Notes under the pieces: generated by a model
Told to the model about the DNA's origin: nothing
The model's database searches: none
The model's input: the letters and a program-made list of their open reading frames with translations, nothing else
Position numbers and translations under genes: made by a program
Assembly: GCF_003086295.3 (NCBI RefSeq)
Contig: NC_092051.1
Coordinates: 66,961,772-67,025,771 of the forward strand
Source of the DNA: Arachis hypogaea
Lineage: Eukaryota > Streptophyta > Magnoliopsida > Fabales > Fabaceae
Direction: 5' to 3'
Length of the DNA: 64,000 bases
In this document: positions 1 to 64,000 of the stretch, piece by piece
Layout of the letters: each line of letters starts with the position of its first letter
How positions within the stretch are numbered: the stretch's first letter is position 1

Positions 1-558
1 GAGCATGCATCTCTGAAAGGTTGCAGGCGCATTACACAGCCCAAAAGGCATCCTTCTGTAAGCAAATACTCCAGATGGACATGTGAATGCTGTTTTCTCT
101 TGATCCTGGGGATCTACTACAATTTGGTTGTAGCCTGAACAGCCATCCAAAAAGCAGTAATAATTATGACTTGCTAGTCTTTCTAGCATCTGGTCTATGA
201 ATGGTAAATGATCCTTTTTGGTGGCTGTATTGAGCCTTCTGTAATCAATACACATGCGCCACCCTGTAACTGTTCTTGTAGGAACCAGTTCATTTTTTTC
301 ATTATGAACCACTATCATGCCTCCCTTTTTAGGGACAACTTGAACAGGACTCACACAGGGGCTATCAGAAATAGGATAAATAATCCCAGCCTCCAGTAAT
401 TTGGTGACCTCTTTCTGCACCACTTCCTTCATTGCAGGATTTAGCCGCCTCTGTGGTTGAACCACTGGCTTAGCATTATCCTCCAATAAGATCTTGTGCA
501 TGCATCTAGCTGGGCTTATGCTCTTAAGGTCACTTATGGACCACCCAAGAGCTGTCTT
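1..558 (-). pseudogene. pol: Element A reverse transcriptase, N-terminal part
   Basis: Translated on the minus strand this continues the gag-protease frame past a TAG near 559 and gives the start of a Ty3/gypsy RT. The RMCIDYRRLN phrase is read near 230-270 and [17 protein letters not shown] follows toward the left edge. This part copies RNA into DNA in the element's particle; the catalytic FMDD region lies outside the window. It closely matches element Z at 62325-62900 but keeps the sequence intact at places where Z has stops. Confidence is high for family and orientation; the coding state beyond the left edge is unknown. Confidence 0.85.
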
Positions 559-1530
559 CTATGTCCTTAGCACTTGAATTAGTGCTTCCTCTTCCTGTGG
601 ATTTAAAGCGGAGCTTATGATCACTGGAAAAGTATCACCTTCTCCCAGAAATGCATATTTCAGGGATGGTGGTAATGGTTTGAGCTCGGGTTTAGGTGGT
701 TTTTCCTCTCCCTGAGGAAATTTCAGAGGCTCTTTCAATTCCTCTGAATCCTTTAGGTCAGGCGGAACATCTTTAAAAATGTTTTCCAGCTCTGATTCAA
801 GACTCTCAGCCATGTTGATCTCCTCCACCAGAGAGTCAATGAGATCAACTTTCATGCAGTCTTTTGGTGTGTCTGGATGCTGCATGGCATTAACAGCATT
901 CAACTTAAACTCATTCTCATTGACTCTCAGGGTTATTTCCCCCTGTTGGACGTCAATGAGAGTTCGTCCAGTTTCTAGGAAAGGTCTTCCTAGAATAAGA
1001 GTAGTACTCTTGTGCTCCTCCATTTCCCGCACAACAAAGTCAGTGGGAAAGGCGAATGGCCCAACCCTGACAATCATGTCCTCAATCACGCCTGATGGGT
1101 ATTTAATGGAGCCATCAGCAAGTTGGAGACATATCCGGGTTGGTTTAACTTCTTCAGTTAAACCAAGCTTTTTGATGGTGGATGTAGGTATTAGGTTGAT
1201 GCTTGCCCCAAGATCACATAGGGCTGTCTTGGTGCAATTACCCTCTAATATGCATGGTATCAAAAAGCTTCCGGGATCTTTAAGCTTTTTAGGAAAGTTT
1301 TTCAGAATGACTGCACTGCATTCTTCAGTGAGGAGAACTCTTTTAGTTTCTCTCCAATCCTTCTTATGACTTAGGATCTCTTTCATGAACTTGGCATAAG
1401 AAGGTATTTGCTCAAGTGCCTCTGCAAACGGAATCTTAATTTCAAGAGTCCTGAGATAATCTGCAAAGCGAGCAAATTGCTTATCCTGCTCCTCTTGGCG
1501 GAGTTTTTGAGGATAAGGTATCTTGGTTTT
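559..1530 (-). pseudogene. pol: Element A protease region (retropepsin) and flanking linker
   Basis: A 275-codon open stretch (1386-559), open upstream to 1530, encodes an aspartic protease domain. The active-site motif is CDLGASINLIP, with the Asp-Leu-Gly-Ala form common in Athila-type elements, and the second motif is LILGRPFL about 100 residues later. The C-terminal part is rich in Glu, Pro and Lys and is probably a linker before RT. The enzyme would cut the gag-pol precursor. A TAA at about 1531 separates it from gag, where element Z has a Tyr codon, and a TAG ends it before RT. Those breaks make it a pseudogene although the domain itself is uninterrupted. Confidence 0.88.
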
Positions 1531-2848
1531 TTATTCCTCAACCTTGGTTGCTGCAGGTTTTTTTTCTACAGAAATGGTTGAAGAAGCCTTTTTAGAGGGG
1601 TTGTCATCAGCACTTTTGTGTGTCTGATCCCTCACTGGCATTTGAGCACCATAGTTAGAAGCTGGAGTGACGTTAGACGCCAACTCCTCATCTGTTCCTG
1701 GCGTCTGAACGCCAGAACTGTGCTTCTTTTGGGCGTTTAACGCCAATTCCTTGCTTGTTTCTGGCGTTGAACGCCAGTCCTGAGCATGGTCTGGGCATTC
1801 AGCGCCAGCCATCCACCCAATTTCTGGCGTTTTAACGCCAGAATTATTTTTTTTCTGGGCTCTTGCTGTCCTCAGATGGATTTTGGGTGGTTTGCTCATT
1901 TCTTGGCTTCCTGCTGCCTTGAGGTGGGGTATTTAATGTTTTCCCACTTCTTAATTAAACTGCTTGGCATTCTTCTGTTATTTGTTTTGACAGCTGCTGC
2001 TTTGTTTGCTTCAATTGTTCTTCCATATTTATATTAGCCATCCTTGTCTCTTGTAGTCTATTTTTGAATTTGGCTAACTGCTGTGTTAGAAAGTCCAATT
2101 GCTGATTGAATTCAGTAGCTTGTTCAGCAGGACTGAGTTCAGTAGTCACTGTTTTAGCCTCTTCTTTCATGGAAAATTTGCTGCTTAGGTACAGATGCTG
2201 ATTTCTGGCAACTGTATCAATGAGCTCTTGAGCTTCTTCAATTGTCTTTCTCATGTGGATAGATCCACCAGCTGAGTAGTCTAGAGAGATCTGAGCTCTT
2301 TTTGTAAGCACATAATAGAAGATGTCTAACTGAACCCACTCCGAAAACATTTCAGAAGGGCATTTTCTTAGCATCTCTATGTATCTCTCCCAGGCATCAT
2401 AAAGAGATTCATTATCTCCTTGTTTAAAGCCTTGGATGTCCAACCTTAGCTATGTCATCCGTTTTGGAGGAAAGTATTGATTCAGGAATTTTTCTGTCAG
2501 CTGTTTCCATGTCTTTATGCTGGCCTTAGGTTGGTTATTTAACCACCTCTTAGCTTGGTCTTTTACAGCAAATGGGAACAGTAATAATCTGTAGACATCC
2601 TGATCTACTTTCTTATCATGTACTGTGTCAGCAATTTGTAAAAACTGTGCCAGAAACTCTGTAGGTTCTTCCTGTGGGAGACCGGAATACTGGCAACTTT
2701 GCTGCACCATGATAATGAGCTGAGGATTCAACTCAAAGCTACTGACTCCAATGGAGGGTATGCAGATACTACTCCCATATGAAGCAGTAGAGGGGTTAGC
2801 ATATGACCCCAGAGTCCTTCTGGACTGTTCATTTCCACTTAGATCAAT
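1531..2848 (-). pseudogene. gag: Element A gag
   Basis: The frame begins with the same residues as Z gag, but the start codon has become ATT (2848-2846), so initiation is lost. The capsid-like core has the retrotransposon gag signature, seen as KRWLNNQPKASIKTWKQLTE, then ESLYDAWERY and EMFSEWVQLDIFYYVL. A heptad-like Gln and Lys rich stretch around 2080-1960 is a likely coiled coil. In-frame stops lie at about 2452-2450 (TAG where Z has CAG), just after 1958 (TAA where Z has CAA) and 1531. The linker from 1850 to 1678 is built from the palindrome array listed separately. Gag would form the particle shell; this copy cannot make a full protein. Confidence 0.88.
1678..1850. repeat. Array of CTGGCGTT-N-AACGCCAG palindromes inside gag
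   Basis: About six copies of a palindrome near CTGGCGTT-N-AACGCCAG, some degenerate, spaced about 30-33 bases apart. They lie in the coding linker between the gag core and protease. The spacing stays in frame, so the array encodes a weak peptide repeat of 10-11 residues. The same palindrome occurs in the LTR of this element, in element F outside any gene (16600-16830) and in Z gag (61054-61200). Confidence 0.85.
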
Positions 2849-3530
2849 GATGGAGAAAGGGAGATAATGTAAAATAGAGAAGAAATATTTTTATTTATTT
2901 AATTATTTATTTATTTCGATAATAAAATAAATTAAAATAAAATAAATAAAAATGGGTGAAGATTTTCGAAAAAATGAGGAGAGAGAAAGTAGTTAGGAAG
3001 TTTTGAAAAAGATATGAAATTTTTTTTAAAAGGGTTTTAAATTTTGAAATAGAAAAAATCTGAATTTTAAGATTGATTTTCAAAAAATTACTTTAAAATA
3101 GAGGGAGAAAATATTTTTGAATTTAATGAGGAAAGAGAAAAACAATAAAATAACACAAGATCTAAAATGTTTAGATCTAATGCTCCTTGTTTTTGAAAAT
3201 TTGGAAGGGAAAACACCATGAAACACCAAACTTAAAAATTTTAAGATCAAGACACAGGGAAAACTCAAGAACGCCTTGAAGACTCACAAGAACAACAAGA
3301 ACATGAAGAAGGAACACCAAACTTAAAATTTTTAGAAAACCAAACTAAAATTTTCGAAAAACAAAGGAAAATCAACAAGAAATCACCAAACTTAAAGTTT
3401 GGCACAAGATTTAATAGAAAAATTATTTTTGAAAAGAAGATTTTGAAAAGAAAATAAAAGACTCTGACCCAAAAGACAAAAATTTCCTAATCTAAGCAAC
3501 AAGATTCACCGTCAGTTGTTCAAACTCAAA
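2849..3530 (-). other. Element A leader between primer site and gag, no gene
   Basis: AT-rich untranslated leader. It holds several copies of the word AAGTTTGGTGTT (on the minus strand, near 3385, 3310 and 3228) that resemble the polypurine tract region of elements F and J. I see no convincing coding region; the short ORF at 3080-3268 is low complexity. Confidence 0.7.
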
Positions 3531-3550
3531 CAATCCCCAGCAACGGCGCA
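3531..3550 (-). other. Element A primer binding site, tRNA-Asp type
   Basis: On the minus strand this reads as a near match to the complement of the 3' end of plant tRNA-Asp (TGGCGCCGTTGCCGGGGA). One C is missing and one base is changed. It lies 6 bases inside the LTR end. Confidence 0.8.
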
Positions 3551-3556
3551 AAAACT

Positions 3557-5061
3557 TGGTGCACGAAATTGTAACCAGCAAGTGCACTGGGTCGTCCAAG
3601 TAATACCTTACGTGAGTAAGGGTCGATCCCACGGAGATTGTTGGCTTGAAGCAAGCTATGGTTATCTCGTAACTCTTAGTCAGGATATAATATCAATAAT
3701 AATTTTTAATTTTAATTGTAAAAAGTAAAAAGGGCAGAACACAAATTATACTTGTATGCAGTAATGGAGAATATGTTGGAGTTTTGGAGATGCTTTGTCT
3801 TCTTAAATTCTGCTTTCCTCTATTTTCTGATTCATGCACGCACGTTCTCCTATGGCAAGCTGTGTGTTGGTGGATCACCGTTGTCAATGGCTACCATCCA
3901 TCCTTCCAGTGAAAAGGGTCCAGGTGCGCTGTCACTGCACGGCAAATCATCTGCAGGTTCTCAATCGTACCGGAATAGGATTTACTATCCTTTTGCGTCT
4001 GTCACTACGCCCAGCACTCGCGAGTTTGAAGCTCGTCACAGTCATTCAATCCCTGAATCCTACTCGGAATACCACAGACAAGGTTTAGACTTTCCGGATT
4101 CTCTTGAATGCTGCCATCAATCTAGCTTATACCACGAAGATTCTAATTAAGAGATCCAAGAGATATTCATTCATTCTACGGTGGAACGGAAGTGGTTGTC
4201 AGGCACGCGTTCGTGGGGGAATGATGATGATTGTCACGTTCATCACATTCATGTTGAAGTGCGAATGGATATCTTAGATAGGAACACACATGTTTGAATG
4301 GAAAACAGAAATACTTGCATTAATTCATCGAGACACAGCAGAGCTCCTCACCCCCAACAATGGAGTTTAGAAACTCATGTTGTCAAAGAGTACAAAGTTC
4401 AGATCTAAAATGTCATAAGATACAAAATAAATCTCTAAAAGTTTTTTAAATACTAAACTAGTAACCTAGGTTTACAGAAAATGAGTAAACTATGATAGAT
4501 AGTGCAGAAATCCACTTCTGGGACCCACTTGGTATGTGCTGGGACTGAGACTAAAGCTTCTCACGTGCCTGGGCTGTTTTGGGCATTCAACGCCAGGCTG
4601 TAACCTGTTTCTGGCGTTGAACTCCAACTTGTAACGTGTTTCTGGCGCTGGACGCCAGACTGCAACATGGAACTGGCGTTGAACGCCAGTTTACGTCGTC
4701 TATCCTTGAGCAAAATATAGACTATTATATATTGATGGAAAGCCCTGGATGTCTACTTTCCAACACAATTGGAAGCGCGTCAATTGGACTCTTGTAGCTC
4801 CAGAAATTCCATTCCGAGTGCAGAGAGGTCAGGATCCAATAGCATCAGCAGTCCTTTTTCAGCCTGAATCAGATTTTTGCTCAGCTCCCTCAATTTCAGT
4901 CAGAAAATACCTGAAATTATAGAAAAATACACAAACTCATAGTAAAGTCCAGAAATATGAATTTTTCTAGAAACTAATGAAAATAAACTAAAAACTAACT
5001 AAAACATACTAAAAACTATATGAAATTAACCCCAAAAAGCGTATAAAATATCCGCTCATCA
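3557..5061 (-). repeat. Element A 5' LTR
   Basis: 1505 bases. On the minus strand it begins TGATGAGCGG at 5061 and ends GTGCACCA at 3557. It carries the hairpin GGAAAG...CTTTCC (4737-4761) next to a TATATA run, then the CTGGCGTT-N-AACGCCAG array (about 4575-4692), and near its end the hairpin CCTTAC-GTGA-GTAAGG (near 3610-3626) in a block shared with other LTRs. Closely related LTRs are at 13054-14680, 27910-29547 and 57722-59257. Short ORFs inside it are not genes. Confidence 0.92.
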
Positions 5062-6344
5062 CCAGTCCTGACCTCTCGGTACTAAAGTAATCATAACCTG
5101 AAGTTGAAGTGTGTGTACGCACACAATTTATGCATACATAAGTTGAAGTGTGCGTACGCACACAATTTATGCATACGCAGAGGTCAGAAAATAGCAACTG
5201 GGTCCGCACAGGTCCTGACATATGAGCTCATTAATTGCAAACCGTTGGGGGCGATTTCTGGGCCCCCAAAATCCAATCCAAGTCATTTCTGAAGCTATTT
5301 CAAGCCAAATTGAAGAGGGATGAAGGGGGGGAGCACTTGGTTTATATTTTTACATGTTTTAGTTAGTTTTCTAGAGAGAGAAGCTCCCCCTTCTCTCTAG
5401 AATTAGGGTTTTTATCTTTATTCTCTCTTTAATTTCTCTCTTTAATTCTTATTTAATTGTAGTTTCATTTATATTTTCTTGTGCTACTGCCTTTACTCTC
5501 TTTGTTTCCTTTGTTAATTTCTCTTTTATCATTTTAGTTGTATGAACACACTTGTCGCTTTTAATTTACATTTAACGCAATTTATGCTTTCATGTCCTTT
5601 ATTGCTTTATTGAGTTGCTATCTTTACTTTCTTTGCTTGGTAGTTGTAGAATTTATTTTTCTTGTTATTTTACCATGCTTTATGTTCATGCCTCCCAAGT
5701 GTTTGATAAAATGTTTGGGTTGGCTTTAGCTTAGTTTTTCACACTCTTGGTTTGGAATTGGGTAATTAGGTGAACTTAAGTCATAGATGTCCATTCGATA
5801 TTGTGATTAGGATTATTAATTGGTTTGGTTTCCATTAACGCTAGTCTTTCACTACGTTAATTAATGAGTTGATTAGGACTTGTGGATTGAGATAAATTAT
5901 GCCCTTTTTACTTATTCTCGATGTTAGGATAGACTAATTGGGATCAATTCTTAGCAATTATCATGTTTGTGGTTTATGATTATGATAGGAATCCTTAATT
6001 CCCAATCCTTGCCAAGAGTTCCTCCTTTTTGTCATTTGAATCCCATTTTTGATATTGCTTGCTTTGAGTTTTAATTCCTTGCATGCTTATTCACTTTCTT
6101 GCCTTCTAATTTTCTTGTCACTTGCAATTAAAACCCCCTTGCTTTCCTCAGAGCCAATAATATGACACTTAATTGCAATTCCTAGGGAGAAAGACCCGGG
6201 AGTTTAAATACTCTTGGTTATTTGATTTGAATTGTGACTATCTTTATTTTAAACTTTGATTGTGAGAGTTCAATGCTGGTTTGGACTATGCTATTAACGA
6301 AGTGATTCTTATTTTGATTGATTATAAACCGACAATAATTCTCA
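5062..6344 (+). repeat. LTR of element I, left part lost to element A insertion
   Basis: Plus-oriented LTR of the same broad family as elements C, D and E. It starts mid-LTR at the insertion point of A and ends near ATTCTCA at 6344. It has palindromes of the form TGTGCGTACGCACA at 5112-5180 and a long hairpin CTAGAGAGAGAAG...CTTCTCTCTAG (5371-5400) preceded by a TATATTTT run. No primer site follows, so it is either a 3' LTR or a solo LTR. It sits inside LTR H. The exact right end is uncertain by a few bases. Confidence 0.75.
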
Positions 6345-7316
6345 CATAATAGGCATTCCTAAATTACAAATGAAATTGAAATTCAAAGCAAATTACAGTT
6401 AAATGAAAATGCTATTCTAACTGTTTCTTGTGCCTTTAAGTGATGTCAATGGGCTCTGCTTGATTTAAAATGTTCAATGGGCTTGGAATAAGATAAATTG
6501 AGCCAAATTTGCACTTCCAGGAGAGCGTAGTGTTCATTAAGTGACCGGAACGCTTTTACATCCACGTGTACGCGTTCTCTGCGCGTGCGCGTCCTTTTTG
6601 CGTTTTGGGCCATCCACGCGTACGCGTCCCTCACGCTTACGCGTTCTTTGGCAATTTGGCACATCGATGCGTACGCGCCATGTACGCGTGTGCGTCCTTT
6701 ACAGCGTTCTCTAAATGAGCGTAGCGTTCTTCAATTGAGCGCTCCCCACGCGTACGCATCCTCTATACATACGCGTGGGTCTTCAAACATGCTACTGCTA
6801 CGCTGTCGTTCAGCCCACGCTTGCGCATCCTTCTTCAGGTAAGTCACACCCATGCGTACGTGTCATGCACGCATACGTGTGGTTATCCAGGGTGGCAGTT
6901 TCGGCGCGTGCACGTCATGTACGCGTGCGCGTGTGTGTCAAAACTCCATTCCAAAATTTGAAATTGCCCGAAAATGCTCCTTTAGTTAACTTAGCATTCT
7001 CTTGGCAAATGAGCGCTGATTGTGAAAAAAAAAACACGCTTCCTTGATTTAGTCATGGGCCATGCTTTTAAAAGCGTGGCCTAAGGCTCTAAAGTGTGCC
7101 TAAACTACAAAATGTGCCCCAAAATTCTGTTTTCTCCTTTTTAGCTTATTTTGTACTTTTTTGCTTATTTTTCTTCTTATTTCCTACAAAGTTTATAAAA
7201 TCAAAAGATCAAAGAAATTTAGCATTTAAGCACAAAAGCATTCAATATTTAAGCACTAATCATCAATTTCTTGTATGAAAAAGCATAGAAAAACATGACA
7301 TGATGACATGTCATCA
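6345..7316 (-). repeat. LTR H, minus orientation, truncated by LTR I
   Basis: From 7316 leftwards on the minus strand it begins TGATGACATGTCATCA and matches solo LTR G (8439 onward) read the other way, including the GCCACGCTTTTAAAAGCGTGG palindrome region. It contains degenerate ACGCGTACGCGT palindromes (6555-6945). The match to G stops at the TATA region (G 9992), where LTR I is inserted. It lies in the protease region of element B; bases 7317-7321 (ccgag) would be one copy of its target repeat. Confidence 0.8.
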
Positions 7317-8438
7317 CCGAGCGTATCCGAACAGCTTGTTCGGACATGGAGACACCCCGATCCAACCACTAGGATACATCTCCCTGCATACAACCTTTGG
7401 GAAAGGAACTCTGTCCAGGACGTTGAGCATAGACTATATTGTAGTTGACGTGAGCTCGGCCTACAATGCGTTAATAGGTCGGACAACGTTAAACCAGCTC
7501 GCCGCCGTGGTCCCCACTCCACACCTATTCATGAAATTTCCCACTCCGGAAGGGATCGCTACCATAAAAGGAGATCAGATACTCGTGTGACATTGTTACA
7601 ACGAAAGTCTGAACCTTAAAGGAGACCCCAGAGGAAAAGAAACAAACACTATAGAACTCGGGGGAATCCGAGCTCGCAAAGAACTCTGCCCTCAGCCAGA
7701 AGGCGAGACTCAAGAAGTTCAAATTGGAGGCCATCCAAGTAAAACAACAAATATAGGAGCAAATCTGAGAGAAGACTTAAAGAAGCTGCTAATAAAGCTC
7801 CTAAAAGATAACTCCGATCTCTTTGCATGGAAGGCCGCCGACATGCCTGGTATTGATCCCGGACTAATCTGCTACAAGTTAGCCGTATATCTAGGGTCCC
7901 GGCCAGTATAGCAAAAACGTAGGCAGCTCGGCCTAGAAAGGTCGCAAGCTGTAGAGGAGCAGGAACAGGCCTTGTTGGAAGCAGGGTTCATAAGGGAGGT
8001 AAAATATCCATCATGGCTAGCCAATGTGGTGTTGGTCAAAAAGTCAAATGGGAAGTGGCGGATGTGCACCGATTACACCAACCTCAACAAAGCATGCCCA
8101 AAAGATCCCTACCCACTCCCGAACATTGATAAATTAGTCGATGCTTCGTCGGGCTATCATTACCTCTCCTTCATGGATGCTTACTCAGGATACAACCAAA
8201 TCCCAATGTATCAACCCGACCAAGAGAAAACATCGTTCCTAACCCCAAAGGCAAACTATTGCTATATAGTTATGCCCTTCGGACTTAAGAATGAAGGGAC
8301 TACCTATCAAAGACTGATGAACAAAGTCTTTGCTGACCATATCGGAAAGCTAATGGAGGTCTATGTAGACGACATGCTGGTAAAAATACAAAGTGAGGAA
8401 TTGTTGTTATCCGACCTCATTAAAGTGTTCGACACCAT
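7317..8438 (+). pseudogene. pol: Element B protease end and reverse transcriptase N-terminal half
   Basis: The first part (to the TGA at 7588) shows the end of a retropepsin: DVSSAYNALIGRTTLNQL followed by TPHLFMKFPTPEG, a Tat-type sequence. RT follows in the same frame after a second stop at 7909: KSNGKWRMCTDYTNLNKACP, DAYSGYNQIPM, and the catalytic YVDDMLVK near 8360. The finger and palm parts of RT are therefore present. The frame is broken at 8438 by solo LTR G and resumes at 10748. LTR H cuts off the left end. Assignment to the Tat lineage rests on these motifs together with the second RNase H. Confidence 0.9.
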
Positions 8439-10747
8439 TTATGACATGTCATCATTTCATGTTTTTCTATGCTTTTTCATACAAGAAATTGATTATTAGT
8501 GCTCAAATATTGTATTCTTTTGTGCTTAAATGGTATATTTCTTTGATCTTTTGATTTTATAAACTTTGTAGGAAATAAGAAGAAAAGGAAGCAAAAAAGG
8601 CACAAAATAAGCTAAAAAGAAGAAAAGAGGAATTTTGGACACGCTTTGAAGATTCAACACGCTTTGGAACCTTAGGCCACGCTTTTAAAAGCGTGGCCCA
8701 TGACCATGAAGCCATGGCATGATAATGCGTTATGCATGCATTTAAAGCCAATGAACCATGGCGTTCATTAAGTGGCATTATTAACAAAGCATGCATGCAT
8801 TTAATTGAGAATGAATTAAATGAATGCTACATTGGCTTTATTAATTAAAATACAATGAAAGCATGCATGAACTTTAATTAATAATGTCAATTGGAAATGA
8901 AACCAAGCTTCACGTTAATTGGCATTATTGATTGATAAGGCGTTAAATGCATGCATGAAACCTTTATTAAGTAATGCCATGAACCAAGGGGTTAAAGGAA
9001 TGACGCTTACGTTAGGAAAATGGCATTACTAATGAAAGCATCAGTGTTCATTAGAAAGGGAGCGCTCACCAAAGGCAACGTAGCGCTCAATTAAGGGAGC
9101 GTTGGCGTACCAGGCAAGTTAGGCAGCAAGCGTTCAAAGCTAGCCTTCATAAAAGGGAGCGCTACATTTAATTTTGTCCAATTTTTCGGGCTTTTCTTTA
9201 AGCCTTGTAATAGCATGACCATGCCTCCTTCAAAGGGCCATAACTTGAGCTACAGATGTCCAATTGATGCACTTCCAGTTGCGTTGGAAAGCTGACATTC
9301 AGAGTTTCCAACGATATATAGCAATCTATATTTGGCATGACATTGATGCACAAGTGATTGGAATCTTTAAGGCCCAAAAACCAACCAAGCAGTGCTCTCA
9401 CCAAGGCTCGATGATGGGCACCAAGAGGAAAGCAATGAGCGCTCAACAATAGCGCTTAAACAAAGCCAGCGCTCAATTGAAGAGAGCGCTATGTTCAAAC
9501 ATTTGAACGTTTTTGGGCCCCCAACAAAAGAAAAGCAAGGTGCGACACTCATAAAGGAAGCAGCCAAGGTTCGAAGAGGGAAACCAAGGCAAGCAAGGGA
9601 GCCCTACGTTCACACACTTAACTGAGCGCTGCAACATGAGGAAATTGCTAGTCAAAGTGAAATAGCCAAGGCTCGAAGAGGGAAACCAGCGCAGCATGTG
9701 AGCGCTACATTGCATCTCTTCACTGAGCGCTATGGGCAAGGAGGCTTGGCATGAGGGAGGCACACAAGGCAAGTGAGCGCAACGCTCACTAACTCAACAG
9801 AGTACTCCACTAGAACCTCACCAACCAACCCTGACCCATGCCACTTGAACCAAGCCATCCGGATCTACTCTTCTTCAAATCCAAAGCAAGCAAAGCCCAT
9901 TAACATCACTCAAAGGCACAAGGATCATTTAGATTAGGAATTTCATTTAATTGTAATTTGTTTTTAATTTCAATTTCATTTTGCAAAATCCTATATAAAG
10001 GCATCAGTTTTATTTCAAAAGAAGGCTGGCTCTAATAGAGAGCAATAGGAGTAGGATTAGAATTAGAATAGAAGGCATCTCTTCTTGAAACACTTTAAAT
10101 TTTCTGCACTTTTATTTTTCAGTATTGGATTTATGAAATTTCAGTTTCTGCAACCTTTTGCTACAATTTCTTCCTCTGCAATTTCCTTTCTGTTTTAATC
10201 GAGAGAGCAATTGAGCTCTTGGCTTTCTTTCCTTTTTGCTATTTCATTGAAATTGAGATTTCAGATCTAAGTGTTCTTGAGCTTGATTTACTCTTCTGCA
10301 TATTTACATTATGTAACTTTACAATTGAGCTTGCTATAAATCTAAATTTACTTTCCTGCAATTAAATCTTTCTGCAAGTGTTCTGAGTTATGATCTATTG
10401 CTTTCTTTAATTTCCAGCACCCAGCCCTCTTTACTTTTCATTCAATTTACCTTTCTTGTCATTTAAGATTTTTCCAATTTACTTTTCTTGCTCTTTAAGC
10501 TTCTGCCAATTTAAGCTTCTGTCCACTTTACTTTCTGCAATTTACAATTCATTGCAATTTACATTCTCTTGCTTCAATTTCACTCAATTCACCAATGTTA
10601 GCTTGACTAAACTAATCACCCACTAAAGTTGCTTGATCCATCAATCCCTGTGGGATCGACCTCACTCTAAGTGAGTTTTACTACTTGATGCGACCCGGTA
10701 CACTTGTCGGTGAATTTTGGTGTTGGAATTCTATTTTCCACCCATTA
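8439..10747 (+). mobile_element. Solo LTR G, 2309 bases, target repeat accat
   Basis: Begins TTATGACATGTCATCA and ends CCCATTA. Both ends are one base from the family form TGATGACATGTCATCA...CCATCA seen in H and J. The five-base repeat accat flanks it exactly (8434-8438 and 10748-10752), and the RT of element B reads on across the gap. No internal region is present, so this is a solo LTR left by LTR-LTR recombination. It contains the TTGGAAA...TTTCCAA hairpin (9284-9311) before a TATATA run, many AGCGCT palindromes (9055-9785), and an end block ending in the CTCACT-CTA-AGTGAG hairpin near 10660. Confidence 0.92.
9992..9999 (+). promoter_or_regulatory. TATA box of LTR G
   Basis: TATATAAA inside CCTATATAAAGG is a strong plant TATA element. 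Transcription of the original element would start roughly 30 bases downstream, marking the U3/R boundary. LTR H is disrupted at the matching spot. Confidence 0.7.
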
Positions 10748-12126
10748 ACCATAAGAAAGCATGGCATGCGAATCAACCCCACAAAGTGCACCTTTGCAAT
10801 AGAAGCTGGCAAATTCCTGGGCTTTATGCTCACCCAAAGAGGAATTGAAGCAAACCCAGATAAGTGTCAGGCTATACTCAACATGAAAAGTCCGACCTGT
10901 GTCAAGGAGGTCCAGCAACTCAATGGAAGACTAGCGGCTCTATCTAGGTTTCTAGCCGGATCAGCCTTAAGATCTCTCCCCTTCTATGCAACATTAAGGA
11001 AGGGACAGAGGTTTGAGTAGACCCTAGAATGCGAGCAAGTCTTTCAAGATTTCAAGAAGTTTCTGGGGCAACCACCTGTCCTTACCCGACATCGGGAAGG
11101 TGAAGAGCTCACACTATACCTCGCAGTAGGGAGTCGGGCAATAGCCTCAGCACTGGTCAGAGAAGACGAAAGCGGGAAACAACCCATCTACTTCATCAGT
11201 AAGGCTCTACAAGAGGCTGAATTGAACTATCAAAAGATAGAAAAGTTCACCTATACCCTCATACTTACTTCCTGGTGACTCCGACCATACTTTCAAGCTC
11301 ACACCATCAGGGTTCGGACCAACCAATCCATAAAGGGGATCTTGCAGAAAACAGACTTAGCAGGAAGAATCCTACAATGGGCTATTGAGTTATCCAAATT
11401 CGATATCAAATATGAAGCTCGGACAGCCATCAAATCACAGTATCTGGCCAACTTTATCGCCGAGTACACTGACACTCCGGGAACTCCCACAAAATGGAAT
11501 CTCTACGTTGACGGTTCTTCAAACAAAATCGGGAGTGGTGTAGGGGTAATTATAGAAAGCGATCAGGAACCCAAATCGAGCTCTCCCTAAAATTCGAGTT
11601 CCCCGCCTGAAATAATCAAGTCGAATATGTGGCACAACTGGCTGGTTTGAGGCTGGCTAAGGAGGTAGGAGTCAAAAAGTTTACCATATTCAGCTATTCA
11701 TAAGTAGTTAACTCAAATAGAAGGGAGCTACCAAGCTAAGGATCCCACCATGAAAAAATATCTGGACAAGACCAGAGAACAGCTCGAACAACTCGGAGAG
11801 TATGAGGTCCAACATATACCTCGGGAACAGAACGCTCGGGCTGACGCACTCTCAAAACTAGCCAGCACCAAACCAGGGGACAATAATAGAAGCCTCATCC
11901 AGGAAATATTGCAAAACCCATCGATCTCGGAGGAAGAAAAGATCCTAACCATATCAGGATAGAATCAAGGATGGATGGCCCCCCATAATCAACTACCTCA
12001 AGTCAGAAACACTTCCCACATATAAGAAGGAGGCAAAAAGGCTAATACGAGAAGCACGGTACTACACCATAGTGGGCGATATCTTATATAGGAGAGGGAT
12101 ATCAACACCCCTCCTAAAATGTGTGC
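10748..12126 (+). pseudogene. pol: Element B RT C-terminus, RNase H and second RNase H
   Basis: The RT thumb and connection follow on directly (KHGMRINPTKCTFAIEAGKF, FMLTQRGIEANPDKC). A Ty3-type RNase H follows (LYLAVGSRAIASALV, then the TNQSIKGIL area). A second RNase H begins near 11490 with WNLYVDGSSNKIGSGVGV and continues through NARADALSKLAS near 11840. Two RNase H domains in tandem is the known Tat-lineage arrangement. Breaks: TAG at 11018 where Trp is expected, TGA at 11277, a frameshift near 11580 and further stops. The region ends where element E is inserted; the final bases tgtgc (12122-12126) are its target repeat. Confidence 0.88.
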
Positions 12127-13053
12127 TGATGCACCACTATTTTGTGGTACATTTTGTACTTAACTGAGTGGATTTTATCCACTAAACTTACACCTATTCA
12201 TATAATTCGTATGTTTTACATTTTCCTTCCTAATTCTATGCTATGATTGAAAACATGCTTCTTTGGCCTTAAATTACTAATTTTAATCCTCTCTTCTTAC
12301 CATTCGATGCCTTGATATGTGTGTTAAGTGATTTCAGGGTTTATAGGGCAGGAATGGCTTAGAGAATGGAAAGGAAGCATGCAAAATTGGAAGGAATACA
12401 AGAAAACTGAAGGAATTGTTAAGCTGTTAGCCCTGACCTCTTCGCACTCAATCGATCATAACATGAGCTACAGAGGTCCAAATGAGGCAGTTCCAGTTGC
12501 ATTGGAAAGCTAACATCTGAGGATTCGAAATGATATATAATTTGCCATAGTTTCTCTGAAGATAGGTGACGCGCACACATGCATCACGCGCACACATGCA
12601 TCTACAAAAAGTCAGCGTGTCAGAATTCGCCCCCAACAATTTTTGGGCTGTTTTTGACCCAGTTCTCGACCCAGAAAACACAGATTAGAGGCTGCAAAGT
12701 GGGGGGAATGGGGGGACACTTCCCATTATTCACAATTTAGGTTGTAGATGTAGTTTTCTAGAGAGAGAGGCTTTCTCCTCTCTCTAGGTTTTAGGATTCC
12801 TAGTTTTATGCTTTTGAGTTGGATATTAAGAAGAGTTACTACCTCCGTTGAAGTCTTTATCATTCTAGTTTCTTTCCTATTCCTTTACTCTTTCTATTCC
12901 CCATTTACTTTGATTTTGGAATTAATTAATGGAAGGATACTTTTCTATTTAATTTTATTATTTCTTGATTATTTTCAATTGAGTCCAATTATCATGTCTT
13001 CCTTCTACCCTATTTACATGTATGCAAAATTGGCATCCATGTCAATGGAGTAG
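12127..13053 (+). repeat. Element E 5' LTR, first part
   Basis: Starts TGATGCACCACTATTTTG. It holds a decayed TTGGAAAG hairpin (near 12500), degenerate ACGCGCACAC palindromes (12567-12603) and the hairpin CTAGAGAGAGAGG...CCTCTCTCTAG (12758-12787). It ends with the target repeat agtag of element F. Confidence 0.9.
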
Positions 13054-14680
13054 TGGTGCACGAAATTATGATCATCAACAATGGCGCCAAAGACTTGGTG
13101 CTCTCAAACGTGAATCACACTTTGTCACAACTCCGCACAACTAACCAGCAAGTGCACTGGGTCATCTAAGTAATAAACCTTACGTGAGTAAGGGTCGATC
13201 CCACGGAGATTGTCGGCTTGAAGCAAGCTATGGTCACCTTGTAAATCTCAGTCAGGCGGATTCAAATGATTTTAGAAATTTGATAATTAAAAGATAAATA
13301 AAACGTAAAATAAAGATAGAGATACTTATGTAATTCATTCGTGAGAATTTCAGATAAGCGTATAGAGATGCTTTTGTTCCTCCTGAACCTCTGCTTTCCT
13401 GCTGCCTTCATCCAATCCTTCATACTCCTTTCCATGGCAAGCTGTATGTTGGGCATCACCATTGTCAATGGCTACATCCCGTCTTCTTAGTGAAAATGGT
13501 CCAATGCACTGTCACTGCATGGCTAATCATCTGTCGGTTCTCGATCATACTAGAATAGGATTCAGTGCTACTTTTGCGTGTGTCACTACGCCCAGCACTC
13601 ACGAGTTTAAAGCTCGTCACAGCCATCCCTTCCTAAATCCTACTCGGAATACCACAGACAAGGTTTATACTTTCTGGATCTCAGGAATGGCCGTCCATGG
13701 ATTCTAACTTATACCACGAAGATTCTAATATCTCGAACTTGGTACCCTGTATTAGATACCTAAGAGATACTCATTCTATCTCATCTTCATGTAGAACGGA
13801 AGTGGTTGTCAGGCACGCGTTCATAGGTGAGAATGGTGATGAGCGTCACATAATCATCACATTCATCATGTTCTTGGGTGCGAATGAATATCTTAGAATA
13901 GGAATAAGCTTGAATTGAATAGAAAAACAATAGTACTTTGCATTAATTCCTGAGGAACAGCAGAGCTCCACACCATAATCTATGGTCCAGGCATGGCCGA
14001 ATGGCCAGCCTCCAAAACGTGATCAAAGGATCAAAAGATAATCCAAAGATGAAAATACAATAGTAAAAAGTTCTATTTATACTAAACTAGTTACTACGGT
14101 TACAGAAATAAGTAAATGATGCAGAAATCCACATCCGGACCCACTTGGTGTGTGCTTGGGCTGAGCATTAAATTTTTCATGTGTAGAGGTCTTCCTTGGA
14201 GTTAAACGCCAGTTTGTAACGTGTTTCTGGCATTTAACTCTGCTTTGCAACCTGTTTCTGGCGTTTAACTCCAGAATAGGGCAGAGAGCTGGCGTTGAAT
14301 GCCAGTTTGCATTGTCTAAACTCGAGCAAAGTATGGACTATTATATATTTCTGAAAAGCCCTGGATGTCTAATTTTCAACTCATTTAAGAGAGCGCCATT
14401 TGGACTTCTGTAGCTCCAGAAAATCTACTTTGAGTGCAGGGAGGTCAGAATCCAACAGCATCTGCAGTCCTTCTTCAACCTCTGAATCTGATTTTTGCTC
14501 AAGTCCCTCAATTTCAGCCAGAAAATACTTGAAATCACAGAAAAACACACAAACTCATAGTAAAGTCCAGAAATGTGATTTTTATTTAAAAACTAATAAA
14601 AATATACTAAAAACTAACTAAATCATACTGAAAACTATGTAAAAATAATGCCAAAAAACGTATAAATTATACGCTCATCA
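13054..14680 (-). repeat. Element F 3' LTR
   Basis: 1627 bases, minus orientation, starting TGATGAGCG at 14680 and ending GTGCACCA at 13054. A TATAAATA box lies at 14081-14074 and the CTGGCGTT-type palindromes at about 14200-14310. It is clearly the partner of 27910-29547, with many small differences, so this insertion is older than J. Confidence 0.92.
14074..14081 (-). promoter_or_regulatory. TATA box in element F 3' LTR
   Basis: TATAAATA on the minus strand. The same box is at 28979-28972 in the other LTR. Confidence 0.6.
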
Positions 14681-14718
14681 CAACACCAAACTTAAATTGT
14701 TGCTTGTCCCCAAGCAAC
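14681..14718 (-). promoter_or_regulatory. Element F polypurine region with upstream hairpin
   Basis: On the minus strand: hairpin GTTGCTT-GGGGAC-AAGCAAC (14718-14699), then AATTTAAGTTTGGTGTTG directly against the LTR start. Second-strand priming occurs next to the 3' LTR, so this is the polypurine tract position although it is only partly purine. The hairpin is part of a set conserved across elements (see findings). Confidence 0.75.
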
Positions 14719-15845
14719 TGAAAATCAAATAGGTTAAAAAGAAAAGAACATACTATAAATTCCAAAATATCAATGAAACTTAGCTCCAATCAGATGAGCG
14801 GGACTAGTAGCTTTTTGCCTCTTCAATAGTTTTGGCATCTCACTTTATCCCTTGAAGTTCAGAATGATTAGCATCTATAGGAACTTAGAATTCAGACAGT
14901 GTTATTGATTCTCCTAGTTCAGTATGTTGATTCTTGAACACAGCTACTTTATGAGTCTTGGCCGTGGCCCTAAGCACTTTGTTTTCCAGTATTACCACCG
15001 GATACATAAATGCCACAGGCACATAATTGGGTGAACCTTTTTAGATTGTGACTCAGCTTTGCTAGAGTCCCCAATTAGAGGTGTCCAGGGTTCTTAAGCA
15101 CACTCTTCTTTTTGCTTTGGACCTCGACTTTAACCGCTCAGTCTCAAGTTTTCACTTGACACCTTTATGCCACAAGCACATGGTTAGGGACAGCTTGGTT
15201 TAGCCGCTTAGGCCAGGATTTTATTCCTTTAGGCCCTCCTACCCACTGATGCTCAAAGCCTTGGATCCTTTTTACTACCCTTGCCTTTTGTTTTTAAGGG
15301 CTATTGGCTTTTTGCTCTTGCCTTTTGGTTTAAAGAGCTTTTGGCTTTTTCTGCTTGCTTTTTCCTTTTTTTTCACCATTTTTTTTCTTTTCTCCTTTTC
15401 TTTTCTTTTTCTTCGCAAGCTTTTGTATTCACTGCTTTTTCTTGCTTCAAGAATCATTTCTATGATTTTTCAGATCATCAAATAACATTTCTCCTTTTTC
15501 CTTATTCTTCAAGAGCCAACATATTTAACATTCATAAACCACAATATCAAAAGACATATGCACTGTTCAAGCATTCATTCAGAAAACAAAAAGTATTGTC
15601 ACCACATCAAAATAATTAAACTAGTTTCAAGGATGAATTCGAAACCATGTACTTCTTGTTCTTTTGTAATTAAAACGTTTTTCATTTAAGAAAGGTGATT
15701 GATTCATAGGACATTCATAGCTTTAAGACATAGACACTTAGACACTAATGATCATATAGTAAACACAAAAACATAAATAAAACATAAAGCATAGTAAACG
15801 AAAAACGAAAAAATAAGAACAAGGAGATTAAGGAACGGGTCCACC
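14719..15845 (-). other. Element F 3' region, no gene seen
   Basis: Low-complexity sequence between the last ORF and the polypurine region, including a long T/C-rich stretch (15330-15420, purine-rich on the coding strand). Phrases resemble the 3' noncoding part of J (22960-23520). ORFs here (for example 15249-15485) are biased low-complexity translations and were not accepted. Confidence 0.6.
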
Positions 15846-16218
15846 TTAGTGAGGGTGGCGTCTTCCTCTTCTTGAAGAACCAATGGTGCTCTTGAGCTCC
15901 TTTATGTCTCTTCCTTGCCTTTGTTGCTCCTCCCTCATAGTTCTTTGATCTTCTCTAATTTCATGGAGGATGATGGAGTGCTCTTGGTGCTCCATCCTTA
16001 GTTGTCCCATGTTGGAGCTTAATTCTCCTAGGGAAGTGTTGATTTGCTCCCCCAATAGTTTTATGGAGGGAAGTGCATCCCCTGAGGCATCTCAGGGATT
16101 TCATGGTGAGGAATTTCCTCATGCTCTTATTGAGGTCCATGATCTCTTGTTTGCTCCATCCTTTTCTTAGTGATGGGCTTATCCTCATCAATGAGGATGT
16201 CTCTGGCCTTAGGTGCCA
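15846..16218 (-). pseudogene. Element F small downstream ORF, coiled-coil remnant
   Basis: An ATG at 16218 (MAPKARDILIDEDKPITKK) opens a frame with two in-frame TAA codons, then a probable one-base shift in a run of G near 16055. After it the frame continues with a charged helical stretch (EIREDQRTMREEQQRQGRD) ending at 15846. The C-terminal half is a likely coiled coil. I do not recognise a family. It lies 40 bases downstream of the hairpin and polypurine-like motif at 16256-16293, so it may be the remnant of a separate product expressed from the 3' part of the element. The breaks make it non-functional here. Confidence 0.5.
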
Positions 16219-16255
16219 TAAATGGTTATGGAAAAATAAAAAGCAATGCTTTTAC

Positions 16256-16293
16256 CACACCAAACTTAGAAGGTTTGCTCGTCCTCGAGCAAA
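16256..16293 (-). promoter_or_regulatory. Internal copy of hairpin plus polypurine-like motif, element F
   Basis: On the minus strand: TTTGCTC-GAGGAC-GAGCAAA (16293-16274), then CTTCTAAGTTTGGTGTGG. It has the same order as at the 3' LTR, about 1.6 kb further in. Confidence 0.7.
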
Positions 16294-16599
16294 AGAAGAA
16301 AGAAGTGAGTAGAAGAAGAAGAAAATGGAGGTGTGTGAATGGTTTGGTCAAGGGGGTTTTAGGTGGTTATGATGTGTGAAAAGGAAAGAGTGATGGTTTG
16401 AATTTGAGTAGGTGGGTGTAGGTGGGTTGTATGATGGTTTTGGAGGAGTAATGGAAGTGATTGGTGGAGGTTATTTTAGGGAAGAGTGTTATGGAAAGGT
16501 GTGAAGAAGAGAAAAGAAAAGGTGGGGTAGGTGGGGATCCTGTGGGGTCCACAGATCCAGTGGGGTCAAGGACCTAACATCCCTGCTCCAATTAGGCAT

Positions 16600-16830
16600 G
16601 TAAAACGCCCTTAGCATGCATTCCTGGCGTTAAACGCCAGCTTGCTGCTTGTTTTTGGCGTTAAACGCCCAAATGTAGCATGTTTCTGGCGTTTAACGCC
16701 ACTTCCATGCTCTGTTCTAGCGTTAAACGCCAGTCTGGTGCTTTTTTCTGGCGTTTAACGCCAGCTTGATGCTTCTTTCTGGCGTTAAACGCCAGTTTGA
16801 TACTTCTTACTGGCGTTTAAATGCCAGTAA
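16600..16830. repeat. Array of seven CTGGCGTT-N-AACGCCAG palindromes
   Basis: Near-perfect palindromes every 30 bases or so from 16624 (CTGGCGTTAAACGCCAG at 16624-16640) to about 16828, separated by short T-rich spacers. They lie in noncoding sequence between the protease end and the downstream ORF. This is the cleanest copy of the array in the window. Confidence 0.9.
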
Positions 16831-16971
16831 GTTCCTCCTCCAGGGTGAGCTGTTTTTAAAGCTGTTTTTCATTCTATTTTTGATTTTTCAGTAGTTTTTG
16901 TGACTCTACATGATCATCAACCTAAAAAAATATAAAATAACAATAAAATAAAATAGATATAATTAAATAAC

Positions 16972-17019
16972 ATTGGGTTGCCTCCCAATAGGCGCTTCTT
17001 TAATGTCAATAGCTTGACA
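16972..17019 (-). promoter_or_regulatory. Tandem hairpins after element F gag-protease
   Basis: On the minus strand: TGTCA-AGCTAT-TGACA (17019-17004), linker with AAAGAAGCGCC, then ATTGGG-AGGCAA-CCCAAT (16989-16972). The same pair, with different but pairing stems, follows gag in J and ORF1 in E and C. Confidence 0.75.
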
Positions 17020-17055
17020 GTGAGCTCTCATGGAGCCTCACAGATGTTCAGAGCA

Positions 17056-18770
17056 TTATTGGAACCTCCCAACACCAAACTTAGAGTTTGAATGTGGGGG
17101 TTCAACACCAAACTTAGAGTTTGGTTGTGGCCTCCCAACACTAAACTTAGAGTTTGACTGTGGGGGCTTTGGTTGACTCTGCAGTGAGAGAAGCTTTTCA
17201 TGCTTCCTCCCCATGGTTACAGAAGGAGATCCTTGAGTTTTAAACACAAGGTAGTCCTCATTCAGTTGAAGGATCAACTCTCCTCTGTCCACATCAATCA
17301 CAGCTTTTGCTGTGGCTAGGAAGGGCCTTCCAAGGATGATGGATTCATCCTCATCCTTCCCAGTGTCTAGGATTATGAAATCAGCAGGGATGTAAAGGCC
17401 TTCAACCTTTACTAACACGTCCTCTACTTGTCCATAAGCCTATTTTCTTGAGTTGTCTGCCATCTCCAATGAGATTCTGGCAGCTTGCACCTCAAAGATC
17501 CCAAGTTTCTCTATTACAGAGAGTGGCATTAAGTTTACTCCTGACCCCAGGTCACACAAAGCCTTTTCAAAGGTCATGGTGCCTATGTTACAGGGAATTA
17601 GGAATTTACCAGGATCCTATTTCTTTTGAGGTAATTTCTGCTTATCCAATGCATTTAGTTCATTGGTGAGTAAGGGAGGTTCATCTTCCCAAGTCTCATT
17701 ACCAAATAATTTGGCATTCAGCTTCATGATTGTACCAAGGTACTTGGCAACTTGCTCTTCAGTAATGTCTTCATCCTCTTCAGAGGAAGAATACTCATCA
17801 GAGCTCATGAAGGGCAGAAGGAGGTTCAATGGAATCTCTATGGTCTCTAGATGAGCCCTCAGATTCCTTTGGTTCCTCAAAGGGAAACTCTTTATTGGTC
17901 ACTGAGCGTCCCAGGAGGTCTTCCTCACTATGATTCATGTCTTCCTCTTCCTCTTTGGGTTCGGCCACACCAAGTAATGTAATGGCCTTGCACTCTCTTT
18001 TTAGATTCTCTTCTGTATTGCTTGGGAGAGTACTAGGAGGGGTTTCAGTGACTCTTTTACTCAACTGGCCCACTTGTGCCTCCAAATTTCTAATGGAGGA
18101 TCTTGTTTCATTCATGAAACTTAAAGTGGCCTTAGATAGATCAGAGACTATATTTGCTAAGCTAGATGGATTCTGCTCAGAATTCTCTGTCTGTTGCTAA
18201 GTGAATGATGGAAAAGGCTTGCTATTACTAAACCTGTTTCTTCCACCATTATTAAAGCCTTGTTGAGGATTTTGTTGATCCTTCCATGAGAAATTTGGAT
18301 GATTTCTCCATGAGGAATTATAGGTGTTTCCATAGTGTTCACCCATGTAATTCACCTCTGCTATTGCAGGGTTCTCAGGATCGTAAGCTTCTTCTTCAGA
18401 AGATGCTTCTTGAGTACTGTTGGATGCAGCTTGCATTATATTCAGACTCTGATAAATCATATTGACTTGCTGAGTCAATATTTTGTTCTGAGCCAATATG
18501 GCATTCAGAGCATCAATTTCAAGAACTCCCTTCCTCTGAGGCGTCCTATTACTGACAGGATTCCTTTTAGAAGTGTACATGAACTGGTTATTTGCAACCA
18601 TGTCAATGAGTTCTTGAGCTTCTGCAGGCGTTTTCTTTAGGTGAATGGATCTACCTACAGAATGGTCCAATGACATCTTTGATAATTCAGACAGACCATC
18701 ATAGAATATATCCAGGATGGTCCATTCCGAAAGCATGTCAGAAGGACACTTCTTGGTCAATTCCTTGTAT
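17056..18770 (-). pseudogene. gag: Element F gag C-terminal part and protease
   Basis: This continues the gag interrupted by J: KKCPSDMLSEWTILDIFYDG, QELIDMVANNQFMY and an Asn/Gln-rich stretch. After a stop near 18197 comes a coiled-coil segment (SIRNLEAQVGQLSKRV). A frameshift lies between 17880 and 17798. The protease has active-site CDLGSGVNLMP and second motif IILGRPFLATAKAVIDV, with a stop between them near 17440. The C-terminus repeats a short NSKFGV unit encoded by copies of the AAGTTTGGTGTT word. No RT follows. It is a gag-protease element that would need outside RT and integrase, and this copy is broken at several points. Confidence 0.85.
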
Positions 18771-20603
18771 TGATGACAAGTCATCTTAGCCTAGTTTCAC
18801 TAGCCTTTTTCTTTTGTTTTCAATTGAATTATGCACTTTCTTAAGCCATAAGCAAGCCAATTGGGTAGATTTTCATGCTTCCTTCGATTTAATCAACCAT
18901 AGATGAATTAATGCAATTTCATGAGGTTTTATGCTATAATTGTCACATATTATGAAAGAATGAATATCTCATGATTTTGAGCATAGCTTTGATGTGTTTG
19001 GTTGATTGATGATAGGTGAAGAAAGCTTGGAGAAAGGTTGAAGCAAGGAGGAATGGCTAGGAGGAAGAGAGGACAAAAAGTTTGAGCAAAAGTTTGCCTC
19101 AAACTTTAGCTCAAACTTTTGGAATAAGTGAAAATGAACCAGGGAGCAAAAAGCTGGACCAAAAGTTTGCCTCAAACTTTTGTGCAAACTTTTGGGCAAA
19201 AAGCTGGAGCAAAAGTTTGCCTCAAACTTTTGTGCAAACTTTTGGGCAAAAAGCTTGAGCAAAAGTTTGCCTCAAACTTTTTGGCAAACTTTTGACATCA
19301 CAAATCAACACCCTGGAGAGCAAAAGTTTGCGCCAACGTTTGCCTCTAACTTTTTGGCAAACGTTGGCGCCATGAGTGTGCAAGGGGAGGCCAACGTTTG
19401 AGCAAAAGTTTGACCCCAAACTTTTGCCCAAACGTTGGTATCAGCAAAAGAGGGTGGCTGATGTGAAAAGTTTGAGTAAAAGTTTGCCTCAAACTTTTAC
19501 TCAAACTTTTACTCAAGCTTTCATGATTCCAAACCCGGTTCAATTCGGTTCTTCTCCAAACTCCAAGAGCAATCAACCAATGCCTCTATCAACCCAATTC
19601 CATCAAGAGCAAAGGCCCAATTGAAGGCTTGAAGACCATTTGAAGAAAGTGTATAAATAGCATAGGATTTAAGTTTTTGGAGAAGAGTTTTTTTTCCTTG
19701 AAGTTTTTCAGAGAGCTTTCCTTTTAGTTTTCATAGAGAGTTTTCGGAGAGCTTTTGGTGTTGAGTGAATTTTAATTTCTAAGTCTCGGGGAAGGAGAAT
19801 TGAATTCCCTTCCTCTTAGTTTTCTTGCTTTCAATTTCAATTACAATTGTCTTGGATCTTGGGTTGGAGAATTGAAGGAAATCTGTTTCAATCTCATCCT
19901 GGGATCTCTCTCTATTTCATTTTACTGCATAATTGAATTTCCATTTTGGTTAATTGCTTCTGTCTTCTACTTTCTTTGCAATTTACAATTTACAATTCCT
20001 TTGCAATTGTTCTTGTTGGATCTAGGAAGGCATTGAGATCTAGACTTGGTTATCTAGTCTCTTGGGTCCTGAGATCCAGATTTCCCATTTTCAATTCTCT
20101 GTTTATTGCTTTCAATCTCATTTACATTTCTGTTTATAGATCCGATTCAATCCAAGTGATCTTCTACTTCTCTGTTTATTGCAATTTACTTTTCCTTGTT
20201 TAAATTCTGTGAATCCAATTCCCAATTCCCTTTACAATTCAAGCCATTTACATTTCTTGCACTTTAAGATTCTGCAATTTACATTTCTTGCGTTCTAAGT
20301 TTCTGCCATTTAATTTCTTGTTCTTTAAGATTCAGCACTTTAAATTTCAGTTCTCTTTACTTTCATGCAATTTACCCATTCCCTTTACTTTCCATGCAAT
20401 TTAAATTTTGTTAATCACAAATCACTCAACCAAATCTTGATTCGCTTGACTAAATCAACCGCTAAACAAAAATTGCTCAATCCTTCAATCCCTGTGGGAT
20501 CGACCTCACTCCCGTGAGTTATTATTACTTGATGCGACCCGGTGCACTTGCCGGTTAGTTTTGGGTGTTTTGGAAAATTCAGTTTTCCACAAAAACACCA
20601 TCA
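18771..20603 (+). repeat. Element J 5' LTR
   Basis: Begins TGATGACAAGTCATC and ends ACACCATCA. An array of CAAAAGTTTG-type inverted units fills about 19076-19515, and TATAAATA is at 19652-19659. The end block contains CTCAC-TCCC-GTGAG. The ORFs within the array (Phe, Lys and Gln rich) exist on both strands because the unit is palindromic; they are not genes. Confidence 0.95.
19652..19659 (+). promoter_or_regulatory. TATA box of element J 5' LTR
   Basis: TATAAATA in GTGTATAAATAGCATAGG, a consensus plant TATA box. The copy in the 3' LTR is at 24432-24439. Confidence 0.7.
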
Positions 20604-20609
20604 AGTTTT

Positions 20610-20627
20610 TGGCGCCGTTGCCGGGGA
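20610..20627 (+). other. Element J primer binding site, tRNA-Asp
   Basis: TGGCGCCGTTGCCGGGGA is an exact complement of the 3' end of plant tRNA-Asp including CCA. It begins 7 bases after the LTR end. Confidence 0.88.
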
Positions 20628-20791
20628 TTGATTAGATTGACAATGATTAAGTGAGGTGGTGATCTAGATCTAGCATTTTTATTTCCTGTTTCTTTAATTT
20701 TTGACTAACCCACTAACTGTTTGAAGTTTTGTCTCAACTGACTACACTCAAATTTCAAGAATACCACTGTGCGTTCTGTTTGGTGATTTAT

Positions 20792-21994
20792 ATGTCACAG
20801 GAAAGAAGAAAGGTCAGAGGAAAGGGTATCAATGAAGAAGGAGTTCCTGAGAAAGAAGAACACCACAACATGAAGTCGCAAATCATTACACTAATCAAGA
20901 ACAATTGTTCCTATGGTGGAACTCCACTGGAGAATCCTAAACAGCACCTATCCAATTTTCTGAGAACTTGTGGTGCTGTCAATCTCGATAGTGTAAATCA
21001 TGATACCTATAAGCTCTTGTTATTTCCCTTCTCACTGAAGGATGAAGCGGCACAATGGCTTGAAACCTTTCCCCAAGGGAGTATAACTAGTTGGGATGAT
21101 TTGGTTGCCAAGTTTCTAGCCAAATTCTCCTCGTCCCAACAAAACATCAAGATGAAAGAGGGAGTACATCCATTCATACAAGGAGGGGAAGAACCATTGT
21201 TCAAAGCATGGGAAAGATACAAGAAGGCAAGCAACAAAGCAGATTTCCAAGCATTTTATGAAGGATTAACCCCGGAAATAAGAAGAGCGGTGGATCACTT
21301 CTCAGATGGCCTGCTCAACGCAACAGCAACCATCCAAGGAACTACAGAGTTTAATGACAAGAGAGCCAATAACCAACACTCATTTGAGACCCCACAGAAT
21401 GCAACTTTAGAAAAGGAGATAATGAATCTTGAAGGAATGAAGGCAGTCATGAATCAAAGCAAACAGCTACATCAGCAAACTCAGCAACAATTAGAGTCAA
21501 TAGCTAGATAAATTGATTTTCTCCATTCTACTATAGTGAATGCACAATTTCCACCATGGAAGCCACATTCTTATCTAAGAATGAGGGAATCTCAACATCA
21601 GGAACAAAGGGACTTCAACTACAACAACCCCAATTTCCCAAACCTGCAAAAACACCACCATACCAACAACAATCACTACATACCACCACACTACCCACCC
21701 TTCCAACCCCCAACACCCCACAACCAACCAATCTCACAAGACTCTCAGAGGATCACCAATCTGGAGATCTTAGTAGAGAGAATGATGACACATCAAGAGA
21801 TGATAAGCAAACACCAGGAGGCCTCACTCGGGAGAATTGAGAGGCAAATGGAACAATTAGCTAAGAATCTCACAGAAATGAGTGAGAAGAGGGCTAAAGG
21901 AAAAGAATCACTCATCCAGGATGAGCATCACAAAGCAAAGCCTCACTTTGGAGGACAAGGGGACAAGGAGAAGGAAGCTCAGAATCTGAACTGA
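20792..21994 (+). pseudogene. gag: Element J gag, one in-frame stop
   Basis: The ATG at 20792 (MSQERRKVRGKGINEEG) is the first real start; the frame is open further upstream but without ATG. The core shows the Ty3/gypsy gag pattern: DTYKLLLFPFSLKDEAAQWL, ITSWDDLVAKFLAKF, then EEPLFKAWERYK and the LTPEIRRAVDHFSDG segment. Then come a Gln-rich helix, a His/Pro/Asn-rich linker and a charged coiled coil (MEQLAKNLTEMSEKRAK). A single TAA at 21509-21511 splits the frame, most simply a changed Gln codon. No CCHC zinc knuckle is seen. The protein would form a particle using enzymes from another element. As the LTRs are nearly identical, the stop may predate insertion, meaning the copy moved entirely in trans. 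Confidence 0.85.
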
Positions 21995-23513
21995 GCAAGC
22001 ACAGAGGATGTCAAGCTAGTGACAATAAAAGAGCGCTTGTTGGGAGGCAACCCAACCGGAGGTAACCATCTCTTCATATCTATTTTAATAAAAAAGCTAA
22101 TTAGTTTTATCTATATTGCAAGAAGCTAAGTTTGGTGTTACACACCAAAACAATATAAAGGAGAATGAAGGATTCTAAGTTTGGTGTTCCACCAAAATCC
22201 CATTATAAAACACTTTCTCACTATCTGCATAATGCTGGCTTCAAGCATGTTGGATGAACTAGTTAGCTATTTTGCTGTTTCCTAGTTTTCAGTTGCATGG
22301 CTTTTGAAAAAAAAAAAAGAGAAAAAAAATTATCACACATGGTTAATTTGATGCATGAAAACCATTGGCAAGGTACTAAGTTTGGTGTTCCCACACCAAA
22401 GTAAGTTCAAAGGCCTACAAATAAATCATGCAGACTAACCATAGTCTCTAAGTGCTTGGGGAACAAGCAACTTTCAATATCACTGCAGGGTACCATACAA
22501 ACTTTTGGAAAGATTTAGCATCATCTATCAAAAGGAAGAGAGAGGAATGTAAAGATCGGCAATGATGATGAGGAAGAGGAAAGCAAGCGAACTCCAAAAG
22601 GTTGTATTGTTCAGTGATTATTTTGTATCAGATGCTGCTAAATTGAAAATTACATAATACCCCTGCCTGCCTGCATAGTATAGTTTTTCTGTAATTCAAT
22701 AAGCAAGATGCTTGATCATTTACAACACTATACTCTCCAAAACTTGTTTGCACTCAATATTTCAAAAAAAAAAATTGCATCACATGAAAGTTCTTTGAAA
22801 AGAAGGATTGAGGAATCAAACAATTTTGAGGCAAGCAAAAGATTAGGAGAAGTGGCGGTTCTAGTTGTATGATTATGTATTGAGGTTGCATGCTTATGAA
22901 AACTTGCATGGGAGCTCATAGGCAGGACATGAAGTTCAAAGAAGTATTGTGGATATTCTCAAAAATTTATTGATCCAAGAAGCAGCAAACAAAACAAAAG
23001 AAAATAAAGAAAATACAAAAGCAAAAAAGAACATGGCCCAAGGCTCTGAGCATCAATTACTAGGCAGAAAAGAAAGAAGAAACAATGACTCAAAGAGTTG
23101 TTAGCCTAGTAAATGCTTGTGGTTGAGTTGTGCCAAAGAAAGAGGCTTGAGCAAGTAAATCCTTAGGGGTGCTTTAACACCTAATACCTTAAAACCAACT
23201 GGTTTAGGAGTATTGATTGAAAGCTTATTTAAAGAGCCGCTTTGAGACATGACACTTAGAGTCAAAGCCAAAGCAAAGAGACTATAAGCTGCTTCAAGGT
23301 GACTACATATAAAGAGATCTCCATGATACCATTTGGATGAAAATCCTAAGACCTAAGACTCCCAATATGTGAGGACTAGTGAGCACTGAAGCCCTTGCAT
23401 GAGCATATGATTTAGAGTTCACCCCACTGACACTTAATCACTTCACTCACAGGACCTTACAATTTATTCTTCAATCCGTCTTAATTGAAAGAACCTTTGA
23501 GCAAAATTCATTT
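21995..23513 (+). other. Element J 3' noncoding region
   Basis: No gene seen. It contains the tandem hairpins at 22009-22056 and three AAGTTTGGTGTT words. Two of these form perfect hairpins TTTGGTGT...ACACCAAA (22131-22149 and 22381-22400). A degenerate TGCTT-GGGGAAC-AAGCA hairpin lies at 22453-22469. Confidence 0.7.
22009..22056 (+). promoter_or_regulatory. Tandem hairpins after element J gag
   Basis: TGTCA-AGCTAG-TGACA (22009-22024), linker AATAAAAGAGCGCTT, then GTTGGG-AGGCAA-CCCAAC (22039-22056). They begin 15 bases after the gag stop. Counterparts occur in F, E and C. Confidence 0.78.
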
Positions 23514-23550
23514 CTTGCTTGGGGACAAGCAAGCTTTAAGTTTGGTGTTG
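23514..23550 (+). promoter_or_regulatory. Element J polypurine region with upstream hairpin
   Basis: CTTGCTT-GGGGAC-AAGCAAG (23514-23533), then CTTTAAGTTTGGTGTTG directly against the 3' LTR start. The first stem pair is C-G here and G-C in element F, a compensating change. Confidence 0.78.
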
Positions 23551-25383
23551 TGATGACAAGTCATCTTAGCCTAGTTTCACTAGCCTTTTTCTTTTGTTTT
23601 CAATTGAATTATGCACTTTCTTGAGCCATAAGCAAGCCAATTGGGTAAATTTTCATGCTTCCTTCGATTTAATCAACCATAGATGAATTAATGCAATTTC
23701 ATGAGGTTTTATGCTATAATTGTCACATATTATGAAAGAATGAATATCTCATGATTTTGAGCATAGCTTTGATGTGTTTGGTTGATTAATGATAGGTGAA
23801 GAAAGCTTGGAGAAAGGTTGAAGCAAGGAGGAATGGCAAGGAGGAAGAGAGGACAAAAAGTTTGAGCAAAAGTTTGCCTCAAACTTTAGCTCAAACTTTT
23901 GGAATAAGTGAAAATGAACCAGGGAGCAAAAAGCTGGACCAAAAGTTTGCCTCAAACTTTTGTGCAAACTTTTGGGCAAAAAGCTGGACCAAAAGTTTGC
24001 CTCAAACTTTTGTGCAAACTTTTGGGCAAAAAGCTTGAGCAAAAGTTTGCCTCAAACTTTTTGGCAAACTTTTGACATCACAAATCAACACCCTGGAGAG
24101 CAAAAGTTTACGCCAACGTTTGCCTCTAACTTTTTGGCAAACGTTGGCGCCATGAGTGTGCAAGGGGAGGCCAACGTTTGAGCAAAAGTTTGACCCCAAA
24201 CTTTTGCCCAAACGTTGGTATCAGCAAAAGAGGGTGGCTGATGTGAAAAGTTTGAGTAAAAGTTTGCCTCAAACTTTTACTCAAACTTTTACTCAAGCTT
24301 TCATGATTCCAAACCCGGTTCAATTCGGTTCTTCTCCAAACTCCAAGAGCAATCAACCAAGGCCTCTATCAACCCAATTCCATCAAGAGCAAAGGCCCAA
24401 TTGAAGGCTTGAAGACCATTTGAAGAAAGTGTATAAATAGCATAGGATTTAAGTTTTTGGAGAAGAGTTTTTTTTCCTTGAAGTTTTTCAGAGCGCTTTC
24501 CTTTTAGTTTTCATAGAGAGTTTTCGGAGAGCTTTTGGTGTTGAGTGAATTTTAATTTCTAAGTCTCGGGGAAGGAGAATTGAATTCCCTTCCTCTTAGT
24601 TTTCTTGCTTTCAATTTCAATTACAATTGTCTTAGATCTTGGGTTGGAGAATTGAAGGAAATCTGTTTCAATCTCATCCTGGGATCTCTATCTGTTTCAT
24701 TTTACTGCATAATTGAATTTCCATTTTGGTTAATTGCTTCTGTCTTCTACTTTCTCTGCAATTTACAATTTACAATTCCTTTGCAATTGTTCTTGTTGGA
24801 TCTAGGAAGGCATTGAGATCTAGACTTGGTTATCTAGTCTCTTGGGTCCTGAGATCCGGATTTCCCATTTTCAATTCTCTGTTTATTGCTTTCAATCTCA
24901 TTTACATTTCTGTTTATAGATCCGATTCAATCCAAGTGATCTTCTACTTCTCTGTTTGTTGCAATTTACTTTTCCTTGTTTAAATTCTGTGAATCCAATT
25001 CCCAATTCCCTTTACAATTCAAGCCATTTACATTTCTTGCACTTTAAGATTCTGCAATTTACATTTCTTGCGTTCTAAGTTTCTGCCATTTAATTTCTTG
25101 TTCTTTAAGATTCAGCACTTTAAATTTCAGTTCTCTTTACTTTCATGCAATTTACCCATTCCCTTTACTTTCCATGCAATTTAAATTTTGTTAATCACAA
25201 ATCTCTCAACCAAATCTTGATTCGCTTGACTAAATCAACCGCTAAACAAAAATTGCTCAATCCTTCAATCCCTGTGGGATCGACCTCACTCCCGTGAGTT
25301 ATTATTACTTGATGCGACCCGGTGCACTTGCCGGTTAGTTTTGGGTGTTTTGGAAAATTCAGTTTTCCACAAAAACACCATCA
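23551..25383 (+). repeat. Element J 3' LTR
   Basis: 1833 bases and about 99.2 percent identical to 18771-20603 by hand count (9 transitions, 6 transversions, no indels). It is followed by target repeat tgtat. Confidence 0.95.
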
Positions 25384-25388
25384 TGTAT

Positions 25389-25985
25389 CTTTCCCAAGCT
25401 TCATAGAGGGATTCACCTTCTTTCTGTTTGAAGGTTTGAACATCCACTCTAAGCTTGCTAAGCTTTTGAGGAGGAAAGAACTTGGCTAAGAAAGCCGTGA
25501 CCAGCTTATCCCAAGAGTTCAGGCTATCTTTAGGTTGAGAGTCCAACCATATTCTAGCTCTGTTTCTTACAGCAAACGGGAAAAGCATAAGCCTGTAGAC
25601 CTTGGGATCAACCCCATTGGTCTTAACAATATCACAGATCTGTAAGAATTCAGAAAAACTGAAAAGGATCTTCTGATAGAAGTCCATGAAACTTGCAATT
25701 CTGTTGCATCAGAGAAACTAATTGAGGCTTTAGCTCAAAATTGTTTGCTCCAATGGCAGGAATTGAGATGCTTCTTCCATGTAAATTGGAATTTGGTGCA
25801 GTAAAGTCACCAAGCATCTTCCTTGCATTATTATTATTTTCGGCCATGTCTCCTTCTTTTTCGAAAATTTCTGTCAGATTTTCTCCAGAGAGTTGTGCTT
25901 TAGCTTCCCTTAGCTTCCTCTTCAGAGTCCTTTTAGGTTTAGGATCAGCTTCAACAAGAATGTTCTTATCCTTGTTCCTGCTCAT
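25389..25985 (-). pseudogene. gag: Element F gag N-terminal part
   Basis: The ATG at 25985 gives a basic N-terminus (MSRNKDKNILVEADPKPKRT), then the capsid-like core: NNFELKPQLVSLMQQNC, KVYRLMLFPFAVRNRARIWL, LNSWDKLVTAFLAKFFPP and GESLYEAWERY. At that point element J is inserted, and the frame resumes at 18765. A frameshift lies near 25660-25690. The core is homologous to Z gag, supporting F as a reduced relative of that family. The start is supported by position about 1.9 kb after the primer site and by the basic leader. Confidence 0.85.
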
Positions 25986-27883
25986 ATGAAAAAGAAAAAA
26001 ACAGAAAAGAAAATATGGAATCCTCTATGTCACAGTATAGAGATTCCTTATGTAAGTATAAGAAGAAAAGAATAGAGGAAGGAAAAGATAAGAATCCAAA
26101 CACAGAGGGGAAGAGTGAGTTCGAATTCTTGGGTGGAAGAGAAGTGTTAGTAGATAAATAAATAATTAGAAGGAGATGAGAGAGGGAAGAATTCGAAAAT
26201 TAAATAAAATAAAATAAAAATATTTTAGTTTTTAATTTAAAATCAATGTTAGAATTCGAAGATTATAAAGAAAAATGAAACTAATTTAAATTGAAATTTA
26301 AAACAATTAGTTAAGTAAAATTGAATTTTGAAAAAGAGGGAAGGGATTTTTGAAAATTAGAAAGAGAGAGTTAGTTAGGTAGTTTTGAAAAAGATAAGAA
26401 TCAAACAAAAAGTTAAGTGGTTAATTGAAAAAAATTTGAAAATCAAATTTTGAAAAGATAAGAAGTTAGAAAAGATTTTGGAATTAATTTTGAAAAAAGA
26501 TGTGATTGAATCTTATTTTGAAAAAGATTTGAAAAAGAAATTTAAAAAGATTTGATTTTGAAAATTAAAGTTGATTACTTGACTAACAAGAAACAAAAAG
26601 ATATGATTTTGAAATTTAAAGATTGAATCTTTCTTATTAGGCAAGTAACAACTAAAAATTTTTGAATCAATCACATTAATTGTTAGTAAAGATTTTGAAC
26701 ATATATAATAAAATAAGAAAAAGATTTTGAAAATCAATCATAAAGTTTTCGAAAATATGAAGGAAAAATTGAAAAAGATTTGATTTTTGAAAAAGATTTG
26801 AAAAAGATAGAATTTTTAAATTGAAAATTTGATTTGACTCATAAGAAACAACTAGATTTTTTTAAAACTTTATGACTAAATTAAATCAAATTTTCGAAAA
26901 TTTATGAGAGAAAAAGGGAAAGATATTTTTTTATTTTTGAATTTTTAATGATGAGAGAGAAAAACACCAAAAAGACTTAATGCATGAAAATTTTGGATCA
27001 AAACACATGATGCATGCAAGAACACTTTAAATGTCAAGATGAACACGAAGAACACTTTGAAGATCATAATGAACATCAAGTATGTATTTTTGAAAAATTT
27101 TCAATAAAAGAAAACATGCAAGACACCAAACTTAGAAATTTTTAATATTTTGACACTAAGAATTCAAGAATGCATATGAAAAACAAGAAAAGACACAAAA
27201 CAAGAAATTTTAAAGATCAAACAAGAATACTTACCAAGAACAACTTGAAGATCGTGAAGAATGCAATGCATGGATTTTCGAAAAAATGTAAGAAAGAGAT
27301 AAACATGCAATTGACACCAAACTTAAAAACTGACACAAGACTTAAACAAGAAACATCAAATTATTTTTTATTTTATGATTTTATAAAAAAATTTTTGGAT
27401 TTTTCAAAAATTATTTTGAAAAGAAAAATAAGGATTTCAAAATTTTTAATAGGAATTCCAAGAATCTTGCAATGTTAGTCTAAAACTCCGGTCCAGGAAT
27501 TAGACATGGCTTACTAGCCAGCCAAGCTTTCAGTGAAAGCTCCGTCCAAAACACTAGACATTGCCAATGGCCAGCCAAGCTTTAGCAGATACAAATCAGA
27601 CATACAACAGCTGATACTTCATTCAACTTGCTTCTGTGCTGATGAGTGGAAGCCTCGGTCTAAAAGAATTAGACATGGCTTTACAGCCAGCCAGGCTTCA
27701 ACATGTTTCATGAAACTCTAGAATTCTTTCTTAAAAATTCTGAAGAACATAAATTAAATTTTTTTGAAAAAATTTTTTTTTTGAAGAATTCTCGAAAATA
27801 AAAATAATAAAAAAAAGCTTAAAATTAAATAAAATTACCTAATCTGAGCAACAAGATGAACCATCAGTTGTCCAAACTCGAAC
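25986..27883 (-). other. Element F leader, AT-rich, no gene
   Basis: Long A/T-rich untranslated leader between primer site and gag, with several AAGTTTGGTGTT words (for example 27123 and 27313 on the minus strand). It contains three related segments at 27490-27710 sharing the phrase TAGACATGGC and AGCCAGCCA. ORFs here are low complexity and were not accepted. Confidence 0.65.
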
Positions 27884-27903
27884 AATCCCCGGCAACGACG
27901 CCA
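27884..27903 (-). other. Element F primer binding site, tRNA-Asp
   Basis: Matches the tRNA-Asp complement with one change (GGCGTCG for GGCGCCG). It lies 6 bases inside the LTR end at 27910. Confidence 0.82.
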
Positions 27904-27909
27904 AAAACT

Positions 27910-29547
27910 TGGTGCACGAAATTGTGATCATCAACAATGGCGCCAAAGACTTGGTGCTCTCAAACGTGAATCACACTTTGTCACAACTCCGCACAACTAA
28001 CCAGCAAGTGCACTGGGTCGTCCAAGTAATAAACCTTACGTGAGTAAGGATCGATCCCATGGAGATTGTCGGCTTAAAGAAAGCTATGGTCACCTTGTAA
28101 ATCTCAGTCACGCGGATTCAAATGGTTTTAGAGATTTGATAATTAAAAGATAAATAAAACATAAAATAAAGATAGAGATACTTATGTAATTCATTGGTGA
28201 GAATTTCAGATAAGCGTATAGAGATGCTTTTGTTCCTCCTGAACCTCTGCTTTCCTGCTGTCTTCATCCAATCCTTCATACTCCTTTCCATGGCAAGCTA
28301 TATGTTGGGCATCACCGTTGTCAATGGCTACATCCCGTCCTCTCAGTGAAAATGGTCCAATGCACTGTCACTGCATGGCTAATCATCTGTCAGTTCTCGT
28401 TCATACTGGAATAGGATTCAGTGCTCCTTTTGCGTCTGTCACTACGCCCAGCACTCGCGAGTTTGAAGCTCGTCACAGCCATCCCTTCCCAGACCCTACT
28501 CGGAATACCACAGACAAGGTTTAGACTTTTTGGATCTCAGGAATGGCCGTCCATGGATTCTAACTTATACCACGAAGATTCTAATATCTCGGACTCGGTC
28601 CCCTGTATTAGATACCTAAGAGATACTCATTCTATCTCATCTTCATGTAGAACGGAAGTGGTTGTCAGGCACGCGTTCATATGTGAGAATGGTGATGAGC
28701 GTTACATAATCATCACATTCATCATGTTCTTGGGTGCGAATGAATATCTTAGAATAGGAATAAGCTTGAATTGAATAGAAAAACAATAGTACTTTGCATT
28801 AATTCATGAGGAACAGCAGAGCTCCACACCTTAATCTATGGTGTGTAGAAACTCTACCGTTGAAAATACATAAGTGATAATGGTCCAGGCATGGCCGAAT
28901 GGCCAGCCTCCAAAACGTGATCAAAGGATCAAAAGTTAATCCTAAGATGAAAATACAATAGTAAAAAGTTCTATTTATACTAAACTAGTTACTAGGGTTA
29001 CATAAATAAGTAAATGATGCAGAAATCCACTTCCAGGCCCACTTGGTGTATGCTTGGGCTGAGCATTGAAGCTTTCATGTGTAGAGGTCTTCCTTGGAGT
29101 TAAACGCCAGTTTGTAACGTGTTTCTGGCATTTAACTCCAGAATAGGGCAGAGAGCTGGCGTTGAAGACCAGTTTGTGTCGTCTAAACTCGGGCAAAGTA
29201 TGGACTATTTTATATTGCTGGAAAGCCTTGGATGTCTGATTTCCAATGCAATTGAGAGCACACCATTTGGACCATTGTAGCTCCAGAAAATCCACTTTAA
29301 GTGCAGGGAGGTCAGAATCCAACAGCATCTGCAGTCCTTCTTCAACCTCTGAATCTGATTTTTGCTCAAGTCCCTCAATTTCAGCCAGAAAATACCTGGA
29401 ATCACAGAAAAATACACAAACTCACAGTAAAGTCCAGAAATGTGATTTTTATTTAAAAACTAATAAAAATATACCAAAAACTAACTAAATCATACTGAAA
29501 ACTATGTAAAAACAATGCCAAAAAGCGTATAAATTATCCGCTCATCA
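27910..29547 (-). repeat. Element F 5' LTR
   Basis: 1638 bases, same ends as the 3' LTR, TATA box at 28979-28972, CTGGCGTT-type palindromes at about 29095-29170, and a GGAAA...TTTCC hairpin near 29220-29245. It is flanked by agtag at 29548-29552. Confidence 0.92.
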
Positions 29548-30125
29548 AGTAGGCTTCCAACTTGACTTTGGAGTTGATTAATATTTGGAGACCCTTGAGT
29601 TGGAAGACTCAAGAGTTATATTGTAATTGGAAGTTGTTGGCTGGCTTTCTGGCTACTAACGCTAATCCTTTCCAAGGGAGAGGATTAGGATTTGTGAATA
29701 GAAGTTGGCTCCCTACTTGGCTTTCCTTTATTCGGTAAGGGTTAACTAAGTAGAAACAACAACTTATTACTATTAATCTTAGGAAATCCAACAAGGATAG
29801 AACTTCCAATTAATCTTCTCCCAGTCAAGACTTTTTATTTTAATTACATAAAACCTCTTGTTAATTTTCATTGCTTTAATTTATAATTATTTATTTTTTT
29901 ATTCTCCAACTCTAAAATTTCTCAGAAAACTCATAACCAATAACAAGAACACCTCCCTGCAATTCCTTGAGAGATGACTCGAGGTTTAAATACTTCGGTT
30001 TAATTTATTGGGTTTGCTTAAGTGACAACTAAATTTTTGTATAAAAGGATTATTTGTTGGTTTAGAAACTATACTAGTAACGAGAATTTATTGTGAATTC
30101 TTTACTAGCAAAAATTTGTTCATCA
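29548..30125 (+). repeat. Element E 5' LTR, second part
   Basis: Continues the LTR broken at 13053, after one copy of agtag. It contains the conserved block ending GGTTTAAATACTTCGG (near 29982-30000) and ends GTTCATCA before the primer site. With the first part it makes about 1500 bases, against 1486 for the 3' LTR. Confidence 0.9.
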
Positions 30126-30128
30126 AAA

Positions 30129-30146
30129 TGGCGCCATTGCTGGGGA
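30129..30146 (+). other. Element E primer binding site, tRNA-Asp
   Basis: TGGCGCCATTGCTGGGGA, two transitions from the tRNA-Asp complement, 3 bases after the LTR end. Confidence 0.82.
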
Positions 30147-30260
30147 ATTGCAAACGTGTGCCTTATTATTGGTTATTGTAAATATTTGCTTTTTCAGTGT
30201 TTCTAATTTTAGGATTTTATCTTAATTAATTTTTATTAGTTTTTATTTTTATTTGCTACT

Positions 30261-32051
30261 ATGAATTCTCACCCCTTTCGCTATGAGCTTAGTTCAAATT
30301 ATGTTGCAGGGAATGGACGCTATAATGAGAACATGCATCAAGGTCAGAACAATCAAGGATGGGGGGAGCCACAAGGATTTGATCAACCCTTTCGGCAACA
30401 ACCTCCTCCAAGGTGCCATGGGCAACGACCATTCTACGATGCATCCCAAGACAATGGTTATGGTGGACCCTTTCGTGACAACCAACCTCCACCAAATTAC
30501 CATGGTCAAGAGCCATTCCAAGATGCGTACCGAGATGATGGATATGGTGGACCCCCTGGTAGTTACCAACAAGCCCCACCATATGCTTATGAACCACCTC
30601 CTTAACATAACTTTGAACCACCATACCCACAAGCTACCTACAACCATTCACCTCCATATGACCCTAACCCTTATCTACCACACCAACTACCATACGAACC
30701 ATATGAACCATGTCCAGAACCACCACCTCAATATTCACCATCTCCATACCCGTACCAGGAAAAATCACCTTCCTATTATGAACCCTTTCTCCAAAATAAT
30801 GAACCCCCCTATCCACCCCAACCTTTACTAGATGACAACACCCTTAATGTTATGCACCAACAGCAAATAGAGCTTCAAACCATAATTACCTCTGCTTTCA
30901 CAGGTCTAACCTCTACTATTCAAGCTCTTATATCCCGTGTGGATGCATCAATCCAAGAGCAAGAGCATCAATCCATACTTCAAAAGAAGCACGAGGAGGC
31001 CCAAAATGTGGAAATAGAGACCCTTGAAGATGAAGGAGTAGCTGAAGAATTGGTGAGGGAAGACATCAAAGAGGAGTTCAATTTTGTATTAGAGCAAGTA
31101 AAGAAAGCTGAAATTATAGAAGAAAAGGAAAAAGTGCTTGAAGACTTAGGAGATGCGGAACCTCCATGGGAATCTAGAGTGGAAGAAAATCCCTCCAAGA
31201 AGATTGAATTTGATGATGAGGAGGAGAGTGCACAACCTCCAAAATAATTGTTGAATGAGGACTTGGAAGGAGTGAAGCAAGAGTTGAGTTTCCTTGGTGA
31301 TGAAGATCATGCATCAAACCTTCTTGGTGGTGAATTCTTTGAACTTGAAGAACCTTCTCCCGATGAGATAGAAAGCAATGCGGAGGTGGATTTCTCTTAT
31401 CCTCCTATTTATGATTCAAGTGATGGAGAAGAGTTAGATGAAATTGATGAACGAAGGATTCAAATTGAAGAAGCTTGCAAAGGGGTGGAAGCTATCAAGG
31501 AAGAGCACAAGGGAATGGAGCTTGAAATCACCTTGCCAAAGCTGTTGGAGACCTCTCCCCCAAAGCCATTACCATCCAATACAACATTCAAGTGGGTAAA
31601 ATTCATATCCCTTAGCTTTCTCATTCCACTTGAATTTGGTTTACTGGAAACAGATGGTCAACTTAGAGCTCTTTGTGGCTTTAAGAGTAAGAGGGACATG
31701 GTTAGTGGTAGGAGTTGTCATACAAGGTTCAATATGGTTGCATGCTCCAAGTTGAAGTGCAAGGATTGGTGTAGAGCTCGATTGAATGGGTCTAGGAAGT
31801 TGTTTGGATACTTCATTGAGAATTCAGATTGCTTGCCACCCGGTTGGAACAATGATGATCAACAAGAAGACGGGTGCAAAAGCAAAGTTTGGGACCCCGG
31901 CATTCATTCTAGCAATCAACATTCTTGGGGCCTTGTCACTTGCTTTAACTTGCTTGAAGGCTTTCTGCACCTAGTTTGGGATCCCGGAGGCCATTGGAAT
32001 TGCAAACATTGGTGGAGATTCCTGGATGAGTTCAAGTATAAGCTACCATGA
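30261..32051 (+). pseudogene. Element E ORF1, novel conserved C-terminal domain
   Basis: One frame of 597 codons with two TAA stops (30603 and 31245). The ATG at 30261 (MNSHPFRYELSSNYV) is shared with element C apart from a shift there. The N-terminal third is rich in Pro, Gln, His and Tyr; the middle is acidic with a likely coiled coil around 30850-31250. The last 190 residues hold a conserved block: SLSFLIPLEFGLLETDGQLR, then CGFKSKRDMVSG, SKLKCKDWCRARLNGSRK, and a Trp-rich tail (WDPGGHWNCKHWWRF). I recognise no family, and no gag core, protease or RT motif is present. In position it replaces gag. Conservation with C suggests the protein mattered for the element. Confidence 0.75.
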
Positions 32052-32068
32052 CAAGGAGCTCACTAAAT

Positions 32069-32118
32069 GTCCAACTTAAGGACTTTAACTAAAAGTGCTA
32101 GGTGGGAGACAACCCACC
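32069..32118 (+). promoter_or_regulatory. Tandem hairpins after element E ORF1
   Basis: GTCC-AACTTAA-GGAC (32069-32083), linker with AAAAGTGCTA, then GGTGGG-AGACAA-CCCACC (32101-32118), starting 17 bases after the ORF1 stop. Confidence 0.75.
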
Positions 32119-33538
32119 ATGGTATGATTATTTCTCTTCATTCCTAGTTTTATTTTCTTTTGTCTTCTTTAGTGTTCACTCATAAATTCTGCATATTCAT
32201 CTGCATTCTGCATAAAAAAAAAACATACCTAACGCACAAATAAATAAATTGAACAGAAAGTTGGGCAGGAGTGGTGCTGGACATGTGCCTTGCGCACAAG
32301 CTAGACCATGCGTATGCATCCCTCAGGCATACATGTCACCTGCGATTTCAGCCCATCACGCGTACGCATCCCTAACGCACATGCGTGACTATGTAAAATC
32401 GGCGTAAATAGTGTTTGGCCAGAGAGTTATGATGGTGTGGGGCTAGAACTATACTGGGAGCACAAGCCCCATCACACGTGCGCGTCGTTTTATCAAAGGG
32501 GCCATCCACGCGTGTGCATGCCTGATGCGCACGCGTCGCATGCCATTTTTACCCCATGTCCAGAGCAAACAGAGAGTTGTGCGTACGCGTTGATGCCCTC
32601 ACGTGATTCGCACAATCAAAGGCACGCGTAGGCGTGCCCGACGCTTACGTGTCACTATTCAATCTGCGTGACCCACGCGTACGCGTTATGCACGCGTACG
32701 CGTCTCATGCGACGTACAATTAAACCACCTAGGTGCCTGATTTCAAATTATCTCTCTCCCAATCCTAATTCTTTTCAATCCTACTTATTCCTTCTTTCTT
32801 CTTACTCTCTTCTTCCTTATTCTTTCTTACTTTCCATTACTTTCTTCTTTCCTTCTTTGTTTACACCATCAGGTTTCTTTTCTTCCTCTCCTCCACTCTT
32901 TTCTTCTTCTTTTATTTATTGCATTTAACAACTTTTCCTTCTTCTCAATTTTTATGTTATCTTAGTTATTTATGGTTTCTTTTTCATGCATTTTTATATT
33001 GGTGTTGGAGCTTTATTTGGATGTTATTTTATTAATTTGACCTTACGGATCTTATGTGGAGTAATTCAACAATTGACATCTTAATTTGGCTCTCACATAC
33101 ATTTGGATTATATTATTTTCATTCCTATTTTAACTTGCACACCAAGTGTTTGTGAAAAAGCTCTTATGGTATTTTGAATCCTGTTTTCTTCTACTCTTTT
33201 ACTTGAATACCTTTTTTTTTACAACGCTTGCAATCCATATGTATTTGGGATTATCATTCACAATTGTCATCACTACAACTGCTCTTTTATTTGGCACATT
33301 TATTACTTGATGCTTGAGTTACGCTTCTCATGCCTACTAATTGCATGCTTTTACCCTCTTGCATCTAATTAAAATGAATTGCCTTTTTGCTCTTAATTGA
33401 GGTCTTAACCACATGTTGTAACTACCATGTATTTAAGCTATTATCTTTTCTTTGGCATTCATTATCACTTGGAATTTTATCTCTCCGATTTTTAGTTATA
33501 CATGCTTAATAGTCTTCCTCTTTCCTTCCTCCTTAGGC
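32119..33538 (+). other. Element E region between ORF1 and ORF2
   Basis: No gene. Degenerate ACGCGTACGCGT palindromes occupy about 32285-32705, followed by a strongly pyrimidine-rich stretch (32750-32930) that could be a 5'UTR, then AT-rich sequence ending CCTTCCTCCTTAG just before the ORF2 start. It parallels the promoter and intron region of element C but I see no clear TATA box. Confidence 0.55.
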
Positions 33539-33757
33539 ATGGGTACCAAGAAAGGAAAAGAGAAGGCCACTGAAAAGACCCCACCAAGGAGAAGAACCAC
33601 GAGACCCCCGGCTAAGGCACCTCCATCTACAAGCATCAAGCCGCCAACAAAGTGGGTGAAGAGAATCATCAAAGCCAATGAAGCAGAAAAAACGTCAGTT
33701 GGGGCAACCTGTCCACTTGCTCATCTTAGCATGTCCCGAGGACGGTGCAATCTTTAA
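33539..33757 (+). pseudogene. Element E ORF2 remnant
   Basis: Starts MGTKKGKEKATEKTPPRRR, Lys, Pro and Thr rich, and ends after about 72 codons. The start sits two bases after a splice-acceptor-like CCTTCCTCCTTAG, like ORF2 of C and D. The stop lies at the GAGGAC plus polypurine-like motif, again as in C and D. The large central domain of C and D ORF2 is missing, so this is probably an internally deleted version. Only position and the two ends support the homology; the protein is too short to prove it. Confidence 0.5.
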
Positions 33758-34374
33758 GTGTGGAGAGGTCGATACCGACTTCCATGGGTTAGTTATCTCC
33801 CATTTCAACACCAATGTTTAATTTTCCTTGTTAAATTAGTTGTTGCATTTGCATGTTTGATTGCATGATTGTTTCTCCCATTTTGTGCGTGTTCTTCTAC
33901 CACTACTTGGTTGGAGTGATAAGTTCTTTTAAGACCCTATTTTATAGCATTTTACTAATTTAAATTAAAACTTTTTTGTTAAAATTGTTTGAAGATTTTA
34001 ATTTGAAACATGGTTTTTGAGCTAAGAACACACAACCCGTGAGTTTTGAGCTTAATTATATGGTTAACCATGATATTTATTCTTGTGTGTTTTCTTCTCT
34101 ACAATTGCAATCTATAGTTTGTTCCATTCTATATGAACATTGTTTAGTGTATTTACATGCATACATATGATTAAGGCCATTAATTGTTATTAGCTCACTT
34201 ATCCTAAATAGCCTACTATTCCAATTACCTTTGTTTGCCACTTTGAGCCTTTTAATCCCCATTTGTTCTATATTTTACCACATTACTAGTAGTAAGCGAA
34301 AAAAAACAATTAATTACCCCAATTGAATCTTTGGTTAGCTTAAGAGATTGTGTGTCAATTAAATGTGGGAAGAT
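33758..34374 (+). other. Element E 3' noncoding region
   Basis: A/T-rich, no gene. It parallels 48620-50045 of element C (shared phrase AACACACAACCCGTGAGTTT against AACACAAGCATGTGAGATTT). The polypurine region TTAAATGTGGGAAGA lies just before the 3' LTR but its upstream hairpin is not preserved. Confidence 0.6.
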
Positions 34375-35860
34375 TGATAAACCACTATTTTATGGTTTAT
34401 CTTGTGCTCAATTGAGTGGTTTTTATCAAGTCTTTGCACACTTATTCATACTATTTGCATGATTTTACAATTCCTTTCCAATTCTATTCTATCGTTGAAA
34501 ACTTGCTTCCTAAGCCTTTAAATTGTGTATTTTTAATCCCCCATTTATACCATTCGATGCCGTGATCCGCGTGTTAAGTGTTTTTAGGCTTTATAGGGTA
34601 GGAATGGCTTAAAAGATGGAAAGGAAGCTTGCGAAAATGGAAAAAACACAAGAAACCAAGGAGCTGACTAGCGAGGAACGACGCGCACGCGTACCTGACG
34701 CATGCGCGTGATTTGGAGCTTTCCATGGCGACGCGTGCGCGTACCTGACGCGTACGCGTGAAAGGCGAAAAAGCACAGCGACGAGTGCGCGTACCTGACG
34801 CGTACGCGCGATTCGCGAAGATAACCATCAAAGTGTACGCGTGACTGACGCGTACGCGTGACATGCGCCACGTGCAGAAATCGCAGAAAACGCTGGGGGC
34901 AATTTTGGGCTGGGTTTGGACCCATTTTCGGCCCAGAAACGCAGACTAAAGCCAGGGGACAAGCAGGGACTCAACAGACATTCAATCATTATTCACTTTA
35001 CACATTAGTTAGGTTTAGATGTAGTTTTCTAGGGAGAGAGGCTCTCTCCTCTCTCTAGGTTTTAGGATTTCTCTTAGTTTTAGGTTTATTTCTTCTCAAT
35101 TCCAAGATCAATGTTCCTATAATTTAGTTTCTCTTCTACTTTTATTTGTCTTAGCATTCTAGTTTATCCATTTCCCCTATTGATTACTTTATGTTGCTAT
35201 TTGGTTTATGAATTCTCATGTTTTAATTTCATTTTCAATTTAATGCAATTTGAGATATTTCAGATTTATGATTGCTTTCTTCAATTTATGTTATTGAGGC
35301 TTTCAATTTAATTAGATTTCTCTCCTTTCGGCTTTTGTTGAGTAATTGGAGACTCTTGAGTTATCAAACTTCTTTGTTGATTGATAATTGGAATTTGCTG
35401 GTTGATTTGGATCCCTCTAAAGCTAGTCTTTCCTTGGGAGTTGACTAGGACTTGAGGAATCAAATTGATTCATTCACTTGACTTTCCTCTATAGTTAGAG
35501 GTTAACTAAGTGGTAGCAACTGACAATCCTCATCACAATTGATAAGGATAACTAGTATAGGACTTCTAATTTTCATACCTTGCCAAGAGCTTTATTAGTT
35601 ATTAATTTAATTCTCGTAATTTACTTTTCTTGTTCCTTATTCAAAACCCCAAAAATATACTTTTTCCATAACCAATAATAACTACACCTCCTTGTAATTC
35701 CTTGAGAGACGACCCGAGGTTTAAATACTTCGGATTATTTTTATTGGGTTTGCTTAAGTGACAACCAAATTTTTGTATGAAAGGATTATTGTTAGTTTAG
35801 AAACTATACTTGCAACGAGAATTTTTTGTGAATTCTTTACTAGCAAAAATCCATTCATCA
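34375..35860 (+). repeat. Element E 3' LTR
   Basis: 1486 bases, TGATAAACC to TTCATCA. ACGCGTACGCGT palindromes at 34680-34862, CTAGGGAGAGAGG hairpin at 35029-35058, end block with CCGAGGTTTAAATACTTCGG near 35714-35733. Target repeat tgtgc follows. Confidence 0.93.
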
Positions 35861-36945
35861 TGTGCCGACCTCCAACATAAGGGAAGTCCTGGAAGAAGTA
35901 CACAGTGGTATGTGTGGCAACCACCTGGGGGCACAAGCTCTTTCTAAAAAAGTACTCCGAGCTGGGTTCTTCTGGCCAACCTTGCAAAAAGAAGCAACAG
36001 AGTTCGTTAAAACGTGCCCACCATGTCAGAAGCACACCAACTTCCATATAGCTCCGCCTGAGGAGCTTATCTGCGTTACTTCACCCTAGCCATTCGCAAA
36101 GTGGGGGCTCGACCTCCTTGGACCTTTTCCCCAGGGATCCGGACAAGTCAAGTTTTTCATTGTAGGCATAGACTACTTCACAAAGTGGATTGAGGCAGAG
36201 CCATTAGCTAATGCCACAGCCCAAAGAAGTCGGAAATTTCTATACAGAAATATTATCACAAGGTTTGGGATCCCATACTCCAACACCACAGATAATGGTA
36301 CTCAATTCATCGACGCAGGCTTTAGAAATCTGGTAGTTGATATAAAAATCAAGCACCAGTTCACCTCTGTAGAGCACCCACAAGCCAGTGGACAGACGGA
36401 AGCCGCCAACAAATTCATACTGGCCGGGTTAAAACGGAGGTTACAGGATGCCAAAGGAGCTTGGGCTGAAGAGCTCCCGCATCCTATGGGCATATCGGAC
36501 AACACCACACTCAACTATTGGAGAATCACCATTCTGACTTGCTTACGGAATGGAGGCAATGATTCCCGTAGACATAGAAGAAGGATCTCCTAGAATGATC
36601 CTCTATAATGAAGATACCAACTACAAGGCTCAAAGGGAAGAGCTCGACCTACTTTCAGAAGTCTTAGAAAGAGTTCGAGTTAAAGAGGAGGCCTTAAAGC
36701 GTTGAATGGCTCTGAGGTATAATCAGAAGGTAGTCCAGTGAAACTTCCTCACCAATGATTTCATCTTAATCCGAAATGATATCGGAGCAGGTCGGTCAGG
36801 GGAAGGGAAGCTAGCAGCTAACTGGAAAGGACCATACCGAGTAACAAAAGTACTCGGAAAAGGTTACTATAAGGTATCCGACCTCGAGGGACGAGAGCTA
36901 CCCATGTCATGGCATGCTTGTAACCTAAGAAGGTACTATAGTTAG
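35861..36945 (+). pseudogene. pol: Element B integrase
   Basis: Pol resumes after element E. The zinc-binding HHCC part is complete: EVHSGMCGNHLGAQ through CPPCQKH. The catalytic core follows with KWGLDLLGPFP (first Asp), TDNGTQF (second Asp) and ASGQTEAANKFI (Glu), so the DDE triad is visible. The C-terminal part shows GPYRVTKVLGKGYYKVSDLE and ends with a stop at 36943. Breaks: TAG at 36087 where Trp is expected, a frameshift near 36530, and TGA codons near 36704 and 36741. Integrase inserts the DNA copy into chromosomes; this copy is dead. Confidence 0.9.
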
Positions 36946-38202
36946 AAAACAATAAAAGATCTTAGGTCAAGGGTGCACTCTTTTTCCTGAAAAGGTTTTT
37001 TAATGAGGCACCAGGCCGAGATCTAAAAGGGTAAGCACTCATATGTATATACTATTGTTCATATTTCTATTTTTTATTATCATTTAAATAAAGCTTTTAT
37101 ATTCCCTAAAAAGTTTCCTACCAAGACGCAATAATCTAAAATGCAAAAATTCATCGTCCGATTACAAAGAGGTCGGCAAGGTGAAAACCAAATTCATCGT
37201 CCGATTATAAAGAGGCCGGCAAGGTGAAAAACCAAATTCATCGTCCGATTACGAAGAGGTCGACAAGATGAAAACAAATTCATTGACCGATTACAGAAAG
37301 TCGGCAAGGTGAAAGCGGTAGAAACAGATTAATGCAAGAAGTTATAAAAAGCAACCCATAAAAAGTTACCTGACGAGGTCTGACTAAAAATGGATTACTA
37401 AAAATAACTTAATAAGGCCCGAGAGAGAAGTCGGACCAACGAAAGAATCACTAAAAAGGGACAAATACACCATCAAAAAGGTCCGAGCTACTTAGCTATA
37501 AAGGTATAAAGTTTTGCAAAAGGACATTACCTAAAAAGCAAAAGCACAAGTCAAGACGACGCTAAAAAGTCATCCAAACAAACTATAAAGAAAAGGTTCC
37601 TTAGCGTAACACTACCTAAAAAGTTGTTGGAATGTGACTAAAAAGCCTAGGTAACTAAGTCCTACAGGTCTTCGTCAGCCAAGAAAAGGCGCAAGCACAA
37701 TCTCAAGAACAAGCCAGAAGGTGGAGAAACAACTTAAGGGTCAAAGTGCTTGGCAAAAAGGGGAACAGCTCTGCTCGAACAATGAAACAGGGCTACAAGG
37801 AAGTCGATGACTAAAAAGGTTTTATAAGAACACTAGAAAGTTGTTAGACAAGTTAACCCGGACACCAAAGGATCACCTCTCTCAAGCAGAAAGTAAGGCA
37901 TGATCCAACAAGGGCCAAAAACCACACTACAAAAGAGGTCAGACAGTAAAAGTACCAAACCTCAGTCAAAATCCACAAAGGTTACAAATGTGCAACAAAC
38001 ATACTAGCAAAAACATATCTATAATACATTTAAAGACTCAAAAGGCTACTATTTAAAAGCAGCCTTAGAGTTTAAAGTGTTTTGTTTTGCAAAATAAGGT
38101 TGCTAGAAAAAGCAACCAAAAGTGTCAGAGAAAATCAAACCAAAGACTTATACAAAATAAAAGTTTAAAAGTCCACAAGCCGGACTATGCAAATATACAA
38201 AA
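36946..38202 (+). other. Element B spacer between pol and antisense ORF
   Basis: A-rich, no gene. Four imperfect tandem units of about 42-44 bases (37148-37316) contain TTCATCGTCCGATTAC and GAGGTCGGCAAGGTGAAAA. Further decayed words of the same kind continue downstream. Confidence 0.65.
37148..37316 (+). repeat. Short tandem repeat, four units
   Basis: Unit starts near 37151, 37194, 37238 and 37280 (TCATCG or variant). The units share a core of CGATTAC plus GGTCGGCAAGGTGAAA. Confidence 0.75.
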
Positions 38203-40157
38203 TCATAAAGGGTCCAAATTCTCCCCAGTAGTAGCATCCTTGGCGGAAGGAGGAGGAACAGTCGAAAGCGGAGTAGCATCTGCAGTCCCATCCTCCCGAT
38301 TCAGGATTTGGACATCAGGATAAGGCTCGGGACGGTCGACCTCAACTGTAGGAGTTGAAGAAGTTGAGGTTGCAGAAGCTTTGGCCGGTGGCACAGAAGG
38401 AGGACCTTCATCTTCATCATCAGGGGCTAGTACATTCTTGCCATCCACCACAATATTGTCCAAGCTGAACAAGGAGAGGTCAGCCTCAGGAGAAATAACT
38501 CGAACCTGAGCCTTCAGGATCTCGAACATGTCAGTCATGCAAGTTACCATGTGACCCTGAAGCTCAGCGTAATCATAATAGGCCGATTGAAGCCCCTCCT
38601 TGGTTTTCAGCAGCTCGCCATAGGTCCGAGTATAGCTCTCCTTATACTTCTTGGCAGCCTCATCAGACAAGTTGGCAGCAGCCTCCACCCTAGTAGCCCG
38701 CTCCTTTTCCTTCTCCACATCAATCTCCAGCTTTGCAACTCTGCCATCAAGCTCATCCTTCAAGCTCTTAACCCTGTCATATTCAGCCTTTGCCTCCTCC
38801 ATAAAAGCCCTAGTGGCATGAAGAGGAGACTCTTTAATGATTCAGGAAAGGGCCGCACCAATGTTAGCACCTTGGATACTACTACCTACAACAAAGTCTA
38901 CATAGTGGAGAAGTGACACATCGTCCAGAGGAATTTGACCGTGAGGGGCAATCCGCTCATCAGCAAACCCCACGGCATCAAAATCCTTACTGTTCAGATC
39001 AAAAGAACCCACAATTTTTTGTCTTTTCGGGAGAGGACCAGCAGCAGTTGGAGAGGAGGTAGCACCAGAAGATGGTTGAACTGGGTCAGAAAGAACAGTC
39101 CAAACTTGAGGAGTCGGAATGACCTTCCTCGGCCCAGAAGCATCCGAGGTCAGCCTCTTTGGAAGCAGTTGGGAAGATCCCTCTCCAGAAGTATTCACTG
39201 TCAGATTCTGCGTAGCGGTCGCCTTCTTTGCCCTACGGAAGGCCTTCATGGAGTCCGTAGATATCACCATTTCTGAAAAATAAACCAACAAAATCAAGTT
39301 ATAGGTAAGAAAGGTTTAAATTGGCAAACAAACAAAAAAGAAAAGCTAAAAAGAAGTCGGCCACTACCCAGCTCAGCACGAAGGAGGGAAGGATCTCCCA
39401 GAAACTTTTTCATATCTAGGTGAGGAGGCTCCCCCCAGTTCTCCTCTAGCACACTCACAAAGGCTTGTTCTAACTTGCTCAAGCTCTCCCAAGAATATTT
39501 AACCACTACTGGATCCTTTTGCCATGATAAAGGGAAGGTGGGCTCATTATTTTCATCTAAAAAGAAGGGCCGAGCTCCCTCCACAACTCGGACCATGAAG
39601 TAATAATTCTTGAAGTCACAATAAGACTCATCATACATCGAGAAGACCTTCTTCCTTTGAGTAGCTCGAAAAGAAATCCAAGAGGCTTTCTTCTTAGCAA
39701 CCCCAGGCTTTGTCAACACAAAAAGTTAAAGAAAGGGAGTTTCGGTAGGTCGGAACCCCAGCTCCCGACACCACAATTGAAAGATTCTTATAAAACCCAA
39801 TGAGTTCGGATGGAGTTGAGAAGGGGCTACATTGCAAGATCACAACAGGTCGGTCTCAAAGGTGGTAAAAGGGATGGTGATATTCAACTGACTAAAAAAG
39901 TAGTCATAAGCATAGAAAAAGGGTCGTTCCCCCTGAGTCAAGGAAGGAAAACTAACCCTCTCCTCAGGGTTAGGTGACACCAACTCATAATTCTTCTCCT
40001 GATCCCTATCACTACAAATCATATGAAACCTCCTAAGTCTCACACAGTATTCAGGGTCAGCCACTGTAACACACATTAGGACTATAGAGTCCAGCCAGTC
40101 AGACATGCCGTCAGGGACCTTGGTAGACATTCCAACAATATTTTTTCGTGAAGACAT
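38203..40157 (-). pseudogene. Element B antisense ORF, spliced, with three stops
   Basis: On the strand opposite to pol, an ATG at 40157 (MSSRKNIVGMSTKVPDGM) opens a frame that includes PFFYAYDYFFSQLNITIPFT and APSQLHPNSLGFIRIFQLWC. These phrases match the 'putative gypsy type transposon' (Transposase_28-like) pattern as I know it. A donor at 39367 (G-GTAGTG) and acceptor at 39273 (TTTTTCAG) remove 95 bases and join the reading frame as L-E-M-V. The C-terminal half is a coiled coil (EEAKAEYDRVKSLKDELDGR). In-frame stops lie at 39838, about 39727 and about 38842. Antisense ORFs after pol are known in Grande and Retand. Function is unknown. Confidence 0.75.
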
Positions 40158-41137
40158 AGGCCAACTATCCCTACGTTAAGAAAAAGAAGAAATTGATTAC
40201 TACCAAACAACTCGGGCAAATAAGGAAAAAACTCGGATAATAAAAAGTAATCAGCAAGTGTCAGATATGGCAGTAAAAGGGAAACGCCAGGACCCACGGT
40301 AAAGTATAGGGGCACCCTTTGGAGGCAACAACAAGGTAAGAATTCAGAAAAAGGGAAGTCGACAGTCTATGCCCTAACACCTCTCAATAGAAAATACAAA
40401 GAGATAAGTTCTTTTCTGGTAATGTCACTCCAATACAAATAGCAAGAAGGCCATCATCATCAACAGACCACGCAAAAATCATCAAAACCTACAATCTCTT
40501 TAGCCCAATAGTTCATTATCAAAGCTACAACCTTTCTCCATCAGCAATTCAAACAAAAGTTCTGTACAAGAAGAGGCCATCCAAGGATGAAAAAAGACAG
40601 GAACAGCGGCAAGCAAAAACCCTACGAAAAGCAAGATTACCAAAAGGCACACATTTTTCTCAAACAGGAGTGAAAGGGAAAAAGTCACAACAGTGATCAG
40701 ACGCAAAGATCCATTCTTTTTGCAGAAAGAATCAGAAGCTTCTCAGAGCAAAACTTAAAAACAAAATTAAAACTTTACAATGAAAGCATGCAGAAAAGAC
40801 GAAAGACTAACCTGCAGAAGAGAAGACGATAACCGCTTGAAGCCAAAAGAACGACGAAGTCCGCGATCAAACAATCGCTTTCAGGCAAAGAAAATGTAAG
40901 GCTTGGAAGCAAGAGAACGAAGCACCACAGCAAGTAACAAACAAAGAGCGAAGAGAAAGGAGAGAAGAAACGGAAAAATGATTCTTTAAAATTCAAAATG
41001 GAATGCAAAAGAGGGAAGAGAGAAAACGGCGAAGGGAAATTAATGAGCTTTAAACCCTCGCACGTTCCCAAGAACGTGCAAACCTGCGCTGCAGTTAAAA
41101 AGGAAAAGGAAGAGAAAACGCTTCGCATTCAAGGAGT
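40158..41137 (-). promoter_or_regulatory. Presumed promoter, 5'UTR and 5'UTR intron of the antisense ORF
   Basis: On the minus strand a donor CTGCAG-GTTAGT (GT at 40811-40810) and an acceptor AACGTAG at 40171 would remove about 641 bases and place the ATG 13 bases into the next exon. Upstream (40820-41100) is pyrimidine-rich, as in plant 5'UTRs. Short ORFs here are not convincing. The promoter itself would lie near 41.1 kb, where element C is inserted. Confidence 0.45.
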
Positions 41138-41142
41138 CCCAG

Positions 41143-42673
41143 TGATAAATCCCGATTTCGTGATTTATCTTGTGCTTATTTTGGGGGATTTTATCATCTT
41201 TTTCCACATTTATTCAATGAAATAGCAAGGTTTTGTAATTCTCCCTTGAATTTTGCTTAAGTGTAAAAACATGCTTTTTAGACTCCAAATTGGTGATTTT
41301 GATTCATTTTAATTCCATTCGATGCCTTGATGTGTGTGTTGAGTAATTTCAGGTTATAAGGTAAGTATTGGATGGGAGAAATGAGTAGAAAAGCATACAA
41401 AGGGGAGAATGCATGAAGAAATAAAGATTGGAAGTGCATCAAAGGACGCGCACGCACACAAGGCCCGCACGCGCAAAAGTGATCTCGCCCATGGACGCGC
41501 ACACGTACATGCCGCTTCCGCGCGGATGGAGAAATTGCCAATCGACGCGCACGCGCACTTGGCGCGCACGCGCCAATATTCTTACATGGCCCACTTGAAG
41601 GCAAAACGTTGGGGGCGATTTTTGAGCTGCCCAGGCCCAAGTCCAACTTGTTTCTAAGTGTATTTCATGCAGAATTAAAGTCTAAGCAAAGGGGGAGCAA
41701 TTAGTTTAGCCAACATTAGTCTTTAGTTAGGATTAGGTTAGGATTAGGTTAGATCATCTTAATTTCATGTTTAATTACTTGATCTCATCTTGTTTCCTTT
41801 ATGATCTCTCATTTCTACATCTTGATTCTCTTAATTGTGATGTTAATTTCTCATTTTGCTCTCTTTTGTGATGATGAACTCATGTTGGATTTGATTTACT
41901 TTTAATGCAATTTAATGTTGATGTTCCTTTTTATTGATGAATTGAATTGTGTTCTTACTTTTCTTGCACTTAGTAGTTGTTAGATTTTATTATTCTTACA
42001 ATTTATAATGTTTACCTTTATTGCACCCTATGTGTTTGATGAAATGATCTCTTTAATTTTTGAGTAGTTTTGTCAACTCTTGGCCTAAGCCAAGGGAATT
42101 GGGTAATCTTGAGTCATTGGATATGATGAATTTGGTGATTTGAGAACCCATGGTGATCAATTTGACACCCATTGACGTTAACCCACTACTAAGTTAATTA
42201 GTAGGTAGGTTAGGACTTAAGGGTGGATGTGATTAAATCTATTTGACGTACTTCAAGCTTAGGAGTAAATGTTACGTACTTAAAGCTTTTGGGAAGTAGA
42301 CTTAATAGATTGGCCTCTCATGATTATCAATATTCGGTTTGTTGACAAGGATGGTGATCTCAATTACCCAAATCTTAGCCAAGAGTTCTTTATTTTGCTC
42401 TCTTTATTCGCTTGCTAATTCTATTTTTCTTGCCCTCTCATGAACCAAAATCCCCCTTTTACCCCTTCATAGCCAATAACTAAGCATTACATTGTTTTCC
42501 TAGGGAGACGACCTGGAGTCCAAATACTTCGGTAAATTTTCATTGGGGTTTGTACATGTGACAAAACCAAATTTTTGATGTGAGAATTGTTTGTGGGTTT
42601 GGAGCTATGCTTACAACGAAGTCTTTATTTCTATAAGAGAAATTCTAAACCATCAAGCGAAACTCGCTCGTCA
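41143..42673 (+). repeat. Element C 5' LTR
   Basis: 1531 bases, TGATAAATCC to CTCGTCA. Palindromes of ACGCGCACGCG type at 41447-41575. It lacks the 34-base hairpin that the 3' LTR has at 50638-50667; otherwise the two are very similar. Confidence 0.94.
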
Positions 42674-42677
42674 AAAA

Positions 42678-42698
42678 TGGCGCCGTTGCCGGGGATCG
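42678..42698 (+). other. Element C primer binding site, tRNA-Asp
   Basis: TGGCGCCGTTGCCGGGGATC matches the tRNA-Asp complement exactly over its 20 bases; 4 bases after the LTR end. Confidence 0.9.
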
Positions 42699-42814
42699 CA
42701 ATGGTGCTATGTTATTGGCTATTGTATATATTGTGAATAGCTTGAATTTTGGTTTGTTTGCTAGTTTTTACTAGTTAGGATTTTATCTTCTTTGTTTTTA
42801 TTTTCTCTTTCACT

Positions 42815-44550
42815 ATGAATTGTCATCCTTTTGGTATGAGTGTAGTTCAAATTATGTTGTAGGAAATGAAAGCTCCAATGAGGATATGCATCAAGGGTTT
42901 GGAATTCAAGGATGGGAGGAACCTCAAGCTTATGAACAACCTTTATGGCAACAACCTCCTACGAACTCCTATGGGTATAATCCTGATCCTAATGTGTATC
43001 AATCCAATGTGTGTGATGACCCTCATTGTTGTTGTCAACCACAATCATCATATGCATGTGATCCCAATCCTCAATATAGCCACACACCATGCTCACAAGC
43101 CTCACATCACCATTCAACTCCATGTGAACATAACTCATATACACCATATCAACCACCATTTGAATCATATCTAGAACAACCACCATCCCAATACTAATAA
43201 TCCCAAGAACCACAAATTCCACACACACCACCTCAAGAGTTTCACCAATATGAACTACCTTCCAACATTGACAATCTTCTCTCAAACACTGAACCCTATC
43301 TTTCACCACCACCTCCCGATGAAGCCTTCATATTAGAACTAGGAGATCTTGAATCTCGCATCTTAAGGCGACAAGAGGAGGGTGAAGCTAAGTTTAAGGA
43401 GCTAAGAGTAAGGGTAGCTAGCATGGTAGAAGCCGTGAATCACCTAACATTTTACCTAGGTTCATGTACCCTGAGCACTCCCATTGTTGAATGCAAAAAA
43501 AATATCAAGGAGCCTAGCGAGGGAATAATCTTGAAGCTCCAAGGTGAGGAAGAAGAGTTGAAGCAAGAAAAGCAACAAGAGGAGAAGATAGAGATTAGCG
43601 AACAAAAGGAAGTAGTGGATAGATTTTTGGGATATGTTGAGCTCATAAAGGATGTTAAAAAGGAAAGTGAAGTTGCAGAAGTAAATGGAGAGTTGAAGGA
43701 AAATGATCAGGAAGTGGATTCCATCACTAGTGATTTTTTGCCCACATTGATCAACCCCCTTGACAATCTTGTTGAGCCCTCTCCCAGTGGATTGGAAAGC
43801 AAGGTTGAGAAGGATGTACAACCTTCAAAACCCATTGTAAGTAAAGAACTGGAAGAAGTGTTCCAAGCAACAAGCCCTCCTATCTATGATGATTCCGCGT
43901 CAACATGTGATCCTTTCGAGTTTGAAGAGTCCTTCCCCAAAATGCTTGTACTTGATGAAGAGATAGACTTCACTAGACCTCCTATCTATGATGAGAGTGA
44001 TGGGGAGGAGATAGAAGAAATTGGTGAAGATGAATGTGAACTTGAGGAAGCTTGGCATGAGGAGAAACTTGAAGAACCTTGCCAAATGGTGGAACTTCCC
44101 AGAAGAGGATGGATGGGAGTAGAGCATGCTTTATCAGGACCCTTGGGAACTTCTTCACCTAGTTCGCCACCCAATCCTTTGCTTGAGTGGATAAAACTTC
44201 TAACTCTCAGCTTTATTATCCCACTTGAGTATGGTTTGCTTGAGACGGATGGCCAACTTAGGGCGTTTTGTGGAATTAAGCAAAAGAGAAGGATGTTTAG
44301 TGGTTGGCGTTGTAAATCTAGACTCATTATGGTTGGAAGCTCAAAATTGAAGAACATGGATTGGTGTAATGCTCAAGTAAATGGCTCAAAGAGAGTAGTT
44401 TGGTGCTTCCATGAGAATTCTGCTTTCTCATCACCCGGACAAAGTCAAGGCAATCAATTAGAAGATGGGTGCGAGGACAAGATATGGGATCCTGGATTAG
44501 CTTATGAAAATCAATTTTGGGAGCTCGTGTCTTGGAGAGGACCTCACTAA
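42815..44550 (+). pseudogene. Element C ORF1, novel conserved C-terminal domain
   Basis: An ATG at 42815 matches the E start, but one base is missing a few codons later; the rest is read in the frame beginning at 42820. The Pro/Gln/His/Tyr-rich N-terminus ends at two adjacent TAA codons (43195-43200), then the frame is open to 44550. The middle is acidic and helical (KQEKQQEEKIEISEQKEVVD). The C-terminal block matches E: LSFIIPLEYGLLETDGQLRA, CGIKQKRRMFSGWRC, SKLKNMDWCNAQVNGSKR. No known catalytic motif. The Trp-rich tail of E is shifted out of frame or lost. Probably a particle or RNA-binding protein replacing gag, but that is a guess from position only. Confidence 0.75.
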
Positions 44551-44660
44551 AGCTTATTGAAGATGGTTGGAACTTCTGACAACCGATTGGAGGACAAGCA
44601 CTCTTGGAGGTTCAAGGATGGGTACAAACATAAGCCACCTTGACAAGAAGCCTCCCAAAT

Positions 44661-44710
44661 GTCCAACTTAAGGACCTAAACCAAAAGTGCTTGGTGGGAG
44701 ACACCCCACC
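44661..44710 (+). promoter_or_regulatory. Tandem hairpins after element C ORF1
   Basis: GTCC-AACTTAA-GGAC (44661-44675), linker CAAAAGTGCTT, then GGTGGG-AGACAC-CCCACC (44693-44710). Located 110 bases after the ORF1 stop. Confidence 0.75.
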
Positions 44711-45009
44711 ATAGTAAACTCTTTTCATTACCTTGTAGATATAACGAATGAATGAATTGAGTTCTATTGTATATAAATCCTTTGCTTCTTGGTACATTTC
44801 GCTTTGCTTGTTAAGGTGTCTATACATTTTATGCTTTAATTAGGGATGATTCATTGAATTTGAGTTTTTGCTTGGCTTGCAAGTTTTCTCAATTTGTTTG
44901 AAAAATTCCCTATATCTCAAAAATATGCTTGATTTTGCACCTTAGCTAGTTTTAAAATTTTAGATAGAGGAGGATAGAAAGGTTATAAGCTCTCTTTGAT
45001 GCTCATAAA

Positions 45010-45480
45010 AAAAACCCAGCCACGCGAAAGCGCAAAGCGCGCGCATGCGTCGGCTACGCATTTCGACACTCTGGGCCAAGGACCAGAGAGTTGTGCCACT
45101 TTTGGGCCAACTCTGTGTCTCGACCCATGCGGACGCACGTTGTACGCGTTCGCGCCACTCCTTGTTTCACTACCCACGTGTTGGCGTACTTGACACCTCC
45201 GTGCCCATTCCATCAACTCAAGCCATCCACGCGCAAGCGCACAGTGCGCGTGTGCGTTGATGCATTTTAGCATCACCCAGGCGAAAGGATCCGAGAGTTG
45301 TGCCAACTCTGGGCCTCTTTTGTGCCTCTGGCCCAGCACACCTGCGCGGACGCACACCGTACGCGTCCGTGATGATCCCTAAATCTTCCATCTATGCGTA
45401 GGCGCGTATGGCACTACCGCGCCACTTCCTTATTTCTGTCACCTACGCAGACGCGCACGGTGCGCGCTCGCGTTAATTTA
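45010..45480. repeat. CpG-rich palindrome array upstream of ORF2 promoter
   Basis: Degenerate ACGCGTACGCGT-like units and spaced repeats of phrases such as AGAGTTGTGCC. It sits just upstream of the presumed TATA box, the same relation as palindrome arrays have to LTR promoters. Confidence 0.7.
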
Positions 45481-45489
45481 AAAATCCCA

Positions 45490-47175
45490 TATAACCAGGG
45501 ACACGAAAGCCCTAGCGCAGACATGCCCCCAGCTCCCTCTCTTCTCTAACGTCTTTCTTTCTTCCCCCCTCCATAATCATCTTCCCTCTCCATAACCGGC
45601 GAGCACTCCGGCGTCCACCACCGCCATCGCCGCGCGCTCCAACGCCCCCTTCCTCGCTCTCCCTCTCTTTCACTCAACCCTCTCTATTTCTGCTCTCTCA
45701 CAGCATCACAGTGCCTTGCTCCACCACGAGCATAGCTGCGGCACCATCGTCACCGGAGCGGGTATCACCGTTGGCAACCCCACATTGTTGCCCTCTCTGT
45801 CCCTTTCTCCCAATTCTGCTTCCGCTTGGCTTATAGGTTTCTGTTTCCCCTGTTCTGCCTCCCTTTTTACCGCTTTATGTTAATTTTGTTAGTTCAGTTA
45901 AATTAGTTTAGTTTGTTAGTTTAGTTTAATTTAGGTGGTTAGCAAATCTGGGATGAGTAGTGAATTTAGGATTAATTAAAATCTTTGCTGCTGTGTGAAT
46001 TTGTTCTATTTCGTTGAATTGCTCTGTTCTCTCGGATTGTTCTGTGTTTATTAGATAGGTGATGCTGCTTGCTTGTGTTTGATTGACGAAGCAACTACTG
46101 CTATTCTTTGTACTCTTTGATTTGCTACTGCATTATTTGCTGTTTGTTCCATCCATGTAAATTCATATATATGGTTTTGTGTTTTCAAGTATTGATGAAC
46201 TCATATGGAACCTGATTTACTGTTTAAACTTGGAAATAGCCAATTTACTGCTGAGATGCTGCCGGATTTTTCTTAACCAAGTTCCATGAACTAACAATGC
46301 TTAGATTGGTTTAGCAAACTCTAGTTGGTGATTTCTGTTTCAAATAACACTTTGTTACCTAAATGATCTTGGAAAATCGGCAAGAACAAGTTTTGGTCTT
46401 ACTTATACTCTTTGCTTGTTATGCATGATGATTTGTGTATAGGCATTGAATAGTTTAAATGAATTTTCTGATTGACCATAACTTGTGACTTCCTTAAAAT
46501 GTCAGACCTCTTTTGCAGAAACATTCAAGTTGAAAGTTTTTAATCTATGAGGCTAATTGATTCACATGTTCATGCATAATTGACATTAAGCCACATAGAC
46601 CATAAGGTCTTTCACTCTTTCCACAGCTTGTAACTTTTATGCATTATTGAATTTAGTGTTGAATAATTTTTTATTGATTTTCTTTTATGATTTGACTTCA
46701 CCAACACAAGTTCATTTGACTCTAGTGATCATTGCATTGATTGATGGACTGTTTCATATTAATTGCTTTCTAGCTATACCATATTTCATCATTAATGACT
46801 TATTGCATTTCATGATTGTGGACATGTTTATATTCTTATTTTGTGCATTCTCTTTTGAATTGAGCTAGTAATCACCATATCATTGATTTTCAGACCAATT
46901 TTTAACTTTAACTTGTTTAACCAACTAACCTCTTTTGGTTTTCAACCTAACTCTTTTTATCATTATTTTGGATATGGTGTTTCCTAAGCTTGATGAACAA
47001 GTAATGTGCAAAATATGGTTTGAATTCTTGGTCTGAAGTTTGGCCCACATTCTAATCTGTTTGCTTGCATTCCAAGAAATCTCCTTTCTTTATTCACTTC
47101 ATGAGTATGCTTTGCTTTGAGTGCTTTGTATCTATTTGGCTATCTGCTTATATTGTATCATCTCTGTTTTTCAGG
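45490..47175 (+). promoter_or_regulatory. Presumed internal promoter, 5'UTR and intron of element C ORF2
   Basis: A TATAA at 45490 is followed by about 350 bases that are C/T- and GC-rich, unlike anything nearby and typical of a plant first-exon 5'UTR. T-rich, intron-like sequence then runs to a strong acceptor CTCTGTTTTTCAG at 47174, one base before the ORF2 ATG. A donor is not certain (one candidate is near 45835). Short ORFs in this span are not convincing. This suggests ORF2 has its own spliced transcript, separate from the LTR transcript. Confidence 0.5.
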
Positions 47176-48361
47176 ATGTCAGACAAAGGAAAGGCTATAG
47201 CCACTACTTCCAAAAAGAGGAAGCACTCTAAGACCTCTACCCCCTCTCCCTATGCAAATTATGCTAAGAATCTGCTGAATGAGGTGGATAGGGAAAACCA
47301 GTTGCTGCCACCCACGGACCCAATCAAATTCCCAAACCTCTACTGTGAGCTTCGCTTCTCTGACTTCCGGAAGAAAAATCTGAACATTGAGAAGAAACTA
47401 CTTCCCAATGATGTGAGGCGTGCCATTAACACTCGAATCCTGGAGTTAGGATTGGACTTTGTTGATAGAGACCTAGGGAGGGTGAACACTTCATCGGTGA
47501 GAGAATTTTATTGCAACTTCTTCCGAGCCGATATTGATTCAGTTCAACTGAGGGGTAGAAAAATTATGATCACTGAGGATGCTATTGGAGATGCATTGCT
47601 TTGCCACAATCGTCCTGATGAGACCTGCGCCTATAGACAGGCAGAGGTAGCTATCCTTTCCATGACGTTTGACTATGAGGCGCTTAAGCGCGTGATTGCC
47701 ACACCAGACGCTCCCTAGGTGATGAATTCGAACAACAAGAAGCCTAAGGGGATGCGCTTTTCTTACCTGACGAGGGAGGCCAAGACCTGGCAGCATATCT
47801 TCGCCTACTATGTCTTCCCCACCAATCACTTCTCAGAGATTCCGATGGATATGCTGGTTCTGATTGGGTGTGTGATGGAAGGGAATGAGATAAACTTCCC
47901 CCGACTGGTCAGGCATAGTATGTGGAAAGCTCATATTCGCAGGACCCCCTTCTACTTCAGCAGCCGCAACATCCTTACCACCACCACCATTAGTACCTAA
48001 GCCGACTTATCTGTTGGTGCAACACCTTCTTTGCTTCATGGAGCGCTTCGAGCGTTGTGTCATGCGATGTCTTGATCGCATCAATCAGGTGTTTGTATCA
48101 CAGGGCATCGAGCTACCGCCGCTCCCAGACTCTCCAGCTTCTGACGAGCAGGATCCGGAGGAGGAGCTGGTTGAGGAGCCGATTCATAAGGATGATCTCC
48201 AGAGACACAGGCCGCCACTGAAGTCCAACAGTCTCTTGAGGATCCACAGCCACATCCAGAACCGCAGCCAGTCCCAGTTCCATAGCCTGAGCCTGACGAG
48301 CCCGGCGCAATTGTTGACCCCCATCCCGAGCTTCAGCAGTAGCATCGAGGACGATGCTTGA
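47176..48361 (+). pseudogene. Element C ORF2, 'putative plant transposon protein' type
   Basis: ATG at 47176 (MSDKGKAIATTSKKRKHSK), Lys/Ser-rich start, then the domain: YCELRFSDFRKKNLNIEKKL, ELGLDFVDRDLG, REFYCNFFRAD, GRKIMITEDAIGDALL, DMLVLIGCVMEG. Spacing and phrases fit the plant-specific family called putative plant transposon protein (PF20167, from memory). A TAG at 47716 replaces the Trp seen in D. After about 47945 a deletion and shift follow; the C-terminal acidic and Pro-rich tail (48014-48361) is read in another frame and includes CLDRINQVFVSQGIELPPLP. The stop overlaps the GAGGAC hairpin. Function is unknown; the family is widespread in plant genomes, mainly within repeats. Confidence 0.75.
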
Positions 48362-48378
48362 TTCTAAAGTGTGGGAAA
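48341..48378 (+). promoter_or_regulatory. Internal hairpin plus polypurine-like motif, element C
   Basis: AGCATC-GAGGAC-GATGCT (48341-48358), then the ORF2 stop and TAAAGTGTGGGAAAG. It is an internal copy of the arrangement at 50009-50045. Confidence 0.75.
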
Positions 48379-48545
48379 GTCACCGTTCGTGATTGGTGTT
48401 TACATTTATGTGGTGAACTTTCAGACATCTATTTCTGTTTTCTGCTACTTTATTTAATTTTGTACTTTATCTTTTAGATCATTTTGGGATGACTGTATAT
48501 ATTTGCTATTGTAGATGCTCTTGTATTGGTAGTTGCACACTTTTA

Positions 48546-48546
<1 letters not shown>

Positions 48547-48611
<65 letters not shown>
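48547..48611. repeat. (TA)n microsatellite, about 32 units
   Basis: Uninterrupted TA repeat in the noncoding 3' part of element C. Element D has none at the matching place. Confidence 0.95.
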
Positions 48612-48614
<3 letters not shown>

Positions 48615-50008
48615 GATTAGAAAAGTGTTTTGGATTGTTAAAAATCTAGTTGACCCTTTTTATATAAGAATTGTGTTTTGATTGAAAAAGGGATAAGCTA
48701 GGAAAATTTTTAAAATTTTCTAAATTACAATATTGCATTAGAATAAGCTTAGTCAATATGATGAAAATTTTCAAGAAATTCATTTTTAGGGTACCAACCA
48801 ATTGGTTGAAATTTTTTTTTTTTTAGAACTTGCTTGAACTATATACTTGTGGATTATGTTTTGAGCAAAGAACACAAGCATGTGAGATTTGAGCCTAATT
48901 GTGTAGTTACATCCTATGACCACTTATTTTCATTCTTGTGTGCATCATTCTCTTCCTATGATTGTAATCTTTGATTTGTTTGATTCTTTATGTCTATTAT
49001 TTTGTGTATACATGCAATTATATGATTGAGGCCATTGTTGAAATAGCTCACTTATCCAAATAGTCTACCTTTTATCTTCCATTGTTAACCAATTTTGAGC
49101 CTATACCTAACCCATTTGTTCATAATTGTAGCACATTACAAGCTTAAGTGAAAAACAATAAATGTCCCATGTTTGGATATTTGATTAGCTTAGGTTAGTG
49201 AAAGTGTTCATTACTTGATTTTGGGAAGGTTGGGTACATTGGGTAGAGATAAAAGTGTATTTATGTTTTTATTGATAATTTTTAGGAAATGGATGCATAC
49301 TCATGTATTAATCATATGTAAACCATATGCATTGATGTTCTTGTATATATTTAAAAAAAATTATTTTGCAGCAAAAAGGGAATAAAAGGTCCCAGAGTTT
49401 AAGTTTTCGTAAATTCAATACATATGTGTGGTAAGAAAAAAGGGAAATGCATGAGTGTATGAAAAGTGAAGAAGGGATAGCTAGGAATGTTTAGAATTGT
49501 ATAGGTTGTCATAGGTTAGGTGGGAAGTTTAAGTTAGTCAAAGATTCAAATTTCAAGCTCACTTGACCATATGCATCCTACCTTGACCCTAGCCCCATTA
49601 CAACCTTTGGGAAATCCTCATGATATTTGTATGCATGCATGAAATAATTGTTGATTGTTAGATGAAAACAAATCTTGGAAAATATGATTAGGGCAGAATT
49701 GAGTAAATCAACCCCATACACTTGAGTGACTAGAGCAGATACACATCCGGTGAGGGTTCGATCGTTCAATAACATGTTTCCACCCATAATAATCTTTTCT
49801 TGCAAGTTTGTGAACTCTTTCAATGATTCAATCTAATTGTGGTTTGCTTGATTGCTAATACCTTGGCCCTTGTGCTTGTATGTGTATTCTTGGAGATTGA
49901 TTTATTTTGACTAAGCCATTGCATCATGTAAATAGATTACATATAGATAGATTGCATTTAGTAGTTGCATTGAATAAATGTTAATAACCTTTGCTTCTTC
50001 TTGATTTT
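48612..50008 (+). other. Element C 3' noncoding region
   Basis: A/T-rich with no gene. It is clearly homologous to D (53292-54985, opposite strand), showing that this long noncoding part belongs to the element. Confidence 0.7.
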
Positions 50009-50045
50009 AGCATGAGGACATGCTTAGTTTAAGTGTGGGGAGATT
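50009..50045 (+). promoter_or_regulatory. Element C polypurine region with upstream hairpin
   Basis: AGCAT-GAGGAC-ATGCT (50009-50024), TAGTTT, then AAGTGTGGGGAGATT abutting the 3' LTR. Confidence 0.82.
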
Positions 50046-51610
50046 TGATAAACCCCGATTTTGTAATTTATCTTGTGCTTATTTTGGGGGATTTTATCAT
50101 CTTTTTCCACATTTATTGAATGAAATAGTATGGTTTTGTAATTCTCCCTCGAATTTTGCTTAAGTGTAAAAACATGCTTTTTAGACCCCAAATTGGTGAT
50201 TTTGATTCATTTTAATTCCATTCGATGTCTTGATGTGTGTGTTGAGTAATTTCAGGTTATAAAGCAAGTATTGGATGGGAGAAATGAGTAGAAAAGCATA
50301 CAAAGGGGAGAATGCACGAAGAAACAAAGATTGGGAGTGCATCAAAGGACGCGCACGCTCACAAGGTGCGCACGCGCAAAAGTGATCTTGCCCATGGACG
50401 CGCACGCGTACATGCCGCTTCCGCGCGGATGGAGAAATTGCCAATCGACACGCACGCGCATTTGGCGCGTATGCGCCAATATTCTTACATGGCCCACCTG
50501 AAGGCAAAACGCTGGGGGTGATTTCTGAGCTGCCCAGGCCCAAGTCTAACTTGTTTCTGAGTGTATTTCATGCAGAATTAAAGTCCAAGCAAAGGGGGAG
50601 CAATTAGTTTAGCCAACATGAGTCTTTAGTTAGTTTTCTAGAGAGAGAAGCTCCCTCTTCTCTCTAGAATTAGGTTAGGATTAGGTTAGATCATCTTAAT
50701 TTCATGTTTAATTACTTGATCTCATCTTGTTTCCTTTATAATCTCTCATTTCTACATCTTGATTCTCTTAATTGTGATGTTAATTTCTCATTTTGCTCTC
50801 TTTTGTGATGATGAACTCATGTTGGATTTGATTTACTTTTAATGCAATTTAATGTTGATGTTCCTTTTTATTGATGAATTGAATTGTGATCTTACTTTTC
50901 TTGCACTTAGTAGTTATTAGATTTTATTATTCTTACAATTTATAATGTTTACCTTTATTGCACTCTATGTGTTTGATGAAATGATCTCTTTAATTTTTGA
51001 GTAATTTTGTCAACTCTTGGCCTAAGCCAAGGGAATTGGGTAATCTTGAGTCATTGGGTATGATGGATTTGGTGATTTGAGAACCCATGGTGATCAATTT
51101 GACACCCATTGACGCTAACCCACTACTAAGTTCATTAGTAGGTAGGTTAGGACTTAAGGGTGGATGTGATCAAATCTATTTGACGTACTTCAAGCTTAGG
51201 AGTAAATGTTACGTACTTAAAGCTTTTGGGAAGTAGACTTAATAGATTGGCCTCTCATGATTATCAATATTCGGTTTGTTGACAAGGATGGTGATCTCAA
51301 TTACCCAAATCTTAGCCAAGAGTTCTTTATTTTGCTCTCTTTATTCGCTTGCTAATTCTATTTTTCTTGCCCTCTCATGAACCAAAATCCCCCTTTTACC
51401 CTTTCATAGCCAATAAGTAAGCATTACATTGTTTTCCTAGGGAGATGACCCAGAGTCCAAATACTTCGGTAAATTTTCATTGGGGTTTGTACATGTGACA
51501 AAACCAAATTTTTGATGTGAGAATTGTTTGTTGGTTTGGAGCTATGCTTACAACGAAGTCTTTATTTCTATAAGAGAAATTCTAAACCATCAAGCGAGAC
51601 TCGCTCGTCG
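50046..51610 (+). repeat. Element C 3' LTR
   Basis: 1565 bases, 34 longer than the 5' LTR because it keeps the hairpin CTAGAGAGAGAAG...CTTCTCTCTAG (50638-50667). Palindromes at 50347-50482. Target repeat cccag follows. Confidence 0.94.
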
Positions 51611-51717
51611 CCCAGTAGGGGTTAGACGGGAAGTCAACTAAACGCAAAATGCTCGAGCTCGACTTCCTCAAAGGGTCGAAGTCCAAAGACATGACCTTAA
51701 GGGTAAGTGATAGCTAG
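51611..51717 (+). other. Short remnant of element B between C and D
   Basis: About 100 bases that continue the sequence before 41142 after one copy of cccag. No coding region. It shows that C and D inserted independently about 100 bases apart. Confidence 0.7.
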
Positions 51718-53254
51718 AATCATCATCGGTCTAGATTTTCTTCTCACAGAGATAAGAACTTCGTTGTAAGCATAGCTCCAAACTAACAAACAACTCTCGC
51801 ATCAAATTAAAATTTTAGTTTTGTCACAAGTACAAACCCCAATGAAATTAACCGAAGTATTTAGACTCCGGGTCATCTCACAAGGAATTGCAATGAAGTG
51901 GTCAATTATTGGCTATGAATAACAAGGGGTTTGATTTATAAGAGGAGCAAGAAAAGTAAATCAAGCAAGTAATTAAAGAAATCAAGGTAAAGAACTCTTG
52001 GCTAAGACATAGGTAATTGAGATCACCATCCTTGTCAACAAATCAAATATTGATAATTATAAGGAACCAAGCTCATTAGGTTTACTCACTAAAGCCTTAA
52101 GTACATAATGTCTACTCCTAGGCTTGGAGTACGTTAAACAGCTTGATCAACATCAATCCATAAGTCCCAACTTAGCTACTAATTAACTTAGTAGTAGGCT
52201 AGAGTTAATGGTTATGAAATTGATCCCCAAGGGTTCTCAAATCACCAATTCAATGAGAGCCCAATGACTCGAGATCACTCAATGCCCTTAGCCTAGGCCA
52301 AGTAAGGAAAAATACTCAAAAACTATAGGAAACATTCTATCAAACACCTAATGTGCAATAAAAGTAAACATCACAAAATGCAAGAATTAAGGAAACCCAT
52401 AACTAACATAAGTAAGAAATCAACAATAACAATGAAGATAAACATAAAAGAGACATGGAACATAAAATTGCATTAAAAGAAATTAAGATCCAACAAGTGT
52501 CATCACATCAAAGAGGGCAAAATGAGAAATTAACACTACAACTAAGAGAAAAAAGATGTAGAAATAAGGAATTGTGAAGGAAACAAGATGAAATCAAGCA
52601 ATTAATGCAAAATCTACTAGAGATTAACCTAATCCTAACCTAATTCTAGAGAGAAGAGGGAGCTTCTCTCTCTAGAAAACTAACCTAATCCTAACTAATT
52701 GCTCCCCTTGCTTAGGCTTCAATTATGCATGAAATACACTCAGAAACAAGTTGGATTTGGGCCTGAGCAGCTCAGAAATCGCCCCCAGCATTTTACCTTT
52801 ATGTGGGTCACGTGCGAGTATCGACACGTACGCGCCATGTGCGCTTGCGCGTCGCTTGGCCATTTTCTCATCTGCGCGTACGCGCCATGTACGCGTATGC
52901 GTCGCCATACGGTGCCACTTCTGCGTGCGCGCCTTGTACGCGTGCGCACCCATTGTAGTATTCCCAATCCTTGTTTCCTCATGTATTCTCCACTTTGTAT
53001 GTTTTTCTCCTCATTTTTTCCATCTAATACTTGCCTTATGAACCTGAAATCACTCAACAAAAACATCAAGGCATCGAATGGAATTAAAGTGAATTAAAAT
53101 CACTAATTTAAGGGCCTAAAAAGCATATTTTTACACTTAAGCACAATTTAAGGGAAAATTACAAAACCATGCTATTTCATTGAATAAATGTGGCAAAAGA
53201 TGATAAAATCCCCTAAGATAAGCACAATATAAACCACAAAATTGGGGTTTATCA
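51718..53254 (-). repeat. Element D 3' LTR
   Basis: 1537 bases, minus orientation: TGATAAACCCC at 53254 to TATCA at 51718. The last 40 bases are quite different from C. ACGCG palindromes at 52822-52952 and the 30-base hairpin at 52646-52675. Confidence 0.9.
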
Positions 53255-53291
53255 AACCTCTCCACACTTAAACTAAGCATGTCGTCATGCT
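53255..53291 (-). promoter_or_regulatory. Element D polypurine region with upstream hairpin
   Basis: On the minus strand: AGCAT-GACGAC-ATGCT (53291-53276), then AAGTGTGGAGAGGTT against the LTR. The loop differs by one base from C; the stem is intact. Confidence 0.78.
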
Positions 53292-53980
53292 AAAATCAAG
53301 AGAGAAGCAAAGGGGTATCAACATTTATTCAATGTAAACTAACTACATGCAACCTATCTATATGCAATCTATCTACATGAATACATCCACTTGGTCAAAA
53401 CAAGTCAATTTCCAAGAATACATATACAAGCACAAGGGCTAAGGAAATAGCAATCAAATCAACCCACAATTGAATTGAATCATTGAAAGATTTTACAAAC
53501 ATGCAAGAAAAGATGATCATGGGTGGAAACATGTAATTGAGCAATCGAATCCTCACTGGATGTGTATCCGCTCTAGGTACTCAAGTGTATGGGGTTGATT
53601 CACTCGATTCTCTCCTAATCATGCTTTCCAAGATTTGTTTTTTAACTAACAATCAATAATTACTTTATGCATTCATACAAATATCATGAGGACTTTCCCA
53701 AAGGTTGTAATGGGGCTAGGGTCAAGGTAGGATGCATATGGTCAAGTGAGCTTCAAATTTGAATCTTTGATTAACTTAAACTTCCCACCTAACCTATGAC
53801 AACCTATACAATTCTAAACAAACCCAGCTACCCATTCTTCACTCTTTCACACACTCATGCATTCTCTTTTGATCACCACACATATGCATTGATTATTATT
53901 GAATTGTGAACTTTGGGGCATTTTGTCCCCTTTTTATTGCTTTTCCTTTTTCTTTCTTTTCTATATATTTTCTTTTTCTT

Positions 53981-54014
<34 letters not shown>

Positions 54015-54985
54015 CTCATTTTTTTTCAAACTAAAATATATACAAGAACATCAATGCATATGGTTTATATATGATTAAAACACGAGTATGTACCCAATTC
54101 CCAAATTTTCAATACAAATACCAACACACTTTTATCTCTACCCAATGTTCCCAATTTTCCCAAATCAGATGATGAACACTCTCACTATCATAAGCTAATC
54201 AAAGATCCAAATAGGGGACATTTATTGTTTTTCACTTAGGCTTGTAATGTGCTTCAATTGAGAATGAGTGGGTTAAGCATAGGCTCAAATTGGCTAACAA
54301 TGGAAGATAGAAGGTCGGCTATTTGGGTAAGTGAGCTATTTGAACAATGGCATCAATCATATAAATGCATGTATAAATAAAGTAATGGACATAAAGAATC
54401 AAACAAATCAAAGATTACAATCATAGGAAGAGAATAATGAACACAAGAATGAGAATAAGTTGTTATATATGATGCAACCACACAATTAAGGCTCAAAACT
54501 CACATGCTTGTGTTCTTTGCTCAAAACATGATCCACAAAGTGTATAATTCAAGCAAGTTCTAAAAAAAAATTTCAACCAATTGGGGTGGTGCCCTAGAAA
54601 TAGATTAATTGGAAAATTTCATCATAATGACTAAGCTTATTCTAATACAATGTTGTGATTTAGAAAATTTAAAAAAAAATTTCCTAGTTTATCCCCTTTT
54701 TAATCAAAACACATTTCTTATACAAAAAGGGTCAACTGGGTTTCAACAATCTAAAATACTTTTCTAATCACAACCAAAAGCTAAAACAAGCTACAACAAC
54801 TATATAAAGCAGAAGTGAAAATATAAAGCGAAAGTGTAAAGTCAACAGTCTAAACAAAAGTATCCACAATTCACAATACTAATATATACAATGATCCAAA
54901 AGGTGCAAAATAAAGCAGAATAACATAGGCTAGAAGATAGTGTCCGAAAATGTTCATCGAATCCACCGATGGCTACGACGGTGAC
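53292..54985 (-). other. Element D 3' noncoding region
   Basis: No gene; homologous to the matching part of C. Contains its own (TA)n of about 14 units at 53983-54010, in a different place from that of C. Confidence 0.7.
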
Positions 54986-55022
54986 CTCCCCACACTTAAG
55001 ATGAAGCATCGTCCTCGATGCT
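54986..55022 (-). promoter_or_regulatory. Internal hairpin plus polypurine-like motif, element D
   Basis: On the minus strand: AGCATC-GAGGAC-GATGCT (55022-55005), then CTTAAGTGTGGGGAG (55000-54986). The ORF2 stop TAG lies at its first bases. Confidence 0.78.
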
Positions 55023-56393
55023 AGTGATCGAGCTCATGGTGATGGGAGTCAACAGTCACCTCTAGCTCTGGCTGATGCTCAATCTGGGGTACTAGCTCTC
55101 CAAGAGGCTGCTGAGTATCCTGGGCAGCCTGCGCCTGTGGAGGTGCCTCCTGCTGAACCGGCTCCTCCACGTGCTCCTCCTCGTGCTCTGCCTCATGCTC
55201 TGCCTCGTCAGAAGCGGGAGAGTCGATGAGAGGGGGTAGCTCAATACCCTGTGATACAAACACCTGGTCTATGCGATTGAGACATCGCATGATACGACGC
55301 TCACTGCGCTCCATTAATCGAAACAGACGCTGAACCAGAAGATAGGTCGGCTCGGGTGCTGGTGGTGGTAGTAAAGGTGCTACTATTGCTGTTGAAGAAT
55401 AAGAGGGTCCTGCTAGTACTGTAGAAGATCAAGGTCTAGCTACCTCTACTACCGCTCTAGCTCGAGAGCGGTGCCTGTGTGGGGGCTTCTGGTGCACCCA
55501 TGTATCCTACGGAATAGTAACCTCCTTATCGTCGTCTTCTGGGGGTGGTGGTGTCACGTCATCGTCCCTCCATGGGGCATCGGCTAACTCAATCATGCTG
55601 GTGAGCAACGTGGGAAATGGTAGTAGGCCACAGATGCGTGCTCGCCACATGCTTTGCCTAATAAACCGGGGGAAGTATACCTCCTTCCCCTCCATGACAC
55701 AGCCAATCAGAACAAGCATATCCATCGAAACCTCAGAAAAATGGGTGGTAGGCAGGATATAGTGGACAAATATCTGCTGCCAAGTCCTAACCTCTCTAGA
55801 CAGATAAGTAAATAACATCTCCTTGGGCCTCTTGTTGCTAGAATCCATCACCCAAGGGGCGTCCGGTGTGGCAATAATGCACTTCAGCGCCTCATAATTA
55901 AAGGTCATGCAGTGTATAGCTATCTCTTCCTGCTGATAGGCATATGCGTCACCAATACGAGGTCGGCAGAGCAACGCCTCCCCAATAGCAGCCTCAGTAA
56001 TTAAGATCTGCCTACCCCATAGGTGGACTGAATCAAGAGTCGCGCGATAGAAGTTGCAGTAAAACTCCTTGACCCATGAAGTGTTTATCCTTCCTAAATC
56101 CCTATCAACAAAGTCTAAGCCCAATTCTAGAATATGGGTGTTGATGGCGCGTCTCACGTCGTAGGGAAGGGCCAATTTCTTTTCAATGTTCAGATTCATC
56201 TTCCGATATTTAGGGATACGAAGCTCACAGTAAAGATTGGAAAAGTTGTGTCAGCGGGCGATAGCAGCTGATTCTCTTTATCCACGTCATTAAGCAGATT
56301 CCTGGCATAGTTGGCATAAGGGGAGGGTGTAGAGGCTTGAGAGCGCTTCTTCTTCTTTGAAGTAGTAGCTATGGATTTTCCTCTATCCGACAT
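55021..56393 (-). pseudogene. Element D ORF2, 'putative plant transposon protein' type
   Basis: ATG at 56393 (MSDRGKSIATTSKKKKRSQ), one base after an acceptor GGTTTTTCAG as in C. One base is missing near 56220, shifting into the frame that opens with MNLNIEKKLALPYDVRRAIN. The domain then runs uninterrupted to 55507: ELGLDFVDRDLGRINTSWVK, EFYCNFYRATLDSVHLWGRQ, MDMLVLIGCVMEGKE, DAPWRDDDVTPPPPEDDDKE. A TAG at about 55507 and another stop near 55430 interrupt a low-complexity region, and the frame is open again to 55021 with a Glu/Gln/His-rich tail. D keeps the middle part that C lost, so together they outline a protein of about 450 residues. Confidence 0.78.
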
Positions 56394-57721
56394 CCTGAAA
56401 AACCGATATGATATGATATAAGCAACTAGCCAAGTAGATGTATAGCACGCAAAGTATGCCATATTCATGAAGTGAGTGAAGAAAAGAGAATTCTTGGAAT
56501 GCAAGTAACAAAATTCAGAATTTAAACCAAGTCAAAAATCAAGAATTCAAACCACATTTGCACAATGCTTGTTCATTAAGCCTAAGAGACATCATATCCA
56601 AAAGAATGATTAAAGGAGTTAAGTTGAAAACAAAAAAGAAGAAATCAGTTGGTTAATCAAGTTAGAATTAGAAACAGGTTCACAAATTAGTGATATGACA
56701 GTTATTGGCTCAATTACAAGAAGTGCACAAAGTATGGAAGGTAAGCCTACTCGCATCCATGAAAAAGATGCATCATTAATGATAAAATATGAAAATTTTG
56801 CACAAAAGCATATATATCTGAAGAAAATCATCAATCAATGTCATGGTCACAAGAAAAGTTTTACAATAGTTGGTATTGAAAGAATGAAGTATGCACTAAT
56901 GTAACCAAAAGCACTTGAAAACAGTTTTGAATCAAAAAGGGTTATACTAGTGAGATCCACCAACTATTGCAATTAAATGAACCTTATTGAGGAAAATCAT
57001 AAGTTAAAGTCAAATTGTAAGTTTAGTATGAGTCAAAAGGCAGTTGACTTAACTTGAAGGGTGAGAACACAAAAAGGTTTAAGTCGATGAGTTAGGTAAG
57101 GGATTGTTTGTCACAGATATCCAACAAGCAACTCCTTGAACTAATCAATCCATTTAATATCGCAGGAAATACAAGTAAGCACAGAAATGCCAACCGTAGC
57201 AACCTAGGAATTGAACTTGTTGAAGTTGAATAAAACTCGATCTGAAAAGTGCTAAGTTCGATTCTTAGGTTGCAAGTTAAAGCATATAGCAATTTTTAAA
57301 AATTCGGGCAGCATTCCGGTAGTAAATTAGATGTTCCCAGATAGCATAAAGTAGCAAAAACAGGTATATGAATCCAAAAATGCACAAGCATGACATAAGC
57401 ATGGATTACATATAGTAGGGTAGTACCAAACACAATCAGACAATGAAATTCAGCAAGCAGCAGTTAAAATCAGCACAACAATGAAATAGAACATATAAAA
57501 TAGAGCATACCACTCATCATTCAGCATGTAACATTCGAACAAATAAATACAAACGGCGCACTTATCAGACATAAAATCATCTAACCACATCCTAACTACC
57601 TAACAACATGCAATTCTATCTAACTTAACATACAAAATTCAAACAGTAACCTATTCTAACACTAACTAACAAAATCAAGTAAATAGTAAAAAAACAGAGA
57701 ACAAAATAGGGGTAAGGTACA
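56394..57721 (-). other. Element D region upstream of ORF2, intron-like
   Basis: T-rich on the coding strand, homologous to 45900-47170 of element C, ending with an acceptor just before the ORF2 ATG. No gene. Element Z is inserted at its far end; gtaca (57717-57721) would be the target repeat. Confidence 0.55.
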
Positions 57722-59257
57722 TGATGAGCGGATATTTTATACGCTTTTTGGGGTTAATTTCATATAGTTTTTAGTGTGTTTTAGTTAGTTTTTAGTTTAT
57801 TTTCAGTAGTTTCTAGGCAAAATTCATATTTTTGGACTTTACTATGAGTTTGTGTGTTTTTCTGTAATTTCAGGTATTTTCTGGCTGAAATTGAGGGAGC
57901 TGAGCAGAAATCTGATTCAGGCTGAAAAAGGACTGCTGATGTTGTTGGATTCTGACCTCCCTGCACTTGGAATGGATTTTCTGGAGCTACATGACTTCAA
58001 ATGGTGCGCTTCCAATTGCGTTGGAAAGTAGACATCCAGAGCTTTCCAAAAATATATAATAGTTTATACTTTGCTCAAGGATAGACGATATAAACTGGCA
58101 TTCAACGCCAGTTTCATGTTGCAGTTTGGCGTCAAGCTTTAGAAACAGGTTACAAGTTAGAGTTCAATGCCAGAAAAGGATCCAAAGCTGGCTTTGAACG
58201 CCCAAAACAGCCCTATGCACGTGATTAGCTTAAGTCTCAGCCCCAGCACACACCAAGTGGGCCCCAGAAGTGGATTTCTGCACTATCCATCTTAGTTTAC
58301 TCATTTTCTGTAAACCTAGTTTACTAGTCTAATATTTAAACAAATTTTAGAGACTTATCTTGTATCTCATGACATTTTTTATCTGAACTTTGTACCTTTT
58401 GACAGCATGAGTCTCTAAACCCCATTGTTGGGGGTGAGGAGCTCTGCTGTGTCTCGATGAATTAATACAAGTATTTCTGTTTTCCATTCAAACATGCGTG
58501 TTCCTATCTAAGATATCCATTCGCACTTCAATATGAATGTGATGAACGTGACAATCATCATCATTCCTCCACGAACGCGTGCCTGTCAACCACTTACGTT
58601 CCATCATAGAATGAATGAATATCTCTTAGATCTCTTAATCAGAATCTTCGTGGTATAAGCTAGATTGATGGCAGCATTCAAGAGAATCCGGAAAGTCTAA
58701 ACCTTGTCTGTGGTATTCCGAGTAGGATTCAGGGAATTAATGACTGTGACAAGCTTCAAACTCACGAGTGTTGGGCGTAGTGACAGACCTAAAAGGATAG
58801 TAAATCCTATTCCGGTACGATTGAGAACCTGCAGATGATTAGCCGTACGGTGACAGCGCATCTGGACCCTTTTCACTGGAAGGATGGATGGTAGCCACTG
58901 ACAATGGTGATCCACCAACACACAGCTTGCCATAGGAGGACGTGCATGCGTGAATCAAAAAACAGAGGAAAGCAGAATTTCAGAAGACAAAGCATCTCCA
59001 AAACTCCAACATATTCTCCATCATTGCATACAAGTATAATTTGTGTTCTGCCCTTTTATTCCTTGCAATCAAATTTGATAAGTGAATTATTTTATTGTTT
59101 TCCTGACTAAGAGTTACAAGATAACCATAGATTGCTTCAAGCCAACAATCTCCGTGGGATCGACCCTTACTCACGTAAGGTATTACTTGGACGACCCAGT
59201 GCACTTGCTGGTTAGTGGTACGAGTTGTAAAAAGTGTGATTTACAATTCGTGCACCA
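57722..59257 (+). repeat. Element Z 5' LTR
   Basis: 1536 bases, TGATGAGCGG to GTGCACCA. Contains the perfect hairpin TTGGAAAG...CTTTCCAA (58021-58049) followed by TATATAAT, palindromes near 58095-58205, and CCTTACTCACGTAAGG-type hairpin near 59167-59182. Confidence 0.93.
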
Positions 59258-59263
59258 AGTTTT

Positions 59264-59279
59264 TGGCGCCGTTGCCGGG
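59264..59279 (+). other. Element Z primer binding site, tRNA-Asp
   Basis: TGGCGCCGTTGCCGGG matches the tRNA-Asp complement; the next bases diverge. Six bases after the LTR end. Confidence 0.87.
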
Positions 59280-60044
59280 CATTGTTTGAGTTTGGACAAC
59301 TGACGGTTTACTTTGTTGCTTAGATTAGGAAAAATTTTTCTTTTTGGTTTAGAGTCTTTTATTATTTATACCTTGTTAAAACACTTTAAACTTATAGCTC
59401 AATTAGCTACAGCGTGGTGCTTATGTTCTTAGTAATTGGCTAGCCTGTTTTTAAAATCTTTTTCAAAAATATTTTTTCTTTGAATAAATCTTGTGCCAAA
59501 CTTTAAGTTTGGTGTGTTCTTGTTGATTTTTCTTTATTTTTCGAAAATTTTAGTTTGGTTTTCTAAAAATTTTAAGTTTGGTTTTCTTTCTTCATGTTCT
59601 TGTGTTCTTGTGAGTCTTCAAAGTGTTCTTGAGTTTCCTTGTGTCTTGATCTTAAAATTTTTAAGTTTGGTGTTCCTTGGTGTTTTCCCTCCAAAATTTT
59701 CGAAAACAATGAGCATTATATCTAAAAATTTTAAATCTTGTACTATCTTATTGTTTTTCTCTCTCCTCTTTAAATCCAAAAATATCTTTTCTCTCTATTT
59801 TAAAGTAAATTTTTGAAATTTACCTTTAAAATTCAGATTTTTATTTCAAAATTTAAAACCTTTTTCAAAAATCATCATATCCTTTTCAAAACTTCCTAAC
59901 CACTTTCTCTCTCCTCATTTTTTTTCAAAAATCTTCACCTATTTTTATTTATTTTATTTTAATTTATTTTGTTTTTGAAATAAATAAATAATTAAATAAA
60001 TAAAAATATTTTCTTCTATTTTACATCATCTCCCTTTCTCCATC
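59280..60044 (+). other. Element Z leader, no gene
   Basis: AT- and T-rich leader with AAGTTTGGTGTT words near 59507 and 59663, mirroring the leader of A. The ORF at 59493-59816 is low complexity and was not accepted. Confidence 0.7.
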
Positions 60045-61187
60045 ATGGACCTAAGCGGAAATGAACAGTCCAGGAGGACTCTGGGGTCATATGCTAACCC
60101 CTCTACTGCTTCATATGGGAGTAGTATCTGCATACCCTCCATTGGAGTCAGTAGCTTTGAGTTGAATCCTCAGCTCATTATCATGGTGCAGCAACGTTGC
60201 CAGTATTCCGGTCTTCCACAGGAAGAACCTACAGAGTTTCTGGCACAGTTTTTACAGATTGCTGACACAGTACATGATAAGGAAGTAGATCAGGATGTCT
60301 ACAGATTATTACTGTTTTCATTTGCTGTAAAAGACCAAGCTAAGAGGTGGTTAAATAACCAACCTAAGGCCAGCATAAGGACATGGAAACAGCTGACAGA
60401 AAAATTCCTGAATCAATACTTTCCTCCAAAATGGATGACACAGCTAAGGCTGGACTTCCAAGGCTTTAAACAAGGAGATAATGAATCTCTTTATGATGCC
60501 TGGGAGAGATACAGAGAGATGCTACGAAAATGCCCCTCTGAAATGTTTTCAGAGTGGGTTCAGTTAGACATCTTCTACTATGGGCTTGCAGAAAGAGCTT
60601 AGATGTCTCTAGATTACTCAGCTGATGGATCTATCCACATGAGAAAGACAGTTGAAGAAGCTCAAGAGCTCATTGATACAATTGCCAGAAATCAGCATCT
60701 GTACCTAAGCAGTGACCCTTCCATGAAAGAAGAGGTTAAAACAGTAACTGCTGAACTCAGTCCTGTAAAACAAGCTACTGAATTCGATCAGCAATTGGAC
60801 TTTCTAACAAAGCAGTTAGCCGAATTCAAGGATAGACTACAAGAGACAAGGATGGCTAATATAAATATGGAAGAACAATTGAAGCAAACAAAACAGCAGC
60901 TGTCAAAACAAATAACAGAAGAATGCCAAGCAGTTCAATTAAGAAGTGGGAAGACATTAAATACCCCACCTCAAGGCAGCAAGAAGCCAAGAAATGAGCA
61001 AACCACCCAAAATCCACCTAAGGACAGTAAGAACCCAAGGAAAAATAATTCTGGCACTAAAATGCCAGAAATTGGGTGGAAGGCTGGCACTGAACGCCCA
61101 GACCATGCTCAAGACTGGCGTTCAACGCTAGAAACAAGCAAGGATCTGGCGTTGAACGCCTAAAAGAAGCACAGTTCTGGCGTTCAG
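60045..61187 (+). pseudogene. gag: Element Z gag
   Basis: ATG at 60045 (MDLSGNEQSRRTLGSYANPS) is intact, unlike in A. The core includes FELNPQLIIMVQQRCQYSG, YRLLLFSFAVKDQAKRWL and ESLYDAWERYREM. An in-frame TAG at 60600 and TAA at 61161 replace Gln codons seen in A. A Gln-rich helical part (60770-60960) precedes the linker with CTGGCGTT-type palindromes. No zinc knuckle is visible. Gag would form the particle; full-length product would need readthrough of two stops. Confidence 0.88.
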
Positions 61188-61200
61188 ATGCCAGGAACAG
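61054..61200. repeat. Palindrome array inside element Z gag
   Basis: About five degenerate copies of CTGGCGTT-N-AACGCCAG, matching the array of A at 1678-1850 in position and frame. Confidence 0.8.
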
Positions 61201-62324
61201 ATGAGGAGCTGGTGTCTAACGTCACTCCAGCTTCTAACTCTGGCACTCAATTGCCAGTGAGGGATCAGACACACACAACTGCTGATGACAACCCATCTGA
61301 AAAGGCTTCTTCAACCACTTCTGTAGGAAATAAACCTACAGCAACTAAGGCTAAGGAATATAAAGCCAAGATACCTTATCCTCAAAAACTCCGCCAAGAG
61401 GAGCAGGATAAGCAATTTGCTCACTTTGCAGATTATCTCAGGACTCTTGAAATAAAAATTCCATTTACAGAGGCACTTGAGCAAATACCTTCTTATGCCA
61501 AGTTCATGAAAGAGATCTTGAGTCATAAGAAGGATTGGAGAGAAACTGAAAGAGTTTTCCTCATTGAAGAATGCAGTGCAGTCATTCTGAAAAGCTTTCC
61601 TGAAAAGCTTAAAGACCTTGGGAGTTTTCTGATACCATGCACATTAGAAGGTAATTGCACCAAGACAGCTTTATGTGATCTTGGGGCAAGCATCAACCTA
61701 ATACCTGCATCCACTATCAGAAAGCTTGGTTTAACTGAAGAAGTTAAACCAACCCGGATATGTCTCCAACTTGCTGATGGCTCCATTAAATACCCATCAG
61801 GCATGATTGAAGACATGATTGTCAGAGTTAGGCCATTCTCCTTTCCCACTGACTTTGTAGTGCTGGAAATGGAGGAGCACAAGAGTGCTACACTCATTCT
61901 AGGAAGACCCTTCCTAGCAACTGGACAAACTCTCATTGATGTCCAACAGGGGGAAATAACCCTGAGAGTCAATGATGATGAGTTTAAGTTGAATGCTGTC
62001 AAAGCCATGCAGCATCCAGACACATCAAAAGACTGCATGAAAGTTGATCTTATTGACTCTTTGATAGAAGAGATCAACATGGCTGTGAGTCTCGAATCAG
62101 AGTTGGAAGACATCTTTAAAGATGTTCAGCCTGATTTAGAGGATTCAGAGGAAATGAAAGAGCCTCTGAAATTTCCTCTGGAAGAGGAAAAACCTCCTAA
62201 ACCCGAGCTCAAACCATTACCACTATCCCTGAAATATGCATTTCTGGGAGAAGGTGACACTTTTCCAGTGATCATAAGCTCTGCTTTAAATCCACAGGAA
62301 GAGGAAGCACTTATTCAATGCTAA
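61188..62324 (+). pseudogene. pol: Element Z protease region
   Basis: 378 open codons. Motifs: CDLGASINLIPASTIRKLGL (active site), FVVLEMEEHKSATLILGRPF, then an acidic Pro/Lys-rich linker (EEEKPPKPELKPLPLSLKYA). The frame ends at 62324 because one base is missing near 62317 compared with A. It is in frame with gag, so a single gag-pro-pol precursor is likely in intact relatives. The protease domain itself appears undamaged. Confidence 0.88.
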
Positions 62325-64000
62325 GGACACACAAGACAGCTCTTGGGTGGTCCATAGGTGACCTTAAGGGCATAAACCCAGCTAGATGCATGAACAAAAT
62401 CTTATTGGAGGATAATGCTAAACCAGTGGTTTAACCATAGAGGCGGCTAAATCCAGCCATGAAGGAAGTGGTGCAGAAAGAGGTCACCAAATTACTGGAG
62501 GTTGGGATTATTTATCCTATTTCTGATAGCCCCTGGGTGAGCCCTGTCCAAGTTGTCCCTAAAAAGGGAGGCATGACAGTGGTTCATAATGAAAAGAATG
62601 AACTGGTTCCTACAAGAACAGTTACAGGGTGGTGCATGTGTATTAACTATAGAAGGCTCAATACAGCCACCAGAAAGGATCATTTTCCTTTACCATTCAT
62701 AGACCAGATGCTAGACAGACTAGCAGGTCATGATTATTACTGCTTTTTGGATGGCTAATCAGGCTATAACCAGATTGCAGTAGATCCCTAGGATCAAGAG
62801 AAAACAGCATTCACATGTCCATCTGGAGTGTTTGCTTATAGAAGGATGCCATTTGGGCTGTGTAATGCACCTGCAACCTTCCAGAGATGCATGCTCTCTA
62901 TCTTCTCTGATATGGTGGAAAAATTTCTGGAAGTCTTCATGGATGACTTCTCAGTATATGGAGACTCATTCAGCTCCTGTCTTGATCACCTGAAACTAGT
63001 TCTGAAAAGATGCCAAGAGACCAACCTGGTTTTAAACTGGGAAAAATGTCACTTTATGGTGACTGAAGGGATTGTCCTTGGGCATAAAATTTCAAACAAG
63101 GGAATAGAGGTGGATCAAGCAAAAATAGAGGTAATTGAAAAATTACCACCACCTGCCAATGTTAAGGCAATTAGAAGCTTTCTGGGGCATGCAGGATTCT
63201 ATAGGAGGTTTATAAAGGATTTTTCAAAAATCGCAAAACCTCTGAGCAATCTGCTAGCTGCTGACACGCCATTTGTGTTTAACACAGAGTGTCTGCAGGC
63301 GTTTGAAAGGCTGAAAGCCAAGCTGGTCACAGCACCAGTTATTTCTACACCAGACTGGACATTACCATTTGAGCTAATGTGTGATGCCAGTGATCACGCC
63401 ATTGGTGTAGTACTGGGGCAGAGGCATGACAAGCTTCTGCATGTCATTTATTATGCTAGCCGTGTTTTGAATGATGCCCATAAAAATTACACAACCACAG
63501 AAAAAGAATTGCTTGTAGTGGTTTACGCGATTGACAAGTTTAGATCATACTTAGTAGGATCAAAAGTGATTGTGTACACAGATCATGCTACTCTTAAATA
63601 TCTACTCACAAAACAGGATTCCAAACCTAGACTCATAAGATGGGTGTTGCTTCTGCAAGAGTTTGATATAGAAATAAGAGACAGAAAAGGGACAGAGAAC
63701 CAAGTGGCTGATCATCTGTCCTGGATAGAGCCAATAGAAGGGACGTCATTCCCCTCTCTTGAAATCTCTGAGACCTTTCCTGATGAGCATTTGTTTGCCA
63801 TTCAGGAAACACCATGGTTTGCAGACATTGCAAACTACAAAGCTGCAAGGTTCATTCCCAAGAAGTACAGCAGGCAACAAAAGAAAAAATTAATTACTGA
63901 TGCAAAGTACTACTTGTGGGATGAACCCTATCTCTTTAAGAGATGTGCAGATGGCATAATCCGTAGGTGTGTGCCTAAAGAAGAAGCACAAAGGATCTTA
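62325..64000 (+). pseudogene. pol: Element Z reverse transcriptase and RNase H, runs off the edge
   Basis: After stops at 62432 and 62438 the RT begins (MKEVVQKEVTKLLEVGIIYP). Stops at 62756 and 62789 interrupt the DGYSGYNQ region. From 62792 to the edge there is no further stop, about 403 codons: [17 protein letters not shown], catalytic FMDD near 62938, [18 protein letters not shown], then RNase H with [42 protein letters not shown] and NQVADHLSW. All four RNase H acidic positions are visible. The start of the integrase zinc domain (near FADIANY...) follows. RT copies the element RNA; here the N-terminal breaks disable it. Confidence 0.9.

What the first reader, a model, noticed from the sequence alone, without database searches (positions are those of the whole stretch)
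23514..23550. Hairpin with loop GRGGAC placed just before the polypurine tract in several elements
The same arrangement occurs seven times in four elements: a 5-7 base-pair stem, loop GAGGAC or GGGGAC (GACGAC once), a 4-8 base gap, then AAGTGTGGGGAG or AAGTTTGGTGTT. Sites: C 50009-50045 and 48341-48378, D 53291-53255 and 55022-54986, F 14718-14681 and 16293-16256, J 23514-23550. The stems differ (AGCAT, AGCATC, TTTGCTC, GTTGCTT, CTTGCTT) yet always pair, and F versus J shows a G-C to C-G swap. Pairing kept while sequence changes points to a selected RNA structure. A role in plus-strand priming, 3' processing or packaging is inference.
Basis: partly seen in the sequence, partly recalled or inferred. 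Interest (0 to 1): 0.85.

Follow-up and report, generated by a model that had tools for sequence, protein, structure and literature searches.

The report
Conserved hairpin beside retrotransposon plus-strand primer
Thousands of virus-like jumping elements in this peanut-type genome carry a small hairpin at a fixed distance from the spot where copying of their second DNA strand should begin; its letters change between families but its two arms keep matching, so the hairpin itself appears to be selected.

Summary
The seven hairpins are real and belong to a genome-wide module. Two loop-plus-tract patterns occur 40,372 and 39,576 times in the window's own genome (reversed controls 8 and 3). Of 120 sites sampled without looking at the hairpin, 107 keep at least 5 contiguous Watson-Crick pairs. 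Covariation is 0.678 against 0.191 ± 0.020 in shuffles (0 of 500 as high; slid controls at most 0.18). The loop ends 24-26 nt before the LTR in 74 of 74 intact terminal sites.

The module occurs before the terminal primer tract that abuts the 3' LTR and, in most families seen, before a second tract about 1-3 kb upstream. The shared part is hairpin, spacer and tract, so I favour a role in plus-strand priming. A rival for the internal copy is a leader role: in F-type elements it lies 67 nt before the start of an extra ORF. The elements are Ty3/gypsy, probably Athila-type. A second PPT is already reported for Athila4 and Calypso; I found no description of the hairpin in the open-access searches made.

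Not shown: whether RNA or minus-strand DNA folds, any function, and occurrence in other plants.

The parts
23514..23533 (+). Element J terminal hairpin: stem CTTGCTTG/CAAGCAAG, loop GGGA
23538..23550 (+). Element J PPT-like tract AAGTTTGGTGTTG, abutting the 3' LTR; LTRs 18771-20603 and 23551-25383, 99.2% identical
14699..14718 (-). Element F terminal hairpin: GTTGCTTG/CAAGCAAC, loop GGGA
14681..14693 (-). Element F terminal PPT-like tract AAGTTTGGTGTTG; 3' LTR about 14680-13054
16274..16293 (-). Element F internal hairpin: TTTGCTCG/CGAGCAAA, loop AGGA
16256..16267 (-). Element F internal PPT-like tract AAGTTTGGTGTG
50009..50024 (+). Element C terminal hairpin: AGCATG/CATGCT, loop AGGA
50031..50045 (+). 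Element C terminal PPT AAGTGTGGGGAGATT; 3' LTR starts at 50046
48341..48358 (+). Element C internal hairpin: AGCATCG/CGATGCT, loop AGGA; overlaps the last codons of an open frame whose TGA follows at 48359
53276..53291 (-). Element D terminal hairpin: AGCATG/CATGCT, loop ACGA
55005..55022 (-). Element D internal hairpin: AGCATCG/CGATGCT, loop AGGA
33732..33749 (+). Eighth, decayed internal-type hairpin (TGTCCC GAGGAC GGTGCA), followed by AAGTGTGGAGAG
20610..20627 (+). Primer binding site of J (tRNA-Asp type by the published description), 6 nt after the 5' LTR
   Evidence: PMC1142308
42678..42695 (+). Primer binding site of C, same sequence, 5 nt after the 5' LTR

Best explanation
The hairpin, a spacer of a few bases and a PPT-like tract form a structured plus-strand origin of Athila-type Ty3/gypsy elements. 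Shown here: the hairpin is selected (arms covary), its loop and spacing to the tract are nearly fixed, and the same module occurs at the terminal and the internal tract. Inferred: during minus-strand synthesis the hairpin marks the tract, by making reverse transcriptase pause or by fixing where the RNA primer begins, so that RNase H cuts correctly at the tract's 3' end and leaves the primer. The terminal copy makes the LTR end; the internal copy would start extra plus strands, as a central PPT does.
For: Covariation 0.703 (41 distinct hairpins) and 0.678 (65 distinct hairpins from sites chosen without the hairpin), 0 of 500 shuffles as high in either. 107 of 120 such sites keep at least 5 contiguous Watson-Crick pairs outside the loop. 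Spacing from loop to tract is 11-13 nt in 100 of 100 listed places although the pattern allowed 6-18. Loop end to LTR is 24-26 nt in 74 of 74 intact terminal sites, and stem base to LTR is 16-21 nt. Internal and terminal hairpins of one element differ in sequence but keep the same geometry; the order is internal then terminal in 29 of 32 close same-strand pairs. The internal sites are not followed by the element's LTR, so LTR processing does not explain them. The reading-frame context of the internal site differs (end of an extra ORF in C-type, before its start in F-type) while the hairpin and tract stay.
Against: No biochemical evidence. For Ty3 RT the polymerase and RNase H sites are put at about 13 bp apart (PMC5371799), shorter than the 16-21 nt found, so a simple ruler is not supported by that enzyme. 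Departures show no excess of G-U over A-C (6 versus 12), so RNA folding is unproven. Two of the five covariation measures (pairs changed on both sides, further pair types) do not exceed the shuffles. J has no internal copy with this loop. The word AAGTTTGGTG occurs elsewhere in the elements without the hairpin (12 of 15 exact copies in the window). The internal F-type module lies at a fixed 67 nt before an ATG, which a leader role would also explain.
Confidence: 0.57

Rival explanations
1. The hairpin is a binding site for Gag, nucleocapsid or RT that recruits the RNA in trans (packaging or RT loading); nearness to the PPT is incidental.
For: The window elements J, F, C and D look non-autonomous in the pieces scanned, so they would depend on cis signals read by partner proteins. 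78 of 80 blind terminal sites have GGAC in the loop while the stem varies.
Against: Two copies per element, each exactly next to a tract with a fixed spacing, are not needed for packaging.
Confidence: 0.16
2. The hairpin acts in the minus-strand DNA, or as a stop for plus strands arriving from upstream, limiting strand displacement at each origin.
For: Covariation does not tell strands apart; there is no G-U excess; the hairpin lies just upstream of each tract.
Against: No direct test; nothing in the data requires the DNA strand.
Confidence: 0.14
3. Leader or translation role: the internal hairpin and tract belong to the leader, or to the end, of the extra (Transposase_32) ORF, and the terminal copy is a relic or a copy of the same signal.
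For: In 18 of 19 F/L058-type internal sites an ATG lies 66-67 nt after the loop start; it opens a 357-374-aa frame with Transposase_32 in L041, L055 and L058. In C-type the internal hairpin overlaps the end of an open frame, Transposase_32 in L098 and L114.
Against: After 13 C-type internal modules no ATG-started frame longer than 47 aa begins within 30-400 nt, so the leader role is not shared. Terminal hairpins have no ORF after them yet are as well kept.
Confidence: 0.1
4. Chance or shared ancestry only: one ancestral palindrome inherited by all copies.
For: Most copies are close relatives and the number of stem types is limited.
Against: Stem positions differ between families on both sides while pairing holds; slid controls and shuffles do not reproduce it.
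Confidence: 0.03

Closest known systems
Extra PPT of Athila4 and Calypso (Wright and Voytas 2002, not held; known here only as cited in PMC2829016, passages read)
   Same: A second polypurine tract between pol and the 3' LTR of env-containing Ty3/gypsy elements
   Different: No hairpin is mentioned in the passage read; the original paper could not be read
Sirevirus PPT with flanking inverted repeat (PMC2829016, passages read)
   Same: [quoted passage not shown] several PPT copies upstream
   Different: Ty1/copia; its inverted repeat has one arm before the PPT and one inside the LTR, so the PPT lies in the loop, and its upstream PPTs lack it. Here the whole hairpin precedes the tract, and the internal copy has it too
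U-box/T-box upstream of PPTs in retroviruses and Ty1 (passage in PMC10085805)
   Same: A cis signal just upstream of the PPT that aids priming
   Different: A sequence tract, not a hairpin; a short T run is present here as well
Ty3 PPT (PMC5371799, PMC11381356, passages read)
   Same: Ty3/gypsy plus-strand primer
   Different: No central PPT identified for Ty3; its PPT is reported in a region paired with lower probability, with no upstream hairpin in the passages read

Membership tests
Athila/Calypso-type Ty3/gypsy elements | PBS complementary to tRNA-Asp, about 5 bp after the LTR | tested here: met
   TGGCGCCGTTGCCGGGGA or a form with 1-2 changes at six places; 5-6 nt after a defined LTR in J, C and F. 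That this pairs with tRNA-Asp rests on PMC1142308 and recall, not on a tRNA found here
Athila/Calypso-type Ty3/gypsy elements | Second PPT between the coding region and the 3' LTR | tested here: met
   Internal tract at C, D and F and at many genome places; use as a primer not tested; not seen in J
Athila/Calypso-type Ty3/gypsy elements | Extra ORF after gag-pol (env-like) | tested here: inconclusive
   A frame with Transposase_32 (PF20167) above its cut-off in D, L041, L052, L055, L058, L098, L112, L114 and below it in C; not shown to be the published env-like ORF
Athila/Calypso-type Ty3/gypsy elements | RT placed in the Athila clade | not tested
   No RT tree was built. Element B has an RT stretch 72% identical in protein to a published fragment of Pipoka, an Arachis Ty3/gypsy element
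Sirevirus PPT/inverted-repeat junction | AGGGGGAG PPT near the LTR, with inverted-repeat arms on both sides of it | tested here: not met
   Tract and arrangement differ
Known RNA family (Rfam 15) | Match at the gathering score | tested here: not met
   0 matches in the window
Functional central PPT | Primes plus-strand DNA | not testable with these tools
   Needs cDNA end mapping

The most novel reading that the evidence does not exclude
A lineage of plant retrotransposons uses a structured plus-strand origin: a covarying hairpin with a fixed purine loop sets the position of primer cleavage at a tract that is often not polypurine (AAGTTTGGTGTTG), and most elements carry two such origins with different stems but the same geometry, so structure has partly taken over the role that purine content plays elsewhere.
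Probability: 0.33. Interest if true: 0.8.

Novelty: new variant of a known kind. Interest (0 to 1): 0.62.

Why it matters
How a reverse transcriptase picks its plus-strand primer is thought of mainly as a matter of the RNA/DNA geometry of a purine tract. A selected hairpin at a fixed distance, repeated at two tracts in most families seen and present tens of thousands of times in one crop-type genome, would give a structural determinant that can be tested with short RNAs. It also gives a strong marker for finding the 3' ends and internal tracts of these elements.

Tried and rejected
Relatives outside this genome: three patterns in viral contigs (35 loci) and one in genome contigs (1 locus) gave only chance matches, kept as a null. 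No plant genome other than the window's own could be reached.

Single-site fold energies as proof: rejected, z -0.94 to -2.68. RNA versus DNA by G-U excess: tried, result negative. A fixed RT ruler of 17-18 bp (recalled for retroviral RT): considered, but stem base to LTR varies from 16 to 21 nt and Ty3 RT is put at about 13 bp, so it is not claimed. A second hairpin after the tract (LTR start) as part of one module: seen in many terminal families, not consistent at internal sites, so listed as noticed only. Sequence words searched in papers: the 40 of 266 listed look unrelated by title. Wright and Voytas 2002 is not held. The GGGGAC version of the genome search did not complete.

A statement I first drafted, that the F-type internal hairpin lies outside large open frames, did not survive a recheck: a 519-aa stop-free frame runs through it in L041, L055 and L056, and its ATG at +67 opens the Transposase_32 frame. 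I raised the leader rival to 0.10 and lowered my own reading from 0.60 to 0.57 for this.

Rows dropped: one search's loci were selected against paired arms and were left out of the covariation set; L155 (truncated, no loop) was left out of A2. Places 17999870, 19814543 and 20986567 were skipped by oversight, so that sample is 40 of the first 43.

Full report
What is there. The window holds nested Ty3/gypsy-like LTR elements. J spans 18771-25383 (LTRs 99.2% identical) and lies inside F, which runs on the minus strand from about 29547 to 13054; C spans 41143 to about 51609; D is a minus-strand copy whose 3' LTR starts at 53254. The primer binding sequence TGGCGCCGTTGCCGGGGA, or a form with one or two changes, occurs at six places, 5-6 nt after a defined LTR in J, C and F. 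This fits the tRNA-Asp site about 5 bp after the LTR that PMC1142308 gives for Diaspora and Calypso (passages read). In the stop-free pieces scanned with Pfam (C 7 of the 12 listed, D 3 of 3, F 7 of 16, of which 7 others lie in J's insertion, J 2 of 6; list, scans), J shows gag; F shows gag and a protease match below its cut-off; D shows Transposase_32 above and C below the cut-off; no RT or integrase was found. J, F, C and D therefore look non-autonomous, though not every piece was scanned. Element B shows a protease frame and an RT stretch 72% identical in protein to a printed fragment of Pipoka, an Arachis Ty3/gypsy element (PMC5904367, passages read).

Host. A 104-base Pipoka piece finds 40 scored copies in the window's genome, one of them identical. 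The genome has 2.557 Gb in 440 contigs. I take it to be peanut or a near relative; this is inference.

The hairpin. All seven sites are confirmed. The loop is read as RGGA or ACGA closed by G-C, with 6-8 bp stems. Four sites abut a 3' LTR; three lie about 1.6-1.7 kb upstream before a second tract. An eighth site at 33732-33749 is a decayed copy of a genome family with TGCACC/GGTGCA arms.

Genome-wide. GAGGACN{6,18}AAGTTTGGTG has 40,372 matches (reversed control 8) and GAGGACN{6,18}AAGTGTGGGG has 39,576 (control 3); neither pattern constrains the stem. At the matches themselves, 29 of 30 loci and 29 of 30 have at least 5 contiguous Watson-Crick pairs outside the loop. Of 35 viral and 1 prokaryotic chance matches none exceeds 2. 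The gap from loop to tract is 11-13 nt in 100 of 100 listed places.

Blind samples. Four plain patterns contain only the tract and what follows it: AAGTTTGGTGTTGTGATG (61,847 matches), GTGTGGGGAGGTTGATAAACC (12,802), GTGTGGGGAGGTCG (18,533) and AAGTTTGGTGTGGTAAAAGC (21,062), each with control 0. I fetched the first 40 places of the first, 40 of the first 43 of the second, and every fifth of the 100 listed places of the other two. At least 5 contiguous Watson-Crick pairs outside the loop are present in 37 of 40, 37 of 40, 14 of 20 and 19 of 20; 781 of 840 cells form a standard pair. Five or six of the six letters of GAGGAC are found in the expected place in 114 of 120. All these places come from one contig (C1), so the sample is not spread over the genome. 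As a null, at least 6 bp appear at 170 of 3000 random window positions under a relaxed search; 74 of the 80 terminal sites reach this, and at 38 nt further upstream 0 of the 40 F-type terminal sites do.

Covariation. On 41 distinct hairpins (loop and tract required) the score is 0.703, shuffles 0.178 ± 0.027, 0 of 500 as high. On 65 distinct hairpins from the blind samples it is 0.678 against 0.191 ± 0.020, 0 of 500; slid controls lie between 0.063 and 0.181; 90.2% of cells pair against 62.2% in shuffles. Seven of eight pairs change on both sides; the eighth, the closing G-C, varies on one side only. Two of the five measures (number of pairs with two-sided change, further pair types) do not exceed the shuffles in either run. 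The sequences are related and these controls do not model a tree, but the stem types differ widely: TTGCTT/AAGCAA, TTGCTC/GAGCAA, TTAGCAT/ATGCTAA, TAAGCAT/ATGCTTG, AGCATC/GATGCT, TGCACC/GGTGCA, TAGCACG/CGTGCTA.

Strand. In the closing and six inner pairs there are 6 G-U and 12 A-C departures. RNA folding is therefore not distinguished from minus-strand DNA folding or from neutral decay after insertion.

Architecture. Among the 100 listed places, 29 of 32 close same-strand pairs run internal type then terminal type, at 1.4-3.1 kb; in other families about 1 kb is seen (L053). Internal and terminal stems of one element differ. In C-type elements the internal hairpin overlaps the end of an open frame, which in L098 and L114 is Transposase_32. 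In F-type elements (L041) a frame with protease matches below the cut-offs ends about 800 nt upstream, and Transposase_32 lies between the two modules (L052). A recheck showed more: in 18 of 19 F/L058-type internal sites an ATG lies 66-67 nt after the loop start, and in L041, L055 and L058 it opens a 357-374-aa frame with Transposase_32 at E 1e-38 to 1e-40; in L041, L055 and L056 the stop-free frame even runs through the hairpin (519 aa). After 13 C-type internal modules the longest ATG-started frame beginning within 30-400 nt is 47 aa. The internal module thus marks a border of the extra ORF, but a different border in the two types. L058 shows an integrase match below its cut-off upstream of an internal module, which suggests that pol-bearing elements carry it too.

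Mechanism. The LTR begins right after the terminal tract, so the tract is where the plus strand should start (established retroelement biology, PMC5371799, passages read). Loop end to LTR is 24-26 nt in 74 of 74 intact terminal sites; stem base to LTR is 16-21 nt. The common part of internal and terminal sites is hairpin, spacer and tract. I infer that the hairpin helps RT and RNase H select the primer. Pausing at the hairpin is one way, but the published spacing for Ty3 RT (about 13 bp) does not match simply. A leader role for the internal copy in F-type elements is the strongest point for a rival.

Prior art. Extra PPTs in Athila4 and Calypso, and multiple PPTs with a PPT-spanning inverted repeat in Sireviruses, are described in PMC2829016 (passages read). 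Searches listed no paper that, by title and start of abstract, is about a hairpin upstream of the PPT in Athila-type elements (20 of 34, 15 of 16 and 20 of 1,350 papers were listed). The passages seen in PMC1142308 and PMC11963269 mention none. Subscription papers, including Wright and Voytas 2002, were not available. Rfam has no match in the window.

Noticed in passing
22128, 22177, 22378, 23538, 59505, 59663 (+); 27324, 27133, 17115, 17082, 16267, 14693, 3393, 3324, 3233 (-): The exact word AAGTTTGGTG occurs 15 times in the window, always in the sense of J, B, F or A; only 3 copies carry the GRGGAC hairpin. Possibly extra PPT copies, as in Sireviruses.
   Followed up: partly
22128-22398: Each of J's three inner AAGTTTGGTG copies is followed by its own complement (TTTGGTGT...ACACCAAA twice, TTTGGTG...CACCAAA once, loops of 3-4 nt), a different small hairpin (read).
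   Followed up: no
L041, L055, L058 and other F-type internal sites; window counterpart near 16293-16200: A start codon lies 66-67 nt after the loop of the internal hairpin in 18 of 19 sites and opens the Transposase_32 frame.
   Followed up: partly
23551-23565, 50046-50072; L168-L207: The LTR 5' end just after the tract is itself an inverted repeat in many families (GATGA CAAG TCATC; GATAAACCC...GGGTTTATC). At least 7 bp in 29 of 40 C-type terminal sites, with CCC/GGG versus CCA/TGG exchange.
   Followed up: partly
16624-16828 and 4575-4689: 31-bp tandem repeats built of the palindrome CTGGCGTTNAACGCCAG, in F's 3' region and in A's LTR.
   Followed up: no
1-5061 and 57722-62896: Two copies of one element family in inverted orientation, about 92% identical, at the window ends.
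   Followed up: no
L230, L236, L237, L244: A subfamily of F-type internal sites has loop GAGGGC instead of GAGGAC with the stem kept.
   Followed up: no
L114 1500-1590: What looks like an F-type LTR start (TGATGAGCGGATA) lies a few bases after this C-type internal tract, probably a separate insertion.
   Followed up: no
L127 1498-3504 (-): A 668-aa open frame upstream of an internal module without any Pfam match.
   Followed up: no
48547-48611: A perfect (TA)32.5 run between the two modules of C.
   Followed up: no
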